DNA of 64,000 nucleotides from Nitrososphaera sp. (GTDB taxonomy: Archaea; Thermoproteota; Nitrososphaeria; Nitrososphaerales; Nitrososphaeraceae): assembly GCA_039938515.1 (NCBI GenBank), contig JBDUUL010000024.1, forward strand, positions 62,001 to 126,000. Reading direction: 5' to 3'. Positions within the stretch are counted from its first letter, which is position 1; the number at the start of each line of letters is the position of its first letter. The position numbers and the translations under genes were made by a program. The notes beneath the pieces were generated by a model. That model made no database searches. It worked only from the letters and a program-made list of their open reading frames with translations, and was not told where the DNA came from. Positions 1 through 64,000 of this stretch are shown in pieces.

Positions 1-567
1 GGTTGGATATTCGTTAACGCCATTGTCCTTTTGCCGGGGCTGTACATCCGCCATAGGCTCCAGGCAAGAAAAAAACGACAGAATAGGACCGCAGAGGATG
101 GTATCAAGAGCAAATATCGCCTGCCGCGCACTGAAACCCAGCGATATGGCTCTGGTCAAATTACTTTGAGAGGCGAAGTGGTAAAGAGCTATGGGGAAAA
201 GGCGCTCGCCGATTATTTTTTTCGGAATAATATCGATTATGAATATGAAACGAAAGTAATGGAAAGACAGCGACGCCGCGTCCGCAGCGGTAAAGAGTAC
301 TCAACTGCAAGACCAATAGGCAGGCCCGATTTCTACCTGCCTGATTTTGATGTATTCGTAGAGTATTGGGGCTTGGCGGACTCTTATGATCCAGTCATGA
401 GAGAAGAATATACAAAATCAATGAATTGGAAAATGGACAGATATCGTGAAAATGGAATCAAGTTCATCTCCATCTACAAAGACAACCTAGAGGACCTTGA
501 CTCAAGCTTCAAGTCAAAACTTCGTGAAGCTACGGGAATTAATCTTAGCAGCAAAAGAAGAGTCTAG
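1..567 (+). CDS. Membrane-anchored PD-(D/E)XK nuclease-like protein (5' truncated by window)
   Basis: The frame is open from base 1, so the gene starts upstream. The first residues visible (WIFVNAIVLLPGLYI) form a hydrophobic segment followed by a basic stretch, suggesting a membrane anchor with a cytoplasmic nuclease domain. The C-terminal half resembles the PD-(D/E)XK domain attached to some UvrD/Rep helicases: GEKALADYF (Glu), GRPDFYLPDFDVFVEYWG (the P-D...E core) and a KMDRYRENGIKFISIY helix/strand ending. A TTG at base 31 is a possible start but would delete the anchor. A role in DNA or foreign-nucleic-acid cleavage is inference; the substrate is unknown. Confidence 0.7.
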   Translation, partial: GWIFVNAIVLLPGLYIRHRLQARKKRQNRTAEDGIKSKYRLPRTETQRYGSGQITLRGEVVKSYGEKALADYFFRNNIDYEYETKVMERQRRRVRSGKEYSTARPIGRPDFYLPDFDVFVEYWGLADSYDPVMREEYTKSMNWKMDRYRENGIKFISIYKDNLEDLDSSFKSKLREATGINLSSKRRV

Positions 568-617
568 TTCACACGATGTTATTTCGGCCGTCAACTGAGG
601 CTTCCCTCCACTTTCTG

Positions 618-788
618 CTACCTTGACAGCCTGAAGGTTTCACTTGCAGTGCACGTTTCATAACTAGTGCTATCATCCAAAAAGTAGCACTCGCTTGTCA
701 ATAATCCGTCCGTGTCGCCCAGTACCTCGCACAGCTTTCCCGGTGTCTGCGGATTGGCTGAAATCTCTGTATTGAGGTTGGCTTTCAT
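618..788 (-). CDS. Possible small acidic protein, unknown
   Basis: A 56-residue frame starting ATG at 788 (MKANLNTEISANPQTPGKL...) and ending FRLSR. A T-rich TATA-like stretch lies about 30 bp upstream. It contains three cysteines and no domain I recognise. The frame is open further upstream, but that part is poorly protein-like. It lies downstream of the repeat-containing secreted protein on the same strand. Could be spurious. Confidence 0.3.
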   Translation of the reverse strand: MKANLNTEISANPQTPGKLCEVLGDTDGLLTSECYFLDDSTSYETCTASETFRLSR

Positions 789-876
789 TCTTGCCCTGAT
801 ACATTCAAAGTGTAAAAAACTAGTAGTTGAGGGAAACTGAAAATCAGAAAAAAGAAAAGAAGGGAGTTGAGGTCTG

Positions 877-2265
877 CTATGGACTATAGTACGCATGCGC
901 TATTACGCTTGTACTTGCACTTCCGGTAATGTCTACTGGATACATCCTGTCTGCACTGCCGCCTTCCCAGTGGTTGAATGACTCACTGCCATAGTCTGCC
1001 ACAGCTACCTGGTACTGCTGGTTGTTGTTTATGGTAAACGAAGTTGGAGAAAAGCCGCTTGCAATGACATTGCCGTTCTGCCATAATGTCACATAGTAGC
1101 CGTTGATTTCACTGCCTGCTGCATTGAAGGTCTGGACTGACAATTGCGATGTGGTTCCTGACCCTCCGCCGCCACTTGAGCCCGTGCTATACACTGCAGT
1201 TAGCATCTGCTGTGGCACTGGGGCAATAAACGTCCTCTCCCTGTTAGTGCTGCCGTTGTCCTGCCAGTGGTCAAAGTGATAGGAACCAAAGTCCTGCACT
1301 TCTACGGTATATTGTTGGCTAGATGTTGTTTCAAACGTAGCCGGTGTAAAGCCGGAATTGACTACCGCGCCATTCTGGTACAGCACTGTGTAGTAACCGG
1401 TAAGAGGGTTATTGGACGAGTCAACGGAATTGACTACCAAATTAGAGCCAGGCGGCGGACTGTTGACATTTCTATAATCTGCCTGCAATACCTGGTCGGA
1501 TGTAGGAGTTACTACTCTATCCCTCGCTGTGCTGCCGTCAACGCCCCAGTGGTCAAAGACGTACTGTCCGTAGTCTTGTGGTTCGACTATGTATTGCTGG
1601 TTGGCGTTTAGGTTGAAAGTTGCCGGGGTAAAACCCGAATTTGCTACTGCACCATTTTGATACAGCACCGTGTAATACCCATTAAGTGCTTGATTTCCGG
1701 CAAAATCCCATGCATTAACGGTGAGTTGATATGTAGTAGACGATGTGGGAGCGGTCCACTGTATCTGCCAGCTTTCGCATGTGCTGCTAGGATAGTTGAC
1801 ACAAATTGAAGCATTCTGTAAGAACCCCGCAGAAAACGGTGCACTAGCTGTTATTGTTTGCGTAACTGATGTATTCGCACCAGAGACAGGCACGCATACG
1901 CCATTGAAATAATTTGCAATGTCCTCGTCTATCCAGATGTTGCCAGCTGAAGTGTTGTTCTGCGCGCTCTTTGATGCAGACTGCATTGTTAGCGATACAT
2001 CGTAGGTCTTGCCAGAATATACGTCCATTACTTTCGGATTTTTCAAGACATCCACAGTTGTTGTTCCGTTTGAGATTGTCAGCCCTGTAACTGTTCCAGC
2101 GTAAGTATTGTCGCATGAAGGTCCTTGTCCCATGGCAAACGCTTTGCTTATGTTGCCGCCTGTCCCTGTCGCCAGTGACAGCAAAAGAAGCAAGCCTATC
2201 GCAGACGATGCCATGAGAGTGTTTTTGTTTTTCAGTCTTTGTTTTTCATACTTCGGTAAAGGCAT
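877..2265 (-). CDS. Secreted protein with three tandem beta-rich repeats
   Basis: Start chosen at the ATG giving MPLPKYEKQR, because a TATA-like box (CATAAATC, near 2303) would put transcription start just before it; an in-frame ATG at 2298 would overlap the box. A hydrophobic signal segment (residues about 20-40) precedes an extracellular domain with a Cys pair. The C-terminal half carries three repeats of about 80-90 residues, each with a GYYTVLYQNG-type strand, SGFTPATF, QQY.VE..D(Y/F)G and a final F.HW. Gly/Ser linkers separate repeats. Likely a cell-surface or exported protein; the repeats resemble bacterial/archaeal Ig-like carbohydrate or adhesion modules but I cannot assign a family. 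Confidence 0.75.
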   Translation of the reverse strand: MPLPKYEKQRLKNKNTLMASSAIGLLLLLSLATGTGGNISKAFAMGQGPSCDNTYAGTVTGLTISNGTTTVDVLKNPKVMDVYSGKTYDVSLTMQSASKSAQNNTSAGNIWIDEDIANYFNGVCVPVSGANTSVTQTITASAPFSAGFLQNASICVNYPSSTCESWQIQWTAPTSSTTYQLTVNAWDFAGNQALNGYYTVLYQNGAVANSGFTPATFNLNANQQYIVEPQDYGQYVFDHWGVDGSTARDRVVTPTSDQVLQADYRNVNSPPPGSNLVVNSVDSSNNPLTGYYTVLYQNGAVVNSGFTPATFETTSSQQYTVEVQDFGSYHFDHWQDNGSTNRERTFIAPVPQQMLTAVYSTGSSGGGGSGTTSQLSVQTFNAAGSEINGYYVTLWQNGNVIASGFSPTSFTINNNQQYQVAVADYGSESFNHWEGGSADRMYPVDITGSASTSVIAHAYYSP

Positions 2266-2298
2266 TGGTAGCGCCTCGATCTGCGAAATAATGTGCAA

Positions 2299-2644
2299 CG
2301 ATTTATGCAGAATCTACTCCGCCTAACTAGAATATTAGAAAGAAAATGAAAGCTATGAATTGATAGAAGAATTTAGAGAAATAATCTCCTTGGTGCCTTA
2401 AAGGCGGAGTGAAATAAACTGCAACCATGGGGAGCAAGCAGTGAAGACTTCCTAAAGAATGTCAAGTCCATAGTAATCAGGTAGGCAGTAGCGTCCAAAA
2501 GGCAGATAATACTATAAAGTTGTCAACAATAAACTTGTAATGCACTAAATTATTGTGATTCAGTGGTCAAATCATATAAGCACTTGTCAAAATGATTGCA
2601 ATAGATTGATAAGCCAAGAATGGCATGGATAGTTTGAGCTGAAA
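2299..2644. other. Intergenic region without a supportable gene
   Basis: AT-rich spacer between divergent genes. It has many stops in all frames. It holds the TATA-like box of the repeat protein (near 2303) and AT-rich sequence before 2645; nothing else is seen. Confidence 0.6.
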
Positions 2645-2971
2645 ATGAATAGCACATTTGGCCCGACTTACAAGCGCCAGCTGATGCTCCTTGGAGCAGT
2701 TCTGGGAGCAGGGCTTGTGGCGACCTTCTTCCTAGGCTTCATCATAGGCATGGCCGTAAACGTAGGACTATTGATCGCCGTCTCGTTTTACATTCGCTCA
2801 AGGCGCAACAAGGCGCTAAAGTCGCTTGGCTTTAGCAGCGAGAGTGCGGGCGGAGGGTTCATGTCGGGCGAAAACCCCAAGCTAAAGTACGTGTGCCTCT
2901 CATGCGGCGCCGAGATGACGGGCTCTAGGTGCAGGGCGTGCGGCTCTCACATGAAAAAGCCCCTCTTCTGA
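2645..2971 (+). CDS. Small membrane protein with C-terminal zinc ribbon
   Basis: 108 residues. Two hydrophobic segments (about 13-33 and 36-49) form a membrane hairpin, followed by a basic linker (RSRRNK) and a C-terminal zinc ribbon with Cys84, Cys87, Cys96 and Cys99 (CLSCGAE...CRACG). Zinc-ribbon membrane proteins of this size are common in Thaumarchaeota. Function unknown; the ribbon is predicted on the cytoplasmic side from the basic loop. Confidence 0.8.
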   Translation: MNSTFGPTYKRQLMLLGAVLGAGLVATFFLGFIIGMAVNVGLLIAVSFYIRSRRNKALKSLGFSSESAGGGFMSGENPKLKYVCLSCGAEMTGSRCRACGSHMKKPLF

Positions 2972-3166
2972 GGCACTTACAGAGGGCATTTACCGGGTCC
3001 GGCACACGACGCTTGATTTTGTAAGTTTCTAGATTTCAAGTGGAACCGTTATTGCCATTTGAGGCACGGTTCTTCAGGGGCTCAACAGGCTACCAATTGT
3101 CGACACTCAATTCATCTGCCTCTATGCGCCGATATCAAAGGAGCCCAGTGGCGAATGGCAGCCGGC

Positions 3167-3442
3167 TTATCTCAGGTTCTCTTTATTGGTGAACCAGATG
3201 CCTTTTGCTTTTTTGCGCTCGCCGGCGATGATAAAGATACCGCCCAGAGAGACGAGGCCAATGAGCAGGACAGGCAGGGTGAAGTTCTGGGACGACAGCG
3301 GGTATCCCCCGTTTGGATCGAACGAGAACTCTAGCGCACTTACGTTTGAAAACATGGTAACGAGAGCAGAAAAGGCACCAAGGGCTGCCAGTGAGGCCAC
3401 TATCAAGATGCTTGAGGTCCTGCCTTCAGGCACAATCGTCAT
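3167..3442 (-). CDS. Small two-TM membrane protein
   Basis: 91 residues with two hydrophobic helices (about 12-34 and 57-75), a short external loop rich in Asn/Phe/Ser, and a basic C-terminus (GERKKAKG). Convergent with the zinc-ribbon membrane gene; a 7-bp inverted repeat (GAACCGT at 3043 and ACGGTTC at 3066) lies between them and could end transcription. Divergent from the YggX-like gene. No family recognised. Confidence 0.7.
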   Translation of the reverse strand: MTIVPEGRTSSILIVASLAALGAFSALVTMFSNVSALEFSFDPNGGYPLSSQNFTLPVLLIGLVSLGGIFIIAGERKKAKGIWFTNKENLR

Positions 3443-3570
3443 ACCTCACGATATTATTTAATGATTATGCGAAATTCTTAATTTTATGATATTATGTTTG
3501 TCCCGGTTTGCAGCGTCAGCAAACTTCAAATACATCTTTTCTACGTTCGGCCTTTTCTTCGGAATTCTTA

Positions 3571-3580
3571 ACCTATAAAA
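3571..3580 (+). promoter_or_regulatory. TATA box for the YggX-like gene
   Basis: ACCTATAAAA is centred about 30 bp before the ATG at 3605, the usual spacing for a near-leaderless archaeal transcript. Confidence 0.55.
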
Positions 3581-3604
3581 TAGCCGTTCATTTAGTTTTC
3601 TCGG

Positions 3605-3871
3605 ATGAGCAAAACCTGTCTCAGGTGCGGCAAGTCGTTTGAAGAGATTCCCGACCCTGCTGCAGAAAAATATCCTGCGTGCCCGGATTGCTGGAAGGAA
3701 TGGACCACTTATGCAGTTATGGTAATGAACGAGATGAGGCTTGACATGTCGCTGCCGGAGCACAGAAAGGCGCTGCGCAAGTACGAGAAATTATTCTTTG
3801 AAAAGGCCGAGGGCGAATTGCAAAAGAACCCCGAGCAAAAACCCGACGATCACAGCGGCCACATGCATTAA
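3605..3871 (+). CDS. Zinc-ribbon/YggX-like Fe(2+)-trafficking family protein
   Basis: 88 residues. An N-terminal zinc ribbon (CLRCGK at 5-8 and CPDC near 26-29) leads into a helical part, WKEW...MVMNEMRLDMSLPEHRKAL, which matches the W..W...INEkkLnm..pEHRk.L pattern of the YggX/oxidative-damage-protection family. In bacteria that family protects Fe-S clusters and handles iron; whether the archaeal fusion does so is inference. His-rich tail (HSGHMH). Its stop overlaps the end of the convergent gene by 4 bp. Confidence 0.7.
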   Translation: MSKTCLRCGKSFEEIPDPAAEKYPACPDCWKEWTTYAVMVMNEMRLDMSLPEHRKALRKYEKLFFEKAEGELQKNPEQKPDDHSGHMH

Positions 3872-4350
3872 TTCAGACCCAGCGCGGACAGCAGATAACC
3901 GGGCGCGACCCGCAGGAGCCTTTCCCTGTTGGGCGTTGAAAGTAGGACCTCGTGTATCGAGTCCTTCAGGACCTGCCTGGCCGGCTCTGCAACAGAGAGA
4001 AACACGCTGCTTACAAGGCGCAGGTCGAGTTTCTCAATCTCTGACTGCTGCAGCTTCAAGAGTTCCTGGCAGTACGTATGAAACATAAGCGTCCTCTTGT
4101 CCGCGTCGAATTGCGCCAAAAGCTCGAGCCAAGTCTTCAGAAGGACTCCAAGTTTTGCAGGGGCGACGGTCGGCGCGGCTGACAGTGCCAGTCGGATGGT
4201 ATCGCTCTTTGTGACCGGGTCCATCTGATAGAATTCCTTTAGCCGGCTCTGGAGCATGGGCTTTCGCACAAAGTCGGGCAGGTCGGCGAGAATCTGTATG
4301 ATGTTGCCGGCTGCCTGGCGCTCCTTGCCGGAATTCGAATTCTTTGACAT
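3868..4350 (-). CDS. Conserved helical hypothetical protein
   Basis: 160 residues, soluble and predicted almost entirely helical, with no Cys/His metal site (one isolated Cys). It ends convergently with the YggX-like gene (4-bp overlap) and is divergent from purA. The composition and lack of alternative frames support a real gene; I do not recognise a family and assign no function. Confidence 0.75.
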   Translation of the reverse strand: MSKNSNSGKERQAAGNIIQILADLPDFVRKPMLQSRLKEFYQMDPVTKSDTIRLALSAAPTVAPAKLGVLLKTWLELLAQFDADKRTLMFHTYCQELLKLQQSEIEKLDLRLVSSVFLSVAEPARQVLKDSIHEVLLSTPNRERLLRVAPGYLLSALGLN

Positions 4351-4462
4351 CTTGACCCTGAAAAGCGCTGCAGGTTGTATTCGGCCGTATTAATGAGTTG
4401 TTGGACAGAAGAAAAGCGAACTAGAATTAAATAGGCACGTCCGGTGCAAAGACTTGCTTTTA

Positions 4463-5473
4463 ATGCCAAGCTTGGTTACGGTCGGGGGCTTTTTTGGAGA
4501 CGAAGGAAAGGGCAAGATTATCGCGTATCTGGCAATGAAGGATAGGCCGGCGATTGCAGTGCGGGGCGGAGTAGGTCCAAACGCGGGCCACACGTTCACC
4601 TTTGAGGGCACCGAGTACAAGGTAAGGATGCTCCCAAGCGCGGCGCTAAACCCATCCACAAGGCTTCTGATAGGCGCAGGCGTTCTCGTGAACCCGGAAA
4701 TACTCCTCCGCGAGGTCCAGATGTTCAAGGCAGACGACAGGACCTTTGTCGATTCGCAGTGCGGCATTATAGAGCAGTCGCATATCGACAGGGACAAAGG
4801 AGACCACTTGAAGGGCACCATCGGGACGACCGGCACCGGAACGGGGCCGGCTAATGCGGACCGGGCACTTCGAACCTTAAAGCTGGCAAGAGACGTCCCG
4901 GAGCTTTCACTTTACGTCGAGGACGTCAGCAACTCGGTCAACTACGCGCTTGACAGCGGCGAGAATGTGCTTGTCGAAGGGACTCAGGGCACCTATCTGT
5001 CGCTCTTTCATGGCGGCTACCCGTTTGTGACATCAAAGGACGTTACCGCGTCGGGGATCTGCTCAGACGTTGGTCTTGGCCCAAAGCGGGTTGACGAAGT
5101 CCTTGTGGTTTTCAAGGCATACGTTACGCGCGTGGGAGGCGGCCCACTGCAAAACGAGCTCCCCGAGGAGGAGGCAAAACAGCGCGGCTGGCAGGAATTT
5201 GGGAGCGTCACCGGAAGGCAGAGAAGGTCCGCACCTTTTGACATGGAGCTTGCAAAAAAGGCAATCAGGCTCAACAGCGCGACGCAGCTTGCCGTGACAA
5301 AACTCGACGTGCTCTATCCAGATTGCGCAGGCGCAAGGACTTTTGACGGGCTTTCATCGGAAGCAAGGAAATTCATTGAAAACATTGAAGGCGAAACTGG
5401 CCTGCAGGTAACGCTCATTGGAACCGGGCCTGAACTCTACGACATCGTGGACCGGCGAGAAGACAAGTCGTAG
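4463..5473 (+). CDS. purA: Adenylosuccinate synthase, short archaeal form
   Basis: Joins IMP and aspartate using GTP to give adenylosuccinate, the first committed step to AMP. The N-terminal GDEGKGK loop (residues about 12-18), GPNAGHTF, the TTGTGTGPA stretch and VEGTQG are all visible. At 336 residues it is the short form typical of archaea (bacterial forms are about 430). ATG at 4463 is preferred over the in-frame TTG at 4454; a TATA-like AATTAAATAG lies about 30 bp upstream. The 3' end overlaps the convergent gene by 37 bp. Confidence 0.93.
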   Translation: MPSLVTVGGFFGDEGKGKIIAYLAMKDRPAIAVRGGVGPNAGHTFTFEGTEYKVRMLPSAALNPSTRLLIGAGVLVNPEILLREVQMFKADDRTFVDSQCGIIEQSHIDRDKGDHLKGTIGTTGTGTGPANADRALRTLKLARDVPELSLYVEDVSNSVNYALDSGENVLVEGTQGTYLSLFHGGYPFVTSKDVTASGICSDVGLGPKRVDEVLVVFKAYVTRVGGGPLQNELPEEEAKQRGWQEFGSVTGRQRRSAPFDMELAKKAIRLNSATQLAVTKLDVLYPDCAGARTFDGLSSEARKFIENIEGETGLQVTLIGTGPELYDIVDRREDKS

Positions 5474-5910
5474 CTTGCGACAAGGAACTTGGCAGCGTCG
5501 CGGCAATCCCTGAGAAGTGCCAGCAGCCCTGCAGGATCGCGGAGCTCGTGGGCCGCGATTTGCTCTTCAAGTCCTGACAGCTTGCGTCTGAGCTGCTCCG
5601 AGACGTCCGTTTTTGATTGCCTGCGATACGTGTTTCTGGCAGGTGCAGACTTTGCGCCGGCAGGTGACATTTCAATGTGGCTGGTCAGCTTCAGGTACAA
5701 GATGGCCCGCTCAAGCGACACATAGGCGCGCCAGCACGATTCAGCTGCCTGCGGGTCAGCCTGATTTTTTGCAATGGATTTGTCGGTTGTTTCAAGAAGA
5801 GATGCGGCAGACCGGACATGCTCCAATACCTTTGCAAGAGCCTCTGCCTGGATGTCATCAGGACCGGATTTTTCGAGATCGCCGGTGTCTGACGGCTTAC
5901 TTCTCGCCAT
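5437..5910 (-). CDS. Conserved helical hypothetical protein
   Basis: 157 residues from ATG at 5910. The start is placed here because only 37 bp separate it from the divergent gene at 5948 and the upstream extension would overlap that gene. Mostly helical, with a Lys/Arg-rich middle (RNTYRRQSK) and the pattern CWRAYVSLERAILYLKL, which resembles four-helix HEPN-like or TPR-like proteins, but this is weak. The 3' end overlaps purA antisense by 37 bp. Function unknown. Confidence 0.7.
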   Translation of the reverse strand: MARSKPSDTGDLEKSGPDDIQAEALAKVLEHVRSAASLLETTDKSIAKNQADPQAAESCWRAYVSLERAILYLKLTSHIEMSPAGAKSAPARNTYRRQSKTDVSEQLRRKLSGLEEQIAAHELRDPAGLLALLRDCRDAAKFLVASYDLSSRRSTMS

Positions 5911-5947
5911 TTCTGCCGTTTCGGATGACTTTAATACCCTTACTATT

Positions 5948-6652
5948 ATGTCTATTCGATTGCGCCTCAAGACTCCCTGGTACGTAAGGTTGGCTGAGCT
6001 GAGGGATTTTGGTCGACTCGTCTGCGCGCTTGAGCGGGCGCCGCTTCCTGCTTTCTCGTTTCGATTTGGAGACAGCGACATCTATGCTGTCCAGCTTGAC
6101 ATCATCGACGGGAGACCCGTCATCTATTATGCCGTCACCGACAAGCCGGCTGGCCACTACCTCGCATACAGAGTGAGCAACGGGATAGAGGAAGTCTTTC
6201 CCTCTGATGGCGTGGTAAACCCGACGTACGTGTACTCGCCACTCCTGCATATCGACAAACTACCGCCAATACTTACAAAGACAATGCGGCAGACAAAGGG
6301 CAAGAAAAAAGAATCCTCCGGCTATGTGTCGGTAAAGCTCAAAGACCTGGCCAGCCTTGCAAAGGTTGCAGCATACAAGACGCTCTATGAGGAGCCGCCG
6401 CTGCCGCTCTTTTACTTCAACGACGGCACGAGTCATGCACTTGGCGCGGCAATGAGCATGAGCGAAAACGACTCGATTTCGTACTTTTACTATGCAGACA
6501 TCAATGGCGAGTCAAAGGAGCCGTTTCTGCGGTACAGCAGCCAAAAGGCCGAGCAGCCGACATTTTCGTCGCGGCTTGACGAGCACGGCTACATTTACCT
6601 AAAGGTGATTCATCTTGCGGGCGACCACCCTCTGGTAAAACTGTATGGCTAG
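5948..6652 (+). CDS. Conserved hypothetical protein upstream of pyrF
   Basis: 234 residues from ATG at 5948, with TTTAATA about 17 bp upstream, so the mRNA is probably leaderless. Alpha/beta composition with many aromatic residues in strands (DIYAVQLDIIDGRPVIYYAV; SISYFYYADING). No membrane segment. The stop overlaps the pyrF start (ATGGCTAG, 8 bp), which implies translational coupling and a shared operon. Not a family I recognise; the pairing with pyrF may be only transcriptional. Confidence 0.75.
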   Translation: MSIRLRLKTPWYVRLAELRDFGRLVCALERAPLPAFSFRFGDSDIYAVQLDIIDGRPVIYYAVTDKPAGHYLAYRVSNGIEEVFPSDGVVNPTYVYSPLLHIDKLPPILTKTMRQTKGKKKESSGYVSVKLKDLASLAKVAAYKTLYEEPPLPLFYFNDGTSHALGAAMSMSENDSISYFYYADINGESKEPFLRYSSQKAEQPTFSSRLDEHGYIYLKVIHLAGDHPLVKLYG

Positions 6653-7430
6653 TTCCAAAGGGTTTCGAGAGCGAATCAAATCGGCTGCAGTTGAGAGCCC
6701 GATTATTGTTGCACTTGATATCGTGTCCGGAACGCAAGCTCCAGATTCTTCGGAGAAGTGGCTGGAGGGGATTCAAAGGTCTGCGACGGACATCATTGAC
6801 AAGGTGCATGCAAGCGTCTGCGCGATAAAGCTCAATTTTCATCTTTTGCTTCCCCTCTCGGCAACCAAGCTTGCGTCGGTAAACCGCCTTGCGCATTCCT
6901 ACGGCCTGCTTTCAATAGCAGACATCAAGCTAAACGACATCGAGCACACAAACGAAGTTGCCCTGGATAGTCTTGTCTCGATGGGCTTTGACGGCGTCAT
7001 TGCAAATCCATTCATGGGATCACAGACGCTCAAGGCCCTTACAGGCAAGGCCCATGCCAAGGGCGCAGGAGTCGTAGCCCTTGCGTACATGTCCCACCCA
7101 GGAGCGGCGGAAGGATACGGCCTTGACGTGCATCAAAATGGCAAGCAGATGCCGCTGTACAGGATATTCATTCAAAGGGCTAAGGCAGCCGGAGCGGACG
7201 GAATAGTCGTGGGCGCTATGCAAAAGCAGATTCTCGCCGAACTTGCGGCATCCGGTGACAGCCTGCCCATATACTCGCCAGGAATCGGAGCGCAGGGAGC
7301 GTCGGTTGAGGATGCCGTTATGAACGGATGCGACTACCTGATTGTCGGAAGGTCGATAATTGAAGCAGATGACCCTGCCGCTGCTGCAAGGGAAATGAAG
7401 GCCAGGGCAATCAAGGCTTCCAAAAGATAA
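6645..7430 (+). CDS. pyrF: Orotidine 5'-phosphate decarboxylase
   Basis: Converts OMP to UMP, the last step of de novo pyrimidine synthesis. The catalytic signature DIKLND (Asp93, Lys95, Asp98) is present, with an N-terminal IIVALD strand, PGIGAQG and the phosphate-binding VGRSI near the C-terminus. 261 residues fits the longer OMP decarboxylase group. It overlaps the preceding unknown gene by 8 bp. Confidence 0.93.
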   Translation: MASSKGFRERIKSAAVESPIIVALDIVSGTQAPDSSEKWLEGIQRSATDIIDKVHASVCAIKLNFHLLLPLSATKLASVNRLAHSYGLLSIADIKLNDIEHTNEVALDSLVSMGFDGVIANPFMGSQTLKALTGKAHAKGAGVVALAYMSHPGAAEGYGLDVHQNGKQMPLYRIFIQRAKAAGADGIVVGAMQKQILAELAASGDSLPIYSPGIGAQGASVEDAVMNGCDYLIVGRSIIEADDPAAAAREMKARAIKASKR

Positions 7431-7438
7431 GGGGGTGC

Positions 7439-7591
7439 CTACAGCTGGCGCGATTTCTTGCGCGCCAGGTCGCGCGTGCTGTCCTCCGGGGTCGGAGCGG
7501 GCCCTGCTCTTGGCTGCTCGCCAAGCTGGCCTGCGGTCGCATCATTTAGCGCCTGGTCTCGCTTGAGCGGATTTTTTCTCTCTGTACTCAT
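7439..7591 (-). CDS. Very small hydrophilic protein
   Basis: A 50-residue frame starting MSTERKNPLKRDQALNDAT and ending ARKKSRQL, uninterrupted across the whole pyrF-7628 gap. It is rich in Lys, Arg, Asp, Pro and Gly and is probably disordered. It is convergent with pyrF (stop 8 bp after the pyrF stop) and divergent from 7628. The frame fills the gap and is hydrophilic, which makes it likely real. Unknown role. Confidence 0.6.
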   Translation of the reverse strand: MSTERKNPLKRDQALNDATAGQLGEQPRAGPAPTPEDSTRDLARKKSRQL

Positions 7592-7627
7592 GTCTGTATA
7601 CTGCAGGTCTTTGTTATTATGACTTGA

Positions 7628-8068
7628 GTGGCAAAATTCAATAGCAAGGCTCTGAAAGAGAAGTACCAGGGGCAGCTTGAGAGAGAAATGAACAACGATG
7701 GCATTAACCTGACGCAGTTGTGCGAAAAGGTACTCACCTTCGACGATGACATCCGGTATGCGGGCGTTATTGATTCAGGAGGTGCGCTGGTTGCCGGAGG
7801 AATGCGGAACGGTCTAGACTCGCTTGTCGCACAGACCGACGAGGAATTGTTTCTGGCGCAGACCGCCCTTCGCAGGAGCATGAGGGAGCGCTTTGACTCC
7901 ACTATGGGGACGGCGAGGTTTGCCTACGTCGAGCGGGAAAAGATTTCCATCCTTACTTTCTACATGAAGGACAAGATCCTTGTGGTGACGCTTGAGCCAA
8001 ACGTCGAGTCGCACACCGCGATGGACATTGCTGAAGATACCCTGGAATTGTTGGATGGCAAGAAGTAG
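7628..8068 (+). CDS. Conserved thaumarchaeal protein, possible roadblock/profilin-like fold
   Basis: 146 residues from GTG at 7628. The pattern RYAGVIDSGGALVAGGM, then FAYVEREKISILTFYMKDKILVVTLEP, resembles the beta-sheet of roadblock/LC7-like sensory domains. I believe this corresponds to a DUF found mainly in Thaumarchaeota (DUF6659-like), but the name is from memory. Soluble, single domain; a signalling or regulatory role is inference. Confidence 0.7.
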   Translation: MAKFNSKALKEKYQGQLEREMNNDGINLTQLCEKVLTFDDDIRYAGVIDSGGALVAGGMRNGLDSLVAQTDEELFLAQTALRRSMRERFDSTMGTARFAYVEREKISILTFYMKDKILVVTLEPNVESHTAMDIAEDTLELLDGKK

Positions 8069-8115
8069 CAGGAGATTCCAGGCTGAAATTACGCTTTGGA
8101 ATAGATATGAGCTGC

Positions 8116-8313
8116 TTACACTATAGCTGTATGTGTCAAGATACCATCAGGTATTCCCATGTTCAAAGGTACCTGAGGTTCACCATTTTGGTCGCATAGC
8201 GTTACCGATGCAGTGTGGCCCTCCATTTCTAAATTGAATACGCCACGAACATCCGTCTGATTTCTTCGATATCCTCTTACATGAGTAGGCCTGCCAGAAA
8301 AAGGTAGCAGATT
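8116..8313 (-). pseudogene. In-frame open stretch directly after znuA stop; possible remnant
   Basis: After the znuA stop the same frame stays open for 65 codons and reads like protein: SGRPTHVRGYRRNQTDVRG, then GEPQVPLNMGIPDGILTHT. The VRGY.R...VRG pattern resembles repeats seen at the ends of some surface proteins. It has no good start codon of its own except a late ATG. Either a gene remnant or chance. Confidence 0.25.
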
Positions 8314-9318
8314 TTATGATTGACATCTGAGCGCATTTTTCAGGTTGTCGAGGTTTTCATACCACTTGTCAAGAAAGGTCACGCCCTTTTGCTGTTCTTC
8401 CGGTTTAATTCCCTCAAGTGGGCTGAGCACCTTTGTTTGCGCTCCGACGTCTGAAGCAAGCGACTCTGCCAGCTTGGGGTCAACTAGGTCCTCGCTAAAA
8501 ACAACACTAACGTTATTCTGCTTAATGGCGCTTTCAACCCTGGCCAGATCCTGCGGCGACAGCTCAGAGTCCGGCGCCAGTCCAGACAGCCAATAGTCTG
8601 TCAGGTTGTACTGTCGGTCGAAGTAGCTGAAGGCATTGTGAAATGAAACAAAAGTGTGCGTCTGGCAGTTTGAAAGTTGTGATTTGACGTCGCTGTCGAG
8701 CTTGGCTAGTTTTGAGATATAGCTCTGGGCATTTGCCTCATAGTACTGCGCGTTAGCCGGATCGGCTTTTTCCATTGCATTTGCTATATTTCGTACCTCC
8801 TTTTGTGCCAACACTGGGTCATTCCAGATATGCGGGTCTTGTCCTCCCTGCGCTATCATGGGCTTTGCCTCGTCTTCTGGGAGGCTGCTTGTGTCAGCTG
8901 CTATGGTCGGTATTCCTTCGGATGCCTTGACAAAGGTCGTGTGCTGAAATGTGTCTGAACCATTAGCCAGAAAGTTTGGAATGAATGCTTCCATCCCATA
9001 GCCGTTGTAAACAAAGAGCTGTGAGTCCTGGACTTTTTGAATCTCTTGTGGGGTCGGCTCCCAGCCGTGTGGCTCATCCCCAATCGGGATAAACGAACTA
9101 ACATTTGCGCGGTCGCCTGCTACGGCGCTGGTAAATTCATACATTGGAAAGAAAGAGGCCACAATTGTCAGCCTTGAGCCTTTAGCCGCGTTCTGGGTCT
9201 GGTTTGATATGTTCGAGCCGATTCCAGCAGGTTTGCCGACTCCCGCCGATAATGCAACTACTGCAGCGATTGCAATTGCAATTCCAAATGAAAGACCTAT
9301 CACTAAGTTAGTATTCAT
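8314..9318 (-). CDS. znuA: Zinc/manganese ABC transporter substrate-binding protein (ZnuA-like)
   Basis: A cluster A-I metal-binding protein, captured outside the membrane by an N-terminal hydrophobic anchor (residues about 5-27). Candidate ligands are His84 (GDEPHGWEP), His163 (DPHIWNDP), His227 (FVSFHNAF) and an acidic residue in the VVFSEDLVDP stretch, matching the three-His plus acid site of ZnuA. 334 residues is normal; the acidic/His loop common in ZnuA is reduced to PEDEAKP. The permease and ATPase are not in this window. Mn(II) is an alternative substrate. Confidence 0.85.
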   Translation of the reverse strand: MNTNLVIGLSFGIAIAIAAVVALSAGVGKPAGIGSNISNQTQNAAKGSRLTIVASFFPMYEFTSAVAGDRANVSSFIPIGDEPHGWEPTPQEIQKVQDSQLFVYNGYGMEAFIPNFLANGSDTFQHTTFVKASEGIPTIAADTSSLPEDEAKPMIAQGGQDPHIWNDPVLAQKEVRNIANAMEKADPANAQYYEANAQSYISKLAKLDSDVKSQLSNCQTHTFVSFHNAFSYFDRQYNLTDYWLSGLAPDSELSPQDLARVESAIKQNNVSVVFSEDLVDPKLAESLASDVGAQTKVLSPLEGIKPEEQQKGVTFLDKWYENLDNLKNALRCQS

Positions 9319-9340
9319 ACCGTCGACAACGGCTATTAAG

Positions 9341-9370
9341 GATATATACTTATGTTAATAATTCTTATGT
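9341..9370 (-). promoter_or_regulatory. znuA promoter with possible operator repeats
   Basis: On the minus strand AGTATATATC (9350-9341) is a TATA box about 27 bp before the znuA ATG at 9318. Two direct copies of ACATAAG (plus-strand CTTATGT at 9349 and 9364, spaced 15 bp) overlap and abut it. The repeats could bind a metal-responsive repressor; this is inference. Confidence 0.5.
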
Positions 9371-9626
9371 GTATGAATATAAAGTGCTAATAAAATGGGC
9401 TGCGAAAAGCATGGCCCAATGAGACTGGCACATTGTCAAATGTAATACTGTTCGCTTGCGCTGTTCCAACTTTGGGACGGCAACTATGGCAGAGGGAGTT
9501 CCTAATTCACGTTCTGGCAGATAATATCGGCTCATGGAATAGCTGCCACCAGCTACATCAATGAACGAAATACACCGAGCGCGGCAGGATTGGAATTTAT
9601 AGAAATCACTTTCACATCAGGATCGG

Positions 9627-10274
9627 ATGCACAACGTTGTCAAGCTGCTTGACAGAGTATCGCAACGCTACTACCCAAGCAGGATGCTGACGTTTGAGCC
9701 AGCACACATCTTCAAAGTGCTCCAGCTCCTGGACACAAATGCCAAGACTAGCCGAGCGACTCTGATCCTAAAGCTTGGACTAGGCGAGGGTTCAATCAAG
9801 ACCCTTGTGAAGCATCTAAAGATGGAGAATCTCATCTCAACAACCAACGCCGGAATGACGCTTACCTCCAAGGGGACTGCGCTTTACTCGAAAATCAAGG
9901 CCGCCATCCCGGCGGAAACCGAAATTGATCAAAGTTACATATCGTTTGGAAGAGCAAACCATGCGGTGCTGGTTAGAGGTATTTCTGACGAGGTGGGTAG
10001 TGGGATACTCCAGCGAGACGCTGCAATAAAGATGGGGGCGCTTGGAGCAAGCACCATAGTATTTCAGGACGGAAGATTATTCACCTCTGATAACAGACAC
10101 GGGAGTCCAATTAGTGACTCTGCCCTGACAGGCACGTTGATAGAAAGAATGCACCCTCAGGACGGAGACGTGATAATCATAGCAAGCGCAAACGACCCCA
10201 AGGTTGCAGACCTTGCGGCAAAGCGAGCGGCTCTTGAGACCGTATCAGCCCACGAAAAGCACGTCGTCCATTGA
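9627..10274 (+). CDS. wHTH regulator with DUF4443 domain
   Basis: 215 residues. The N-terminal winged HTH (about 20-95) shows SRATLILKLGLGEGSIKTLV as recognition helices and TTNAGMTLTSKG as the wing. The C-terminal domain (about 105-205) matches my memory of DUF4443, found in archaeal regulators next to metal transport genes. TATA box AATTTATAG (9594-9602) sits 27 bp before the ATG, so the transcript is leaderless. The NiCoT gene follows with its own promoter, so this is probably a nickel/cobalt-responsive regulator (inferred). Confidence 0.75.
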   Translation: MHNVVKLLDRVSQRYYPSRMLTFEPAHIFKVLQLLDTNAKTSRATLILKLGLGEGSIKTLVKHLKMENLISTTNAGMTLTSKGTALYSKIKAAIPAETEIDQSYISFGRANHAVLVRGISDEVGSGILQRDAAIKMGALGASTIVFQDGRLFTSDNRHGSPISDSALTGTLIERMHPQDGDVIIIASANDPKVADLAAKRAALETVSAHEKHVVH

Positions 10275-10322
10275 CTTGCCGGCGTGGATAACTTAGGACA
10301 GGTTGGATAAACTGTTCAAGCT

Positions 10323-10331
10323 CTTATATAT
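10323..10331 (+). promoter_or_regulatory. TATA box of the NiCoT gene
   Basis: CTTATATAT lies 27 bp before the ATG at 10355, giving a leaderless transcript separate from the regulator gene. Confidence 0.6.
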
Positions 10332-10354
10332 CAGACTTTGGGCTGTGAACACCT

Positions 10355-11137
10355 ATGGTAGACCTGGGGGCTGTGGTGGCAGTGTCTGTGCCCACAATGC
10401 TTATCCTCGGTCTACGTCACGGGCTGGATGTCGATCACATCTCTGCGATCGATAGCTTGGTGCGCTTGCACAACGCGTCAAAGAGGACGAGACTGGTAGG
10501 CACGGCCTTCAGCGCGGGCCACATGGCTTCAGTCCTTGCGGAATTGCTTATCGTGGTATTTGTAGTTGGCAATATCGCCAGGAGCGAAAGTTTTGGATTG
10601 TTTAGCAGCCTTCTTGGCGCGGTTGCACTTGGCAGTATTGGACTGATTAATCTATACGCAATGAAAAAGTGGGGAAGGACCGGCACCGCCATGCTCGCCG
10701 GCAAGGTGCTAAACAGGACTGGAAAACTCGGCCCTTACGGATCTTCATTCATTACAGGAAATGTATTTGGAATAGGCTTTGAGACTGCTTCGCTGATTGC
10801 TGCAGTTTCGCTTTCCGCCGTCGCGTCGGCGACCCAGGGACTGCAGGTCTCCCTCACACTGGTAGCCGTCTTTGGCATCGGCATGACTGCGATGGACACC
10901 CTGAACAGCGTTCTTATCCGCTCGGCTTTCTGGAAGATATTCCAGACCAAGGCTTTCCGGTACATGGCGTACGGGCTGAGCGGGGTCGCCCTCACCGTGG
11001 CGATAGCAGAAGGAATAGGCGCGTTTGCAAATTTCGACATTCCAGAGTGGTCAGGGCCGGTCTTGGCCGCAACAGTAATCTCTTCTTCCTTCTCCTATGC
11101 ATTTGTAGCAAAGAGGAGAATTCAGTCAAATGCCTAG
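10355..11137 (+). CDS. NiCoT-family nickel/cobalt permease
   Basis: 260-residue integral membrane protein. The family signature is HGLDVDHISAID (H-x4-D-H type) in the second helix, and GNVFGIGFETAS matches the second conserved motif. About seven hydrophobic helices are visible. High-affinity Ni(II)/Co(II) import is the family function; in ammonia-oxidising archaea the metals would serve urease (Ni) and cobalamin (Co). Adjacent to a DUF4443 regulator. Confidence 0.88.
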   Translation: MVDLGAVVAVSVPTMLILGLRHGLDVDHISAIDSLVRLHNASKRTRLVGTAFSAGHMASVLAELLIVVFVVGNIARSESFGLFSSLLGAVALGSIGLINLYAMKKWGRTGTAMLAGKVLNRTGKLGPYGSSFITGNVFGIGFETASLIAAVSLSAVASATQGLQVSLTLVAVFGIGMTAMDTLNSVLIRSAFWKIFQTKAFRYMAYGLSGVALTVAIAEGIGAFANFDIPEWSGPVLAATVISSSFSYAFVAKRRIQSNA

Positions 11138-11515
11138 AACCCATCTCATAAGCACCTCCTGAGCAATTTCATTTGCTAATTTGGCTATCACAATATCCAC
11201 GGTTACCGGCACTTATGAGATTATTTACATCAACAGGCAAGGCCGCGGTAACCAAGCAAGGAATATGTCGAACCCTCCTAGGCGATCTCGGGCTTCCAGA
11301 TCATCTTGAAATTGACTGCCCAGCATCCGAAATCGCCGACGGATTGCCTTAAAAGAATGATCTGGAAAAAAGGCTTTATAGCTTCCGAGGGCGATGTAGT
11401 TTGCTTTTCGCGAATGCTCGAATTTGTAGTGGCCGGGGGCACAATACAATGTTGCTAAAATCTAGAACTATTAGTCGTGCTATGACTCGCTGCTGCGCGA
11501 TTTCGAAGACTCTAG
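11138..11515. other. Intergenic region before the Mo-cofactor operon
   Basis: Short frames exist on both strands (for example a 33-codon frame from 11358 on plus) but none is convincing. A TATA-like CTTTATAGC occurs near 11373. The promoter for moeA should lie here, but I cannot choose a single box. Confidence 0.5.
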
Positions 11516-12796
11516 GTGATTGAAAGTTTGCGCGAGCCTAGAAAGGGCCCCAAAGGCCACATGCGCGTTGATGCGGCTACAGAAAAGTTCTTCTCCTTAA
11601 TCAACTGGTCAAAGTTGGAGCCTGCCATAGAAGGGGCAAGCCTGCTCGCTTCACACGGGAGGGTCCTTGCCAAAGACATCATCACACCTTTCGATATCCC
11701 TTCTTTTGCCAAAGCATCAATGGATGGCTATGCGATAAGGTCCAAAGACGTAGCCACTGCGTCTGACAAAGAACCTGTTATCCTTGCAATAATTGGCAAG
11801 TTGAGTGCAGGCGAGGCGATGACGTACGAAATCAGAGACGGGGAGGCCCTTTCTATAGCTACGGGGGCACGGCTCCCTATGGGAGCTGACGCGGTGGTTA
11901 TGTCTGAACATACCCGCCTACGTGGGTCTGACGTAAAGATCTTTAACAAGGTGAAATCCGGCGAAAACGTCTCGCTCGTTGGCGAGGACATGAAGAAAGG
12001 CCGCGTTATGTTGAAAAATGGAAGGTGGCTGGCCTCGCAGGACGTCGGCCTTTTGGCCACGATCGGGCTCGATAAAGTTCCTGTCTTTCGAAAGCCCAGG
12101 GTAGCAATAATTGCTACTGGCAGCGAACTCGTAGAGCCGGGTGGCAGGCTTGACCGGACTTCTATTTTTGAGAGCAACAGGTACATGATCTCCTGCATGG
12201 TACAAGAGTGCGGCGCAGAGCCAATCGATCTGGGATTGTGCAAAGACGACAGGCCTGCCATATCATCCAGGCTAAAGGAGGCGGCTGAATACGACATGGT
12301 CGTAGTATGCGGGGGGACCTCTGTGGGGCCAACAGATTACGTGCCAGAGCTCGTAAATGCTATGGGAAAGCCGGGACTGGTAGTTCATGGAGTTGCCATG
12401 AAGCCGGGCTCGCCTACGGGGCTTGGAATAGTAAATGGCAGGCCGGTAATTCTTGTTCCTGGATTTCCTGTCTCGGCCTTTGTCGCTTTCTACACCTTTG
12501 GCAGGCCGGTGCTCCAGAGGATACTGCAGACTTCCGGCCCTGCCAAGGCAAACCCTGTAGCAAAACTCACCAAGTCGGTCAGGGTGCATGCGAAGATGCG
12601 GACATTCATCAGAGTAAAGGTGACAAGAATAAGTGATTCTCTCGCAGGTGGCTACGCTGCGGAGCCAATAAGCGCCGCCGGTGCCAGGCTTTTGTCTACT
12701 CTGGTAGACGCTACCGGCATGGTAATAGTAGACGACAGGGAAATGCTGAGGAAGGGTGAGAAAGTCGAAGTTATTCCATTCAGGAGCATCGACTAG
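11516..12796 (+). CDS. moeA: Molybdopterin molybdenumtransferase MoeA
   Basis: Inserts molybdate into adenylated molybdopterin. Seen motifs: PSFAKASMDGYAI, SIATGARLPMGADAVV, VAIIATGSEL, GGTSVGPTDYV (MPT-binding) and PGFPVSAF. 426 residues with the usual domain order, including the C-terminal beta-barrel. GTG start at 11516. First gene of the moeA-moaA-moaD-moaE-moaCB run. Confidence 0.93.
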   Translation: MIESLREPRKGPKGHMRVDAATEKFFSLINWSKLEPAIEGASLLASHGRVLAKDIITPFDIPSFAKASMDGYAIRSKDVATASDKEPVILAIIGKLSAGEAMTYEIRDGEALSIATGARLPMGADAVVMSEHTRLRGSDVKIFNKVKSGENVSLVGEDMKKGRVMLKNGRWLASQDVGLLATIGLDKVPVFRKPRVAIIATGSELVEPGGRLDRTSIFESNRYMISCMVQECGAEPIDLGLCKDDRPAISSRLKEAAEYDMVVVCGGTSVGPTDYVPELVNAMGKPGLVVHGVAMKPGSPTGLGIVNGRPVILVPGFPVSAFVAFYTFGRPVLQRILQTSGPAKANPVAKLTKSVRVHAKMRTFIRVKVTRISDSLAGGYAAEPISAAGARLLSTLVDATGMVIVDDREMLRKGEKVEVIPFRSID

Positions 12797-12830
12797 ATGA
12801 CGAGATTCTTGCTTCAGGAGGACGGACGGC

Positions 12831-13823
12831 GTGGCTAGCCAGCTGGTCGATGGCTTTGGCAGGGTCGCCAAAAAGTTGCGGATCTCAATTACCGACAGGT
12901 GTAACATGCAGTGCGTCTACTGCATGCCGCAAGGAAACAACAAATGGATCGATTCTGCCGAGGTTCTGAACGATGAAGAGATCATAAGGCTTGCCAGGAT
13001 TTTTGCGAGTCTTGGAATCGAAAAGATAAGGATCACCGGAGGGGAGCCGATGCTGAGATCCGGAATCGAGAAGATGGTAAGCAAACTCGCAAAGATTGAT
13101 GGCATAAGGTCAGTCAGCATCACCACTAATGGCCTGTTGTTCGGAGATAAAATCAATCAGCTTAAAGAGGCAGGCCTTGCCAGCGTAAACATCAGTCTCG
13201 ACACGTTCCGGCGCGAAAGGTTCGAGGCCATGACCGGCGTCGACGGCGTGGCAAGAGTCGTGAATTGCATCTCATTGGCCCGCAACGCGGGCCTTGAAGT
13301 GAAGGTAAATACCGTGGTAATCAGGGGCTGGAATGACGACGAGGTGGTTGACTTTGCAAAGTTTGCAGTGGATACCGGGCTTGCGGTAAGGTTCATCGAA
13401 TTCATGCCGCTTGACGGATCCGGGATCTGGGCGCCAAACCTGGTGTTTGGCAAAGGCGAAATAATTGAAAAACTGAGGGCCGCTCTGGGCGAGCCGATCG
13501 CTCTTGGAAATCCCGGCTCGGAGCCTGCCCAGCTTTACTCGATCGGCGGGACCGGGATTGTAGGTTTTATCCCCTCTATCACCGAGCCGTTCTGTGGAGG
13601 CTGCGACAGGGTAAGGATAACTTCGGACGGCCGGTTCCTGACATGTCTCTTTGAAAACCCCGGCCATGATGTCAAGAACCTGCTTCGCGGAGGAAAAAGT
13701 GATGGCGAGATAGCAGACTACATCGCGGAGGGCATGAGGAACAAGCCTGAAGGCATAGCCGCCATCATAAGACTTGGTCGGCTCAGGCCAAAGTTGAATA
13801 TGATGCACGAGATAGGAGGATGA
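12831..13823 (+). CDS. moaA: GTP 3',8-cyclase MoaA (radical SAM)
   Basis: Radical-SAM enzyme that makes the cyclic intermediate of molybdopterin from GTP. Cys24, Cys28 and Cys31 (CNMQCVYC) bind the SAM cluster. The C-terminal cluster uses Cys255, Cys258 (CGGC) and Cys272. The essential double-Gly tail (HEIGG) is intact. GTG start at 12831 is set by a GGAGGA Shine-Dalgarno about 10 bp upstream. It overlaps moaD by ATGA. Confidence 0.95.
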   Translation: MASQLVDGFGRVAKKLRISITDRCNMQCVYCMPQGNNKWIDSAEVLNDEEIIRLARIFASLGIEKIRITGGEPMLRSGIEKMVSKLAKIDGIRSVSITTNGLLFGDKINQLKEAGLASVNISLDTFRRERFEAMTGVDGVARVVNCISLARNAGLEVKVNTVVIRGWNDDEVVDFAKFAVDTGLAVRFIEFMPLDGSGIWAPNLVFGKGEIIEKLRAALGEPIALGNPGSEPAQLYSIGGTGIVGFIPSITEPFCGGCDRVRITSDGRFLTCLFENPGHDVKNLLRGGKSDGEIADYIAEGMRNKPEGIAAIIRLGRLRPKLNMMHEIGG

Positions 13824-14113
13824 TGGCAGAAATGCTGGACAGAGATGGGCAGGATCATCCAGGCGTAAAGGTAAGGCTATTTGCATCTGTCCGCGAGATG
13901 GCAGGAAGAGGCGAGGTGCTGATAAGACTGGATGGCACCCGGCTGTCGGCAGAGAAGCTCAGGGAGAGGGTTTTTGCGATGTATCCAGAACTTGTGTCAA
14001 AACAGGTACCGTTTGTGCTGGCCGTAAATCACACTGTTGTAATCGACGAATCCAAGGTTTTCATAACCCAGGGCGACGAGGTGGCCATTCTTCCCCCAAT
14101 CAGCGGAGGTTAG
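13820..14113 (+). CDS. moaD: Molybdopterin synthase small subunit MoaD
   Basis: Ubiquitin-like sulfur carrier of 97 residues. The C-terminus is ISGG, which is thiocarboxylated to deliver sulfur to the pterin; PPISGG is the classic ending. An N-terminal extension of about 14 residues precedes VKVRLFASVREMAG. Starts inside the moaA stop (ATGA overlap), so it is translationally coupled. Partner: MoaE, next gene. Confidence 0.93.
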   Translation: MMAEMLDRDGQDHPGVKVRLFASVREMAGRGEVLIRLDGTRLSAEKLRERVFAMYPELVSKQVPFVLAVNHTVVIDESKVFITQGDEVAILPPISGG

Positions 14114-14157
14114 CGAAGTTCATTTCGATAGTCAACAGTGTCATTGACGTCTGCAAG

Positions 14158-14541
14158 ATGCTCGCCGAGGTGGGCGATGCCTCTGCCGGCGCCACCGCAT
14201 TATTTGTAGGAAGCGTCAGGGATCATAGCGAAAAGGGCCGCGTTTTTGAAATCCATTACGAATCATACAGAGAGATGGCAGAGAAAGCGATCGCCGAAAT
14301 TGAAAGCGAGATTATGAAAAGATGGCATGTAAAGAAAGTGTTGATTGTGCACAGAATCGGAACTCTTGGCGTTGGCGAGGCCAGCGTCGCAGTCGCGGTG
14401 TCTGCGGAGCACAGAAAGGAAGCCTTTGACGCGTGCAGGTACGGAATCGATACCGTAAAGGCCCGCGTTCCAATCTGGAAAAAAGAAGTGTTAGAAAATG
14501 GCGCGGCGTGGGCGGAAGGAGTTTTGCCAGAGGGTGATTGA
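14158..14541 (+). CDS. moaE: Molybdopterin synthase catalytic subunit MoaE
   Basis: Converts cyclic pyranopterin monophosphate to molybdopterin with MoaD. Family motifs: GATALFVGSVRDHS, HYESYREMA, HRIGTLGVGEASV and the active-site KARVPIWKKE. From ATG 14158 (127 residues) the protein would lack the usual first beta strand. The frame is open upstream into FISIVNSVIDVCK, which fits that strand, but no ATG/GTG/TTG exists there; an ATT at 14122 is the only near-cognate candidate. Position between moaD and moaCB confirms the assignment. Confidence 0.9.
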   Translation: MLAEVGDASAGATALFVGSVRDHSEKGRVFEIHYESYREMAEKAIAEIESEIMKRWHVKKVLIVHRIGTLGVGEASVAVAVSAEHRKEAFDACRYGIDTVKARVPIWKKEVLENGAAWAEGVLPEGD

Positions 14542-14542
14542 C

Positions 14543-15478
14543 ATGGCAGGCGAAGGCACCCCCGGCATGGTAGACATATCCGCCAAGCCCGATACGCTGC
14601 GATCGGCAGTCGCACGGGCGACAGTAAAGATAGGCTCCCCTGCAACGATGGAAATAATCAACGAAGGCAAATCCCCGAAAGGAAACATTTTCGACGCAGC
14701 AAGGATTGCAGCCACCATGGGGGCCAAGCGGACATGGGACTTGTTGCCGTACTGCCATCCCCTGCCGCTGGACTCGATAAAAGTTGACATTGCTGCCAGG
14801 AACCTGTCTGTTGAAATCACGGTGAGCGTGAAAGCTGTCTGGAAGACCGGCGTGGAAATGGAGGCTCTCACAGGAGCCTCGATTGCCGCGCTCACCGTCT
14901 ATGACATGCTAAAGCCAGTCGATGACGGTCTATCTATAGAGTCGATAAAGCTGATAGAAAAGCGCGGAGGCCTCAATTCCTTTGCGGAAAAGTTCGATAG
15001 AAGGCTCACGGCCGCAGTGCTGGTTGCAAGCGACTCTCGACATGAAAAGGACGACGTGTCAGGCAAGGTTGTCGCCAAGAGGCTCGGCGAGCAGGGGTTT
15101 CAGGTCGTCTCTTTCAAGATAGTACCTGACGACGTCCATCGCATTGCGGCCGAGCTGAAGGAGTTCTGCGATGATCTAAAGGTTGACCTTGTCATGACTA
15201 CTGGAGGGACGGGCTTTGGTCAACGTGATGTAACACCGGAGGCAACAAAGGCAGTAATTGAAAAAGAGGCGGCCGGGATCATGGAGGCGCTGCGGGCCCA
15301 CGGCCAGAAGAGGACTCCTTTGTCCATGCTTTCAAGAGGGGTTGCGGGCGTGAGGGGAAAGACGGTAATTGTGAATTTGCCGGGTAGCACAAGAGCAGTC
15401 TCGGAGTCGCTTGATTCAGTGTTTCCAGGATTACTGCACCTATACAGAATGATGGAAGGACTGGGCCACAATCATTAG
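14543..15478 (+). CDS. moaC: MoaC-MoaB fusion
   Basis: Two consecutive Mo-cofactor enzymes in one chain of 311 residues. Residues about 1-150 are cyclic pyranopterin phosphate synthase MoaC (MVDISAKPDTLR, YCHPLPLDSIKV, GVEMEALTGASIA). Residues about 155-311 are MoaB/MogA adenylyltransferase (TGGTGFGQRDVTPEA, NLPGSTRAV). ATG 14543 follows the moaE stop by 1 bp; an in-frame ATG at 14498 would extend into moaE and adds nothing MoaC-like. The fusion couples early and late pathway steps, which is unusual but known in some lineages. Confidence 0.9.
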   Translation: MAGEGTPGMVDISAKPDTLRSAVARATVKIGSPATMEIINEGKSPKGNIFDAARIAATMGAKRTWDLLPYCHPLPLDSIKVDIAARNLSVEITVSVKAVWKTGVEMEALTGASIAALTVYDMLKPVDDGLSIESIKLIEKRGGLNSFAEKFDRRLTAAVLVASDSRHEKDDVSGKVVAKRLGEQGFQVVSFKIVPDDVHRIAAELKEFCDDLKVDLVMTTGGTGFGQRDVTPEATKAVIEKEAAGIMEALRAHGQKRTPLSMLSRGVAGVRGKTVIVNLPGSTRAVSESLDSVFPGLLHLYRMMEGLGHNH

Positions 15479-15482
15479 CGCC

Positions 15483-16268
15483 GTGAACGATTCGGCAACC
15501 AATACGATATTTCTGCTCGCCCCCTTATTCTTCGGGGTAAGCTTTGTCTATTCCAGCGTCGGGTTTGGCGGCGGGAGCAGTTATATCGCAATTCTCGTTC
15601 TTGCGGGAATAAGCCTGTTCATGGTGCCTCCGATTTCACTGATCCTGAACATAGTGGCGTCATCGATGGCGCTGGTTAACTATGCAAGGGCGGGGTACCT
15701 GTCACTCAGCCTGTCCGCCCCGTTCCTTTCTTCCGTGCCGTTTGCGTTTGCCTCCGCACTCATTGTGCTCACGCAGAAGGAGCTCGCACTCATTTTTGTG
15801 TTAACGATGTATGCCGCGTCCGCAGCCCTCTTGATATCGGGTACTTTGATCAAGAGGCAGCGCGAAAAGGTAATGAAACTCAATGTAAGTCGCATGAAAC
15901 TTGTGGTGGTAGGCGTGCCAACGGGTTCGGCCTTGGGTGTCCTCGCCGGCGTAGTTGGCATTGGGGGCGGGATCTGGCTCTCTCCGCTGCTTATCCTGAC
16001 CGGCTTGGCGGATCCAAAAAAGGCTGCTGCCACTGCTAGTCTTTTCATACTTGCAAACTCGATAAGCGGATTCGCGGGGCATTCGATTGGAAAACCAGTT
16101 GACCTCTCGCTCGTGATCCCACTTGCATTGGTGGTCCTTGCGGGCGGGCTGATCGGGTCAAGGTTTGGGGCATTCAAGTTTGACCATGACAGGATCAGGA
16201 TTATAGTAGGGGCGCTTGTTGCAGTCGCCGCAACTCTATTGCTGCTGAACCAGCTGCTTAAAGCCTAA
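15483..16268 (+). CDS. TSUP/TauE-SafE family membrane exporter
   Basis: 261 residues with about eight hydrophobic helices and the internally repeated TSUP motif: YSSVGFGGGSSYIA in the first half and GVVGIGGGIWLSPLL in the second. Members export sulfite, sulfoacetate or related anions. GTG start 4 bp after the moaCB stop, so co-transcribed with the Mo-cofactor genes. The next gene is a sulfite-oxidase-like Mo enzyme, so handling of sulfite or a similar oxyanion is a reasonable inference. Confidence 0.85.
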   Translation: MNDSATNTIFLLAPLFFGVSFVYSSVGFGGGSSYIAILVLAGISLFMVPPISLILNIVASSMALVNYARAGYLSLSLSAPFLSSVPFAFASALIVLTQKELALIFVLTMYAASAALLISGTLIKRQREKVMKLNVSRMKLVVVGVPTGSALGVLAGVVGIGGGIWLSPLLILTGLADPKKAAATASLFILANSISGFAGHSIGKPVDLSLVIPLALVVLAGGLIGSRFGAFKFDHDRIRIIVGALVAVAATLLLLNQLLKA

Positions 16269-16500
16269 GGACTGCGTCCTGCGCGGACTCAGACATGATA
16301 CTTGGGCCCAAGATCTGGAATAATCGATAAATAAGTCGCGCAATTAGCCTCTGCATTGTACAGAATTGCAGCCCCGCTTCCCGCTGTTGTTCTGGCGGTG
16401 TGTCTGGAGCAAGTCGCGCCCCAGCGTATCCCTGGCATTTATTCTAATCGACTAGTAACTACGGACGTAGGGAGGGATCGGTCTGCACTCTGTCATTAAG

Positions 16501-18138
16501 GTGTTTGTAGTCGGCGTCATTGCCGGCGCCGTAGCTCTGCTTTTTTCATATGATCTCCGCACGCTTGGAGGAATATTTGTACCAGAACTTGCCTCGCAAG
16601 CTCTGTTCTCGGTGACGCCAGGCACGATCGAGTCGCAGGCCATTGCAGAGCTTGGCTCCCTCGCGAAATACTCCGCGTTTTCAGGCGCCATAGTGGGCTG
16701 CCTAGTGGTGTATGGCGCAATTGGAGTGTTGCTCCTTCCTCTCTACCGGCGGCTTCAGTCGAGGGGAAAGGCACTCAACATGCTGGTATTCATGCTTGTC
16801 CCGTTTGCCATAATGCTTGCAATAGCGGTAGTCCTTACAAAAATAACCGAGATCGCGTCGCAGCCTCTTACGTTGCCCTTGATCGCCCTGTTTCTGGTGC
16901 CCCCACACGTGGCTTTCGGCCTGGTATTTTATTACCTGTTTGCAGCACCTCCCAGGCGCAAGAAACCGTCACCGGTTGTACGCGCCGGGACAGATCAGCC
17001 TGACCTTGCAGCGAGCCATGTATCTCGCAAGGTGAGCAGGAAGGAATTCATCAGCATCATGGGGGTTATTGCTGGAGGCTCCATCGCTTCTGCGCTCTTT
17101 TACCAGTGGTTCTCTAGCGGGAATGCAGGCGCAGGGTCCGCTCCCCTTGCCCCAGCTTCTCCCACGTCGCTTGCCAATTCCACGTCCATGCTGCCCGCCG
17201 CGGTACAATCACTCTACCGCTCGGAGATAACCCCGAGTGATGAGTTTTACAGGGTTGACACGAACATTGTCACTCCGCTTATCGACGCGAGCATGTGGAG
17301 CCTGATGGTGGGAGGGCTGGTGAACAACAGCCTCTCGCTTTCTTATGAGGATCTAAAGTCCATGCCCTCGGTCGAGCGTTACGTGACTCTCGAGTGCGTC
17401 AGCAACCAAGTTGGAGGAGACCTCACGAGCACCGCGCACTGGAAAGGTGTTATGCTAAAAGACGTCCTGGAGAAGGCGGGGATAAAGAATGAAGCGACCT
17501 ATATTGTATTCAGGTGCTACGACGGCTACGACGTCGGAGTGCCGCTCGACCGAGGCCTTGGCGGGGCCTTTCTGGCCTACGAGCTGAACGGATCACCGCT
17601 TCCAAGAGACCACGGCTACCCCCTCAGGGCAATCGTTCCAGGCCTTTACGGAATGATGAACCCAAAATGGATAACGTCTATCGAGCTTGTCGGGACAGAA
17701 TACGAAGGGTTCTGGCAGAGGAGGGGATGGAGCAACGACGCAATGTACAAAATTCATTCGACCATAGTGGTGCCTGGAAACGCCCTGGCGAAAAGGTTTG
17801 GCGACCTGGGTGTGCCGACTACGGTGAAAGTTGGAAGCAAGGTGCCAGTCGCAGGCGTTGCGTTCGCTGGAGACAGGGGAATATCGAAAGTCGAGCTCAG
17901 CACTGACGGAGGGAACACTTGGCAGCCGGCCCACATAAAGCAGCCCCTGTCAAGTGCCAATACATGGGTCCTGTGGTCCGCGGAATGGAGCCCACCCTCC
18001 GAAGGTAGGTACGAGATAACCGTGAGAGCTTTTGATGGGAGCGGAAATATGCAGGGGATGGGGTTTCAGCCGCCATTTCCTTCAGGCTCGTCGGGCTACC
18101 ACACTGTCAGCGTGACAGCCACGAGGCAGGCTGCTTGA
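16501..18138 (+). CDS. Membrane-anchored sulfite-oxidase-like molybdopterin oxidoreductase
   Basis: 545 residues. The N-terminus has four hydrophobic helices (about 3-20, 60-82, 93-113, 122-149). A Tat-like SRKEFISIMG motif and a further hydrophobic stretch (about 185-203) follow. The catalytic part then follows: the Mo ligand is predicted to be Cys299 in TLECVSNQVGG; GMMNPKWI and the C-terminal Ig-like Mo-cofactor dimerisation domain (KVELSTDGGNTW) are present. The domain is therefore probably outside the membrane. GTG start; the best SD (GGAGGG near 16472) is closer to an in-frame CTG at 16483, so the start is uncertain. Substrate (sulfite or another) not proven. Confidence 0.82.
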   Translation: MFVVGVIAGAVALLFSYDLRTLGGIFVPELASQALFSVTPGTIESQAIAELGSLAKYSAFSGAIVGCLVVYGAIGVLLLPLYRRLQSRGKALNMLVFMLVPFAIMLAIAVVLTKITEIASQPLTLPLIALFLVPPHVAFGLVFYYLFAAPPRRKKPSPVVRAGTDQPDLAASHVSRKVSRKEFISIMGVIAGGSIASALFYQWFSSGNAGAGSAPLAPASPTSLANSTSMLPAAVQSLYRSEITPSDEFYRVDTNIVTPLIDASMWSLMVGGLVNNSLSLSYEDLKSMPSVERYVTLECVSNQVGGDLTSTAHWKGVMLKDVLEKAGIKNEATYIVFRCYDGYDVGVPLDRGLGGAFLAYELNGSPLPRDHGYPLRAIVPGLYGMMNPKWITSIELVGTEYEGFWQRRGWSNDAMYKIHSTIVVPGNALAKRFGDLGVPTTVKVGSKVPVAGVAFAGDRGISKVELSTDGGNTWQPAHIKQPLSSANTWVLWSAEWSPPSEGRYEITVRAFDGSGNMQGMGFQPPFPSGSSGYHTVSVTATRQAA

Positions 18139-18165
18139 AATACTAGTACGTTGGTTGGCAACGGG

Positions 18166-18855
18166 CTAGCCTGACTGAACAGGGCGTTCCGCCAGCAACG
18201 TCTGGATCATGTTCTCGGTCACATCATACGACCCCTCTCCAATGTGATCGTACCTGATGTATCCAGCGGAGTCTATCAGGTACATGTGTGGCCAGTAGTG
18301 GTTGCCATATGCCTGCCATGTCTGGTAGCTGTTATCCTGGAGGACCGGAAATTGTATCCCAAATCCCTTGACGGCCGCCTGCACAGTTCCCATGTCTTTT
18401 TCAAAGCCAAACTCGGGAGTGTGCACCCCGACTATAACCAGCCCTTTGCCCGAATACTTGCTGTTCCAGTCAACAACGTAGGGCATCGTGTGCTCGCAGT
18501 TTATGCAGTCAACGGTCCAAAAGTCTACAAGAACAACCTTGCCTTTCAGGTCGCCGATGTTTACTGGACCGGTGTTTATGTAGCCGGTTATCCCGGCAAA
18601 ATTCGGCGCTTTTCTGAATTGCGTTTCGTCCACTACCACTGAAGCCGTCGCGGAAGTAGCGTTGCGCGAAAGTGTTACCGTCGCGGGGCTCGCCTTGGGT
18701 TCGGCGGCCTGCGAGGATTGGTTAACGGGAACCTTTGGCTGCGAAATCTGCCGATTGCTTACGACGGAGGATCCCTCGCCGCTTGGATATAGTGCGACGA
18801 CAACAAAGGCGACCGCTACGCAGGCAATACCAATTAATGCGGCAGGTACCTTCAT
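18166..18855 (-). CDS. TlpA/ResA-like extracytoplasmic thioredoxin
   Basis: Signal anchor (KVPAALIGIACVAVAFVVVA), then a Ser/Ala-rich linker and a thioredoxin fold with VLVDFWTVDCINCEHTMP (CxxC active site; Trp precedes rather than directly flanks it), WPHMYLID (cis-Pro region) and HIGEG. This is closest to the DipZ/TlpA-type AhpC/TSA group. Likely role: disulfide reduction or exchange outside the cell. Start at the ATG giving MKVPAAL; convergent with the Mo oxidoreductase. Confidence 0.85.
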   Translation of the reverse strand: MKVPAALIGIACVAVAFVVVALYPSGEGSSVVSNRQISQPKVPVNQSSQAAEPKASPATVTLSRNATSATASVVVDETQFRKAPNFAGITGYINTGPVNIGDLKGKVVLVDFWTVDCINCEHTMPYVVDWNSKYSGKGLVIVGVHTPEFGFEKDMGTVQAAVKGFGIQFPVLQDNSYQTWQAYGNHYWPHMYLIDSAGYIRYDHIGEGSYDVTENMIQTLLAERPVQSG

Positions 18856-18956
18856 GCGGATCCGGCCAAATACCATCCTAAATAGATTTTTCCAGATCTC
18901 TTCCGCAGCAACATGCAGTCAGCTAAAAGCAGAACCGGACTTTCTCGCGCTGAAGA

Positions 18957-19274
18957 ATGCGTACGCCACGCCACCAACTTCAAATACAAATCCTGCCTGT
19001 TACCGATCGGTTGAACGATCAAGACGGCACATACCGCTTTCACCTGTTAAGAAGACTGGTTGGTAGCGGCCTTCCAGTCGAATGCAGGGCGTGCGGAAGG
19101 CAGATTTCTGCCATGCAGGTATGCTACACCATCTTTGTTAGACGAGAGCGCGAGTCCAACCATCTGAATTTCTGCCACAATTGTTACGAGAGCCGGATAA
19201 GTCAATTTTTTGGGGCCTGTTCGTTCACGACCTCTACCGAGCAGCCCGGGCTGATGGAATCGCTTTCTTTCTGA
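18957..19274 (+). CDS. Small zinc-ribbon protein (start uncertain)
   Basis: The convincing part is VECRACGRQISAMQVCYTIF followed by NFCHNCYES, two CxxC pairs 30 or so residues apart that would bind one zinc. The first 35 residues (MRTPRHQLQ...) overlap the promoter region of the divergent TlpA gene and look less protein-like, but no clear later start exists. Ends 5 bp before the convergent MOSC gene. Confidence 0.5.
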   Translation: MRTPRHQLQIQILPVTDRLNDQDGTYRFHLLRRLVGSGLPVECRACGRQISAMQVCYTIFVRRERESNHLNFCHNCYESRISQFFGACSFTTSTEQPGLMESLSF

Positions 19275-19279
19275 ATTCT

Positions 19280-19930
19280 CTAGTCCACTCTGCCTGAAAG
19301 CAGTTCACGAAATTCTTGCCGCCAGCCTTCTGCAAGCGCCTTGACGCGAATTGCGCGCTCAAGCATCCGGGTATCAACGCGTTCCCCGGCTGCAATTCTG
19401 ACGACATCTTTGACCCTGATATCATTCTCATCGCGATGTATGTTTTCGATCGCGTCTCCGACTCCAACATCTCCCTCCCGCAGAACCCTGAAGTAGATGC
19501 CTGTAAGCCTGCTTTCCATGAACTGTCTGACAATCTCCATGTTCCCAAACTTTACTCCGAGCTTGTAGCAAGGCATTCTGGGCTGCGTGGCGACTATTTC
19601 GCTCGAGCCGACCCGAAATATGTCACCGATATCGACTTGGTCTTCAAGCAGACCTTCAGTCGTCAAGTTCTCTCCAAACATGCCCCATGGCAGGTTGCGG
19701 CCAGTCACCCTTTTTTTCCAGTAATCGTAATGTTCTGCAGGGTAGGCATACACGGCCTTGTCGAATCCGCCATGAACAGTCAGGTCAGCCTGCCTGTCAC
19801 CGTCGAAGTTTAGCCTGCTCAGCTTCAGCCGCCCCTCTACTGGCTCTTTGAAGATTCCGGTGGTCACGGGCCTTCCATGAAATTCGACGGTGCATGGAAG
19901 CCCCACGTTTAGCGAAAGAACCTTCGCCAT
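19280..19930 (-). CDS. MOSC-domain protein (YiiM-like)
   Basis: 216 residues from the ATG giving MAKVLSLNVG. MOSC features: D..VHGG.DKAVYAYP, GRNLPWGMFGENLTTEG and the conserved Cys121 in QPRMPCYKLG. MOSC proteins bind Mo-cofactor through that cysteine; YiiM-type proteins reduce N-hydroxylated compounds or reactive species. Its place downstream of the Mo-cofactor operon fits a Mo-dependent activity. Confidence 0.87.
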   Translation of the reverse strand: MAKVLSLNVGLPCTVEFHGRPVTTGIFKEPVEGRLKLSRLNFDGDRQADLTVHGGFDKAVYAYPAEHYDYWKKRVTGRNLPWGMFGENLTTEGLLEDQVDIGDIFRVGSSEIVATQPRMPCYKLGVKFGNMEIVRQFMESRLTGIYFRVLREGDVGVGDAIENIHRDENDIRVKDVVRIAAGERVDTRMLERAIRVKALAEGWRQEFRELLSGRVD

Positions 19931-20031
19931 CTCTACCTCTGGGTCTTGCCTCAATATTAAATTGAGAGGAGATGCATTATTGGATCTGGTACGTGAACTT
20001 CACAAGGTCGAAAAAAAGGATTCTAGCGGGG

Positions 20032-21057
20032 CTACATGCTCCTGCAGTCTATCAGTATCTTGCCCATGTGCCTGCCACTCTCCATCCTCTCCTGTGCCAG
20101 CCTGGCGTCTTTGAGTGCAAACACGGAATCAATGACCGGGTGGATTTTCTTGCGTGCCACAAACCGCACGAGCTCTGCCAGCTGGGCCTTTGTGCCAAGG
20201 AGGGCTCCGGTCATTATCAGCTGCTTGGTGTAAAAGGCGCGTACTGGAACAACGGCGTCGTTGCCCGAGGTCATGCCGCAAACCGCCATGCGCCCGCCTT
20301 GCTTCAGGGAGCTGATGCTCGCAGTCCATGTAGCGGCACCGACGTGGTCTATCACGATGTCGACGCCCCTGCCTCCGGTGATCTCGGAAACTCGTGCAGC
20401 AATGTCTCCGGTAGTGTCAATGACATAGTCTGCGCCAAGGTCCTTTGAGAAATCCCTTTTCTCTTCCGTCGAGGCGGTGGTAATCACCATGGGTACCCCC
20501 AGAGCCTTTGAGAGCTGTATGGTTGCCATTCCAATTCCGCTTGAGCCACCGTAAACCAGCAAGGTGCTGTTTTTGCCCGCCCCATTGGTCCTGAGCATGT
20601 TCCAGGCAGTGAGGTACGAGACTGCCAGCGTCGCCGCAGCCGCGGTCCCAAGCGAGCTCGGAATGTCAATAATATTTCGCGCCGGGACTGACACCAGCTC
20701 CGCATAGCCGCCGTCATAGTCGCTCATCCCGCCAATAATCGCAAACCTGCTGCACAGGTTTTCCGCGCCTGACCTGCATGCGATGCACCTGCCGCAGCTG
20801 ATGCCGGGATAAACGAGAACGCGTCTTGTCCTACCTTTGGCCCCCTCGACGCGGCCCACGATATCGCAGCCGCAGATATGTGGAAGCCGGATCGTTCTGC
20901 CCTGTATGCCCTGGCGCGTCCAGATGTCAAGATGGTTTACGCCGCAGCACTCGACGCGGACGGCTACATTGCCCTTGACGGCCGCAGGGTCGGGAAACGA
21001 GTCATGGTACCTGATTACGCCGGCGGGCCCATGCTCGAAAAACGGGGCGGCCCTCAT
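20032..21057 (-). CDS. Zinc-containing MDR alcohol dehydrogenase/reductase
   Basis: 341 residues. Catalytic-zinc region CCGVNHLDIW with PHICGCDIVG; structural zinc from Cys88, Cys91, Cys94 and Cys102 (CGRCIACRSGAENLC). Rossmann loop GGSSGIG (about 170-176), as in the quinone-reductase-like branch. Oxidises alcohols or reduces enones/quinones with NAD(P)H; substrate unknown. Starts within the valS stop (ATGA overlap), so it is translated from the same mRNA as valS. Confidence 0.85.
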   Translation of the reverse strand: MRAAPFFEHGPAGVIRYHDSFPDPAAVKGNVAVRVECCGVNHLDIWTRQGIQGRTIRLPHICGCDIVGRVEGAKGRTRRVLVYPGISCGRCIACRSGAENLCSRFAIIGGMSDYDGGYAELVSVPARNIIDIPSSLGTAAAATLAVSYLTAWNMLRTNGAGKNSTLLVYGGSSGIGMATIQLSKALGVPMVITTASTEEKRDFSKDLGADYVIDTTGDIAARVSEITGGRGVDIVIDHVGAATWTASISSLKQGGRMAVCGMTSGNDAVVPVRAFYTKQLIMTGALLGTKAQLAELVRFVARKKIHPVIDSVFALKDARLAQERMESGRHMGKILIDCRSM

Positions 21058-23426
21058 TGAGGTCTCTTGATGTTGTGCATTGCTTCCAGGTCGGGCCTGA
21101 AGGGGGCGAGTTTTTCCGGCACCTCGATGTCAATCGAGTCTTTAAGTGAGAGCGGCTTGCCCGTCTCCTTTGAAATGGTCTCCTTCTTTTTGTTCCAGAC
21201 AAGGGAGTTAAAGTCCGTGATGGCCTTTGTGGTCTCGCTCTGGCCAGTTTGCTGCGAGCCGGATTTTATCGAGCTCAGGTAATCGTGGAGGTGTATGCTC
21301 TTGCCGTCTGCGTAGATCTTGTCCCAGAGCTCCTCCGTGGCAAAGGGCGTTATGGGTGCAAGGAGCAGGAGTATTGTAGAGAAGCACTTGTGCAGCGTAT
21401 AGAGCGCTGACTGGTGGCCCGGATGGGCGGTGTCGTAGGCGCGCCCCTTGACCATCTCGACATAGTGCGCCGCAAAGACGTTCCACGTAAACTCCCTGAT
21501 TGCGTTGGCCGGTATCCAAAAGTCATACCCGTCATATCCCCGCTTGCACTCCTGTTCGAGCCTGCCTAGCTCGGCAAGAATCCATGCGTCTGTCGGCACC
21601 AGTTCCGCTGGTTCTTTGGCCACCGGAAATGAGGACAAAAAGCGCGCAATGTTCCAGAGCTTTGAAAGGAACTTTTGCGCTCCGGCGATCCTCTGCTCGG
21701 AGCAGCGAAAGTCATAGCCAAGGCCTGTCTCGCTCGCGGACCAGAAGCGGAACGTGTCAGCGCCGTACTTTTGAATCACGGGAAATGGGTCAATGACGTT
21801 ACCCTTGCTCTTGCTCATTTTTTCGCCCTTCTCGTCGACACCGTAGCCCATTATCCACGCCTCATGCCACGGGATTTTGCCGGTCAGCTGCACGCAGCGG
21901 AGCATGGTGTAGTGCAGCCAGGTGCGAATGATGTCCTTTGCCTGCGGCCGAAGCGCCGTGGGATACCCGTAGGAAAACAGCTGCTCGTCTCGCCCGTACC
22001 TGGTAACGTAAAGAGGCGAGATGCTCGAATCCATCCAGGTGTCAAAGGTGCGGTCCTCGCCGGTAAAATCTGAGCCTCCGCACTTTTCGCAGCGCTCAAA
22101 GGGCGGCTTTTCCTTCCACGGCCGGTAGTAGCCGCCTGGAGATGGGAGGTTTGGCGTACCGCAGCTGTTGCAGTACCAGATTGGGATTTCGGTTCCGTAG
22201 AACCTCCGGCGCGACACGGGCCAGTCAATGGCAACCGAATCGAGCCAGTTGAGGAGTATCTGGCGGTGCATCTCGGGATGGAATTTGAGTTCCGTCATGG
22301 CAAGCTCTCTGAGTTTTGGCACAAACTCTAGCTGCTTGACGTAATAGTCGTGCAGCGGGATAATCTCGATGGGGGTCTTGCTGCGCTCGCAAAGCGGTGT
22401 GCTGTGCATGATGCTTTCCTCCTTTTCAACAAGCCCCGCCGCCTTTAGGTCGTCTACGATCCGCGTCCGCGCCTGGTTTATCCGCAGGCCCTGGTACTGC
22501 CCGGCGGCCTCCGTCGTGACGCCGTTTTCGCTCAGGGCCACTATCTCCTTGAGCCCCAGCTCGCGGAATACCTGCACGTCGTTCTGGTCGCCATAGCTGC
22601 ACACCATTACGGCTCCTGTTCCAAACTCGGGCTTGGCCGAGTGGTGCGGTCGGATTTCCACCTGCCTTTCAAAGATAGGAATGGAGGCGTGCTTGCCCTG
22701 AAGCGCCCTGTAGCGATCGTCTTCGGGGTTTACTATTACCGCCTGGCAGGCAAAAAGAAGCTCCGGCCGCGTCGAGGCAATGGTCAGCGTGTCGCCGGTT
22801 TCCGCAACTTTGAACTTCATGTGCACTAGCTTTGTGGGCAGGTCGTCGTGGATAATCTCGGCATCGGCTATCGTGGTTCCGCAGTCAGGGCAGTAGTTGT
22901 TCGGCCTGTTTGCCAGGTAGACGAGCCCCTGCCGCCAGAGGCGGATAAAGGTCGCCTGGGTGAGCGAGCGGTAATCGTCAGAATCAGTCCTGTAGTAATT
23001 TGCAAAATCCCCTGACAGCCCCATGCTCCTCATAATCTCGAGCATCTCGGCTTCAAGGTCGTCCAGCGCGCCCTTGCAGAGGTCCAAGAACTTTTGCCTG
23101 TCCATCTGGCGCATCCGGATCTTGTACTTTTTCTCGGTGTAAATCTCGACTGGAAGGCCGTTTCTGTCAATGCCTATGGGAAAGAGCACGTTCTTGCCAG
23201 ACATCCTTGCGGTGCGGGCGATCATGTCTATCTGGGCATAGTGCGCCGCGGCTCCAATGTGCCAGGGCCTGCCGGATGGGTAGGGAGGCGGCGTGTCAAT
23301 GACAAATGCGGGCCTGCTCCTGTCGGCCGGCAAAAATGCATAGGTATTATCGTCCTGCCACCTTTTGAGTATAGACTTTTCAATTTCCGGGTTCCAGGAG
23401 GTCGACTGGATCTTGGGTTCTGGCAT
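21054..23426 (-). CDS. valS: Valyl-tRNA synthetase
   Basis: 790 residues from ATG 23426 (MPEPKIQSTSW). The frame is open another 633 bp upstream, but that part is antisense to mptE and is rejected. Class I signatures: PWHIG at about 54-58, KMSKS at about 536-540. The editing domain (TIASTRPELLFA...FGTGAVMV) and zinc-binding Cys pairs (CPDC, CNSC, CEKC) are present. Charges tRNA-Val and edits mischarged threonine. The TTAATAAC sequence near 23466 is a plausible TATA box. Confidence 0.92.
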   Translation of the reverse strand: MPEPKIQSTSWNPEIEKSILKRWQDDNTYAFLPADRSRPAFVIDTPPPYPSGRPWHIGAAAHYAQIDMIARTARMSGKNVLFPIGIDRNGLPVEIYTEKKYKIRMRQMDRQKFLDLCKGALDDLEAEMLEIMRSMGLSGDFANYYRTDSDDYRSLTQATFIRLWRQGLVYLANRPNNYCPDCGTTIADAEIIHDDLPTKLVHMKFKVAETGDTLTIASTRPELLFACQAVIVNPEDDRYRALQGKHASIPIFERQVEIRPHHSAKPEFGTGAVMVCSYGDQNDVQVFRELGLKEIVALSENGVTTEAAGQYQGLRINQARTRIVDDLKAAGLVEKEESIMHSTPLCERSKTPIEIIPLHDYYVKQLEFVPKLRELAMTELKFHPEMHRQILLNWLDSVAIDWPVSRRRFYGTEIPIWYCNSCGTPNLPSPGGYYRPWKEKPPFERCEKCGGSDFTGEDRTFDTWMDSSISPLYVTRYGRDEQLFSYGYPTALRPQAKDIIRTWLHYTMLRCVQLTGKIPWHEAWIMGYGVDEKGEKMSKSKGNVIDPFPVIQKYGADTFRFWSASETGLGYDFRCSEQRIAGAQKFLSKLWNIARFLSSFPVAKEPAELVPTDAWILAELGRLEQECKRGYDGYDFWIPANAIREFTWNVFAAHYVEMVKGRAYDTAHPGHQSALYTLHKCFSTILLLLAPITPFATEELWDKIYADGKSIHLHDYLSSIKSGSQQTGQSETTKAITDFNSLVWNKKKETISKETGKPLSLKDSIDIEVPEKLAPFRPDLEAMHNIKRPQ

Positions 23427-23540
23427 CTCTGTTCCGTGCTTTTCCTCACTGAACCTGGTGCCGTTATTAAGGTTGACCTGAAAGGTGTCGCCGGCTGGCT
23501 GGTGGCAAAAAGAACGCGCCGCCTCGCACCCTGTGCACAA

Positions 23541-23550
23541 GATATTAATA
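23541..23550 (+). promoter_or_regulatory. TATA box for mptE
   Basis: GATATTAATA is 28 bp before the GTG at 23574, in the 147-bp gap between divergent valS and mptE; supports the GTG start and a leaderless mRNA. Confidence 0.55.
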
Positions 23551-23573
23551 TTAACCTCCGCGCAGTCCATTTC

Positions 23574-24323
23574 GTGAAGTTTGCAGACTGGTTCCCTTAC
23601 TATCAGGGAATTCGGGCGGAATTTGGCTACAGCACAGAAAAGGACCAGGAAGCCGCAAGGATCCTGTCGGAACTGATAAGGAAGAAAAAGACACCAGGCG
23701 ACACCAAGGTCCTGCAGAAAAAGATCTCCCGCAAGAACGTGATTGTAGTCGGGGCTGGCCCCAGTCTGGACGACGAGGCTGAAAGTGAAAAGATAGTAAA
23801 GTATCTGAAGAAGAACAAGGTGGCTGTCAAGATAGCCGCAGACGGCGCGGCGCTGTTTCTGCTTGAGCACAAGATAAAGCCGGACATTGTCGTTACGGAC
23901 CTTGACGGCAGGCCTTCGGCGCTTCTGGACGCGGAAAAACGCGGGGCCATCATGGTCGTCCATGCGCACGGCGACAACGTCGAACTGATAAAAAGGATTG
24001 TACCCAAGATGAAAAAGCTGGTTGGCACGACCCAGGTAATGCCGCTTGACAACGTGCATAATTTTGGCGGCTTTACGGACGGCGACAGGGCGGTCTTTCT
24101 TGCTGAAGAGTTTGGCGCCAAAAAGATAGTGCTTGTCGGCATGGACTTTGGCAGTGCTCCGGGCAAGTACTCCAAGGAAGATGTCAAGGACCCGGAGCTG
24201 AAAAAGAAAAAGATGGACGCAGGCAAGCGCCTCCTTGAGATGCTTGCAAAGCAGTCGCGCTCAGAGCTTGCGGACGCCTCCAAAAAGCCAATCAGGGGCT
24301 TTGCACCGCTGGTAACGCGCTAG
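23574..24323 (+). CDS. mptE: 6-hydroxymethyl-7,8-dihydropterin pyrophosphokinase, archaeal MptE
   Basis: 249 residues from GTG 23574. The core NVIVVGAGPSLDDE, IAADGAALFLL, PDIVVTDLDG and VHAHGDN matches the archaeal DUF115/MptE family. It pyrophosphorylates 6-hydroxymethyl-dihydropterin in folate or tetrahydromethanopterin-type cofactor synthesis, replacing bacterial FolK. Ends 2 bp before the next small membrane gene. Confidence 0.88.
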   Translation: MKFADWFPYYQGIRAEFGYSTEKDQEAARILSELIRKKKTPGDTKVLQKKISRKNVIVVGAGPSLDDEAESEKIVKYLKKNKVAVKIAADGAALFLLEHKIKPDIVVTDLDGRPSALLDAEKRGAIMVVHAHGDNVELIKRIVPKMKKLVGTTQVMPLDNVHNFGGFTDGDRAVFLAEEFGAKKIVLVGMDFGSAPGKYSKEDVKDPELKKKKMDAGKRLLEMLAKQSRSELADASKKPIRGFAPLVTR

Positions 24324-24325
24324 CC

Positions 24326-24517
24326 ATGGTCAAGCAGCGCCAGGCACTGTCCATAGTTGGGATGGTCGTTGCAGTACTTGGCGCGGTGGCGTGGTATTAC
24401 CACCAGTACTTTCCGGCAGCCATCCTGTGGATAGGCGCGGGTGCGATAGCAATATCCATAAACAGGCGCAAGCGCGCCAGCGTGCAGAAAAAGAAGGACC
24501 GGCAGGCCGGCAGGTAA
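24326..24517 (+). CDS. Small two-TM protein
   Basis: 63 residues: two hydrophobic helices (about 8-24 and 29-44) then a strongly basic tail (NRRKRASVQKKKDRQ). It follows mptE after 2 bp, so is co-transcribed. Unknown function. Confidence 0.7.
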   Translation: MVKQRQALSIVGMVVAVLGAVAWYYHQYFPAAILWIGAGAIAISINRRKRASVQKKKDRQAGR

Positions 24518-24570
24518 CGACGGCAATATTATAAATATCATTTAAACAGGAGATTGGACGTAATCAGTGG

Positions 24571-25206
24571 ATGTCAGGTTATACTGAAGAGGATATCAGG
24601 CGCGCCGCCGACATCAGGGAATGGCTTGTCAAGCAGATTTCAGACAAGCAGGACGAGGTCGACAGGCTGCGCATCACGCTGTCGGTGATTGACAGTCTGC
24701 TAAAACAGGGTAGCTTCAGGGCTGCCGCAGCGTTCTCGGGTACCCAGAGAAGTCCGCCTGCCGCACAACCTTCCAGGCAGAATCCGGCTGCAGCTTCAAC
24801 GGCGGTGCCGCCTCAGGCAACTCTGCCTGCAATGAAGTCAAGCGACAAGGAAGTCAGGCCGCTCAAGAGGGCCAAGGACGACATGATGCTTGCAAACGCA
24901 GAGGTGACGCCGGCAGCAGTCACGATTACGCCGGTACAGGGAATAAACCTGAACTCCAACACGCCCCCGTTCAAGTCGTTTTTTATCAACAGAATAGTCG
25001 AGGGCATGAAGAGCAAGGACGCCACGCTGGTTACGCAGGGCTCGCTCAAGGAGTCAGACGCCCTTACGTACATCGTGGAGGAAGACCCGGCAAACGTTAT
25101 CAGGAAAATAACGATAAACAACTACAGGGACAAGGAGAGGCTTAATGAGATATTCAACACCAGCTCGTGGGTATTTACCAGGATGCTGGAAAAGGGCGGT
25201 CAGTAG
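24571..25206 (+). CDS. Conserved thaumarchaeal protein, coiled coil plus C-terminal domain
   Basis: 211 residues. N-terminal helix/coiled coil (EDIRRAADIREWLVKQ... to about 50), a Pro/Ala/Gln-rich linker (55-100), then a compact C-terminal domain (about 115-211) with FKSFFINRIVEGMKSKD and VIRKITINNYRDKERLNEI. AT-rich box ATTATAAATA lies about 40 bp upstream. Ends 6 bp before guaA, so probably one operon. I do not know the family function. Confidence 0.75.
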   Translation: MSGYTEEDIRRAADIREWLVKQISDKQDEVDRLRITLSVIDSLLKQGSFRAAAAFSGTQRSPPAAQPSRQNPAAASTAVPPQATLPAMKSSDKEVRPLKRAKDDMMLANAEVTPAAVTITPVQGINLNSNTPPFKSFFINRIVEGMKSKDATLVTQGSLKESDALTYIVEEDPANVIRKITINNYRDKERLNEIFNTSSWVFTRMLEKGGQ

Positions 25207-25212
25207 GCCGCC

Positions 25213-26745
25213 ATGGACAAGATAGTAGTACTTGACTTTGGCTCACAGTACAGCCACCTTATCTGCAGGCGGATAAGGGAGGCAAACGTCTACTGCGAGC
25301 TTCTGCCATACAACACGCCTCTGAAGGTAATCAAGGAGATCAATCCAAGTGGCATCATACTATCCGGAGGCCCTGCAAGCGTCTATGCGCAAGGCGCGCC
25401 CAAGCCGGACAATGGCATCTTTGCGATGGACAAGCCGATTCTTGGGATCTGCTATGGCCACCAGGTCCTTGTGGACAGCTTCGGAGGCAAGGTGAAAAAG
25501 GCCGCGACAAAGGAGTTCGGGCGCGCGGGCCTGAAGATTGACGACGGGTCAGACCTATTCAAAAGCGTTGGGCAGAACATCAACTGCTGGATGAGCCACG
25601 GCGATGCGGCCGAGCAGCTGCCCGAGGGCTTCAAGGTGCTTGCGCACACGGACAGCTCTTTTTCGGCTGCGATTGGAAACCCGGCCAAGAAATTCTACGG
25701 AATCCAGTTCCACCCTGAGGTGGTGCATACGGACAAGGGCACGCAGATTCTGAAGAACTTTGCGCAGCAGATTAGTGGCGCCAAGCCGGACTGGGACATG
25801 GAGAGCTTTATCGAAAATGCGATCCAGGAAATCCGCAGCCAGGTGGGAGATGAAAAGGTGCTTGCCGCCGTAAGCGGCGGCATTGATTCAACAACCGTAG
25901 CGGCCCTGATGCACAGGGCAATTGGCAGCAACCTCAGGTGCCTGTTTGTGAACCACGGCCTGCTGAGGCAGGACGAGGAAAATGAAGTGTTGAAGCTGTT
26001 CCGCGACCACCTTGGGATAGAAGTCATTTACGCGGACGCGGAGAAGCAGTTCCTTGACAAGCTCAAGGGGGTTGCGGACCCGGAGCAAAAGCGCAAGATA
26101 ATCGGAGAAGAGTTTGCCCATGTCTTTGCTGACGTGGTAAAGAAGGAAGGGCCTTTCCAGTGGCTTGCACAGGGCACGCTGTATCCCGACGTGATTGAAA
26201 GCGGCGTGTCAAAGGGGCCGGCGGCGGTGATAAAGACCCACCACAACGTGGGAGGCCTTCCCAAGTGGCTGCAGCTCAAGGTTATCGAGCCGTTACGCTA
26301 CCTGTACAAGGACGAGGTGCGCAAGGCTGCAAGACTTCTTGACGTGCCGGATGAACTGTTAAAGAGGCACCCGTTCCCCGGGCCCGGCCTTGCCGTCAGG
26401 ATTATCGGCGAGGTCACGCCGGAAAAAACTAGGGTATGCAAGATGGCAAGCAAGATTGTCGAGGACGAGCTTCGCATTGCGGGGTGGTACGACAAGGTGT
26501 GGCAGGCTTATGCGGCAGTAGGGGACGACAGGGCCGTTGGGGTGCTTGGAGACGAGCGGGTGTACGGGCACATTGTGATGATAAGGGTTGTCGAGTCGGT
26601 CGACGCCATGACCGCGGACTGGTCCAGACTGCCATACGAAGTCATTGAGAAGATGAGCAACAGGATAACGAACGAAGTTGAAGGCGCAACGTGGGTAACG
26701 TACGCTGTGTCAAGCAAGCCACCGGCGACGATCGAGCCTCAATAA
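25213..26745 (+). CDS. guaA: GMP synthase (glutamine-hydrolysing), fused form
   Basis: Converts XMP to GMP. Class I glutamine amidotransferase domain with Cys80 in GICYGHQ and the His167/Glu169 pair in FHPEV; ATP-pyrophosphatase domain with SGGIDST (221-227); C-terminal dimerisation domain with RHPFPGPGLAVRIIGE. 510 residues in one chain, unlike euryarchaea that encode the two halves separately. Confidence 0.95.
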   Translation: MDKIVVLDFGSQYSHLICRRIREANVYCELLPYNTPLKVIKEINPSGIILSGGPASVYAQGAPKPDNGIFAMDKPILGICYGHQVLVDSFGGKVKKAATKEFGRAGLKIDDGSDLFKSVGQNINCWMSHGDAAEQLPEGFKVLAHTDSSFSAAIGNPAKKFYGIQFHPEVVHTDKGTQILKNFAQQISGAKPDWDMESFIENAIQEIRSQVGDEKVLAAVSGGIDSTTVAALMHRAIGSNLRCLFVNHGLLRQDEENEVLKLFRDHLGIEVIYADAEKQFLDKLKGVADPEQKRKIIGEEFAHVFADVVKKEGPFQWLAQGTLYPDVIESGVSKGPAAVIKTHHNVGGLPKWLQLKVIEPLRYLYKDEVRKAARLLDVPDELLKRHPFPGPGLAVRIIGEVTPEKTRVCKMASKIVEDELRIAGWYDKVWQAYAAVGDDRAVGVLGDERVYGHIVMIRVVESVDAMTADWSRLPYEVIEKMSNRITNEVEGATWVTYAVSSKPPATIEPQ

Positions 26746-26827
26746 AAATAGAGATCCCCCCTTTTGTGCGGGAAAATCCGCGTATTCTCGTAAAGCTTAG
26801 GTACATAGCATAGCAGCAAATGCGGCA

Positions 26828-26965
26828 GTGAAATCGCTATTTCTGACAGGCTATGGGCTGTCGGTAAGGGTACAGAATACGAGGCTAGTATTCAGGCAGG
26901 GCAGCAATGACCCGTTTGGTAAAGAAAAACCGGAAGTGCTGGAGAGGCTGTCTGCGTATCCTTGA
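26828..26965 (+). pseudogene. Truncated Cas1-like N-terminal fragment
   Basis: A 45-codon frame from GTG 26828: it begins MKSLFLTGYGLSVRVQNTRL, then VFRQGSNDPFGKEKPE, then a stop. The G(Y/F)G.S..V....L.F pattern followed by DPF is, from memory, that of the N-terminal beta-domain of Cas1 integrases in archaea. The catalytic C-terminal domain is absent; the sequence meets an HTH fragment in opposite orientation at about 26960. No CRISPR array is visible here. Family assignment is from memory and not certain. Confidence 0.45.
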
Positions 26966-27083
26966 TACACCTAGCAACAGTTCTCTCATCCTAACCAAGC
27001 TCCCTTGCTACCTTGGTGTAGCTCAGGTGAAGTTGGTAGACTTCCCGGATTTTATTTTTCATTTCGACGGTAAGTGTCCCCAT
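26960..27083 (-). pseudogene. HTH DNA-binding fragment with internal stop
   Basis: From ATG 27083: MGTLTVEMKNKIREVYQLHL, then SYTKVARELG, a TAG stop at 26991, then DERTVARCIKD in the same frame. Removing the stop gives a full helix-turn-helix of the resolvase/transposase type. The first helices resemble the N-termini of the HTH/coiled-coil proteins at 38559 and 49501 (IRDMY...EIAKELG). Interpreted as a dead copy of a related gene. Confidence 0.5.
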
Positions 27084-27119
27084 TAGCTCTTCACACGGAC
27101 CCCAATGCTGGCATGTGGG

Positions 27120-27335
27120 TCAGTATGTAGTAGTTACCAAGCTAGACGCAGCTATAAGCATTCGTGACGATTCATCTGCATGATTCAACGGCGTTAGTGA
27201 GACGCTCCATTTCATGTTCGAACGGCTTTGACTCCCGGTTACATTAAGCGTCATAGCTTTGATTAATGGCAAATTGCTGCAAACGCAAGCAGGTAGCGAC
27301 TGGTGTGCTAGTTTCAACTGATAGCAATGTGCCAA
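27120..27335 (-). CDS. Possible small protein or secreted-protein remnant
   Basis: 71-codon frame from a TTG, with later ATG codons. The C-terminal part (IKAMTLNVTGSQSRSNMKW, then SVSLTPLNHADESS) looks like an extracellular beta domain, but no signal peptide or family is seen. Lies 31 bp downstream of the small membrane protein on the same strand. Confidence 0.3.
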   Translation of the reverse strand: MAHCYQLKLAHQSLPACVCSNLPLIKAMTLNVTGSQSRSNMKWSVSLTPLNHADESSRMLIAASSLVTTTY

Positions 27336-27366
27336 AGTGCAGGATACGCTAGGTGTCCCACCTATC

Positions 27367-27600
27367 TCACCTTAATGCCCTATTTGCTTTCCTAATCCGT
27401 CTGATAGATAATATGCCCATAATTAGCGCCACTCCACAACCTATCAAGACTGCAGAAATGAATGGGTCAGGAGCTGATGCAGCATGGGAACCGCCGCAAA
27501 CCGTTCCCGGTCCTCCAATGCATACATTAGGCAGAGTTTGGTTTCCGCCATACAAATCGCTAGCCAAGACGATTGAAAACAGGGCTGATAGGGCAATCAA
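27367..27600 (-). CDS. Small secreted/anchored protein
   Basis: 77 residues. N-terminal hydrophobic signal (MIALSALFSIVLASDLYG), a short Cys/Gly/Pro loop (CIGGPGTVCGG, possible disulfide), then a C-terminal TM helix (FISAVLIGCGVALIMGILSI) and basic tail RRIRKANRALR. Typical of small thaumarchaeal surface proteins. Divergent from the propeller gene at 27675. Confidence 0.55.
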   Translation of the reverse strand: MIALSALFSIVLASDLYGGNQTLPNVCIGGPGTVCGGSHAASAPDPFISAVLIGCGVALIMGILSIRRIRKANRALR

Positions 27601-27674
27601 TCACAGTAATTATGTTTTACATAGTTATAGACTTCTCGCAAGCTTCATTTCTATGTCCTGGCGCTCTCGCAATT

Positions 27675-28895
27675 ATGCCTCAAGGCAATCCCTTAACAGC
27701 TGCGGTGGTTGCGGGTCTTTTGCGAGTAAGGATGAACTGGAAGCAAGCACTACTTGCAGTACTGGCGTCCCTCTCGGTGATTGCTTCTTTCAATATTGCA
27801 TATGCTCTGCAAATTCCAATGAAAATCGAGAGGTCATTTCCTTTCGGTTCAATTCTTAATGTATATGATGTTGGTATCGATTCAAACTCCGGTCTGCTAT
27901 TTTTCAGTGATGATGACAATCACGCATTAGTCGCGATCGACATGAAAGAAAATCATACCAAGAGTATTGCAATAGGTGGATATCCGTATCGGATTGCGGT
28001 CAACCCTGCAACGAATAAGGTATACGTCACACATGCTTGCAATTGCCAAGCGGGTTATTCGGTCAGTGTAATAGATTTCTCAAAGGGGTTTAACGGCTCG
28101 AAGGTAGTTCAGATTGAGAATGCAAGCATACCGTACTCAAGGATAGCCGTGAACCAGAATACGAATCGAGTGTACGCCACCTCATCCGATTCCATTACCG
28201 TTATCGATGGCTCTGCCGACAGGGCAATAGGCATTATCAATGTCCCTGCATCGGACGTCGCTGTAAACTATAACACGAATACTATCTACGCAATTGACAA
28301 CAATGATACACTTTACAAGATTGACGGCTTAACAAACGCAATAATTTCAAGAATTACAGTTGGGAGTACCAGCTACTCAAATACCTCGCAGTCATGGAGC
28401 ACAGTTAGACCGTTCATGCTGGCAGTAAATCCAAATACAAACGTCGCATATTTGCTAAATTCCATAGATTCGTCAGCGCAGCAAGGTGAGTTTTCTCTTT
28501 CCCAGTATCACTTGATGGCAGTTAACGGTAGTTCAAACACGATCATAAACCCAAGTATCACCGTGATAAGCGGATTGAATACTGAACTCAGCATGAATCC
28601 GAACAACAACCGGCTTTACGTTATTCAAGGTGATAGCGAAATACTGACGCTTGACGGGAGGACAAATCAACTCGCATATGCACTGGCAAATCCTGTGCCC
28701 CCCTACTATAGAGGGGTGGTTATTGATACCTCGACGAACAAATTGTACATTCATAGTCAAACAGGCATATTCCAAATATCAGACAGCGGAATTGCGGCGC
28801 CTGAATTCGAGTCATTTCCCTTAGCAATTGCATTTGCTTCAGCAGTTATGACTATACTAATATTGCAAAAGCACAGAAAGTCAGAGCGAAAATAA
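27675..28895 (+). CDS. Secreted beta-propeller surface protein with PEF-type C-terminus
   Basis: 406 residues from ATG 27675. The N-terminus MPQGNPLTAAVVAGL is shared with the protein at 29234. A signal helix follows (about 20-40), then repeated blades of the YVTN/Vgb type with repeats such as PYRIAVNPATNKVYVTH, SRIAVNQNTNRVYATS and PFMLAVNPNTNVAYLL. The C-terminus is PEF, a hydrophobic helix and a basic tail (KHRKSERK), resembling archaeosortase-type sorting signals. An upstream extension to 27573 overlaps the divergent gene and is rejected. Confidence 0.75.
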   Translation: MPQGNPLTAAVVAGLLRVRMNWKQALLAVLASLSVIASFNIAYALQIPMKIERSFPFGSILNVYDVGIDSNSGLLFFSDDDNHALVAIDMKENHTKSIAIGGYPYRIAVNPATNKVYVTHACNCQAGYSVSVIDFSKGFNGSKVVQIENASIPYSRIAVNQNTNRVYATSSDSITVIDGSADRAIGIINVPASDVAVNYNTNTIYAIDNNDTLYKIDGLTNAIISRITVGSTSYSNTSQSWSTVRPFMLAVNPNTNVAYLLNSIDSSAQQGEFSLSQYHLMAVNGSSNTIINPSITVISGLNTELSMNPNNNRLYVIQGDSEILTLDGRTNQLAYALANPVPPYYRGVVIDTSTNKLYIHSQTGIFQISDSGIAAPEFESFPLAIAFASAVMTILILQKHRKSERK

Positions 28896-28926
28896 TTCCA
28901 TTTGGAGAACGCAAGAAATCAACTGA

Positions 28927-29094
28927 CTATTCAACGATATAGGATATTCGTTTGGGCGAGAGCAGGCAATCAGGGCAGACACAAGCATTTGTGTCTATCA
29001 CTGACGAACGTTGAATATCAGGATCTTTGCACCAACATTGCAAAGTGTCAAAGCAAACAAATTCCTCGGTACATCTCACACACTGCTTGAGCAT
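28927..29094 (-). CDS. Cysteine-rich CWC-type small protein
   Basis: A 55-residue frame from ATG 29094: MLKQCVRCTEEFVC, LQCWCKDPD, ACVCPDCLLSPKR. The order CxxC..F.C...CWC...C.CP.CL is that of the cysteine-rich CWC family, small zinc-binding proteins known mainly from bacteria. No overlap with other genes. Function unknown. Confidence 0.65.
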   Translation of the reverse strand: MLKQCVRCTEEFVCFDTLQCWCKDPDIQRSSVIDTNACVCPDCLLSPKRISYIVE

Positions 29095-29233
29095 GCGATG
29101 GTAATCAGGTTGGTGCCCTTATGTTTTTTGCATAAGAAAACCTGCTTTCTTGGAATCCAGTCTCAAAAGAAGATTTTGCATTAGGACTTATCACTCGCAA
29201 GATTCAATTCTATCACCTTTCAATAACGCAGTT

Positions 29234-30211
29234 GTGCCTAAGGGTAACACCTTGACTGCTGCGGTGGTTGCTGGTTTGACAGCAGGAATTATGTTCATTG
29301 TTGCAATTGGAATACTTTCACCGACCTTACAAATGCCCGCAGAACAAGACTATTCCAAGGTTTCCATAAGTGGCGTAAATGACACCTACTTAGTCAATCA
29401 AGAGGTTCACTTTGCGGCAAGCGTTGAAGGGTATGGGCTTAGCTGCTTCACAGGACATGCTTATGTCAGGCCTTATAATGGTACAAAATCAATAGCGGGT
29501 GATTCGTACTTTTCACCATCATGCGCTGCTAATGAAAAGCCGAACCGTTATGCATTGGGCATTTTTGGAATGAACCAGCATGGCTTTACTATTAGCCAGC
29601 CGGGGAACTATACACTCGTAGTGACGTTTGGAAATGCAATGGCTGAGAAGAACTTTGTGGTAACCAAAGCAACAGTGGGTTCAAACGCTGGCGTTTCACA
29701 GATTGATTTGGCACGGAGTCAGCTTTGCGTAAATCCGTATCATGAAAACGCATTTTCCAATAGCAGCATATTGACAATTCGCACTCCTGTCTTTCTCATG
29801 AATGAGGGACAGTCCGCAATGATATGTCTGCAATACCATCCAGATTCAGGACCTTCAGGTAATCTGAATGGTGACACCGGAGTCTTTACAAGCAATGCAA
29901 CTGATCCCAATCCGACAAATAAGGTCCATGTCACAGGCAAAGTCTTGAACGTGACTGCTTCAGGAGCGTTCTCGATTTACAATCTGACATCTGACAGCAA
30001 CTCAAAGGGAGTATATCGTATACTAGTTGACTCATTCTGCGCAGGTCTGCCATTAGCTGTTGGATACAACTCAACAAGTGAAATTGACCAATCTCAATTT
30101 TCTTGGTTAGAGGGGACTTACACTTGTGCGTCTATGTCGGGTTACTGGAGCGTGACTGGCACAACTGGATTGGAAGTTCAAGGGTATTCACTAAATGCAA
30201 CGCAACAGTAA
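29234..30211 (+). CDS. Secreted protein sharing N-terminal motif with neighbour
   Basis: 325 residues from GTG 29234, chosen because VPKGNTLTAAVVAGL aligns with MPQGNPLTAAVVAGL at the start of the preceding propeller gene. A signal helix (GIMFIVAIGILSPTL) is followed by an extracellular domain with many N-glycosylation-type sites and several Cys. Strand patterns such as VHFAASVEGYGLSC and GNYTLVVTFGN suggest Ig-like domains. No C-terminal anchor is obvious. Unknown function; surface protein. Confidence 0.7.
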   Translation: MPKGNTLTAAVVAGLTAGIMFIVAIGILSPTLQMPAEQDYSKVSISGVNDTYLVNQEVHFAASVEGYGLSCFTGHAYVRPYNGTKSIAGDSYFSPSCAANEKPNRYALGIFGMNQHGFTISQPGNYTLVVTFGNAMAEKNFVVTKATVGSNAGVSQIDLARSQLCVNPYHENAFSNSSILTIRTPVFLMNEGQSAMICLQYHPDSGPSGNLNGDTGVFTSNATDPNPTNKVHVTGKVLNVTASGAFSIYNLTSDSNSKGVYRILVDSFCAGLPLAVGYNSTSEIDQSQFSWLEGTYTCASMSGYWSVTGTTGLEVQGYSLNATQQ

Positions 30212-30265
30212 CTTTGTTTTTTAAACAAGAAATCTGCCAGTTACTTGCGATGTGTCATGATGCAG

Positions 30266-30403
30266 TTAGTCACTATCAGGAAGCCAGCCTTTCCCATCGC
30301 ATGTCATGCACTTTGCTATTTGTGCTGGATTCAAAAGCCGAGCTGATGGACCACCTCCTGATAGCAGTCCAGTGCCTAGGCATTTAGGACATAGTTTTGG
30401 CAT
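30266..30403 (-). CDS. Very small DnaJ-type zinc-finger protein
   Basis: A 45-residue frame from ATG 30403: MPKLCPKCLGTG, a Gly/Ser/Pro loop, then NPAQIAKCMTCDGKGWLPD. The CxxCxGxG and CxxCxGxG pairs are the two halves of a DnaJ-type zinc centre, here as a free-standing protein without a J domain. Strong motif spacing makes it very likely real. Role could be protein binding or metal handling; unknown. Confidence 0.7.
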   Translation of the reverse strand: MPKLCPKCLGTGLLSGGGPSARLLNPAQIAKCMTCDGKGWLPDSD

Positions 30404-30459
30404 TACGAGTTATTGCAATTTCAAAGACTTAAAGTGACTGTCGAGACCCTACATGATCT

Positions 30460-30633
30460 TTCAGGACGTGTACGTTCAAAAACAGGTTCAAGAGGTCTGA
30501 TGGTTTGTCGATGTGTCAGGAAATAACTATTGCCTAGATTCGCGCTCAAATGTTAACATGGCACTGTGCTCACGATGTCTAAAGGAATGCGTCGATTTTC
30601 TGTCTTACGCATCAGATACTAGTTCTGTGTTGG
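30460..30633 (+). pseudogene. Decayed small gene, homologous to sequence at 46525
   Basis: In one frame, with a TGA inside, the sequence reads MIFQDVYVQKQVQEV, stop, WFVDVSGNNYCLDSRSN, then CSRCLKECVDFL. About 60 nt around GATGTGTCAGGAAAT are clearly shared with 46530-46600, where the same frame reads WNVHVSGNHHCKNTRSN. Both look like remnants of one small cysteine-containing gene. Confidence 0.4.
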
Positions 30634-31968
30634 CTAAGGAGAAACAGTCACAGAATAATACGCATTATGAGCAAATGCCGTTTTGAACCCTGTAAGCGAT
30701 GTCGAGGTGGTGTCTATCCTCCACGCGTGTGTTGAGGTATTGGAATTGAAATAAACATATGCTGCAATGGAAGGCATGGAATTCTGCATGGAAGTTGCGG
30801 CGTCGACGAACCAAGCAGATTTCAAGTTGCCGCCGTCTCCGGCTTCTATAGTTCCAGTTTCGGCTATCATTATAGGCTTGGTCGCCTTGTAATCATTGTA
30901 TACGCTCTGGAAGATGCTGGATGTCATTACCCACGGCGAAGGATCCCTATTGTACCCGTCTATGCCAACCCAGTCCACATATGCGTCTCCAGGATAGTAA
31001 TTCTTCCAGTTGTTCCAAGAATCGCGTGGAACACTGCCGGCATTAGGCGTCCATACCCAAATTACATTGGTTGCGCCTTGAGCAATGAATAGGTCATGGA
31101 TGTGTTTGTAAGCGGCGATAAAGTTTGAAGGACCGGTCGATGAACCACCATTGTGCGAGCCATCGATAGCAGGAATCCAGTTGCCATTCATCTCTGAGCC
31201 CCATCTGAGAAATACGTGTTTACCTTGTTGTTTGAACACATTGGCATAAGCCTTCAGACCTGTATCGTAACTGCCAGATATTATGGAGGTGAGAAGAGGA
31301 GTGGTCCCAGGCATATCCCATGTGATAAGAGGGATATGACCGGTTGCAAAGTCGTTGCTCATAATATTTGAAAGATCAACGCCGACGGTCTGAAGTCCAC
31401 TGTAGAAGTGCTGGTTAATGACCACTGACCTGCCAAGCTGGCCCTCAAAATGCGAAATTCCGCTGTCATCGTAAGCCCCTAGCAGCACTCCTGTCGTCGG
31501 GACTAGTGTCCCACTGGGTCTGCTGGTTCCAGAGCTCCCGGATGGAATGTATTTCAAAGCCTCGTTAAGGTATACGTAATATGGAGAGGGAATATTATTC
31601 CAGTATACCACCCACATTTTGTCGGCAAGTCCGAGCTTGGTCGCAATCTTTTGAATGTCGTCCCCTGAAACTACCGTATAGTAGCTGTACGCCAAGTTAG
31701 TAGGCAAATACCAGAGCTGTTCATTCAAATAGACATAGTACGGAGAAGGAATATTGTTCCAAGTTGCAAGGAGCGTCTTGTCGGCAAGTCCGAGCTTGGT
31801 CGCAATCTTTTGAATGTCGTCGCCAGCGACCACGGTGTACCATAATGCACCAGGAGGCGCGGACGACCCAAGAGCGACAGGGATATGCGGCCAAAAGCTT
31901 GAAACGAGAATTCCTGCCATAACAGCCATTATAGGCACCTTGAAATTTCGCAAGAATGTTTTGTGCAT
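30634..31968 (-). CDS. Secreted LysM-LysM-GH26-like glycoside hydrolase
   Basis: 444 residues. Signal helix (about 11-34), two LysM modules (about 43-90 and 96-141; YTVV.GDDIQKIATKLGLAD in both), a Gly/Ser/Thr linker, then a (beta/alpha)8 domain like family GH26 (beta-mannanase-like). Predicted acid/base Glu259 (LRWGSEMNG) and nucleophile Glu370 (PIMIAETGT). LysM binds GlcNAc polymers, so the target may be bacterial cell-wall or chitin-like glycans plus a beta-mannan-type backbone. The two LysM copies share an exact 44-nt stretch (31618-31661 and 31775-31818, approximately), so they duplicated or converted recently. A dead paralogue lies at 49216. Probably acquired from bacteria. Confidence 0.82.
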   Translation of the reverse strand: MHKTFLRNFKVPIMAVMAGILVSSFWPHIPVALGSSAPPGALWYTVVAGDDIQKIATKLGLADKTLLATWNNIPSPYYVYLNEQLWYLPTNLAYSYYTVVSGDDIQKIATKLGLADKMWVVYWNNIPSPYYVYLNEALKYIPSGSSGTSRPSGTLVPTTGVLLGAYDDSGISHFEGQLGRSVVINQHFYSGLQTVGVDLSNIMSNDFATGHIPLITWDMPGTTPLLTSIISGSYDTGLKAYANVFKQQGKHVFLRWGSEMNGNWIPAIDGSHNGGSSTGPSNFIAAYKHIHDLFIAQGATNVIWVWTPNAGSVPRDSWNNWKNYYPGDAYVDWVGIDGYNRDPSPWVMTSSIFQSVYNDYKATKPIMIAETGTIEAGDGGNLKSAWFVDAATSMQNSMPSIAAYVYFNSNTSTHAWRIDTTSTSLTGFKTAFAHNAYYSVTVSP

Positions 31969-32680
31969 ATTTACTATAGATAAAGCTTATGTAAGAATAT
32001 ACTATGAACATCACTGACTCCGATATCCCAAGAACTGAAAGAGCAGCTAGAATATTAGTTCGGGCGCTCAAATTTTGCACGAACGATATCTTGTTTGAGC
32101 GCCTTTCTTGGAACAGGCGCGGCCATTTCAAAAAATTGCATTTCTGCAGTTTTCATAAAACCATAACCGACTAGACGCTGCTCACATTTGCCGTTAGAAG
32201 GCTCCCGGATTTAACAGACGGTAGGTGGATATCGACGAGGAAAACCCCTCCAAGCAGTTCTCTGGGTTTCTTTCACATCATCGCCACAGTCTCAGACTCG
32301 ATAGAGGTTGCACCATTTCCATTCAGAACAAAGAATAGCATGATAATGTTTCCAACAGGCTAGTTCGAAACTTTTGTCACACTTGAGGAGTTGAAATGGT
32401 TTGTAAGCTCAATCATTTCTAGCTCTAGAAAAATATTACGTCTTCTTATTCTTGTCCTCATTTCGTCTAGTTTGAAGTCTCTTCTGTACTCTTTAGCTTC
32501 GTAATCTTATACTTCACCATCTTCCGGTAACCATCTGACCTCCTGTAAAGTAATGCCGGGCTCTGTAAGGCATTCGCTCATACATAATGCTGTGAGCTGA
32601 GCATATACCGTTCTATCCGCGCACCTCAAGTACGCTGCACAACATTTTTTATTGGCTGGCAGGGCAGTCGCAGTTAACTG
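31969..32680. other. Long intergenic region with a stop-interrupted minus-strand frame
   Basis: No intact gene. On the minus strand from about 32590 to 32190 one frame is protein-like apart from about four stops: MSECLTEPGITLQEVRWLPE, then IELTNHFNSSSVTKVSN, then GNGATSIESETVAMM, then LGGVFLVDIHLPSV. This may be a decayed surface-protein gene or chance. A TATA box for 32681 (TTTTTATTGG, 32646-32655) closes the region. Confidence 0.4.
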
Positions 32681-32899
32681 ATGCACGCATCACTGACTGA
32701 GCAATCAGTAAAGATCCTTCAGCTTGTCGGCAGGAGACCGGGTATGAGGATTTCAGACATCGTCCTTCTGACCGGCGTGAATCTGATAGAGTTGCTCAAG
32801 ACGTTGGCGCAGCTGGAAGAAGGCGGTGCTGTGACGGTGGCTCTTGACAGCCCGACACAGAACTTCCTAGATTACAAGGTCTATCTGAAGCCTCGATGA
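32681..32899 (+). CDS. Small winged-helix DNA-binding protein
   Basis: 72 residues forming a single winged HTH: EQSVKILQLVGRRPGMRISD, VLLTGVNLIELLKTLAQLEE, then a beta wing GGAVTVALDS. TATA box 30 bp before the ATG. Probably a transcription regulator; no ligand domain. Target unknown. Confidence 0.7.
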   Translation: MHASLTEQSVKILQLVGRRPGMRISDIVLLTGVNLIELLKTLAQLEEGGAVTVALDSPTQNFLDYKVYLKPR

Positions 32900-33114
32900 T
32901 TGTAGTTGACGCCAGCTTGTTTCGGCCAGAGTAGGTATGTGCAGGTGTGTCGCGGTAATGCAAAGAAAGATCCCCCTTGCAACCCAGAAAGGATGCTTCC
33001 AATTCTTGACTCAGATAGTGTGCTTATCCAAGGCTTCCAGTATGCAGGTAATCTTGAAAACTTGTTAACCAACATATTATTAGAATGAGTGCAAACCTTT
33101 GCTATATCAAAAAT

Positions 33115-33468
33115 ATGAAAGGTGCAGCAAAAGACGTTGATTCGTACATAGCAACTGCTCCAAAAGAACTTCAAGCAAAACTTGAAGAACTTAGGGCGGC
33201 GATTAGGCAAGTCGCACCGGAAGCGACAGAAAGTATTAGCTATAGAATGCCTTTCTACAGTTACTGTGGTCGGCTTGCATGGTTTTCGCTCATGAAGAAT
33301 CACATTGGACTTTACCTGAGGCCGCCAATAGTGGAATTGCACAAAAAAGAGCTGGCAAATTATACAACTACCAAATCAGCGATCCACTTTCCGCTTGACC
33401 AGAAACTTCCAATTCCCCTAATCAAGAAGGTGGTAAAGGCTCGCATGAAAATGAATGCAGAAGAGTAG
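33115..33468 (+). CDS. DUF1801 (YdhG-like) protein
   Basis: 117 residues from ATG 33115. Features: DVDSYIATAPKELQAKLEELR, ATESISYRMPFYSY, MKNHIGLYLRPP, KSAIHFPLDQKLPIPLIKKVVKAR, matching the DUF1801 fold. The TATTATTAG at about 33074 fits transcription start just before 33115 better than the upstream ATG at 33085. The family may bind iron or small ligands; function not established. Confidence 0.8.
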   Translation: MKGAAKDVDSYIATAPKELQAKLEELRAAIRQVAPEATESISYRMPFYSYCGRLAWFSLMKNHIGLYLRPPIVELHKKELANYTTTKSAIHFPLDQKLPIPLIKKVVKARMKMNAEE

Positions 33469-33630
33469 AGAGCGTGTACACGGTGTAATCTTAAAGTGGT
33501 TTTTTGTCGTCATCTCAAACTGTAGCGTGCGTGCTCATGCATTAGCTGAAGTGCATGTGCGCATGGCAATCCTAAACTGATTATGGCACTCAGACCCTGC
33601 TAAACTTGTTATCCTTACTAGCCCTCGTCT

Positions 33631-33725
33631 GACCAATACAGATGCAATGAATGCGGCCCCTTGGCTATGAACACATCCATAGAAATGGAGTCTCAATATG
33701 CTTGAGGTGCGAAAAGAGAAAGTGA
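33631..33725 (+). pseudogene. Frameshifted small zinc-ribbon gene
   Basis: One frame reads DQYRCNECG up to about 33657; the +2-shifted frame from 33651 then reads RPLGYEHIHRNGVSICLRC and EKRK before a stop. Joined, they give CNEC...CLRC, a proper zinc ribbon, so a small indel near 33652-33658 broke the gene (or it is a sequencing error). No start codon precedes the first part. Confidence 0.4.
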
Positions 33726-34075
33726 AACAGACCTGAAATGCTAAAGTGAACAAACTGCAAGAGTTTCAAAAGTGCCAAAACATGTTCGAAGGTTTTGAAA
33801 TAAAGCGTGTTTCTTGATTCCATTTGATTGGAAAGGTGTAGTCCACGGAACATTGCACCAATGGCTTTAAGTAGTGAATTTCTCTTAGCCAAAGGATGTC
33901 AGTTTCAAAGCAAGTTGAGAAATTGGACAAGCTCTACTTTTACAAGAATTGTAAAGCAGTCTTCCTGTTTAGTAGCGATTTTGCTTCCATGTAAATTGAG
34001 AAAGCTTTAGGATTACTGGCTGACGTACAGATTGGAGTTACACCCTTCTTCTTTTAGTAGCTATCGTAGCGTGTT
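33726..34075. other. Intergenic region without a supportable gene
   Basis: AT-rich; frames of about 60-75 codons exist but are not protein-like. Nothing else recognised between the broken zinc ribbon and the minus-strand zincin. Confidence 0.5.
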
Positions 34076-34612
34076 TCACTGAATATAGGACTGATTTTTT
34101 GTATCGAATTTTTTCACTAGCTGGAATTGCTTGCCAAACTGTTGGGCAGGAAGGTTAAGGTTGCGAAAGAGGCTGGTCGGGTCTTCTTTGGCCATTCTTG
34201 CTGCCATGTGAGTCGGTCCAAGAGCCGAGCTACAAAGCTCAAATGTCATTTGCCTGACAGTGTTCTCGTTTGTAATTCCAAGGCTGTGGAGGTATTCGTG
34301 TGCAAGAACCATGAATATATACGCGTTATACTCTTCAAGCGAACTAGCGGCTCTTTTAATTGCATTTAGGACATAGCTGTTTACCACTATTGCGTTTGAG
34401 CCAAGGACATGGTATGCACCCACGTGGCCCGGCATTACCTGTAGAATAAGGCTAAGCCCTGCCCTGTGCATTCTAAACTTTGCAAATACAGCCGACTTGA
34501 CAAGCTCGAAGGCTGCATCAAAATCGAGTGTCTCTGCCAGCCTCGCCTGCAAATCGGTTATTCGACTATCCAATATACTCGATATTGCCATAGCGAAGGT
34601 ATAAACCCTCAT
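34076..34612 (-). CDS. Zincin-type putative metalloprotease (HEYLH)
   Basis: 178 residues (171 if ATG at 34591 is used). VLAHEYLHSLGI carries the HExxH zinc motif after a helical N-terminal half; ENTVRQMTFELCSSALGP follows and Glu there could be the third ligand. No signal peptide, so cytoplasmic. Archaeal proteins of this type are uncharacterised; protease activity is inferred only from the motif. Confidence 0.7.
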   Translation of the reverse strand: MRVYTFAMAISSILDSRITDLQARLAETLDFDAAFELVKSAVFAKFRMHRAGLSLILQVMPGHVGAYHVLGSNAIVVNSYVLNAIKRAASSLEEYNAYIFMVLAHEYLHSLGITNENTVRQMTFELCSSALGPTHMAARMAKEDPTSLFRNLNLPAQQFGKQFQLVKKFDTKNQSYIQ

Positions 34613-34931
34613 GGCTCAGCAAGCTTTTTTGTGGTCAGACTCAGCTGACGGGACAAACGGAATTTGAAATCTGGTTAGTCCTAAGTATAAGATCCCTCAA
34701 TTCAATGTATTTCATTCTCATTATTGTAATCTTTTTCGTCCTTTGAAATCCGTCAGCTCGTCTAATTCCAGTTATTGACTTGTCGTCTCGCTTTCTATCA
34801 CCGATTGTGAATAGAAAACAAAGAGGTGATTATAATGAAATTCACGGTTTATGATCCCCTTATGACTTCCCAAAATTGCAGGCCTCAAGATAACTTTAAG
34901 TAAATCTTACAGAAGAGAATTCCAGAAGTAA
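34613..34931. other. Intergenic region with a possible 22-codon leader ORF
   Basis: A mini-ORF at 34835-34903 (MKFTVYDPLMTSQNCRPQD...) has an unusually good Shine-Dalgarno (GAGGTGAT) just before it. A TATA-like TAACTTTAAG at 34891-34900 would serve the TTG start at 34932. Otherwise empty. Confidence 0.35.
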
Positions 34932-36605
34932 TTGCTCTTTTGGTCGAAGGTGTTAAGCTTGGTTTTACTCGTTACGTTAGGGACTGCAGCAGTTTTACAG
35001 ACTTCAGTTCGTACTTTGAATGCTTATGCCCAGCAGACTAGAGATTACTACATTTACACCGATCCTGTTCCAGATTATGCACCAAGCTACGCAAATGGAA
35101 CAATTTACGCCGCTACTCAGGCATGGGAGAAGGCAAATCCGGATATCAGATTCTACCAAACCAACTCACCCGAGCAAGCAGATATTTTGGTTTCCTGGAT
35201 ACGTGACTCTGGACATACGCATCTCGGCGAGACATTCTATAAACAAGATATCCAAATGGTGCTTGGCGATAGCTATTGTTATGGCCAGTGGCAGCCATAC
35301 TCTGCCGATACCTTGCTAAATGTAGCGGAACATGAAATTGGACATGCTCTGGGTCTTGAACACAGTACAGATCCTAATGATGTCATGTACCCTACATTCA
35401 ATGCGACCTATGGCGTCGTAACATGGCAGCAGGATATGGCTCCAAACTACTACTGGTTTGTGCCAACGTGTGATTATTACAACAAAGTAAATACGTTTAG
35501 CTATTCCGTCAACACAACTGATTCCACCTACGGCATAGACGAGTACTTTATTCCCTCTCAAACTGAATACCAGCAGGCACTGGCTGGCGGTACATTCCAA
35601 TACTATACTGATTCAAAGTGTTCTGAAAAGAACATCCTAAGGCATAGCGGTACCTGCAATGGCGTAGCAAACACAGCAGGCATAATGATAATCACTCATG
35701 ATCAGAGCCACCCTCTTGAGAGAATTACAGTACTGTTAGTAGATGAGACTCCTACAGTCGAGCCTCAAATTCCAACTTTGCAGCGGTCTTCAGCCGATGA
35801 CCCACAGGCTGGATCGCAGCCTCCTCAGGTCGGCTCTATCTCGATATCGCTATCGAATTATACTGTACTAGTCGGTCAAGATGTGACAGTCAGCGGCACA
35901 GTTTATGACACAACCTCTGAACCAATGCCAAATGTAAGCCTGCGAATAGTGCTCAATTCCGCTACTACAGCGGTAACTTCTGACTCTAATGGCCAGTTCT
36001 CCACTTCTATGCAGGCGACTACGCCAGGCATAACTATCGTATCTGCCGAAACAATCGACAAGAATGTCACCTCATTACCCCTAATTTTGACTGCGACTGC
36101 CGCATCGACCAAGCCGCTATATTATGAGCCTGCTCCGATCGTGACTCCTCTTGAGACAAGCTCAGGCACTATTACAGTTGACGGCACCACAGATTCAGTA
36201 TTCACAGAAATTACAGGAGGCAAAATAACAAGCATTTCTGCTAATCCTGATTCAAACTCTCTTGTAGTAAATCTCAATTCTAGTAATGACGGCAAGCTTG
36301 TAATTATACAACCCCGGGAACTGATAGATGCGCGGCAAAATGACAATACTGACAGCAACTTTATTGTCTTGGCGCACAATCAAGGGTCAGATACAAAGCA
36401 GCAAGTGAGCTTTTCAGAGTCGAAAAGCGACTCAAATAGAACTCTGACAATTCCATTTAGCCAAGGTACTGACACAATTCAGATCGTCGGAACTCATGTA
36501 ATGCCGGAATTTCACATATCGCAATTGGTTCTAGTCTTACCTTTGACTGTCGTCGTCGGCTTAACTGTAGTTATAACAAAGAGTCGAAAGAGGCCTGTTA
36601 CCTAA
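34932..36605 (+). CDS. Secreted matrixin-like metalloprotease with PEF-type C-terminal anchor
   Basis: 557 residues from TTG 34932. Signal segment (about 6-33), catalytic domain with the extended zinc motif HEIGHALGLEH (134-144) and Met-turn DVMYP, the metzincin/matrixin pattern. An Ig-like domain (about 295-390, VTVSGTVYDTTSEPMPNVSL) and a further beta domain follow. The C-terminus is MPEF, a hydrophobic helix and KSRKRP, resembling an archaeosortase PEF signal. Predicted cell-surface protease. Confidence 0.82.
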   Translation: MLFWSKVLSLVLLVTLGTAAVLQTSVRTLNAYAQQTRDYYIYTDPVPDYAPSYANGTIYAATQAWEKANPDIRFYQTNSPEQADILVSWIRDSGHTHLGETFYKQDIQMVLGDSYCYGQWQPYSADTLLNVAEHEIGHALGLEHSTDPNDVMYPTFNATYGVVTWQQDMAPNYYWFVPTCDYYNKVNTFSYSVNTTDSTYGIDEYFIPSQTEYQQALAGGTFQYYTDSKCSEKNILRHSGTCNGVANTAGIMIITHDQSHPLERITVLLVDETPTVEPQIPTLQRSSADDPQAGSQPPQVGSISISLSNYTVLVGQDVTVSGTVYDTTSEPMPNVSLRIVLNSATTAVTSDSNGQFSTSMQATTPGITIVSAETIDKNVTSLPLILTATAASTKPLYYEPAPIVTPLETSSGTITVDGTTDSVFTEITGGKITSISANPDSNSLVVNLNSSNDGKLVIIQPRELIDARQNDNTDSNFIVLAHNQGSDTKQQVSFSESKSDSNRTLTIPFSQGTDTIQIVGTHVMPEFHISQLVLVLPLTVVVGLTVVITKSRKRPVT

Positions 36606-36910
36606 CTTTTGTTATCCGGCTACTAGCTGCGCGGCTGCCAACTAGTCCTTAGAGTACCATGGTTTCAAAAGATGATTACTCGACGCCCAACAATCCGAAT
36701 CCTCAAGGAATACTGAGATAAGATGCTTCATACATGACCAAGCAGTCCACAAATATTACCGCCATAATTCCCAAGAACCCTTTGCCGGCCGAGTCTATCG
36801 AGCCGAACGTACGTTAATCCATTGAGGTGTTGCAGAAAAATGCCTTTTTGAAGCCCTTTCCAGATAGTCTGTTCATCCGGCTAGGTAGAAGATCGCTGCC
36901 TAGTCTAGTA
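36606..36910. other. Intergenic region
   Basis: No clear gene. One frame on plus from 36659 gives MVSKDDYSTPNNPNPQGILR, a stop, then MTKQSTNITAIIPKNPLPAE in the same frame; too short and interrupted to call. Confidence 0.4.
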
Positions 36911-37306
36911 CTACTTCCATTCCCAAACCTTCAAGCGGAACTCGCCTGCTTCGTCGATTTCCAACTCCCATGCACCCGGCAGGCCATTTAGCCTTGAGAA
37001 TCTTGGAGAGGAAGTCTGCCAGATAACTCCACCTCGCCAGCTTGCTTTGAGTCCGCTTCCGGTAGGTTTTCCCCTTCCATGAGCCCACACATTTACATTG
37101 TCGCCGTCTTTGGTTGTGCAAATTCCGTTGAACTCTGCAATCAAAGTTCCTCCGTGTGGGGTTGCGACGCCTGTGTAAACAGATGAATATTCCACACCAA
37201 ACAATTTGCCAGCTCCCTGATATGTTGCTTCAATTTTTCCTTCGGGCAGCGCCCTTATTCCTGAAAATTTTCCAGTTTCGTCGAAAGCTAAATCTCCTAC
37301 CGCCAT
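36911..37306 (-). CDS. Conserved beta-rich hypothetical protein
   Basis: 131 residues, all-beta pattern (GKIEATYQGAGKLFGVEYSS, VYTGVATPHGGTLIAEFNG, NVNVWAHGRGKP), Trp/Gly-rich, resembling a small lipocalin-like or DUF3224-type barrel. TATA-like ACCTATAATACAC lies about 40 bp upstream. Soluble; unknown function. Confidence 0.7.
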   Translation of the reverse strand: MAVGDLAFDETGKFSGIRALPEGKIEATYQGAGKLFGVEYSSVYTGVATPHGGTLIAEFNGICTTKDGDNVNVWAHGRGKPTGSGLKASWRGGVIWQTSSPRFSRLNGLPGAWELEIDEAGEFRLKVWEWK

Positions 37307-37742
37307 GTCACTCTAGCAAATTGTGAGTGTGTACTTGTGTATTATAGGTTCCTGCTTGGACTACCACAAACTCTGCGAATTCAGATGTTTCGATTTCCGG
37401 TGACTTGAGTTTATGGTTTACATTGATAAGCTATGGAGTGTGAACCAAGGTTTTCTAGGTCAGTTTGAAATGTTTGACTTTACTTTTACGAATCCAGACA
37501 GCTATGCGTATCACGGTGCAGGCTGCCCATCATTACGCGGAAGTTTGATTGTCTTACCCCCAGAGAGCTGACTAAACCAAATTCTCACGTGGAAAGCAAA
37601 ATGTCATTTCTGTCTATATCCCCTTCACAACTCCAGGGGAGTATATACAACCGCAAAATTTAGGCCACTGTGCGCCAATCCGGGAGAAATGCGTAAGTTC
37701 AGTCCTAAACTTCAATATGGTCGAAATGAGTTGTCGGTGACC
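37307..37742. other. Intergenic region
   Basis: Contains the promoter of the minus-strand gene at its left end. I see no coding frame, RNA motif or repeat elsewhere in it. Confidence 0.5.
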
Positions 37743-38201
37743 CTACGTTAGGGATTCCATCTTATGCTTTACATTTTGAATATAGTCTTCTAAACCCTGT
37801 CTCATTATATGGTCCCCATCAGAATGACTAACCATTTTCATGAATCTGCCGGTTCGAGGTAGTTCATAACGAATCGTATATCTCAGATTCGTGACATTGT
37901 CGTGACCTTCAAATTCTTGAATACTTTCCCATTTCTTGAAAGGTCCCTCGGTCTGCTTTGTCCTAATTTTGCCATTTGGCCATTTCTCCGTCACCATCAT
38001 TCTCATCTCTTCTTCTTTGCCCGAGTACATGCCTCGTAACTTGAAAGTAGATCCCTTTTCTCCTTTTGTTCCAGAAAGCTGCTGTGATCCGGTGATTACA
38101 TCGGACGGCCATGATTCCATAAAGTTCTCTGGGTCAGCGCAATATTGGAAGACCTTTTCCACTGGGGCCTTTATTTCCATTTCATAAGACAGAGTGGTCA
38201 T
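37743..38201 (-). CDS. SRPBCC/START-like lipid-binding fold protein
   Basis: 152 residues. MTTLSYEMEIKAPVEKVFQY followed by CADPENFMESWP is the typical opening of the polyketide-cyclase/SRPBCC superfamily; alternating strands and a long C-terminal helix (GDHIMRQGLEDYIQNVKHKM) complete the fold. Binds a hydrophobic ligand in other members; ligand here unknown. Confidence 0.82.
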   Translation of the reverse strand: MTTLSYEMEIKAPVEKVFQYCADPENFMESWPSDVITGSQQLSGTKGEKGSTFKLRGMYSGKEEEMRMMVTEKWPNGKIRTKQTEGPFKKWESIQEFEGHDNVTNLRYTIRYELPRTGRFMKMVSHSDGDHIMRQGLEDYIQNVKHKMESLT

Positions 38202-38558
38202 ATTTGATGCATGATTGCTTGGTATTTAGTAAGTTCGAAGACAAATTGGGTCAGATTTATCTCAGTGATTATACCGATTGTATCTTAGAATAAAAGAAGG
38301 ACGGCTAATAATACTCAAGGTGCATTTTGAACTAGCCTTACAGACCTTGAAGACAGCCCAGACCATATTCATCAATACTCTTGAAAAGGAAAATGAATTA
38401 AATTTGAAATTTCGTTATACTGCCACTCCCAGAAAACCTCCTGAATGCCAGACAAACGTAGCTAAATATCGAGCAACTCACCTTGTCAGGAGCATGAATG
38501 ATTGAAAGGAGTTTAGGGAACCCTTGAAGGGTCATCGAAATCCACCACATACTCATCC
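38202..38558. other. Intergenic region downstream of module 1 gene
   Basis: A 75-codon plus-strand frame from a TTG at 38278 (KVHFELALQTLKTAQTIFIN) is weakly protein-like but has no start signal or family. A short hairpin AACCCTT-GA-AGGGT at about 38519 precedes the module gene stop. Confidence 0.35.
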
Positions 38559-39704
38559 TCAGGCTCTGCTCTTAGCAGGATCTACTTCAGCCGTTCTCGG
38601 AGTTTGTGGTGTTTGTTCAAGATCTTGCTCTATGGCCTTGACCACGATATCTTTGAACAAACTGACCAATTCGCATCCAATCATGCACCATGCATTGGAT
38701 ATTTCCGTGCATTTCTCGTATGGTACGCCATCAAGTTGTTCGCCTGGCTTAGAGTGCTCTAGGAATACCCTAATCTCCGGATTGACCAACAAATTCTGCG
38801 TCGATTGAATGAGCATGTCTTCAACTTTAGGCTTGTTGATCGATTCTTTGACTATCTCAACGAGCTCGCGGCCTTTGAGCGAATATGCACGCTCTATACG
38901 CTCGAGATTGCCCTTTGCTTCCGACAGTTCCTTGCTTGATTGCACAAATTCTTTCATTCTGGAATGTATTTTGTTTTCCAAGTCATGCAATCTTTCTTCT
39001 CCTTGTTCAATGCGATTGTCAAGCTCACTACATTGCTTTGAGATCTGTTCCTTCTCTGACACTTTGATTTCAATTTCCTGCTGCGACATCTTTAAGTGGT
39101 TGTTTAGTTCTTCGAGCTTTCTGTTTGTATAGTCAACCAGTCGTCTATTTTTCATTGACTCGAAAAAAAGAATGGGATCTATTTTTTCCTCTTCCATTCG
39201 TTCTTCGAGTTTCCGGATCGCTCTTACTCGCTCAGGCTCTAGCGCGTACAGTTCAGCTTCCTCATGTCTACCCTTAAGTGTCAGATACTGCCGTCGAAAA
39301 TCGCTAAGTTCAGATTCAGAGAGCTCGAGCTTTATGGCGACATCGAGGTCAGGAAAACCTTGTTCAAACAGCTCAAATGCTGCCGAGCGCCTCTTTCTTG
39401 ACGCGGTATCGTTCTGTTCTGCTTTATCCATACTTTGCACTATTGGACTGTCAGATCTTTTGTCCGCGCTTGATACCACAGTATCCTTGGTTGTATCCTT
39501 CGAACGAGCTTCACCTAATGCAGAATTTTCCAGTGGCGGCTGGGCAATATTTCCCAGCTTTCTTAGACGGCGCGTTTCATTATTTACATACTCGATACTA
39601 ACACCAAGTTCCTTCGCGATTTCACTATGGCTTTTGCCTCGGGTATACATATCTCGAATATGTTGTCCTTTTGTTATTCGACCTTTGGCTGATTGCGTTG
39701 CCAT
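38559..39704 (-). CDS. HTH plus coiled-coil DNA-binding protein, module 1
   Basis: 381 residues. N-terminal HTH (about 8-52: TKGQHIRDMYTRGKSHSEIA, KELGVSIEYVNNETRRLR). After a charged linker a second HTH-like segment (about 110-145: DLDVAIKLELSESELSDFR). A conserved middle (ALEPERVRAIRKLEERMEEE, SMKNRRLVDYTNRK), then a long coiled coil (about 190-280) and a helical C-terminus. Clearly paralogous to the gene at 49501. Lacks transposase or recombinase catalytic motifs and Walker motifs. The TATA-like CTATATTAG sits about 30 bp upstream, and two TGTTAG/CTAACA arrays flank the adjacent non-coding DNA. Best guess: a site-specific DNA-binding/partition or replication-type protein. Confidence 0.75.
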   Translation of the reverse strand: MATQSAKGRITKGQHIRDMYTRGKSHSEIAKELGVSIEYVNNETRRLRKLGNIAQPPLENSALGEARSKDTTKDTVVSSADKRSDSPIVQSMDKAEQNDTASRKRRSAAFELFEQGFPDLDVAIKLELSESELSDFRRQYLTLKGRHEEAELYALEPERVRAIRKLEERMEEEKIDPILFFESMKNRRLVDYTNRKLEELNNHLKMSQQEIEIKVSEKEQISKQCSELDNRIEQGEERLHDLENKIHSRMKEFVQSSKELSEAKGNLERIERAYSLKGRELVEIVKESINKPKVEDMLIQSTQNLLVNPEIRVFLEHSKPGEQLDGVPYEKCTEISNAWCMIGCELVSLFKDIVVKAIEQDLEQTPQTPRTAEVDPAKSRA

Positions 39705-39784
39705 CCTGGCGAGGGGACTAATATGGTTGCTAATATAGTTTCCCGCAGGGCATATGCCGCAGCAAATCGCGGGCTGTTTTGTTT

Positions 39785-39826
39785 GCTAACTGTTAGTCTA
39801 ATATTGTTAGTCCTAACACTTGTTAG
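39785..39826. repeat. TGTTAG/CTAACA motif cluster A1, upstream of module 1 gene
   Basis: In 42 bp: CTAAC (39786), TGTTAG (39791), TGTTAG (39805), CTAACA (39813), TGTTAG (39821). They form dyads CTAACTGTTAG and TGTTAGTCCTAACA. About 80-120 bp before the start codon, so a likely operator/autoregulatory or nucleation site. Confidence 0.75.
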
Positions 39827-39907
39827 TCTTGCTAATACTAGCGCATTAACGCTGTCAAAGGGTTAGAGACATAGCACTTGAAATTACTGTACTTTAGCCG
39901 TATGCCT

Positions 39908-39955
39908 AGCTAACCAACCTATTGCAAAACCTGCCATTTGACAGATTGGTTAGCT
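39908..39955. repeat. Inverted repeat with element shared between modules 1 and 2
   Basis: Perfect 10-bp arms AGCTAACCAA (39908-39917) and TTGGTTAGCT (39946-39955). The inner sequence 39921-39954 (ATTGCAAAACCTGCCATTTG and on) aligns with 50870-50903 in module 2, where arms AAACTGC/GCAGTTT form a smaller hairpin. Conservation of non-coding sequence implies function. Confidence 0.6.
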
Positions 39956-40308
39956 TAGCTGCTCTGAACAGTACCGAAACAATTGGTACAATGTTCAGAT
40001 ATACTACGACCTAGTCCGCCATTGGTGGACTGGCTGTGCGGAGGTACAATTGCAACGAGCTGCTGGACCCTTAAGGCCCTAGTATACTGGCCTAGAGTAG
40101 CTGCTAGATTGCCAAGCCAGTTTTCCACACAGTTTTGCGGCCTTGACAGCCTGCCCTGCGCCAAACCCATAGCACTATTACACGTGGTCCTATCGAAAAT
40201 ACAGCGTGTTCTCTAGCAGAAGAAGGGGTCCGCTACCCTGCTGTATTGAGCACGGGGGCGGGGTAATACGCCGCAAAGCCGCATTTTGTGTGCAAAACCC
40301 TAGCTGTT

Positions 40309-40325
40309 GGGTGATAGAATCACCC
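40309..40325. terminator. Short perfect hairpin followed by T-rich sequence
   Basis: GGGTGAT-AGA-ATCACCC (7-bp stem, 3-nt loop) followed by TTTCTC; looks like an intrinsic terminator or an RNA 3' end on the plus strand. Confidence 0.45.
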
Positions 40326-40489
40326 TTTCTCAATCTCATTGTATCCATACTAGCCATTAAAATCAGGAGGGTCTTTGACCGCTAGGGCCTGTCTGTAGGC
40401 TTGGCTGATACAATCACCTTTCTTTCTTTGAATACAATAGCCATGATGGCGGCTGAAAGTCTAATGGAGGCCTTGGCCTTAGCAGCCTG

Positions 40490-40522
40490 CAAAGTGCCAG
40501 CAAAGTGTCACTTGGCACTTTG
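40490..40522. repeat. Perfect 10-bp inverted repeat
   Basis: CAAAGTGCCA (40490-40499) and TGGCACTTTG (40513-40522) with a 13-nt loop that itself begins CAAAGTG; strong stem-loop in either strand. Confidence 0.6.
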
Positions 40523-40719
40523 GTCGCTTTGGAAGGCCTAGGGCCTCGGGCATAGGGCCATAGCCAGCTCTTCAAGGCCTAGGCCTTATTGTACACTACC
40601 AGGCCTGCCAGCTAACAGGCAAAGTGGAACCACATTTGCAGGGCCAATAAAAGGGCCATAAGCCGGGGCAAAAGAATGTGTCTGCAGCCATTTCAAGCGG
40701 CCATAGAAATGCGGTGAGC

Positions 40720-40903
40720 TGTTAGTTATCGACATCTGGACTGTTAGAAATGAATTTGGCTAACACACTAACAAATCACGGCAAACTAGTACAATCTAAC
40801 ATGTTGGATTATGTTAGTCCGAAGTGTTAGTGTTTCTTGCCTACAGACTAACAATAAGCCAATCTATCATAATATGACATGCCAAGAACATTCACAGTCT
40901 AAC
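40720..40903. repeat. TGTTAG/CTAACA motif cluster A2 of module 1
   Basis: Hexamers at 40720, 40742, 40760, 40768, 40796, 40812, 40825 and 40848, plus CTAAC at 40899. Eight exact copies in about 135 bp, against roughly one per 2 kb expected by chance. The core 40795-40830 aligns with 51370-51405 in module 2 at about 26 of 36 positions. Confidence 0.78.
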
Positions 40904-41280
40904 GACCACGCGCCGATGATACCCTCCAAAGTACCGCTTAAAATTGGCTCAATCTACCAAGCTGGCGAGGGGCAGGGTACGAAACTACTTTGAGTATGCA
41001 GTATTTTTCTTCAATGCAAAATAACCGAGCAAAATCTGGAATATATCAGCTAAAATATTCGATACAGGTCATCGGCAACAATAGCAAGGTGTTAAGCACC
41101 GTTCTATCATGGTTCAGGGCTCGCAGTGCTTGAGCTGGGAGTGTCATCGGGACAAATCACGAGCCAGCTCGCGTAGCTGATTTTCTATCAGTGTGTTATA
41201 GAGTCCGATTCCACATTGATTTCCGAAATTGGTATTTGTCATCTGTTCTTATATCGTTAGCCAAGCGTAGACCCAATACC
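40904..41280. other. Intergenic region upstream of NHL protein
   Basis: No gene or repeat recognised. It presumably holds the promoter of the NHL gene; several AT-rich boxes (ATATATCAG, AAAATATTC) occur near 41041-41062. Confidence 0.4.
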
Positions 41281-42402
41281 ATGAGAGGACGATTTTTTGT
41301 ACAAGACGAACGATCTGGTAAAAAGGCAATCAGTGCGATGCTCGCTCTGACCGTGGCCGCATTTTTGTTAGCGCCCATGGCATTTGCCATCCAGATTAAA
41401 CAGGGCTACGCGGCAAGCGCGGATGGAGTCGTAACTCAGAGCGCGGGCGCATTCAACAAGCCAGGCAACTTGCTGATAACTGATCAATTCAACAACAGGG
41501 TGATTGAGGTCGATCCTGCAACCAAGCAGATAGTCTGGAGCTTTGGATCGGGCAACTCTAATCTTTGCAATCCTGGGCCGCATTCTGTCATAGGTTCTAA
41601 TGATGCGGAGCGTCTAGGCGATGGCCTGACATTGATAGCTGGAACAGGAATACCTCCGGGCGTCAACGGGACTACTGCATGTGCAGACAATAGAGTAATA
41701 GTTGTGGATCAGGCTGGAAATATCGTATGGCAGTACGGCCAGGCCGGAGTTGCAGGAAACGGCACAAATCTTTTGAACGTACCGGTATTTGCGATACAAA
41801 CTCCTAACCATGACATAATGATCACAGATCAGGCTAACAACAGGGTAATAGAGGTCAACAAGGCAAAGAATGTAGTCTGGTCTTATGGGCCCACTTCAGG
41901 TCCAGGAGCTCTAAACAGTCCCAACAGTGCGGAGCTGCTGCCAAATGGTCATATCCTTATCGCCGACGAGGGAAACAATAGAGTAATAGAGATTACAAGG
42001 GCAGGTCAAATAGTCTGGCAATTTGGCGCTGGAATTAGCGGAGCTGCGTTTGCGAGCCGGTTGCCCAATGGAGACACTTTGATCACAGATGCAGGCAATA
42101 GCAGGATCTTTGAGATAAATGCCGCAAAGCACATAGTATTCCAGTACTTCACAAACCGCGGACCTCATAGCAATCCAGCCCCTACACCAACGAACGCGGT
42201 TAGATTGTCAGACGGGAACACAATAATTGCTGATCAGAACAACGACCGTGCAATCATTATCAATCCAAGCAAACACATTGTGTTCCAGTACGGAATGACG
42301 AATGTCGCTGGGAACGCACCAAACCAATTATTCGGTCCATACACCGCATACATTGTTGGCGACTACACTGGTCAGACTCCTCCACCAATTCATTTTGGCT
42401 AG
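41281..42402 (+). CDS. Secreted NHL-type beta-propeller protein
   Basis: 373 residues from ATG 41281 (MRGRFFVQDERSGKKAIS) with a signal helix (about 17-40). At least six blades with the repeat LITD..NNRVIEV......IVW.(F/Y)G, e.g. LLITDQFNNRVIEVDPATKQ and ILIADEGNNRVIEITRAGQ. Resembles the arylsulfotransferase-like/PQQ-like repeat proteins. Likely cell-surface; no catalytic residues identified. A T-run at 42455 may end its transcript. Confidence 0.8.
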   Translation: MRGRFFVQDERSGKKAISAMLALTVAAFLLAPMAFAIQIKQGYAASADGVVTQSAGAFNKPGNLLITDQFNNRVIEVDPATKQIVWSFGSGNSNLCNPGPHSVIGSNDAERLGDGLTLIAGTGIPPGVNGTTACADNRVIVVDQAGNIVWQYGQAGVAGNGTNLLNVPVFAIQTPNHDIMITDQANNRVIEVNKAKNVVWSYGPTSGPGALNSPNSAELLPNGHILIADEGNNRVIEITRAGQIVWQFGAGISGAAFASRLPNGDTLITDAGNSRIFEINAAKHIVFQYFTNRGPHSNPAPTPTNAVRLSDGNTIIADQNNDRAIIINPSKHIVFQYGMTNVAGNAPNQLFGPYTAYIVGDYTGQTPPPIHFG

Positions 42403-42454
42403 ATCGTCTCAGAATGACAAGTCATCAGGGCAACTGACTAGAGGAGTAGTGCCC

Positions 42455-42467
42455 TTCTCTTTTTTTA
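42455..42467 (+). terminator. T-rich archaeal terminator
   Basis: TTCTCTTTTTTTA, 50 bp after the NHL protein stop; archaeal terminators are T-runs without needing a hairpin. Confidence 0.5.
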
Positions 42468-42691
42468 ATAATGTACTTGGCGTTATGCCATTACCAGTTC
42501 ATCGTAAAGCGGAGTAAATAATCAAAGCCATTCCTGCCTCGATTCCAACAATGACAGATGCAGGAATGCCCCTTTCCATAGACCCCCCAAGCTTTGAGTT
42601 ATTCATTAACCTACGCTATGTTGTTCGGATTTCATACCTTGGATGTTGGAATTCAATGTCTTCAAGCATCCAAAGGATAATGCTTATCTAA

Positions 42692-43300
42692 ATGCCCTCT
42701 TACGCATTGTTGTTGGATGCCTCCTCTAATCTCATTCAGTCATTGCAAACTGGCTTGTCAGAGATTGTTAGCATAAATAAAAGGATCTCAGCTGCAAAAG
42801 AACTAGGGAATACCGACAAGAATAACGATGGTCTAACCGAAGTCTACAAGCGCTATTTTGACACTAAAGCGCAGACCATTGACCGATACCGTAACAAGCT
42901 AGCTGATTTAGACAAGCTCTTAGAATCAAACAGAATTGCATTGGTTCGTCAACAACGCCAAAAAGACTCTATTCAAGCCGAGCTGGCAATAGAAGAAAAG
43001 GTAGCAGACGATGAACACAAAATTGCCAAGCTGAAAGAGGATCTATCAGAATGCAAGGAAGTGTTATGCCAGCTAACCACGGAGCGGAGCAGCCTCGAAG
43101 CTATCAAGAGTCAGTTTCTTGATGCAGTAGAGCAGCATGGCTTTGACAGAAAGACATTGACTGCTCCTTACGATGTAGTTGGAATTGCAGCCGCAATAAT
43201 GTGTCCACGGTGCAGATCCAGAGGCACGGTATCTTACTTGGATAAATCACCAAATCCGCAGGCTAAATGCTCGAGCTGCGGTAACGTATGGAAGACATAA
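42692..43300 (+). CDS. Coiled-coil protein with C-terminal zinc ribbon
   Basis: 202 residues. Long charged coiled coil (about 20-140), then a zinc ribbon: CPRCRSRGTVSYLDKSPNPQ and KCSSCGNVW (two CxxC pairs). The ribbon resembles TFIIS/RPA12-type ribbons in W and spacing. No membrane segment. Possibly a transcription or nucleic-acid-associated protein; function unknown. Confidence 0.72.
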   Translation: MPSYALLLDASSNLIQSLQTGLSEIVSINKRISAAKELGNTDKNNDGLTEVYKRYFDTKAQTIDRYRNKLADLDKLLESNRIALVRQQRQKDSIQAELAIEEKVADDEHKIAKLKEDLSECKEVLCQLTTERSSLEAIKSQFLDAVEQHGFDRKTLTAPYDVVGIAAAIMCPRCRSRGTVSYLDKSPNPQAKCSSCGNVWKT

Positions 43301-43518
43301 ACAAGCATCTAGTGATTACGATCATCGCAAAAGACTGAATCGGGCCGAACTTCACTTCAGCATACAACTTTAGGTAGAGGATGCTAAAGAGCATGTGGTT
43401 TCCAGAGAATCGAAGAGATTACAATTACGAAAATGAAATGTATGGAGCTGAGGGACTACGTGATGGCAAAAGAAGCGACCTATCGCTAGACCGAACAGGA
43501 TACTCTAATAGTACCAAA

Positions 43519-43528
43519 CCTATAACCA
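43519..43528 (+). promoter_or_regulatory. TATA box deciding the start at 43546
   Basis: CCTATAACCA is about 23-27 bp before ATG 43546, which therefore is preferred to the in-frame ATG at 43381. Confidence 0.5.
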
Positions 43529-43545
43529 CTATTACGTTTAGAGCA

Positions 43546-43872
43546 ATGCAATTCAAGTCCAGGGTCTTCTTGATTTTTATCATTGGGCTTGTTGTGGTCT
43601 CCCTATTTGAAAGACCTGCTACGGCTCAAACTTCAAACTCCTCGGCTGCTCTTGTTAAAGAGTGTAATCAGGCGGGAATAAGCCTTGAAGACTGCTCTGA
43701 CCAAGCAATTTTGAAACTTCGCGGCGAGCCAGCAGCAGTCAGAGAAGAAAATGCCACGAAAATGACGTACTTTTGGAGCACGATTGCTGTTATCACTATA
43801 GCGGGAGGCGCTGGTGCAATTGTTTTCTTTGTCAAGTCCGGTGCAAAGAGACGGCACCTGAAAGCCCAGTAA
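43546..43872 (+). CDS. Small secreted protein with C-terminal TM anchor
   Basis: 108 residues. Signal (MQFKSRVFLIFIIGLVVVSL), a short extracellular part with two Cys (KECNQAGISLEDCSDQ) and a C-terminal TM helix (FWSTIAVITIAGGAGAIVFF) followed by KRRHLK. Unknown function. Confidence 0.65.
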   Translation: MQFKSRVFLIFIIGLVVVSLFERPATAQTSNSSAALVKECNQAGISLEDCSDQAILKLRGEPAAVREENATKMTYFWSTIAVITIAGGAGAIVFFVKSGAKRRHLKAQ

Positions 43873-44040
43873 AGAGGGCGACACTAAACATCAGTCGGCT
43901 GACCTTTGAAAATCGCACTGTTATATGGTATCGTCTTTTTCGTGAGAACTTGGACGAACGGTTTCATCGTTAATCACGCGCTGTCAGTATAATGCTCGAC
44001 AAAGACTCATGCAAAGAAAAAGGAGGGACCGGAGCGTGGC

Positions 44041-45711
44041 CTAGCTTATTACGACAAACGGGCAGTTGACCACGAACCCTGCTATCTGTGTCGTTAGCAT
44101 GCCGCTTGAAGCTGCCATGTTGATTTGATACGACATGGTCAGGAACTTGGCTTGTGATGCATCGTGCCATGTTACGGCGTTTATCCTCCACATCGGGCTG
44201 TACAGTGCGTCGCCCACGTTGCTACTTGCTATGCTTGCCTGGTACCCCATCGGACCGGTGCCTATTATGCCGTTTGTAAACACATAGAGGTCGGAGGCTG
44301 CTGCAGTAAGCGTCACCGCGGCGGTCTTGTTTACGTAAACCACTCCCAGCGCCTTTGCGACATCGGGGTTTGACGCGTCAGTAGCGATGTAGTATATTGT
44401 CTCGCCGTCAGGCGCAAACCCCCTGTGCGCGACAAATGTGACTGCCTTGTTGTCAGGGCTTATGGAAAGCACCTGTCCGGGGCCATAAGGAGAGGTATCT
44501 GTAAGCGTGGTGTTTGCCCTTTGCATCAGCGAGCCGTTATCCCACTTTATCACCGGGCAGTTGACGACATTGGTTGTAGGCGTCAAGGTCACGAGTCCCT
44601 GCGAAGCTGCGGCGCCTATGGCCTGCTCCGACTTGAGCTCCGTCGGCGAGGTGCCATTCTTCCATTCCACGAGCACAAGCCTCCAGAGCGGGCTGTAGTT
44701 CGGATCGCCGGGCTGCGAGTCGGCAACGTTTGGCTGGAATCCTAGTGGGCCGGAGCCCTGAACGCCGTTCTTGAACGCATAGATGTTAGAAAGAGCAGAT
44801 GATGGAGTCCTTGCAAGCGAAGGCGCGTAAGCGACTCTGGCGCCAGTCCAGTTCGTCATTAGCGACGCAAGACCCTTGTCTGATGCCTCGGTTGAAATGT
44901 AGAATATCTCATGTCCGTTCTCATACCCGCGCGTCAGTGGAATCTTGACTGGAAGGTTTGTAGCTGTAAGGTTCTGGTGCACGCCTGACATCATGGTCAT
45001 ATTGTGCATCATCGAACCACCCATCATGCCGTTGCCCATCATCATGCTCCCGGGCTGCGACTTCATCATCGCGCCGTAGCTGCCTGCAACGGGCGAGAGG
45101 AGGCCGAATATTGGGCCAGTGCCAAAGTGGCTGTTTACCTTATCAGGCCCTATCCATAACGCGAATACCTTCAGGTTGAAAACCTTGATGGTGATGGGGA
45201 CGTTGTCGACCGGGCCTCCGGGCATTGTTACAGTTGCAGTGCCATTCAAGACGCGTGTCGCGCCGTTATTCTGCGCCCCGATCCCGGTCGGCTGGAAATT
45301 ATAGATATTATGTATGTGCAAAGCAGTGCCATCCGGCTTGACCATCGCAAAGCGAGCAATGAAATGCGCTGACTTTAACTCCGTCATATTTGTGCTGGCG
45401 TTGTGGCCAAGATCCACGCGGAGAACCCAGATGCCAGACTCTATCCATGCCGGGGCACCTGACGAGTCTTGCTGCACGCTGGAAATCTGTCCCTTTATGA
45501 CGTGGTAGCCAGTCATTCCCTGGTCAGACATCATGTTCTGTTCATTTTGCATCGTCATGCCGGAGTGTGACGAGCCGTCATTTGACATCATTTCTGCCTG
45601 AGCAGCCGTTGCAAAGCCGGCCAAGACAAGAAGGCCGGCAAGAAGGACTGCAGCTGATGCAAGACTAATTGCAGCGCGTTTTCTTGAGGTATCGGATACA
45701 TCCTCTGACAT
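44041..45711 (-). CDS. Secreted Met-rich protein with duplicated beta domain (DUF7482-like)
   Basis: 556 residues. Signal helix (about 12-38), a Met/His/Ser stretch (EMMSNDGSSHSGMTMQNEQN), a first domain, a second Met-rich segment (SMMMGNGMMGGSMMHNMTMM), then two copies of one domain (about 285-410 and 425-556; FYISTEASDKGLASLM vs YYIATDASNPDVAKAL; NVVNCPVI vs FVVNCPFV). Met-rich clusters in exported proteins commonly bind Cu(I), which would suit the copper-rich physiology of ammonia oxidisers; this is inference. Domain name is from memory. Confidence 0.75.
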   Translation of the reverse strand: MSEDVSDTSRKRAAISLASAAVLLAGLLVLAGFATAAQAEMMSNDGSSHSGMTMQNEQNMMSDQGMTGYHVIKGQISSVQQDSSGAPAWIESGIWVLRVDLGHNASTNMTELKSAHFIARFAMVKPDGTALHIHNIYNFQPTGIGAQNNGATRVLNGTATVTMPGGPVDNVPITIKVFNLKVFALWIGPDKVNSHFGTGPIFGLLSPVAGSYGAMMKSQPGSMMMGNGMMGGSMMHNMTMMSGVHQNLTATNLPVKIPLTRGYENGHEIFYISTEASDKGLASLMTNWTGARVAYAPSLARTPSSALSNIYAFKNGVQGSGPLGFQPNVADSQPGDPNYSPLWRLVLVEWKNGTSPTELKSEQAIGAAASQGLVTLTPTTNVVNCPVIKWDNGSLMQRANTTLTDTSPYGPGQVLSISPDNKAVTFVAHRGFAPDGETIYYIATDASNPDVAKALGVVYVNKTAAVTLTAAASDLYVFTNGIIGTGPMGYQASIASSNVGDALYSPMWRINAVTWHDASQAKFLTMSYQINMAASSGMLTTQIAGFVVNCPFVVIS

Positions 45712-45894
45712 ATGTCGACGGGTTCTATTCTTGTGTTAAAAGGTTATTTCCAGATCTATTCCAATTCGGTGCTCCACAGCGCTTGATTTTTGGGTTTGAG
45801 GAACTAAGTATTGCGTTTCTTATGGCTGGGATTTACTTGTGATACTGACTCGCAGACTTCAAGGCTTCAGAGAGACAGCATACCTGGACACTTT
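45712..45894. other. Spacer upstream of the Met-rich protein
   Basis: Contains TATA-like TTAAAAGG before the minus-strand gene; nothing else seen. Confidence 0.4.
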
Positions 45895-46122
45895 TTAGCA
45901 TTCATCTCGGGCATCAATAAAACTAGCAAGGTCGGTGCCTCCAGCACCACCTTCTGGATACTTAAGAAATTTTAAGCCTTCTTGTCCTGCCGTGTCTGGC
46001 AGCAGTCCGTCGTGGCATCCGTTGAAAACGAAAAATTTCAGCCACGTCCGCGTAGACGCGTGGCACGGTGCGGATAGAACTGGCAATAGGCCTTTTTTAA
46101 ACTGCGACCAGATTCTGCTCAA
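45895..46122 (-). CDS. Possible small protein, unknown
   Basis: A 75-codon frame from TTG. The later part (KFFVFNGCHDGLLPDTAGQE, then GLKFLKYPEGGAGGTDLASF) is clearly protein-like, with three Cys/His. The start overlaps the end of the DUF1059 gene by 26 bp. It could be a real downstream partner or a remnant of a larger gene. Confidence 0.35.
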   Translation of the reverse strand: MSRIWSQFKKGLLPVLSAPCHASTRTWLKFFVFNGCHDGLLPDTAGQEGLKFLKYPEGGAGGTDLASFIDARDEC

Positions 46123-46300
46123 TCATGGTGTGAACCTGCGATACTGGAATAGTTGGTTCACCGGGATGTTTTTCCTTCATGTGAGCTGCTATCGTTGATT
46201 CATTCATCATGGTCTTCAGCTGAGACACTGCCTGTTCTCGCGTTGGGCTGTCTACTTTCATCGAGTCTCCACATGAACATGTCATCTGAAAAGATGTCAT
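46097..46300 (-). CDS. DUF1059 small protein
   Basis: 67 residues from ATG 46300: MTSFQMTCSCGDSMKVDS, then IAAHMKEKHPGEPTIP. Small proteins of this type (C-x-C...H..EKH) form the DUF1059 family and probably bind a metal through Cys/His. A TATA-like GATAAGGTTAAAGG is 30-40 bp upstream; the longer frame to 46501 is rejected because the box would lie inside it. Confidence 0.75.
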   Translation of the reverse strand: MTSFQMTCSCGDSMKVDSPTREQAVSQLKTMMNESTIAAHMKEKHPGEPTIPVSQVHTMIEQNLVAV

Positions 46301-46517
46301 ATGCCTCAAACATGTTCTCGTGCCTTTAACCTTATCGAAATTTCGTACGCTGCTGAAAGACCAAAACGCGCCTGCCAAGAGCTGGTGGAACACCAACTGC
46401 GGGCATCGATATCGTTCTGGCACTAGGATCTTTCCTTCCGATCGTACACTTGGGTTGTAGATAACCTGTACTTGAGGCATCGCAAGAATCAGGTGATACA
46501 ACTCTGCCTAATTAGGA

Positions 46518-46605
46518 ATGAAAGCAGAGATACAAGCGGGCAGATGGAATGTCCATGTGTCAGGAAATCACCATTGCAAAAATACACGCTCAAACTCTTG
46601 CAGAC
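46518..46605 (+). pseudogene. Second decayed copy of the 30460 sequence
   Basis: Reads KAEIQAGRWNVHVSGNHHCK then NTRSNSC, matching WFVDVSGNNYCLDSRSN at 30505. DNA around 46553 (ATGTGTCAGGAAAT) is nearly identical to 30509. The frame later runs antisense into the two-TM gene, so only this part is homologous. Confidence 0.4.
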
Positions 46606-46859
46606 TTTTGCCTGGGAAAAATAGCGCGCAAGTAATAGTAGCTTATACCAACTACAGTACTTGCCGCCATCATTACAAATCCCCCGATCATGTATGCATC
46701 AGGAGCATAGACAAGCAATGGACAGCTTGAACCTGGTCCACAATTTGCCCTGTCAAACCTTGCAACTTCTGAAGCTTGGCGGGTATAATCAAATGCAACT
46801 ATCAATAAGCCTAGTGCAAACGTGACGAGTGCTAGAATCTCAATTTGGCTGAACGTCAT
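46590..46859 (-). CDS. Small two-TM membrane protein
   Basis: 89 residues from the ATG giving MTFSQIEILAL. Two TM helices (about 5-26 and 58-78) joined by a loop with Cys-Gly-Pro (ANCGPGSSCPLL, possible disulfide), and a basic end (FPRQKSARV). Unknown. Confidence 0.6.
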   Translation of the reverse strand: MTFSQIEILALVTFALGLLIVAFDYTRQASEVARFDRANCGPGSSCPLLVYAPDAYMIGGFVMMAASTVVGISYYYLRAIFPRQKSARV

Positions 46860-47156
46860 CTGGTATAGGACCAAAAGACTATTTCTACCACCTAGGCGCG
46901 TTAGTAATGCATGCTAGCTTGCCCCATATCTTGACAATGACGCTATGACTGATACGACTCACTATATCGGATAAAGGCCGCTAGCAGTATTCGATTCAAC
47001 TATTGACTGATTTCTTGATTTTCCTAGCTCCTTGTGTGGAGCCACATAGAACTTGGCTGTCCCTAACGAGCTACTAAACAGTGCCAAACACTTGCTGGGG
47101 CTGAAACCTCAGACTCGAAATAGAGAAGTTAGCCCTAGGTCTTGCGGTTAGCACGA
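46860..47156. other. Intergenic region with a T7-promoter-like 15-mer
   Basis: No gene seen. At 46952-46966 the sequence ATACGACTCACTATA is identical to the core of the phage T7 promoter; the flanks (TG before, TCGG after) are not. Probably coincidence. Confidence 0.4.
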
Positions 47157-47166
47157 GTTAATATAC
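47157..47166 (+). promoter_or_regulatory. TATA box upstream of minicistron
   Basis: GTTAATATAC; a start about 25 bp downstream falls at the ATG 47188, predicting a leaderless mRNA beginning with the minicistron. Confidence 0.5.
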
Positions 47167-47187
47167 TACTGCCGCACTGGGATCGTC

Positions 47188-47247
47188 ATGGAAACCAAAC
47201 GAATTGTTGAGAAACTCGCTGGCGAAGATGCCAGGAGGGTCAGCTGA
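47188..47247 (+). CDS. 19-codon minicistron overlapping the next gene
   Basis: METKRIVEKLAGEDARRVS then TGA, whose last base is the A of the next ATG. A GGAGG Shine-Dalgarno for the next gene lies inside it. It could be a leader that couples translation from a leaderless start to an internal SD-driven start. Confidence 0.4.
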   Translation: METKRIVEKLAGEDARRVS

Positions 47248-47855
47248 TGCAAACAAGCGCCGCTGCGTCGTCAAGTGAATACGAAGTCCGCCGCACGCCG
47301 TTCACACGCCTGATACTTGACTTCCAGGGCCGGAATCTGGCATCAGACGAGATAGAGTCTGATTACCGCAATACCATCAATTACCCGAACAACTATTTTG
47401 TCGCACCGGCTAGCTGGCGGGAGTCATTCTATACGCTGTCAAGGCGGAGCATGCTGCAGGTAAGCCGGGGCATCGAAAACATTGCAAGAGTGCGGCCCCC
47501 GTTTAACAAGTTTGTATATCTCGCCCTGTTCCAGAAGCCGTCTAACTTCCAGGCTGTAAGGAAGCAGTATGAGACGATTGCGCCACTCACAAAGGGCACC
47601 TACATTATCGGCCCGGCTGGCACTGGAGCGGGGTCAAGACCCACAAACGCTTTCATTGTGAATGACACCGGCAGCAACCTTGAGCATAACTGGCTTGTGA
47701 TAGCGCTTGCCGAAGATGAAGCGTGCGGGCTCGTGGCCGAGGAATTTGAACCAGGCAATTACAGGGGATTCTTTACTACCAACAAAAGACTGGTTGTTAG
47801 GTCGGTCCAGATCCTTCAGGCGCTCATGCCGGCGTTGGGCCCTTTTTCGACATGA
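47247..47855 (+). CDS. Protein with DICT-like sensory domain
   Basis: 202 residues. ESFYTLSRRSMLQVSRGIEN, then FNAFIVNDTG-type strand, LVIALAEDEACGLVAEEFEP and RGFFTTNKRLVVRSVQILQA resemble the C-terminal part of DICT sensory domains. Soluble, no output domain. Start supported by GGAGGG 7-10 bp upstream. Assignment is tentative. Confidence 0.6.
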   Translation: MQTSAAASSSEYEVRRTPFTRLILDFQGRNLASDEIESDYRNTINYPNNYFVAPASWRESFYTLSRRSMLQVSRGIENIARVRPPFNKFVYLALFQKPSNFQAVRKQYETIAPLTKGTYIIGPAGTGAGSRPTNAFIVNDTGSNLEHNWLVIALAEDEACGLVAEEFEPGNYRGFFTTNKRLVVRSVQILQALMPALGPFST

Positions 47856-47937
47856 AATTGGGTTCTGGCGGACAATCCGCAGTGCAAGTGCCACTCTTCA
47901 TGACCTCATTTAATGCTGGCCAAAGGAGGCACCGGTC

Positions 47938-49170
47938 TTGAAAAAAGTCCTGGTACTGGGCGGAGGATATGCTGGACTTTTTGCTGCATCTAACCTGAGC
48001 AGCAACAATAACGTTGAGGTCACGCTTGTTAACGATGGAAAACAGCACCAGCTTCTCCAGAAGTTACATAGAGTTGCGTCCGGCGAGCTTGGCTCCTCGG
48101 ACGTTTGTCTGGATATAAAGGGAACCCTGGGAGGCGGCGTGGAGTTTGTCGATGGCAGGGCAACTGGCGTTGACCTTGGGTCAAAGCAGGTGCAGGTCAA
48201 ATTGAATGGAATGGACAGCCACCAGCAAATGCAGTATGATTACCTGGTGATAGCACTTGGTGCTACAAACGAGTATTATGGTATCAAAGGCGCGAGTGAA
48301 AACTCGTGTTCGATGAGGTCAGTTAGGGAAGGCATGGAGCTTGATAGGAAAATTAATGCGCTAGAGCACGGGTCGACCGTGTGCATTGCCGGCGGAGGCG
48401 CCACCGGAATCAGCCTGGCAGGGGCAATTTCTGATAGAATGCGCGACAGGGGCAATAGCATCAAGGTGATTGAGGCCAAGAATGAAATTCTTCCGGGATG
48501 GGAGCCGGTGATAGTAAGAATGGCAAAAGAAAGGCTTGAAAACAAGGGAGTCGGCATACTGACAGGAAATGCGATAAAGGAAATCGGCAGGTGGACCATA
48601 ACCCTTCAATCCGGAGCCGAAGTGAAAACGGACCTCACCGTCTGGACAGCGGGCGTCAGGGCCCGTGACCTGGATGTTTATCCAGCGGTGAGAAGGACGC
48701 CGTCGGGGCGCATTCTTGTGGACAGGTTCTCAAGGGTTCTGGATTTGCAAAGCGGGCTCCCAGAACAGTCCGCCTTTGCAATCGGCGATATCAGCGCGTT
48801 TCCATTGGATTACACCGGAAGGTTATCGCCGCAGCTGGCCCAGTTCGCCGTAAGGCAGGCGAGGAACGTTGCCAAGAACATTTTGCGGCAAGTCGACGGT
48901 CTTCCGATGACAGAACTAGAATATGTGCAAAAAGGAGAGCTGCTGTCATTTGGGACCGACTGCGTAGGCACTCTAAACGGCTTTCCGGTCTCTGGCTGCC
49001 TGTGTGAAAAAACTGAGGATTTCATTATTGACAACTATCTGAGGGCTCTGTCTAACAAAGGCGAGGGTATTGAGGGCATGGTATATGACGGAAATTCGAT
49101 GGGCTCGCAAGTGGCTCTGTCATTTAACTTTCTAAATTACATTTGGAGGAGCGCAATGATTCCGTCTTGA
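47938..49170 (+). CDS. NDH-2-like FAD-dependent NAD(P)H dehydrogenase
   Basis: 410 residues from TTG 47938. FAD loop VLGGGYAGLFAA, second Rossmann VCIAGGGATGISLA, and the FAD-contacting FAIGDISAFP. Oxidises NADH or another donor and reduces quinone or sulfide-related acceptors; sulfide:quinone reductase-like Cys pairs are not evident (Cys in VSGCLCEK near the C-terminus). A short amphipathic C-terminus may bind the membrane. Confidence 0.85.
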   Translation: MKKVLVLGGGYAGLFAASNLSSNNNVEVTLVNDGKQHQLLQKLHRVASGELGSSDVCLDIKGTLGGGVEFVDGRATGVDLGSKQVQVKLNGMDSHQQMQYDYLVIALGATNEYYGIKGASENSCSMRSVREGMELDRKINALEHGSTVCIAGGGATGISLAGAISDRMRDRGNSIKVIEAKNEILPGWEPVIVRMAKERLENKGVGILTGNAIKEIGRWTITLQSGAEVKTDLTVWTAGVRARDLDVYPAVRRTPSGRILVDRFSRVLDLQSGLPEQSAFAIGDISAFPLDYTGRLSPQLAQFAVRQARNVAKNILRQVDGLPMTELEYVQKGELLSFGTDCVGTLNGFPVSGCLCEKTEDFIIDNYLRALSNKGEGIEGMVYDGNSMGSQVALSFNFLNYIWRSAMIPS

Positions 49171-49215
49171 TGCGCTTCCGGAAATGCTCTGAGGACTCGA
49201 GTTTAGCTCTTGAAA

Positions 49216-49515
49216 TATGGTCAATGAGCGGTTCAATAGATTCATTGAAAGGAACGCGCAACCAATGTTGTGTGGGCATGGTCGCCTAATGCCGGCAGCA
49301 TTCTACAAGATTCTTGGAATAATTGGAAGAATTACTACCTCGGAGATGCATATGCAGGCGGGGTTGGCATAGACGGATACAATAAGCAAATTTCTCCACA
49401 GGGAATGACATCAAGCATCTTACAGAACGTCTACAATGAATGCAACGCGATCAAACCAATGATCATAGCCCAACAGAAAGGTACTACCACCATCTGGTCC
49501 TTATTTGGTTATGCA
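49216..49515 (+). pseudogene. Truncated, frameshifted GH26 paralogue
   Basis: From 49255 the frame reads ATNVVWAWSPNAGS, DSWNNWKNYYLGDAYAGGVG, IDGYNKQISPQ, MTSSILQNVYNE and KPMIIAQQKG, aligning with residues 299-373 of the enzyme at 30634. A frameshift near 49255-49262 links it to FNRFIERN just upstream. The nucleophile Glu is replaced (IAQQKG for IAETGT). N-terminus and LysM modules are missing. The remnant ends where the HTH module gene begins. Confidence 0.75.
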
Positions 49516-50604
49516 TGCGGTTTTCGAATGCAGGCTAGTCTTAAGTACCTGCTTCAAACAGTCAAGCAAGTAGTCTGCAAACATATATCGCGCCCATGAG
49601 GCATCTTGTTTATTCTCTTGAGATATCGAATCAAGAGGCTTGCTTAGCTGAGAGTGCTCCACGAGCTCCTTGACGTATGGATTGCCAAAAAACTCGTGCA
49701 ATCCTTCTAGCAACTGGCTTTCAATTTCAGAATTGCCAAGTAATTCTTTGATCCTATTCTGAAATTCTTGGTCTTGGAGAGAACTCAAGTGCTTCATTCC
49801 CTCTAAACTGATTTTTGCTTCTTCCGATTGTTTGTGTGCTTCAGCTGCTGCCTGGTTTGCTTCTCTCTCGGCGGATCTCTTCAAGTGTATCTGCTCTTCC
49901 AAGTCGTTCAGCTTTTTTTCTGCCTGAGATAATAGATCTTCTTGCTCATTGCAGTGCTTGGCAATTTGCTCTAATCTTGATTCTGCCAACGCAATTTCCT
50001 TCTGCTTTATCTCAAGAGTCTGGCTTGCTTCTTCTATTCTTCTGTTTGTAAAGTCTCCCAGTCTTCTGTTTTTCATGGCCTCTACACAAATAGACGGAGT
50101 CATTTTCTCCTTTTCCATCATTTCCTCCAGCTTGAATAACGCCTCAACTCGTTTGGGTTCTCGCTCGTACAGTTTGACCATCGCTTGCCTGCCTACGATA
50201 ATCAGATATTGTCTTTTGTAGTCTGCTAGCTCTGCTTCAGATAGATTCAGCTCCATTGCAACTTCTAGGTCATTCTTCATGCCTTCGCGGAATAGAGCAA
50301 ATGCCGTCGACCGCCTCTTCCTGGATTCATCATCTTCCTGCTGCCTGCCAGACTTCCTTTCTTTACCAGCGAGTTTGACTTCAATCCTCTGGTTAGATGT
50401 ATCTTCCCCATGTTTGTCGCCTTCTGCAATTGCAGCTGACGATACAGCCTGCTGAACTTTGTCCTCCTTTTTTATTCGGGATATTTCGTTATACACCTGT
50501 TGTACGCTTATGTCAAGAGCTTCTGCAGTCTCTTTGGGCTTTTTGCCTTGAGCACGCAGAGTTCTGATTTGCTCTCTCTTTGTTTGTGAGCATGAGCTTT
50601 TCAA
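49501..50604 (-). CDS. HTH plus coiled-coil DNA-binding protein, module 2
   Basis: 367 residues, paralogue of 38559. N-terminal HTH (about 8-48: TKREQIRTLRAQGKKPKETA, EALDISVQQVYNEISRIK), second HTH-like segment (about 108-140: DLEVAMELNLSEAELADYK), the shared block (EREPKRVEALFKLEEMMEKE, AMKNRRLGDFTNRR), long coiled coil (about 175-270) and helical C-terminus. Similarity is highest in the central block and lower in the first HTH, so the two proteins may recognise related but different sites. The last residues (SKTACITK) fall on sequence that overlaps the GH26 remnant, so the insertion may have given the protein a new tail. Confidence 0.75.
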   Translation of the reverse strand: MKSSCSQTKREQIRTLRAQGKKPKETAEALDISVQQVYNEISRIKKEDKVQQAVSSAAIAEGDKHGEDTSNQRIEVKLAGKERKSGRQQEDDESRKRRSTAFALFREGMKNDLEVAMELNLSEAELADYKRQYLIIVGRQAMVKLYEREPKRVEALFKLEEMMEKEKMTPSICVEAMKNRRLGDFTNRRIEEASQTLEIKQKEIALAESRLEQIAKHCNEQEDLLSQAEKKLNDLEEQIHLKRSAEREANQAAAEAHKQSEEAKISLEGMKHLSSLQDQEFQNRIKELLGNSEIESQLLEGLHEFFGNPYVKELVEHSQLSKPLDSISQENKQDASWARYMFADYLLDCLKQVLKTSLHSKTACITK

Positions 50605-50674
50605 TTTCTGTATCGCTCGGGGCGAAAATAAACGATACTAATATACTTTTAATAGACTACTATTAGCCAAGAGC

Positions 50675-50746
50675 CTAACAGCCATAGTCATAGTCAATGT
50701 TATTAGCTAATACTGTTAGGTCTGCTTTTAGAGTCTACACTGTTAG
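50675..50746. repeat. TGTTAG/CTAACA motif cluster B1, upstream of module 2 gene
   Basis: CTAACA (50675), TGTTAG (50714) and TGTTAG (50741), with related TTAGCTAA palindrome at 50703. About 70-140 bp before the gene start, the same position as cluster A1. Confidence 0.65.
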
Positions 50747-50777
50747 GTTGAGTGATTTTAGATTTCTAATATTGTCT

Positions 50778-50852
50778 GCTCAATAGCTATTGAGCACGAT
50801 GGGCAGGAACTATCTTAGCAATTAAGCTAAAGCCGCAAACATGTACATGTTT
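50778..50852. repeat. Two perfect palindromes in module 2
   Basis: GCTCAATAGCTATTGAGC (50778-50795, 18 bp) and AAACATGTACATGTTT (50837-50852, 16 bp), with TTAGC-AATTAA-GCTAA between them. Such perfect palindromes are typical of dimeric protein sites or replication structures. Confidence 0.65.
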
Positions 50853-50869
50853 GAAAGGCCCGCTAGGGC

Positions 50870-50903
50870 ATTGAAACTGCCATTTTGCAGTTTGCCAGCT
50901 AGC
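50870..50903. repeat. Element shared with module 1 (hairpin AAACTGC/GCAGTTT)
   Basis: ATTGAAACTGCCATTTTGCA and following, aligned with 39921-39954. Perfect 7-bp arms 50874-50880 and 50887-50893 around CATTTT. Confidence 0.55.
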
Positions 50904-51360
50904 CACTGGGGAATAACTGTGGCAGACGGTCTGCTGCACAATATCCATTCCAGAATGCACACCTGTTATGGAGCCCTTGCCTGCAGGATGGTATGCTAGT
51001 CCTATAGGGATGGCAAGAATAGACTGTGCTTGTACTGAGCGTGAATTTGGGCTCAAAGGGAGGCACATTCACCTGTCAACTGGGGGATAAGTATGCCATA
51101 GTTAGCCGCTATTTTGGCCTCGATTCAGTATGTGCAACAACAATCGCAGGTAACTAGGCAGCTGCATATAGAAAGCTGGATCCGCAATTGCGACCGGTCA
51201 AAGTTACAAGAATGGGGGCAAAATTAGAGGCATAATTACGAAAGTGGAGCCCGTTGCATTTCAGGATACGAAGTGCGAAAATAAATATTATATCTACGAC
51301 TTTAATCCTTGTCTATGTCCGATACTAATGTTATTTGTGAGTACTTGGCAGCCTACTAAA

Positions 51361-51405
51361 CTAACATGATCTAACATTTTAGATTTTGCTAACTCGGATT
51401 GTTAG
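51361..51405. repeat. TGTTAG/CTAACA motif cluster B2 of module 2
   Basis: CTAACA at 51361 and 51371, CTAAC at 51389, TGTTAG at 51400: four sites in 45 bp. Aligns with part of cluster A2 in sequence and order. Confidence 0.7.
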
Positions 51406-51711
51406 ATCATGGCGTCTTATAGTGGATCAAACTAGGATATATCCGCGGTAACAGGCACAAGCTATGAAGTTAGACATTATTACAAGCGCGCAATGTTTAG
51501 AATAAGCAGGTCATTGACAAATTAACCTTTGTTTTGCGATTCAAGGATTAAGGATGAGTAATACGACTTACGCTTCCAGTAGCCAGTGAGATCTCGTGGT
51601 CTTCGGTCGAATCCAAATCATTAGGTTCCTCAGCCAATAATTAGAAGCTTCAACAAGAGAACTGAATTATTGACATGATTAAATAAACACAACAGCATTA
51701 GATCAACTACC

Positions 51712-52977
51712 GTGCGATGGGGCAGAGACAAGAAATCCCAAGACAGTTCTGAAGGCAAGGACAACTCTGCAAATGATAACGCTGGTAAGAGCCCCCAGGA
51801 CCTGAGTAAGTATGACTGTTATTCTATCCTTGGCGTTACCTACAACGCCAGCGAGGCGGAGATAAGAAATGCGTATCGGCGCCTTGCATTGCAGTATCAT
51901 CCTGACCGCAACAAGTCGCCCGACGCGCCAGCCGTCTTTGTAGTAATTCAGATGGCATACGATACCCTTGTAGACCAAGGCAGGAGGAGACGCTACGACT
52001 CCACAATACCTGTCCTAGAGAGCAGGAGAAGGACGGGCCTCAAAGCTATCCTCGAGGGGGCATACACTGAAGGATTTCTGCTGGACGACAGAGCGGCAAT
52101 TTTCGTGGAAGACAGTGACGAGGCCATAGTGTTTGAAAACGGAGTAAGCATTCCCACGATTTGGATCCACAAGAATAACCAGCACCGGCAGTTCGCGTTG
52201 TATTCTGACGCAGCCTTTGAGAGGCTATTCAGGACGTTGTATGCGATAATTGAGCCTCAGGAAAAGCTAAAGGGACTTGTTATACTGGGCACGCCGGAGC
52301 TTCGCGCGCACTTTGATGCTCGATTTTGGAACAGGGGCCAGACCAACGTTTCGCTTTACTGCCACAGTTCGATCACCTTTTCAATTGTCAGTGGCATCCC
52401 GTACCTGTACCTGAGTGGAGCAAGATACTACAATACCCAGCAGGAGATAACTGTCGAATTCTATTCAAAGATGGCGGAAGCCATTAGCAGTCTTCTCCAG
52501 AAGGAGCTTGAAGGAGCGGTTGAGCCGCCTGAGCATATTCTCGAACCTGCGACTCTTTTTCAGCCGGTTAAGGTCATTGCCGAGCTAAAGCTCCCCCCAC
52601 GCGAGATATGCGAGAGCTTTGCCCGACTATGCAGGGTCAAGTCGGCGCAGGCTGCATTGGAGATGCTGTCAAAAGTTTACGGCGTGCCTCCGATGCAGGC
52701 AGTGTTCCAACACAGGTTCCCGGTGAAGGATATGGTCTGCGAGAATTCACTAGCAGTGTATTACTCGGATAAGCTTACTGCTTACTTTAGGCCCGAGGGC
52801 ACAACAATGATGACAATCCTGCATGAATTTTACCACCACCTAGTAAATTGCTACGGCGCCAGGCTGGATTACGACGTGTTGCCGGATGTCAACACCGGCT
52901 ACTATGCAAGAAACGCAAGAGAAGAAGCTGCTGCAAACAGTTACGCTGACGCGTTTCTTCGGCGTGCCGTCGGTTGA
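51712..52977 (+). CDS. J-domain/zincin fusion protein
   Basis: 421 residues from GTG 51712. A disordered charged start, a DnaJ J-domain (about 33-97) with HPD at 63-65 (LQYHPDRNKSPD), then a large middle region with no family I recognise (about 100-360), and a C-terminal zincin helix ILHEFYHHLVNCYGA (HExxH at 371-375) with ARNAREEAAANSYAD downstream that could supply the third ligand Glu. No Gly/Phe or DnaJ zinc domains. The J-domain would recruit Hsp70 (DnaK). The combination suggests a chaperone-linked protease or peptide-handling factor; not known to me. Confidence 0.75.
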   Translation: MRWGRDKKSQDSSEGKDNSANDNAGKSPQDLSKYDCYSILGVTYNASEAEIRNAYRRLALQYHPDRNKSPDAPAVFVVIQMAYDTLVDQGRRRRYDSTIPVLESRRRTGLKAILEGAYTEGFLLDDRAAIFVEDSDEAIVFENGVSIPTIWIHKNNQHRQFALYSDAAFERLFRTLYAIIEPQEKLKGLVILGTPELRAHFDARFWNRGQTNVSLYCHSSITFSIVSGIPYLYLSGARYYNTQQEITVEFYSKMAEAISSLLQKELEGAVEPPEHILEPATLFQPVKVIAELKLPPREICESFARLCRVKSAQAALEMLSKVYGVPPMQAVFQHRFPVKDMVCENSLAVYYSDKLTAYFRPEGTTMMTILHEFYHHLVNCYGARLDYDVLPDVNTGYYARNAREEAAANSYADAFLRRAVG

Positions 52978-53031
52978 GACACCTGCAAAACGCAAGATTT
53001 TTCAGTATCTGTCCCCAGCTTGGAATTTTAG

Positions 53032-54363
53032 ATGGTTATGCCGGTAAGAATTACAGGAAGGCTATCAGCAGCTTTCCTCCTTTTGGTTCTGCTTGCGATA
53101 TCACCCGCGTTTTCGTGGCGAGCCGCAAGCGCTGCGACGCAAGACAGCTCCACGACTGCCTCTCTTTCGATTTGCCAGCCTTCCGTGTTTTCCCCTTATG
53201 CAATAGATCAAAAGGTTCCATTGTTTGCAGGAATCTGCAATCCAAACGATGCTGTTTTCGATTCGCAGGGTAACCTCTGGGTAGCCGACGACCTTGGCAG
53301 GGTGCTGCAGTTCAAACCGCCATTTGTCAACGGTGAGAACGCAACCATCGTCATAGGGCAGAAGGATTTTACCTCGCTTTCCAGTAATGTAGACGAATCA
53401 ACTCTCGGTGCTGTACAGGGCGTTGCTTTTGATAAGGATGGCAACCTGTGGGTGGCCGACCAGAGTAACAACAGGGTCTTGGAGTTCAAGCAGCCGTTCT
53501 CAAATGGCATGGCGGCAAGCCTAGTTCTGGGCCATTCGGACTTTACGACGCAGGCACCAACCAGCAATCCGACTGCATCAAGCCTTTCAGCGCCGCAAGG
53601 CTTGACTTTTGATTCAAATGGCAACCTGTGGGTGGCCGACAGGGGATTCTTTAGGGTGCTGGAATTCAGGCCGCCATTTTCGACCGGGCAGGCAGCGAGC
53701 ACAGTAATCGGCGCAGACAATTTTACATGGAGTACCGGCCAGCGGACTCAAACCTCCCTCGGCAGTCCCGTCGCCGTCACCTTTGATTCAAAGGGTGCGT
53801 TGTGGGTCACCGAGTCCACGGGAAGGGTGCTTGAATTCCTGCCTCCGTTTAACAACGGCGAGGCAGCCAGCATCGTAATCGGCAAGCGGGACTTTACCCA
53901 GACCTTCCAGAGCAGCCCGAACTTTACTTTCCTGCAGAATCCAAACAGTGCTGCTTTTGATTCTTCCGCAAACCTCTGGGTTGCGGCGACGGATTCGATC
54001 TACGGTTTCCAGCCTCCGTTTACCAACGGGCAGAATGCGAGCGTGTCGATTTCCTGCCCCGTCGCAAAGCTTCCGTCCGGCACCTGTGCAGCGCCTGTTA
54101 GTTCGTCTAGCCTGGTGTTTGACTCTCACGGCAACCTGTGGGCGGCGGGCCACTCTCAGGGCACCGGCGTAGACCTCACCCAGCCGTGCTGCGTGATTAC
54201 GCTGCCGCCATACTCGGAGGGCAGGGTGCTTGAATACTCGTCGGTTTCTGTCCCGGAGTTTCCCGCGTCTTCAGTTGGAATCGTTGCCCTCGCTTCATTT
54301 GCCGGCGCCGCAATTGTGCTACGGCGGTTCTACGCAAGTAGTCCGTCAAAAGGACACGCATAG
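53032..54363 (+). CDS. Secreted NHL beta-propeller with PEFP C-terminal signal
   Basis: 443 residues (ATG at 53032 or 53038). Signal (about 12-34), then blades with the motif F(D/S).(K/Q)GNLWVAD...(R)VLEF.PPF.NG, e.g. NLWVADQSNNRVLEFKQPF. The C-terminus VPEFPASSVGIVALASFAGA followed by a basic tail resembles a PEF-CTERM sorting signal. Likely cell-surface. Confidence 0.82.
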   Translation: MVMPVRITGRLSAAFLLLVLLAISPAFSWRAASAATQDSSTTASLSICQPSVFSPYAIDQKVPLFAGICNPNDAVFDSQGNLWVADDLGRVLQFKPPFVNGENATIVIGQKDFTSLSSNVDESTLGAVQGVAFDKDGNLWVADQSNNRVLEFKQPFSNGMAASLVLGHSDFTTQAPTSNPTASSLSAPQGLTFDSNGNLWVADRGFFRVLEFRPPFSTGQAASTVIGADNFTWSTGQRTQTSLGSPVAVTFDSKGALWVTESTGRVLEFLPPFNNGEAASIVIGKRDFTQTFQSSPNFTFLQNPNSAAFDSSANLWVAATDSIYGFQPPFTNGQNASVSISCPVAKLPSGTCAAPVSSSSLVFDSHGNLWAAGHSQGTGVDLTQPCCVITLPPYSEGRVLEYSSVSVPEFPASSVGIVALASFAGAAIVLRRFYASSPSKGHA

Positions 54364-54442
54364 CAAGATATTTGCAAGGCTAACGCCTCCCACCCTGCTG
54401 TTTGAACTGAGGGGTCAAATGCATTGCACAAGCCATTTCCGG

Positions 54443-55399
54443 CTAAACCTTTGTCCACTTCTTGTGGTAAAAGTACAATATCATGATGACTGCAGGCACG
54501 ATCGATTCGATGATGACGATTATCACGGTGGTGTACGGTCCCCAGAACGTCCATGGCCCGGATTGTACGCTCCCGGGAATCTCGATGTTCATGCCGTAGA
54601 ATGAGCTCAGCACCGTCACAGGTATCGTAAGCGTAAACAGTATTGTCAGTATTCCGAGGATCTTGTTTGATTTCTCGGTTCCGGCGACATACACGGTGTC
54701 ATTGTAGATTTCAACAGCCGCCTTTGAGGCGTCGAGTTCCTCGAGCACCTTGTCAATGTGGTCGCGGACGTCGGAATAATACGGCGCAAGTATTTCACCG
54801 TCAGAAAACCTCTTTGCGTCGGATGTCACGTCGACAATGACTCGCCGCAGCGGGATTACAAGCCGAGTCATCGTGGCAATCGTGACCCGCAGGGAAGTGA
54901 TATTCTTGCGCGGGTCTGCTCTGCCATCAACGACCGCGTCTTCGACGCCGGCGAGCTCCCGTTCGAAATACTGCATGTTTGAGAGCAGCTTGTCGACCAT
55001 GCCATCGATTATTCTGTGCAGCAGAAAGCCCGGCGACCTTCGCCCCATTTCGTGCAAGGTAGATTCATCACCTTTGCTGTATGACTGCCTCAATGTACCC
55101 AGCAGTTCCAGCGGTGAATTGTGAACTGTAACGAGGAAATCCTGTCCTATAAAGACGCATAGCTGGTCCACCTTGACTTGTTTACTGCTGTCATTCCCGT
55201 TTGGCCCGGCAAAAGGAAAGCGCAGTATGATAAAGGAGTGGTCGGGGTAGGAGTCAATCTTGGATACCTGGACGTTTGAGAAGCAGTCCTCGATATTTAA
55301 CTGGTGGAAGGGGTATACTTGCGCAAGCTTCTCGAGTTCGTCTCGAGTGGGCTTTTCCATGTCAATCCACGTGAACCGGCCAAAATCAATGTTCGACAT
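54443..55399 (-). CDS. corA: CorA-type magnesium/cobalt channel
   Basis: 318 residues from the ATG giving MSNIDFGRF. Cytoplasmic alpha/beta part, long helices and two C-terminal TM helices with the selectivity motif YGMNIE between them; basic end KKWTKV. Mg(II) uptake is the family function (Co(II)/Ni(II) also pass). An upstream ATG at 55438 is possible but adds a Gln-rich stretch not typical of CorA. Confidence 0.9.
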   Translation of the reverse strand: MSNIDFGRFTWIDMEKPTRDELEKLAQVYPFHQLNIEDCFSNVQVSKIDSYPDHSFIILRFPFAGPNGNDSSKQVKVDQLCVFIGQDFLVTVHNSPLELLGTLRQSYSKGDESTLHEMGRRSPGFLLHRIIDGMVDKLLSNMQYFERELAGVEDAVVDGRADPRKNITSLRVTIATMTRLVIPLRRVIVDVTSDAKRFSDGEILAPYYSDVRDHIDKVLEELDASKAAVEIYNDTVYVAGTEKSNKILGILTILFTLTIPVTVLSSFYGMNIEIPGSVQSGPWTFWGPYTTVIIVIIESIVPAVIMILYFYHKKWTKV

Positions 55400-55626
55400 T
55401 GACACAGACAAGTGCTGTCCGGGTTGGCGCTGTGGCAAGTAATAACTGCTTCTGGCCCTTGACCTATTTCCTCCTGTTGAGCCTGTTGAGACCGCGCTAT
55501 TCCGCGGTTAAACATTGGCGGGCAGGATTCGCATGGCCCCATCCCGCAGTCTTTGGAATTTGCTCTCGATTGCCCGGATCGTTGCAAGGGGTTAAATCAA
55601 CAATTAGCGGAGATTGAAAGTATCCT

Positions 55627-56703
55627 TCACCTCCTTGCCTTTAGTAGCACAAAAGCCGCTATCGCGCCCATCAGCCCGCCAAATACCAAGAGCACCTGCA
55701 TAGGAAATGACCCGTTTGGTTGCGGGGCCGCATCTTTCAGACTTACGTCAAAGACCTGGGCTCCCTGCAAGTCCTGCACCGAGGCATACCCCGCAATCTG
55801 GATCTGGGCATTTGGCTGAGGGGTGATCAGCCGCAAAGTAACCGGAATGTCGTTCACGGTTACATTGACTGTCGACTGCTGATCCCCGGGGCAGCCCTGC
55901 TTCAGGCTGCACTGCCCGAGCGAATAGACGGAGATCACCTTTGCAGAACCGGTGTTGACGTCTGAGGACAGGCCTGCGGCGCTTACCTGGCTCTTTGTGG
56001 GGTCGAACAGCGAGTCCCACTTGTTGAGGTCCATCCTCCCAATGTCGCCAAAGTCAAGCACTGGCGAGTACAGGAGCTGCCGGGCGCTTTCAGAAGAAGC
56101 GATCTTGGCAAGGGCCTGCGGATGCCTAAATCCCAGAGCCTGCGCCGGCGAGTTGATGTCTACTTTTGTCCCGTTCTGAAGCGTGACATAGACTGGCTCA
56201 CTTATCTGCAGGCCCCTCCAGTCTGCATCCACTACAAAATGCGAACTGGGCATCGTCGAATTGCCGCCGATTATTACTTTTGAAAAACTGGGCACAAGGT
56301 CAACCTTCACAGCAACCTCTACCCGGTCTTCCGCACCCTTTACTGTCGCGGTGTACTGCAGGCTGAGGCCGTTGACCTGCATTCCGCTCGCAATCCTGTT
56401 CAGGTTTCTGTTCATGGCAGAAATGACTCCGCTGACCGCGCTAGGGTTTTCCGTCCCGTTCAGGTAAAAGGAGTAACGCTCGGTTGCGCCGGCAAATTCA
56501 TTTGCAAGCGTGCTACCGGGCGGATAGTCTACCTCCAAGAACTTGTAGCCCGTAAACTTGCCTTGTCCCCTGTCAAACTCCGGTACAATTATTGCAGAGA
56601 TCTGCGCAGCGTTTGCCTCAAGCGGCAGCTGGAGTACAATTATCGCCGCTGCCATGACAAACAAGAGTGCTCTGGTGCATACTGCACTGACAGTTCGTTT
56701 CAC
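55627..56703 (-). CDS. Secreted/anchored thaumarchaeal surface protein
   Basis: 358 residues. Signal helix (ALLFVMAAAIIVLQLPL), a beta-rich extracellular region with several N-glycosylation-type sites and two Cys (LGQCSLKQGCPGDQ), and a C-terminal TM helix (MQVLLVFGGLMGAIAAFVLL) plus KARR. No catalytic motif. Divergent from the seven-TM gene. Confidence 0.72.
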   Translation of the reverse strand: MKRTVSAVCTRALLFVMAAAIIVLQLPLEANAAQISAIIVPEFDRGQGKFTGYKFLEVDYPPGSTLANEFAGATERYSFYLNGTENPSAVSGVISAMNRNLNRIASGMQVNGLSLQYTATVKGAEDRVEVAVKVDLVPSFSKVIIGGNSTMPSSHFVVDADWRGLQISEPVYVTLQNGTKVDINSPAQALGFRHPQALAKIASSESARQLLYSPVLDFGDIGRMDLNKWDSLFDPTKSQVSAAGLSSDVNTGSAKVISVYSLGQCSLKQGCPGDQQSTVNVTVNDIPVTLRLITPQPNAQIQIAGYASVQDLQGAQVFDVSLKDAAPQPNGSFPMQVLLVFGGLMGAIAAFVLLKARR

Positions 56704-56844
56704 GCACTGGTTTTCAGAGTCAAAATATTATCGATTGCTCACCTTGAGGGCTTGCGTGAAAAGCGCCCTGCAAGAACACCCTTGAAGGGAGCAAGCCTTA
56801 TCTTTATTCTTGATACACTATTCACTGGTGGGTGGTATGAGCTG

Positions 56845-57648
56845 ATGCTCTCGTCGCTTGATCCCAACATTCTGAGCCCGTTCCAGCTGTTGGAGCCATC
56901 GATGTCCGACACGAGCAGCCTGCTCGTCAGCGCCGTCTCGATATTCCTAGCATGCATGATATCCTGGCGGTTTTTCAGATCTTACAGGTTTTCCGGGTTC
57001 GGCTACCTTCTTGGGCTGCCAGTTGGATTTGCCCTTCTGGCGCTATCATACGGTGCGCAGCACATGAGTCTGGTCATGCAGGCCAACCCGACCCTGCACC
57101 CGTCGTTCTATTGGGGCCAGATTGTGCTCCAGTCAGAGGGCTTTGCGCTGATAGCAGTCTCGTACCAGTTCAAGAACTTTGAGCCCGGACATCCGCCGCG
57201 TCAGAGATGGCGTCAGGATGGACCTCGCCCTCGTGCCCGGCTATCAGGAGTTTCCCTGTCGGTGCTGCCGGCGGCAATGATTGCGCTGCCGCTTGTGATC
57301 CCGATTTCTCTGTTTGCGGCAACCCCTTACTTTAATTACTCCAAGATTGCTGACGTGGGCTTTTGCATGACAATCTTCAACCTCGCGGTGATCGTCTATA
57401 TATGTCGGAGCGCGCTGGTCTCGCTTGTCCGCGCGGGAAACCTCAAGCTCCTCTACATCCCCGCCGCGTATGCGCTGTTCTTTCTCGAGCAGTATTCGCT
57501 CACGGTTACCTACTTTGACAACAGCCTGATTGCGCTTGCAGGTTCAATGGCAGCCAGGATTCTCGCGTTGGCTGTGTTCGTCTACGCAACAGTCAGCATC
57601 GGGAAGTACAGAAGGAGGCAGGAGATTGAAGCAAGAGAAAAGGCATAA
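56845..57648 (+). CDS. Seven-TM membrane protein
   Basis: 267 residues from ATG 56845 with seven hydrophobic helices (about 20-40, 52-72, 88-110, 140-165, 178-198, 208-228, 235-258) and a cytoplasmic basic tail (KYRRRQEIEAREK). No known transporter motif. The wHTH gene starts inside its last codons (23-bp overlap), so the pair is co-translated and may form a sensor/regulator unit (inference). Confidence 0.68.
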   Translation: MLSSLDPNILSPFQLLEPSMSDTSSLLVSAVSIFLACMISWRFFRSYRFSGFGYLLGLPVGFALLALSYGAQHMSLVMQANPTLHPSFYWGQIVLQSEGFALIAVSYQFKNFEPGHPPRQRWRQDGPRPRARLSGVSLSVLPAAMIALPLVIPISLFAATPYFNYSKIADVGFCMTIFNLAVIVYICRSALVSLVRAGNLKLLYIPAAYALFFLEQYSLTVTYFDNSLIALAGSMAARILALAVFVYATVSIGKYRRRQEIEAREKA

Positions 57649-57901
57649 GCTCCAGTTATACCGCGACATTCTCTCGGCGGTAGAGGAAGACAGCATCGGA
57701 AGTGGGGCCGCGCTTCCGACGCACATACAACATCATTCCCGCCTATCGTATGACAAGATGACGAGACACTTTGACGAGCTGGAGGAAATAGGCATGATTC
57801 GGCGCGAGGCAAAAGGCCTCCTGACGATAACAGACAAGGGCAAGCAGTTTGTCCGGCAGTATGACGAGCTGGTGCTTCTGATAGAAAGCGCAGGCCTTTA
57901 A
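57626..57901 (+). CDS. Small winged-helix regulator coupled to membrane gene
   Basis: 91 residues from TTG 57626, chosen because an AGGAGGCAGGA Shine-Dalgarno lies just upstream. The fold RDILSAVEEDSIGSGAALPT, THIQHHSRLSYDKMTRHFDE, EEIGMIRREAKGLLTITDKG is a thaumarchaeal-type winged HTH (predicted dimer). Overlaps the seven-TM gene by 23 bp. Confidence 0.72.
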   Translation: MKQEKRHKLQLYRDILSAVEEDSIGSGAALPTHIQHHSRLSYDKMTRHFDELEEIGMIRREAKGLLTITDKGKQFVRQYDELVLLIESAGL

Positions 57902-57980
57902 CGAGGCACTTGTTTTTGCGATTCCCTGCCCCATGGAAAAGTGGGATTGGATAAATAAAAGAGCCTATTGCTATACAGTG

Positions 57981-58409
57981 ATGTTCGGACGCAAGAAGAA
58001 GACGGGACCAGCATCCGAGGCAATTCCATCAGAAGAGGACAAATTTGAACTTGAAGCAAATAATGTCGATGTGGAAAAGCTCGTTTCTGAAATTGAAAAG
58101 TTCCTTGCAAAGTCCGACGACCCCTTTGACTTTAACACGTACAAAATACACAGGTTTCCCGAGAAAAAGTTAACACTATTCGAAATTGACTATGGTCCTA
58201 GGAGGCCAACGACAAAATTCCTCGTCGTACTGGAAGGGGACAACACTCACCTGCGAGTTCTGAACCGCCCGCCAGACAATTCCGTTGAATACTTGCTTGC
58301 AATACAATTTCTTTCCCCGCTCATGGCATCGATATTTTTGCCCAAGGCTTTAAACGCCAAGAAATTCTACGGTAAGCTCTGGCAAACAATTGAGAATGCC
58401 ATCAGCTAG
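57981..58409 (+). CDS. Conserved hypothetical protein
   Basis: 142 residues from ATG 57981; GATAAATAAAAG about 30 bp upstream is the TATA box. Acidic/charged start, then an alpha/beta domain (FDFNTYKIHRFPEKKLTLFE, FLVVLEGDNTHLRVLNRPPD, FLSPLMASIFLPKALNAKK). Soluble, no motif known to me. Confidence 0.65.
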   Translation: MFGRKKKTGPASEAIPSEEDKFELEANNVDVEKLVSEIEKFLAKSDDPFDFNTYKIHRFPEKKLTLFEIDYGPRRPTTKFLVVLEGDNTHLRVLNRPPDNSVEYLLAIQFLSPLMASIFLPKALNAKKFYGKLWQTIENAIS

Positions 58410-58574
58410 CTTTCTAAACGGGGACGAGCTGCGCTCACAATAATTTGGGAACCAATGACAAGCTGTCAAGAACCCCAGAGAGCTCTGACCTCACCAAAAA
58501 TTGAACTCGCTTTGTGCACTATTATTAGAACATTCTGCCGATTCAATATATGAATTCGGCCTTCATATTCTGTC

Positions 58575-58826
58575 ATGGCAACTGAACACGACCCGATACT
58601 GATGGCAAGACAGAAGGCCAAGAGGAGCATAATAGCAAACTCAATCGGACTGTGCGCTGGAGTCCTGATCACAATTTTGACATTGCTTTCACCGTCGCCT
58701 ATATTTCTTGTAGCATGGGGCGCGATTATCTTTTGCCCGATTTCTGCAGTCAGGAGTTACTCGCGATATAGAAAGCTCGGTGGCCTGCTCCAATCTGGAA
58801 CATCTACAGACTCGCGGCCCGCCTAA
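58575..58826 (+). CDS. Small two-TM membrane protein
   Basis: 83 residues: hydrophilic start, TM helices about 20-40 and 46-62, basic linker (SYSRYRKLG). A TATA-like ATATATGAATT about 25-30 bp before the ATG suggests a leaderless mRNA. Unknown role. Confidence 0.65.
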   Translation: MATEHDPILMARQKAKRSIIANSIGLCAGVLITILTLLSPSPIFLVAWGAIIFCPISAVRSYSRYRKLGGLLQSGTSTDSRPA

Positions 58827-58841
58827 CGAAAAGCCGCGGCG

Positions 58842-59033
58842 CTAGCTGGAATACTGGTCCTCACCGCCAAGAGATTCAAGGTATGCCGCATGGCATTCCT
58901 TGCACTGGCCCCCGACAAAACTTGAATCATCCTTTTCCTGTTTGCACGTATTGCATCTTTTCAAAGTAAATGGCTCGCATGCCTGTGGCAAATTAAGTAT
59001 TTCGCAGCTAGCCTGCTCTGGCGGTGTTGCCAT
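58842..59033 (-). CDS. Small zinc-finger protein overlapping receiver gene
   Basis: 63 residues from the ATG at 59033 (MATPPEQASCEILN). Zinc-binding region RCNTCKQEKDDSSFVG and GQCKECHAAYLE: two CxxC pairs. Its start overlaps the end of the receiver gene by 26 bp, so the two are co-translated. Confidence 0.62.
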   Translation of the reverse strand: MATPPEQASCEILNLPQACEPFTLKRCNTCKQEKDDSSFVGGQCKECHAAYLESLGGEDQYSS

Positions 59034-59442
59034 CCGAAGATGCGTCATGATCTGCTTCAAAGTGCGACGCGATGTGGCTGGCAAGGTCCGCAGCAAGCAT
59101 CGGCTTTGTCAGAAAGCAGTGGCTCTTCAGGCTCGGCAGAGCCATCCGGGATTCCTGAGGGTGGATTTCAAATGCCGACAGAAAGCATACTTGCAGTTCC
59201 GGGTTTTTCTTCCAGAGCCTCCGCGCAAGCTCAAAGCCGCTCAGCTCCGGCATCCTTACGTCGAGCACCGCCACGTCGTATTTGCCGGGGTCGATCTCCA
59301 GCGCTTCCGCTGGCCGGTCAAAAGCCGTGACGCTGCAGCCGTGGTTTTCGAGGCCGCGCTTTAGCGTATAGATTATGTCCTTGTCATCGTCAACGAGCAG
59401 AACGTCGAATCCTGACGATAACCCGTGGGGTGGCAAGGTCAA
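59008..59442 (-). CDS. Stand-alone response-regulator receiver protein
   Basis: 144 residues. Receiver signatures: acidic pocket DDD (18-20), phosphoacceptor Asp61 (VAVLDVRMPELSG), Ser89 and Lys113 (LTKP). No output domain; short hydrophilic tail. The cognate kinase is not in the window. Confidence 0.85.
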   Translation of the reverse strand: MTLPPHGLSSGFDVLLVDDDKDIIYTLKRGLENHGCSVTAFDRPAEALEIDPGKYDVAVLDVRMPELSGFELARRLWKKNPELQVCFLSAFEIHPQESRMALPSLKSHCFLTKPMLAADLASHIASHFEADHDASSDGNTARAG

Positions 59443-59600
59443 TTCACAGCTGCAAATGATGTATTTCAGCTTTAAGGCACTTTGTTAATTGACATCGGAC
59501 AGAGAAGATTGTTTTCCGTCTACCAATAGTCCCCTGTTCGATGGTTGTACCAGTTTTTCGGCAAAAGTCAAATACGTTATTGCCCTTTTGTTAAATTGTA

Positions 59601-62600
59601 TTGGCCAATGTTGGAATTCGGGCAGTAAGAAAGACGCGTCTTGCAAGCGTTATTCTCATTTCATCTCTGCTTGCAGTCTCGATTCTGCTTGCAGCTCCTG
59701 CAATTCCCAAGTCGTACGCGCATGCTTTCATCCTAAAAAGTACTCCGGCTGACGGTTCTTCGCTTTCGTCCCCGCCAAGCTCGGTTGACGTTTACTTTAG
59801 CGACCCCGTCGAGGTCAAGTACAGCCAGGTAAAGGTAATCGACTCGTCGGGCAAGCAGGTTGACAACGGCGATGTAAAGTACCTCAACAGCGACCAGACG
59901 ATTCTCACCGTCGGCCTGCCTGCAGGCCTCAAAAACGGCGTATACACCGTTTCTACCAAGGTTCTTGATGCGACCGACGGCCACGTGACAGAGAACGCAT
60001 TTGTCTTTGGAGTGGGACAGGCGCCCCCCGGCGCACACGGTCCAAGCTCGGCGCCATCTGCCCAGCTTCAGATCCCAGAGGCGGCCGCCCGGTTTCCCGC
60101 GCTCGTAGGGCAGGTGTTGGTTGTCGGAATCGCGTTTGCAGCCCTCTGGCTGTGGAGGCCCGTCTCGAAGATTGCCTGGCTGGGTACAGGCTTTTCCCAG
60201 ACAAAGGCAAGGATTGATGCACGCGTAGCCAAGTTAATGCTCATTGGAGCAATAATCCTGATCGCGTCCGGCATCGGAATGATAGCTGTCCAGGCAAACT
60301 CTATCGGCGCAAGCATCCCCGACGCCATCCTTACCAAGTTTGGCAACGTCTGGATAACAAGGATGGTCCAGTCCGGCATACTCTTAGCCATCACCGTCGG
60401 CGTCTACAACAGATCTAGAAAAAGAGGCCTTGCAGTCGACGAAGGCACTCGCCCCCTTCTGCCGCGAACCGAACTTGCCGCGATGCTTGTAATCGGCATT
60501 GCCATCCTCGCGACGACGACTATGATAAGTCACGCCGCGTCGACAAGCCAGGCCCTGGCAATCGGCCTCGACTTTATCCACAACGTCGTGGCGTCCGTCT
60601 GGATTGGCGGGATAATCTATCTGGCGCTAATCGTCGTGCCGGCAATGAAAGAGCGTGCGCGGAGCGCCGACGGCAATGAGAGACAGGCTATCGCTTCGAC
60701 CCTTTCCATCATTATCCCGCGCTTCTCAATTGTAGTAATGGCGCTTCTTGGGGGCATACTTATCACCGGGCCCCTGCTACTTTACACGCTTGAGCCGAGC
60801 CTTGACCTGACGCTTTCTTCGCTTTACGGCAAGGCGCTGATTGCAAAGCTGATACTCGCAGGCGGCATGGCAGCTGTTGGAGGGTACAACCAGAGAGTCA
60901 TTCACAGGGAGGCCCTTGGAGAAACGATGGTCTCTGTGGGCGCGAACGGCCGGTCCTTTGAGGAGACTGGCAGTACTTCGCGCGGACGAGGAGGATCATC
61001 CGCGGGTGGACTGCCTGACCCCAAGGGCAGACATCCTCCGAAAAGAATCGGCAGGAGCCCCGATTTGGGCAAGACCCTTTCCAAGTTCGGACGTAGCACA
61101 ATGATAGAGAGTGGCCTTGGAATCGGCCTTTTGATCGCAGTCGCGGTGCTTGTCAACACCGGGACCCCTCAGAGCGAGTTCCAGGGTGTTTTGCAGCAAA
61201 ACCAGAATACAAACGCAACTGCAGCGCTCCCGCCCCAGCCGTTTGTCCAGACCCAGTTTGTCGAAAACCAGTCCCGGGTGGTGCTTGCCATATCTCCGTT
61301 TCTTCCGGGCAACAACAACTTTACGGTCTCTTTTCTTGACAAGGACAGAAATCCAATCGACATGAGCTCGGCCCAGCTCAGGTACACGCAGGTCGACAAA
61401 GGCATCGGGCCGATAACCGTAAATGCCCAGAGGGTTTCGACGGGCGTGTTTTCTGCAAAGGCGGCCTTTGGAATAGGCGGGCACTGGACAATGCGCGTCG
61501 AGGGAGTCCCTGCTGCCGCAAACGCGCTCAGCATTGTTGGATCTTATGACCTGTATGTCAAGCCCGATCCGAAATCACTGACGATAAACATTCAGGAGTA
61601 CAGGATGCCGGACAACTCGAGCCTGCCGCTTTACCCTGTCTACGACGCCGGCAGAAATGCTATCTGGGTCGGCGATACGGCGCTTGGATCCGGTCAGCTC
61701 TGGAAGTTTGACGTTGCAACGGGCAACTTTACGTCGTTCAAGATTCCCGGAATAAATCTTGCAACCATATTGGCGATGGACTCGCAGAACAGGGTATGGT
61801 TCATTGACCCGCTCACCAGGTCGCTTGGGGTATACGACCCGGCAAACGACAAGAGCCAGCTTTACGCGGTAAACGATAACGGCACGCTGTCAGGACTTGC
61901 TGCAGATGACAGCCGCCACTCCGTCTGGGTGGTTGCGTCTACCACAAACCACATTCTCCAGTTTGATACCCAGTCTCAAAAATTCGTCAGGAGTGTGGGC
62001 CTTCCGGCTCCCGGGTCCAACCCATTTAGCATAATTTCGGACAAGTCGACGGGCCTCCTCTGGGTAGCAGACGAGGCTCTCGGCAAGATAGCCAGGATTG
62101 ATCCGTCAAAGAACTATAACGTGACAGAGTTTGCTCCAAACGGTGGACCGCTGAGCGTTCCCACTGCAATGATTATGGACCCGGACACCGGAATCCTGTA
62201 CATCTCTGAACACGAGGGTCACGCCGTCGACGCGTTCAATCCACTGCTTCACTCATTTACAAGATATCCGCTGGACCAGGATCCGCAGTCCCTGCCATTC
62301 GGGATGGCATTTGACAGCAACCACCTGCTATGGGTTGCCCAGCACACCCTCAACAAAATCCTGGTTCTAGATCCCCGCACGGGAGTGTTCAACGAGCAGG
62401 ACATACCGCTCGGAGCGACACAGACCCAGTGGATTGTGGCAGACTCTGAGGGCAGGGTATGGCTCTCGGAGCAGAGGGCCGCTGCCTTTGGCATGGTGAC
62501 GTCCACTGCCAACCCCGCGTACTCGCCAAGCACGGCTACCAACCAGACGGCGGCCGCTGGCCAGAACGGCATATTGCATCTGGGAATCGGGTACACGCAG

Positions 62601-62738
62601 CTTGCAGGCCCTGCCATGATAGCCGGGCTTGTCGCGGTCGCAGCGCTTTACGCGAAAAGCGTCATGACGCTTGGCCAAAGCGTCCGACAGGCGCGGGACA
62701 TGGATCCGACTGCGGGATCGAAAAGCCGCATGGCATGA
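59601..62738 (+). CDS. CopC-CopD fused to an extracellular Vgb-like propeller
   Basis: 1045 residues from TTG 59601. Signal (about 14-40) is cleaved before HAFILKSTPADGS, so the mature N-terminal His, with His128 and nearby Asp, can form the CopC copper site. CopC (41-140), then CopD-like membrane helices (about 150-480), a Gly/Arg-rich cytoplasmic loop (SRGRGGSSAGGLPDPKGRHP) and another helix (about 500). An extracellular region follows, ending in a six-blade virginiamycin-B-lyase-like propeller (about 670-990; e.g. NAIWVGDTALGSGQLWKF, GLLWVADEALGKIARID) and a final TM helix. Predicted role: copper uptake or homeostasis at the membrane with an added propeller of unknown target. Confidence 0.82.
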   Translation: MANVGIRAVRKTRLASVILISSLLAVSILLAAPAIPKSYAHAFILKSTPADGSSLSSPPSSVDVYFSDPVEVKYSQVKVIDSSGKQVDNGDVKYLNSDQTILTVGLPAGLKNGVYTVSTKVLDATDGHVTENAFVFGVGQAPPGAHGPSSAPSAQLQIPEAAARFPALVGQVLVVGIAFAALWLWRPVSKIAWLGTGFSQTKARIDARVAKLMLIGAIILIASGIGMIAVQANSIGASIPDAILTKFGNVWITRMVQSGILLAITVGVYNRSRKRGLAVDEGTRPLLPRTELAAMLVIGIAILATTTMISHAASTSQALAIGLDFIHNVVASVWIGGIIYLALIVVPAMKERARSADGNERQAIASTLSIIIPRFSIVVMALLGGILITGPLLLYTLEPSLDLTLSSLYGKALIAKLILAGGMAAVGGYNQRVIHREALGETMVSVGANGRSFEETGSTSRGRGGSSAGGLPDPKGRHPPKRIGRSPDLGKTLSKFGRSTMIESGLGIGLLIAVAVLVNTGTPQSEFQGVLQQNQNTNATAALPPQPFVQTQFVENQSRVVLAISPFLPGNNNFTVSFLDKDRNPIDMSSAQLRYTQVDKGIGPITVNAQRVSTGVFSAKAAFGIGGHWTMRVEGVPAAANALSIVGSYDLYVKPDPKSLTINIQEYRMPDNSSLPLYPVYDAGRNAIWVGDTALGSGQLWKFDVATGNFTSFKIPGINLATILAMDSQNRVWFIDPLTRSLGVYDPANDKSQLYAVNDNGTLSGLAADDSRHSVWVVASTTNHILQFDTQSQKFVRSVGLPAPGSNPFSIISDKSTGLLWVADEALGKIARIDPSKNYNVTEFAPNGGPLSVPTAMIMDPDTGILYISEHEGHAVDAFNPLLHSFTRYPLDQDPQSLPFGMAFDSNHLLWVAQHTLNKILVLDPRTGVFNEQDIPLGATQTQWIVADSEGRVWLSEQRAAAFGMVTSTANPAYSPSTATNQTAAAGQNGILHLGIGYTQLAGPAMIAGLVAVAALYAKSVMTLGQSVRQARDMDPTAGSKSRMA

Positions 62739-62820
62739 GCCTGCGGGTCAACCAAACCGATCGCAGTAGCTCGAAATTTTTCTCTGCCGCATAATTGCGG
62801 TTAGCTGCGCAGGAGTCGCC

Positions 62821-63036
62821 ATGTTCAGGCAGCAGGTTCGCTCGAACAGCATTGCATCTGTAGGCTACGACCCGAGGTCAAAGACCCTCGAGGTTGAATT
62901 TGGCGACGGCAGGGGAGTCTTTAGATATTACAACGTCCCCCAGAACACCTTCTATGGCCTGATGGGCGCCTCGTCAAAGAGTCTCTACTTTGACTACCAC
63001 ATCCAGAGAAGGTATGCGTTCATGAAGTATTCTTGA
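62821..63036 (+). CDS. KTSC-domain protein
   Basis: 71 residues: SNSIASVGYDPRSKTLEVEF, YNVPQNTFYGLMGASSK then SLYFDYHIQRRYAF. This is the KTSC domain (named for Lys-Thr-Ser-Cys, here partly changed), a small fold found fused to lysyl-tRNA-synthetase-like and other proteins. Function unknown. Convergent with the gene at 63048. Confidence 0.8.
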   Translation: MFRQQVRSNSIASVGYDPRSKTLEVEFGDGRGVFRYYNVPQNTFYGLMGASSKSLYFDYHIQRRYAFMKYS

Positions 63037-63047
63037 TTGTTGGTGTT

Positions 63048-63989
63048 CTAGCTTGCGATCATGACCGTGTGGGCGATATTGTTGATTGCAATTGCCGCGC
63101 TCTTGCCAGGAAGGCCCCATTGCCAGAACACCTTCCAATGAGAGTCGCCGTCCTTCACAGGGGCAATATTGGGGAAGCAATGCATCATGCCCCCTTCAAA
63201 GTACGCAGGGCACTCAAACGTGATGCCAGGATAGTAGGTTCCAGGATAGGGCGTCGCGAGGCCAACTTGAAAAAAGTTTGCATTGCTTGATGGGAAGTTC
63301 GTTGCAAGGTTGTTCACGGCGATTACCCCGACGTTAAACGCCGGATTTTCTATTTGAGGAGTGGAAAATACGCTGTATTCTTGCCAGCTGGTCGAGTTGT
63401 CAAAGCGGTAGTCCCAGTGGACTTTTTTTCCTCCGTCGGTCGACCAGTACATTGCGAGTGAGACCTTGGTGTGATTGCCAAGCTCAAATGCCGTCTCTGT
63501 CTCGTGCATTGTAGCCTGCCAAGGAAAGGCTGAACACGCGGCGTTCTGGTCGCGGGTCTCCCATGCACGTGCGACAAGATAGCGGACTCCGCCTGGGGCG
63601 ACAACTATGTCTGCTCGGTAGCCATAATCTAGCCCGTCTTTGCAGCAGTTCGGAGACTGGGCTCCCATTCCCGCGACTAGCAGACCCTGTTGGTTTTTGT
63701 CCGCAGAACCCATGTCGATCGTCACTTCCAGGCGGCTAGTGTGAAAGTAGGAAGCAGTATTGTATGCGCCCAGGTAGTAAACCGGTGAGGGGGCGCCGGA
63801 GAGCAAATTCGCGTGCCCGTAGGTTTCATTGATTCCCCGCGGCAGCATGTCAACTGGCCCATAAACTCCGAAATGCCAGTTTGAGAGGGCAAACGCCATC
63901 AAAGTCGCGACGTACAGCCCGAGAAGCGCAAGCTCCCGGTTTGACAGCATGCGTGGACCTGATGATGTTGACGAGAACCTCTTCGCCAA
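63048..63989 (-). CDS. Membrane-anchored extracellular protein (start may lie beyond window)
   Basis: 313 residues from a TTG at 63989; the frame stays open to the window edge, so the real start may be further upstream or at the later ATG giving MLSNRELALLG. A TM segment (about 19-40) is followed by an extracellular beta-rich domain with several Cys (NCCKDG, CSAFPW, FECPAYF, MHCFPN) and Trp/Tyr-rich strands. Resembles a sugar-binding or surface-domain protein; no family assigned. Confidence 0.65.
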   Translation of the reverse strand: MAKRFSSTSSGPRMLSNRELALLGLYVATLMAFALSNWHFGVYGPVDMLPRGINETYGHANLLSGAPSPVYYLGAYNTASYFHTSRLEVTIDMGSADKNQQGLLVAGMGAQSPNCCKDGLDYGYRADIVVAPGGVRYLVARAWETRDQNAACSAFPWQATMHETETAFELGNHTKVSLAMYWSTDGGKKVHWDYRFDNSTSWQEYSVFSTPQIENPAFNVGVIAVNNLATNFPSSNANFFQVGLATPYPGTYYPGITFECPAYFEGGMMHCFPNIAPVKDGDSHWKVFWQWGLPGKSAAIAINNIAHTVMIAS

Positions 63990-64000
63990 GTTCCGGCCGA

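Follow-up and report, generated by a model that had tools for sequence, protein, structure and literature searches.

A cas1 stub beside guaA in Nitrososphaera sp.: the probable end of a dead casposon

Introduction

A short open reading frame in a contig of Nitrososphaera sp. begins like a Cas1 protein and stops after 45 codons, where an HTH fragment begins on the other strand. The locus raises the question of whether this is the scar of a mobile element carrying a Cas1-type integrase, a piece of a CRISPR-Cas locus, or a small gene of another kind. An earlier note on this DNA suggested the first of these, a scar of a casposon-like or Cas1-carrying element. Casposons are proposed ancestors of CRISPR adaptation, and to our knowledge the target choice of casposases is known from few sites. 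The window is the whole stretch of DNA that was analysed, 64,000 nucleotides long.

The stub and its Cas1 relatives

The frame starts with GTG and ends with TGA.

26828..26965, + strand: 5' stub of cas1 (casposase), 39 homologous codons (to 26944) and a short unrelated tail

The 45-codon Cas1-like start postulated in the earlier note is thus present, and it is homologous to full-length Cas1 across 39 codons. The stop codon falls 18 bp beyond the end of homology and sets the length of 45 aa. When 70 genomes of the family were searched, the only such stretch was found in a genome of the same genus (G031), with 80% identity over 40 aa (E 1.2e-17 within G031). Over the 39 codons the window and G031 differ by 15 synonymous and 6 non-synonymous codons, and the differences fall 7/5/17 on the three codon positions. 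Differences that are mostly synonymous and in the third position indicate that the two copies diverged while still coding.

The G031 relative is a 77-aa ORF, which by itself gave no match in Pfam or PDB. It was searched against 400 genomes of the class and had a match at E<=0.1 in 68 of them; many of these matches appear to sit in open frames of about 340-390 codons. The ten closest, which share 67-90% identity with the G031 query in the aligned part, are called lineage A (G000, which is the genome of the window, G031, G316, G162, G206, G234, G170, G286, G208 and G084). G188 and G284 are lineage B by sequence and were left out of the ten. The earlier note had advised looking for full-length homologues in related genomes, and these exist at two of the ten lineage A loci: a Cas1 of 371 aa in G162 and one of 378 aa in G316, which match PF01867 with E 1.9e-50 and 2.1e-46, respectively, and no other Pfam domain at E<=0.1. 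The stub is 67-69% identical over 39 residues to these two proteins (E 5e-17 and 8e-19), and 56% identical to the G316 protein when all 45 residues are counted. One further real match was found among the 14 Cas1 proteins compared, a lineage B protein with 46% identity over 35 residues.

It should be noted that the lineage A loci were found with an N-terminal query, and the points at which the copies are truncated therefore say nothing about a bias for either end. For this reason of ascertainment we rejected the idea that truncated copies with an intact 5' end reveal any particular function of that end.

The full-length relatives are casposons

The elements that carry the full-length cas1 genes also encode a PolB, of 621 aa in G162 and 626 aa in G316, together with small genes. 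The G162 PolB matches PF03175 (E 4.3e-26) and the G316 PolB is 89% identical to it; the profiles matched are PF03175, "organellar and viral", and a PHROG DNA polymerase. Among solved structures, the closest relative of the G162 Cas1 is 6opm (E 2.4e-27), a casposase-DNA complex (PMC6977970). No relative of the G162 Cas1 was found in IMG/VR. A tree of 20 Cas1 proteins, which carries a warning for long branches and includes no named family 1 Cas1, joins lineage A with lineage B, apart from the other proteins. The two lineages form separate branches, with B represented by G002 and G026 in the tree and by G030 on sequence. A casposon is recognized by a Cas1 homologue, a family B DNA polymerase, terminal inverted repeats at both ends and a target-site duplication, outside a CRISPR locus. 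Both proteins are present in the relatives, and the window holds five Cas1 fragments (the stub included) and one PolB relic of 70 aa only. With their Cas1, B-family PolB, terminal inverted repeats (TIRs) and apparent target duplications, the elements of the full-length relatives are casposons.

An inverted repeat on the guaA stop codon

The gene upstream of the stub is an ORF which, from its sequence, we take to be guaA, coding for GMP synthase. Its 3' end overlaps the presumed target and one casposon end.

25213..26745, + strand: guaA, intact ORF of 510 aa (64-66% identity over 510 aa to the whole guaA of relatives); its 3' end is the casposon target
26734..26749, + strand: presumed target GAGCCTCAATAAAAAT (last guaA codons and stop); an equivalent stretch recurs at both element ends in G316, G162 and G234
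26736..26801, + strand: casposon TIR, one end only (nhmmer, window included in the model; 26736-26798 with a model made without the window)

With a model built on 12 ends excluding the window, the TIR scores 40.8 bits (E 7.7e-11). It begins on the stop codon of guaA, and 82 bp separate this codon from the start of the stub. Part of the 40.8 bits is not independent evidence, since the first 15-18 positions of the model are guaA end or target and not TIR. Nine other guaA ends from the same genus (L096-L104) were scored against the model and gave 24.8, 18.0, 16.8, 13.8 and 12.8 bits, with no match in the remaining four, one of which is cut by a contig end.

Paired TIR ends are found at four of the ten lineage A loci. 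In G316, G162 and G234 both ends were in the training set; in G208 the far end was outside it and scored 32.0 bits. A single end is present at five loci (the window, G031, G206, G286 and G084) and none in G170; G030 and G026 also have paired ends. An ungapped search for inverted repeats gave pairs in G316 (flanking the element) and G234 and none in G162, G286, G208 and G206, so that the pairs of G162 and G208 were recovered by the profile and missed by the ungapped search. The elements of G316, G162 and G234 have, at their far end, a repeat of the last guaA codons and the stop (GAGCC/GAACC-ACAATAAAAAT, 16-20 bp) that overlaps the start of the TIR, and to judge from the sequence this repeat is an apparent target duplication.

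A second TIR end was looked for in the window and the next 40 kb, as was a second copy of the target, and neither was found; the target-site duplication for which the earlier note proposed a search around 26.8-27.1 kb thus did not turn up. An 11-mer of the target at 35758 was considered as the far copy and rejected. It has no adjoining TIR, it lies inside a peptidase ORF, and such an 11-mer occurs in 26 of 200 Markov shuffles.

Relics downstream of guaA

Further pieces of casposons were sought by tblastn of 154 ORFs of at least 60 codons, taken from seven casposon loci, against the window. Five relics were found:

30457..30579, + strand: Cas1 C-terminus relic of lineage B (MTLKG type), interrupted by one stop; three queries match it with 50-57% identity over 37-41 aa (E 6e-6 to 6e-7)
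32187..32396, + strand: casposon PolB relic (about residues 281-350), interrupted by one stop; four queries match it with 41-53% identity over 68-70 aa (best E about 2e-18)
34686..34817, - strand: Cas1 C-terminus relic, lineage A (the lineage of the stub); 67% over 43 aa with E 1.5e-11, and 58% over 40 aa
43379..43456, + strand: Cas1 C-terminus relic of lineage A, interrupted by one stop; matched by a single query (65% over 26 aa, E 1e-5) and thus the weakest of the five
46534..46626, + strand: Cas1 C-terminus relic of lineage B; four queries match it with 61-79% identity over 27-31 aa (best E 2.5e-10)

All 19 matches at E<=1e-3 fall within 26.7-46.7 kb. Sixteen are to Cas1 or PolB frames, two to other frames overlapping these, and one is between a peptidase-type passenger ORF of G002 and 34932-36605. 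At the same threshold the controls (1-26.7 kb and 46.7-64 kb of the window, the middle part reversed, and 44 kb elsewhere on the contig) gave no matches. At looser cut-offs a few matches fall elsewhere, with E 0.04 at 3850, 21082 and 61797 in the window and E 0.001 in the next 20 kb. The G+C content is 0.55 at 24-26 kb and drops to 0.43-0.46 at 28-40 kb. Relics of both lineage A and lineage B are present, which means that two casposon lineages are represented in the window. As read from these remains, the stretch after the guaA 3' end is a casposon graveyard.

Nothing downstream of guaA at nine other guaA loci of the genus matches the window, although in two of them less than 1 kb of sequence follows guaA. 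In G041 one gene is located some 11 kb downstream of guaA; in the genome of the window the distance is 119 kb (contig C24, at 207.8 kb), and the region after guaA has thus grown or been rearranged. A profile search of the window's own genome found no PF01867 match at E<=0.001; a single match on contig C5 has E 0.087. A tblastn search of plasmids gave five matches at chance level only (E 4-9).

An observation aside from this concerns a peptidase M10-like ORF at 34932-36605, which immediately follows one of the Cas1 relics. In the G002 locus (L042) an ORF located downstream of cas1 shares 35% identity with part of this peptidase ORF, over 111 aa.

Proposed history of the locus

The feature is, we are confident, the guaA-proximal end of a dead casposon: a PolB-encoding element with TIRs that inserted at the last codons and stop of guaA and then decayed. 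The scar proposed in the earlier note accordingly has the Cas1 homology, the TIR on the guaA stop codon and the downstream Cas1 and PolB relics in its favour.

Casposases are described as recognizing a leader motif and the border between leader and target, duplicating about 14-15 bp, and being able to re-enter occupied sites in tandem (PMC6614799, PMC10359463, PMC6563490). From this literature we infer that leader, target and tandem re-entry apply at guaA likewise. A Cas1-family integrase (the casposase) would have inserted the transposon at the last codons and stop of guaA, which stayed intact. The integration would be performed by the element's own Cas1, with the conserved 3' codons of guaA serving as leader and the stop region as target, and the expected insertion site at the guaA 3' end would be GAGCC(A/T)CAATAAAA. 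What is left is the presumed target with a single TIR, followed by a short leader and by 39 codons from the start of cas1; a deletion would have fused this cas1 stub to a truncated, stop-bearing HTH gene. Further casposons would have inserted there or close by, and their decay would account for the relics along the following 20 kb. The locus is presumably inert now.

A different origin of the stub itself has to be weighed. It may never have been part of a whole cas1 gene at this place. A long TIR could have included the cas1 start and so repeated it at the casposon end opposite the real cas1, with the stub as the inner portion of that TIR; the real gene would then have been on the minus strand further out, surviving as the relic at 34686-34817. 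We consider this quite possible, at somewhat less than an even chance. In G030 (same genus, by ef-2) the TIRs can be aligned over about 188 bp, the first 145 nearly identical, and they cover the start of cas1, which places a cas1 N-terminal stub at the ef-2-proximal end and cas1 at the other end. Between the TIRs of G234 lie two N-terminal pieces of cas1 that point towards each other, and in the window the order and orientation of PolB (+) and Cas1 C-terminus (-) are as in G316, where cas1 is the far gene. Against this origin, G026 of the same genus has a perfect TIR of 44 bp without a stub, the cas1 stub of G286 is still next to the gene found after cas1 in the G162 element, as would be expected if a real cas1 had suffered an internal deletion, and the homology reaches codons 52 and 84 in G206 and G084. 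An inverted mate of TIR and stub is absent from the window and the next 40 kb. The G030 casposon (L037, contig C18, 7622-13205) has a cas1 split over two frames and no PolB match in the locus.

Other readings of the Cas1 homology

A relic of a CRISPR adaptation module, that is of the cas1 gene of a CRISPR-Cas locus, is a reading that we hold to be highly improbable. Other types of Cas1, intact as well as broken, do exist in the same genus, and some of them are presumably CRISPR-type. The fragment is nevertheless close to the two lineage A casposon proteins, as given above, while eight CRISPR-type or other non-casposon Cas1 proteins gave a single match, 5 residues long. The absence of CRISPR repeats nearby, as claimed in the earlier note, holds for the 20-50 kb stretch of the window, where no CRISPR-like spaced direct repeats were found and the only repeat family has two copies of 23 nt that are 74% alike. 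The stub is therefore not part of a spaced array in 20-50 kb, and the TIR and the PolB relic point the same way. A Cas1 pseudogene of another kind, presumably CRISPR-type, lies in another genome of the genus (L038, contig C1 of G027, 2297817-2298638) and is broken over several frames.

The profile search with the 45 residues, which the earlier note had proposed, gave no match to Pfam or NCBIfam profiles; this is literally the outcome that the note had named as counting against it, but the full-length homologues match PF01867, and we attribute the failure to the shortness of the query. Given the lack of a profile match, the 45 residues could also be read as a small gene complete in itself, or as a chance ORF, with no relation to Cas1. 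This is hardly credible, since the full-length homologues match Cas1 and the length is set by the stop beyond the homology end.

The guaA 3' end as a landing site

The guaA gene is found at eight of the ten lineage A loci, the window included. In the window, G206, G286 and G084 it has the orientation of the stub; it is convergent with the stub in G234, G208, G316 and G162, with about 6 kb of element between in the last two; the guaA of G316 consists of the last 26 codons only, at the start of the contig. In G170, where guaA was not found at the locus, the contig begins inside cas1 and the genes that neighbour guaA in relatives are present, presumably pfkB and thermosome genes. In G031, where the contig of 3.6 kb has no guaA gene, a short copy of the guaA 3' end precedes the TIR and the stub. 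Vertical inheritance of a guaA-cas1 pair was considered and rejected, because orientation and distance vary among the relatives.

A strict pattern, the guaA end followed by the start of the TIR, was found in 10 of 400 genomes of the class, compared to none of 400 for the reversed control. Three of the sites were new (G355, G376 and G035). G376 has a partial TIR only, and in G035 the TIR is at a contig end with no guaA in the fetched stretch. G355 has a TIR pair spanning 1.1 kb at the guaA stop codon, with no cas1 match (L127, contig C144, 7910-9021); its ends score 47.5 and 45.9 bits by the TIR model, whose training set did not contain G355. L127 is an apparent second mini-element, after L078 of G234 (contig C54, 2669-4401), a 1.7-kb element at guaA with both TIRs and the two cas1 N-terminal pieces facing each other, which looks like a non-autonomous mini-casposon.

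The lineage B casposons of G030 and G002 adjoin the 3' end of a gene that from its sequence is putatively ef-2, and the 17-bp duplication of G026 spells such an end. The guaA and ef-2 targets share the stop-codon sequence TAAAAA. A survey of thaumarchaeal mobile elements from 2019 places casposons at ef-2, at a phosphoribosylamine-glycine ligase gene and at an intergenic site, and its main text contains neither guaA nor "GMP synth". No paper combining casposon with guaA or "GMP synth" was found in the literature searched, which comprised open-access papers without their supplements. The casposon at the guaA end is thus a known kind of element, at a target not described in that literature.

We tentatively propose that the guaA 3' end is a dedicated landing site over two families of these archaea, which one Cas1 lineage and its non-autonomous miniatures enter repeatedly and in both orientations. 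In some casposons the inverted repeat would include the start of the casposase gene, and dead ends would leave such cas1 stubs by the target gene.

Comparison with known casposons

The elements resemble the family 1 casposons of Thaumarchaeota (NitAR1-C1, NitNF5-C1/C2 and others) in having Cas1, B-family PolB with small genes next to it, TIRs and a target duplication, in inserting at the 3' end of a protein-coding gene, and in tandem copies at one site; the targets described there are ef-2, a phosphoribosylamine-glycine ligase gene and an intergenic site, and here guaA (PMC4046053, PMC6563490). They differ in that the guaA-linked lineage A is a branch separate from lineage B (here at ef-2 or ef-2-like ends) and in that the copy in the window is dead. 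MetMaz-C1 of Methanosarcina mazei belongs, we assume, to a casposon family other than that of the window element. The descriptions of MetMaz-C1 (PMC10359463) and of the M. mazei casposase (PDB 6OPM, PMC6977970) give a homologous casposase, a target duplication of 14 bp, TIRs and tandem re-insertion at the same site, and the targets include tRNA-Leu sites, in contrast to guaA here. CRISPR-associated Cas1 is of the same protein family, PF01867, but falls on separate branches of the tree, under the long-branch warning above, and there is no array in 20-50 kb.

Natural variation for the study of leader and target rules is provided by a recurrent guaA target beside ef-2, with the TAAAAA that both share, and by a set of elements that ranges from those whose genes are full-length to apparent mini-elements (1.1-1.7 kb) and dead copies. 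We suggest that a short cas1 stub found outside a CRISPR locus may be the scar of a casposon.

The antisense HTH remnant

The earlier note described an oppositely oriented HTH fragment carrying a TAG and abutting the Cas1 stub, and this was found:

26958..27083, - strand: N-terminal remnant of an HTH protein, in-frame TAG at 26991-26993

The frame starts with ATG at 27083, runs for 30 codons to the TAG and continues in frame to about 26958, which puts the junction with the end of the Cas1 homology (26944) within about 14 bp. When the piece is read through the stop, its matches to HTH profiles are below threshold (best E 0.0017), and it has no relative at E<=0.01 among 69 other genomes of the family. 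In 399 other genomes of the class, matches at E<=0.05 occur in three, and one is good (G305, 56%, E 8.8e-7). That this is a second mobile gene, as the earlier note had it, is plausible but weakly supported, with these sub-threshold matches and the one good relative in its favour; an ORF that we regard as integrase-like lies near the latter. The remnant is real, but barely classifiable. Its proposed likeness to the module proteins of the window gains some support from G305, where the domain after the HTH relative shares 31% identity with the window protein at 38559-39704. Two HTH proteins of the same general kind are encoded in the window, at 38559-39704 and 49501-50604.

Follow-up and report, generated by a model that had tools for sequence, protein, structure and literature searches.

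KfrA of plasmid RA3 combines an N-terminal helix-turn-helix (HTH) with a long helical tail and self-associates, and binding to its operator, which consists of five 9-bp repeats in both orientations, is needed for plasmid maintenance (PMC7783346). Among thaumarchaea, the described classes of accessory DNA comprise proviruses, casposons, ICE, cryptic integrated elements and IS-like transposons (PMC6563490). In this study, we examine two gene modules in a 64,000-nucleotide stretch of a Nitrososphaera sp. genome, here called the window, together with related loci elsewhere in the same genome. A first-pass annotation had described the modules as having the same layout, with a gene, paired short-repeat clusters and a shared non-coding stretch. 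The genes and arrays were borne out in both modules; the shared stretch was not, and module 2 is without the core that is found in module 1. The two-module frame was also too narrow. Five further copies of the module 1 non-coding body, missed by that annotation, are present, giving six core copies in the genome, three of them with a gene. What is of greater interest is that one exchangeable non-coding core is common to several orthogonal pairs of array and protein.

The two genes of the window are the following.
38559 to 39704, minus strand: the module 1 gene, 381 amino acids (open reading frame and translation, Pfam HTH_23, AlphaFold2 model)
49501 to 50604, minus strand: the module 2 gene, encoding a 367-amino-acid paralogue (open reading frame and translation, protein alignment)

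That these are paralogous minus-strand genes for proteins with an HTH, a second HTH-like segment and a coiled coil had been proposed, and is confirmed by the open reading frames, the protein alignment, Pfam and AlphaFold2. The two proteins are 36% identical overall and 56% identical in the middle domain, and their N-terminal HTH is assigned by Pfam to PF13384 (HTH_23). In the AlphaFold2 model of the module 1 protein, the N-terminal HTH (residues 12-49) is followed by a disordered linker (57-93), a second helical HTH-like domain (94-185), a coiled coil (194-289) and C-terminal helices (292-364); the model was built from four sequences (mean pLDDT 75.6, pTM 0.28), and the helical domains and coiled coil are visible in it, with no confidence in the overall arrangement. 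A protein search of the genome returned four genes of this type, namely those of modules 1 and 2 and one each at the loci C15 and C23. The other three proteins are 20-36% identical to that of module 1; the best-kept part of the four is the middle domain (26-56%), the N-terminal HTH being lower (11-32%), and the most similar pair is that of modules 1 and 2, both with the TGTTAG motif. Pfam showed no ATPase domain in these proteins, and the best hits of a fold search were not significant (E 0.07 in PDB and 0.0055 in viral models). An IS3-type OrfA/transposase HTH was considered and rejected, as the HTH_Tnp_1 match falls under the family cut-off (23.2 versus 24.1 bits) and there is no transposase gene in the unit.

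Each gene of the window is accompanied by a pair of repeat arrays.
39791 to 39826, no strand assigned: left array of module 1 (A1), four exact TGTTAG/CTAACA hexamers (> > < >) at 39791, 39805, 39813 and 39821
40720 to 40853, no strand assigned: right array of module 1 (A2), eight exact TGTTAG/CTAACA hexamers in 134 bp
50675 to 50746, no strand assigned: left array of module 2, three TGTTAG/CTAACA hexamers at 50675, 50714 and 50741
51361 to 51405, no strand assigned: right array of module 2, three hexamers at 51361, 51371 and 51400, alignable with the module 1 right array

The paired clusters reported at first are real, with four plus eight hexamers in module 1 and three plus three in module 2, and the count of eight exact hexamers in cluster A2 is correct. 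The window holds 33 TGTTAG/CTAACA hexamers, 19 of which lie within the two module spans; the remaining 14, in about 61.7 kb, amount to about one per 4.4 kb, so that the clustering stands while the background is rarer than the roughly one per 2 kb that had been assumed. Throughout the genome, TGTTAG pairs no more than 30 bp apart are concentrated in the module loci and at one further locus on C21. The right clusters of the two modules align as had been claimed, with 27 of 36 positions identical at the coordinates given there (about 26 had been counted), and none of 200 shuffles aligned as well.

Between the arrays of module 1 lies the core, which recurs in the genome as listed here with its most constant word.
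40109 to 40632, plus strand: the module 1 copy of the shared core (C24m1), about 520 bp, non-coding (BLAST, alignment)
C21:14788-15939: core copy C21, given with its flanks
C10:227731-228345: core copy C10a
C10:251298-251807: core copy C10b
C15:115919-116439: core copy C15
C23:5339-5861: core copy C23
40573 to 40588, no strand assigned: palindrome CAAGGCCTAGGCCTTA, invariant across all six core copies

The six copies are 85-90% identical by BLAST and 88-94% identical over ungapped core columns, and the flanks beyond them are of unrelated types, except in the duplicate pairs C24m1/C21 and C23/C10b. The left edge of similarity extends about 100 bp further in C24m1, C21 and C10a, and about 28 bp further in C15, C23 and C10b. 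The inner 12-mer of the palindrome, AGGCCTAGGCCT, occurs seven times in the genome, six times in cores and once in the C15 left flank; the words CTAG and AGGCC are enriched in the core 6.6-fold and 9.8-fold. Coding DNA was rejected as an account of the core, where open frames are of 36-77 codons and vary in length and frame between copies. Where a gene is present, it has the same side and the same orientation relative to the core (three of three gene-bearing core loci), and the core begins 405 bp upstream of the start codon in C24m1, about 455-480 bp in C15 and about 570-600 bp in C23. The arrays lie upstream of the gene, past a presumed TATA box and, in contrast to the KfrA operator, without overlapping it, the promoter position being read from sequence only.

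Words present on both flanks of the core were counted and compared with 200 dinucleotide shuffles of each flank. The observed count exceeded all 200 shuffles at five of the six core loci (C24m1, C21, C10b, C15 and C23), none of the shuffles reaching the count of module 1; at the coreless module 2, 2 of 200 did so. The sixth locus, C10a, has the core and no significant array (176/200 shuffles). The words are specific to the locus: TGTTAG in C24m1, C21 and module 2, GTAAGTA in C15, and TGGAAGA in C23 and C10b. Left and right counts of TGTTAG are 4 and 8 in C24m1, 7 and 7 in C21 and 3 and 3 in module 2, with no more than one at other loci; TAAGTAG (2 and 4) is found in C15 only, and GGAAGA in C10b (6 and 8) and C23 (4 and 8) only. 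Any one motif thus has a count of zero or one in loci of the other types. All four HTH/coiled-coil genes of the genome adjoin bracketing arrays, and the motif changes with the protein type. A pairing of binder and site, with each private motif matched to its protein type, is well supported as a prediction, and the earlier proposal of a binding protein with cognate sites gains strong, if indirect, support from the arrays at four of four genes, the change of motif with protein and the lack of motif crossover between loci. The match of a locus-specific motif to the neighbouring protein type suggests a small DNA element of a private-key, shared-lock kind.

Module 2 departs from this plan in its interior.
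50747 to 51360, plus strand: the module 2 non-coding body, with no copy elsewhere in the genome and no recognisable relation to the module 1 core

A search of module 2 for the module 1 core with nhmmer at maximum sensitivity found nothing, and the body was rejected as a diverged core copy, local alignment being at chance (106/200 shuffles). The shared non-coding stretch that the first-pass annotation had placed 200-300 bp upstream of the genes is likewise at chance level (12/200 and 23/200 shuffles). An 11-mer, TATTGAGCACG, is common to the module 1 core and the module 2 body at a similar position and is not significant. Since module 2 consists of a gene and arrays without a recognisable core, the core is not obligatory.

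The copies have been rearranged in several ways, the fullest duplicate of the window being the following.
39653 to 40876, plus strand: the first 17 codons, left array, core and right array of module 1, repeated at C21:14721-15939 with 87% identity

Of 465 pairs of informative core sites, 247 are incompatible, and adjacent sites are in much better agreement than after permutation (PHI-like recombination test, p=0.0004). The C21 core is nearer to that of C10b (94.3%), whose arrays are of another type, than to that of its duplicate C24m1 (90.8%). Such mosaic cores imply that cores were exchanged between loci while the proteins and arrays stayed private. Within the duplicate pairs, the core is conserved no better than its flanks (left, core and right identities of 84.9, 85.7 and 93.6% for C24m1/C21, and of 86.5, 83.8 and 90.4% for C23/C10b); hence copying or conversion between loci, not strong constraint alone, explains alike cores beside unalignable flanks. 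The left edges differ between groups of copies, which fits conversion better than the insertion of an element whose ends are fixed.

The C21 copy contains the first codons, the arrays and the core without the rest of the gene; it is bounded by 57-bp perfect inverted repeats and adjoins a truncated transposase gene. In this gene-less copy, none of 67 array bases is substituted as against 42 of 564 spacer bases (pooled p=0.016, borderline), which hints that the C21 hexamers may still work in trans; the C23/C10b pair showed no difference in substitution between array and spacer (p=0.30). Compared with C23, C10b has the whole array-core-array block (C23 4909-6135) inverted against the tail that adjoins it (6131-6465), and the breakpoints fall at the outer edges of the arrays. 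The units showed no recognisable target-site duplications. Around the C24 and C15 units the sequence varies within the genus, and 17 of its other genomes lack synteny there, so that no empty site could be shown. The unit itself contains no recombinase, transposase, ATPase or nuclease, and any movement would therefore need machinery from outside.

Beyond this genome, the core was absent by BLAST from 69 other genomes of the family, and none of its exact 24-mers was found in 84,980 genome representatives or in IMG/VR contigs, two scans from which the window's own genome was perhaps left out. The other 399 genomes of the class (of 400) contain neither the exact 16-bp core palindrome, of which they have single-mismatch singletons only, nor full-length protein relatives at E<=1e-13. 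The HTH/coiled-coil proteins had no match in viral contigs, plasmids (tblastn) or phages. Weaker protein matches, for the most part to the middle domain, are present in 36 of the 70 family genomes, with up to 24 per genome, and the loci inspected encode the same HTH/HTH/coiled-coil plan without arrays and without the core. Two apparent exceptions were rejected: array-like words near the remote homologues L077 and L080 are low-complexity coding repeats, and the 95% identical upstream region of L070 and L071 is a DNA methyltransferase gene and not a core. Remote homologues without arrays in other genera count in part against the pairing of protein and arrays that the first-pass annotation expected of homologues, although their similarity is chiefly to the middle domain. 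The HTH/coiled-coil proteins are a large, fast-evolving, lineage-specific family, and the array-core-array unit is known from this genome alone.

Given six cores, bracketing arrays, private motifs matched to gene type, mosaic cores, and gene-less and inverted copies, we consider it quite possible, if somewhat short of probable, that these loci are a family of array-core-array units in which a private binder bridges the arrays round a shared core and which spread as selfish or mobile DNA. Binding, bridging, autoregulation, a common core-reading factor and selfish spread are steps that we infer. The private HTH/coiled-coil protein of each unit type would most likely bind the short-motif arrays that flank the core of about 520 bp, and, by analogy with KfrA, its dimers or oligomers, joined through the coiled coil, would link both arrays and wrap the core into a nucleoprotein loop. 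Bridging would influence the protein's own promoter, just past the left array. Carrying the invariant palindrome AAGGCCTAGGCCTT and numerous hairpins, the core would act as the effector site, and a single factor would recognise it in every unit. These loci may act as selfish or mobile cis-elements that spread by ectopic recombination or mobility; there has been gene-less copying, the inversion of one block and the exchange of cores by recombination, each type keeping its binder and arrays, and the private specificities might be kept as they are in incompatible replicons or phage immunity types. It is, in our view, somewhat unlikely that this amounts to an undescribed archaeal element, a modular cis-unit with an interchangeable core spread by recombination and an orthogonal protein with bracketing arrays at each locus, in which specificity diversifies and the core stays common.

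Several features of the core could also be read as those of a regulated non-coding RNA, with a structured transcript of about 0.5 kb from each core, its own activator or repressor at the arrays, and concerted evolution as for rRNA genes. The cores are homogenised and strongly prone to form hairpins (z from about -2 to -4 across copies; -3.3 and -3.0 on the two strands of module 1, which upholds the hairpin-rich region noted there at first). About 60 bp of the core are almost invariant, its orientation to the gene is fixed, and no reading frame is conserved. However, folding is about as good on one strand as on the other, as is the case with DNA palindromes, and base-pair covariation, computed from six sequences only, is no better than in shuffled alignments (0.063 versus 0.060; 155/500 shuffles); the hairpins may therefore be DNA features. 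As the covariation term of RNAalifold is also unfavourable and Rfam scans of the core (gathering and E-value) gave no match, we regard an RNA as unlikely, and the RNA locus suggested at first is not favoured. Chance insertion of an ordinary MITE-like core beside paralogous regulator genes, the arrays being independent autoregulatory sites, would require the copies to have consistent ends, but these vary, and neither a terminal inverted repeat nor a target duplication is consistent among them (the 57-bp repeat that bounds the C21 copy is found there only). That side and orientation are the same in three of three gene-bearing loci, and that arrays flank the core on both sides in five of six, also speaks against chance. 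A multi-copy, hairpin-rich, non-coding core does fit such an insertion, as do the perfect inverted repeat round the C21 copy and the two C10 copies, which lie less than 25 kb apart and away from any HTH/coiled-coil gene; overall we find it improbable.

Of the same low probability, in our judgement, is the notion that the units are integrated remnants of a replicon or partition system: each would be a former plasmid-like origin or centromere, the protein an initiator or centromere binder, the arrays iterons whose private versions are incompatibility groups, and the core a common origin recognised by host proteins. At the units, where neighbouring genes were partly scanned, no Rep, primase, helicase, ParA or integrase was seen, and the HTH/coiled-coil gene is the only gene that belongs to the unit. 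Six origins of the same kind in one chromosome would be odd, and plasmid, phage and viral collections gave no match. The remote homologues point both ways, in that one adjoins an MCM gene and one a DNA methyltransferase gene, whereas most lie among ordinary chromosomal genes. In its favour are iteron-like arrays that adjoin the gene of a DNA-binding protein, the private specificities of co-resident copies and a KfrA-like architecture. The iteron- or centromere-like selfish unit of the first-pass annotation is possible; nothing specific to a replicon or partition locus was found.

To our knowledge, natural sets of orthogonal protein-DNA pairs with one common effector sequence in a single genome are rare, and the partition and nucleoid-organising systems of ammonia-oxidising archaea are poorly known. 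A family of array-core-array units would make testable how co-resident element copies diversify their recognition while swapping the working part, would supply archaeal genetics with several orthogonal repeat-binding proteins and their ready-made sites, and would demonstrate that short non-coding DNA is exchanged ectopically in these archaea.

The units share single traits with several known systems. MITEs, REP/BIME and RU are, like the core, multi-copy hairpin-rich intergenic DNA; the units differ from them in their private, protein-matched arrays, in their variable ends and in having no terminal repeats common to all copies. The integrated elements of thaumarchaea, from the same phylum, are also accessory elements with HTH proteins, but their classes carry an integrase, casposase or transposase, none of which belongs to the units (PMC6563490). 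The CRISPR-repeat-binding proteins Cbp1 and Cbp2 (PDB 2lvs; PMC10883916) are archaeal HTH proteins that read short repeated DNA, as is predicted for the proteins described here; a weak match to 2lvs (E 4e-5) covers some 40 residues of the first HTH, a common fold, and the units, in contrast, have no CRISPR array. Iteron-controlled plasmid origins (Rep and iterons) likewise place repeated sites, which are predicted here, beside the gene of the cognate DNA-binding protein, and co-resident units need distinct specificities; the units differ in that no Rep fold or replication genes were seen and in that their arrays flank a core exchanged between specificities.

The closest resemblance is to KfrA of RA3 and R751 (PMC7783346, PMC7821693), which has the same N-terminal HTH and long alpha-helical coiled-coil tail, and whose gene also adjoins a cluster of short repeats in both orientations, a private operator there and a predicted one here. 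Both are fast-diverging families in which the architecture is kept. The KfrA family was absent among Pfam, PHROGs and NCBIfam matches, and tblastn against plasmids gave no match; KfrA is taken by analogy as the nearest working model, with no claim of family membership. The plasmid-borne KfrA has a single HTH and a single operator, which lies over its own promoter, whereas the units of this genome have two HTH-like domains and two arrays bracketing a shared core, in several private versions on one chromosome.

The surroundings of the core copies and of their associated modules elsewhere in the genome contain the following features:

L013 (C21 locus) 8118-11192, putative transposon with 54-bp terminal inverted repeats (98% identical) enclosing a transposase-like gene
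L028 (C15 locus) 5562-6299, Csa3/HFX_2341-like CARF-domain regulator, adjoining the C15 module
L026 (C10a locus) 6553-7269, 238-aa helical protein of unassigned family, adjoining the array-less core copy C10a

The transposase-like gene within the putative transposon is intact and encodes 385 aa, and a truncated relative of this gene abuts the gene-less C21 unit.

Repeats other than the core are also present. Approximately 220 bp adjoining the 3' end of module 2 (window 49253-49473) match window 30859-31079 in inverted orientation at 80% identity, and this pair appears to be another dispersed repeat. At the C15 locus, L028 13619-15001 contains short stretches with many copies in the genome (C15, C1, C20; 76-94% identity), which likely constitute a separate dispersed repeat family.

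The HTH/HTH/coiled-coil proteins themselves belong to a big, lineage-specific and poorly annotated family that reaches up to 24 copies per genome in G067, G043, G065 and other genomes of the same taxonomic family, and the conserved middle part of these proteins has no Pfam domain. Among the remote homologues, which match the module protein mainly in this middle domain, one adjoins an MCM helicase gene and one a DNA methyltransferase gene (L083 1873-3624, L071 4575-5345), neighbors that hint at mobile-element contexts for some members of the family.
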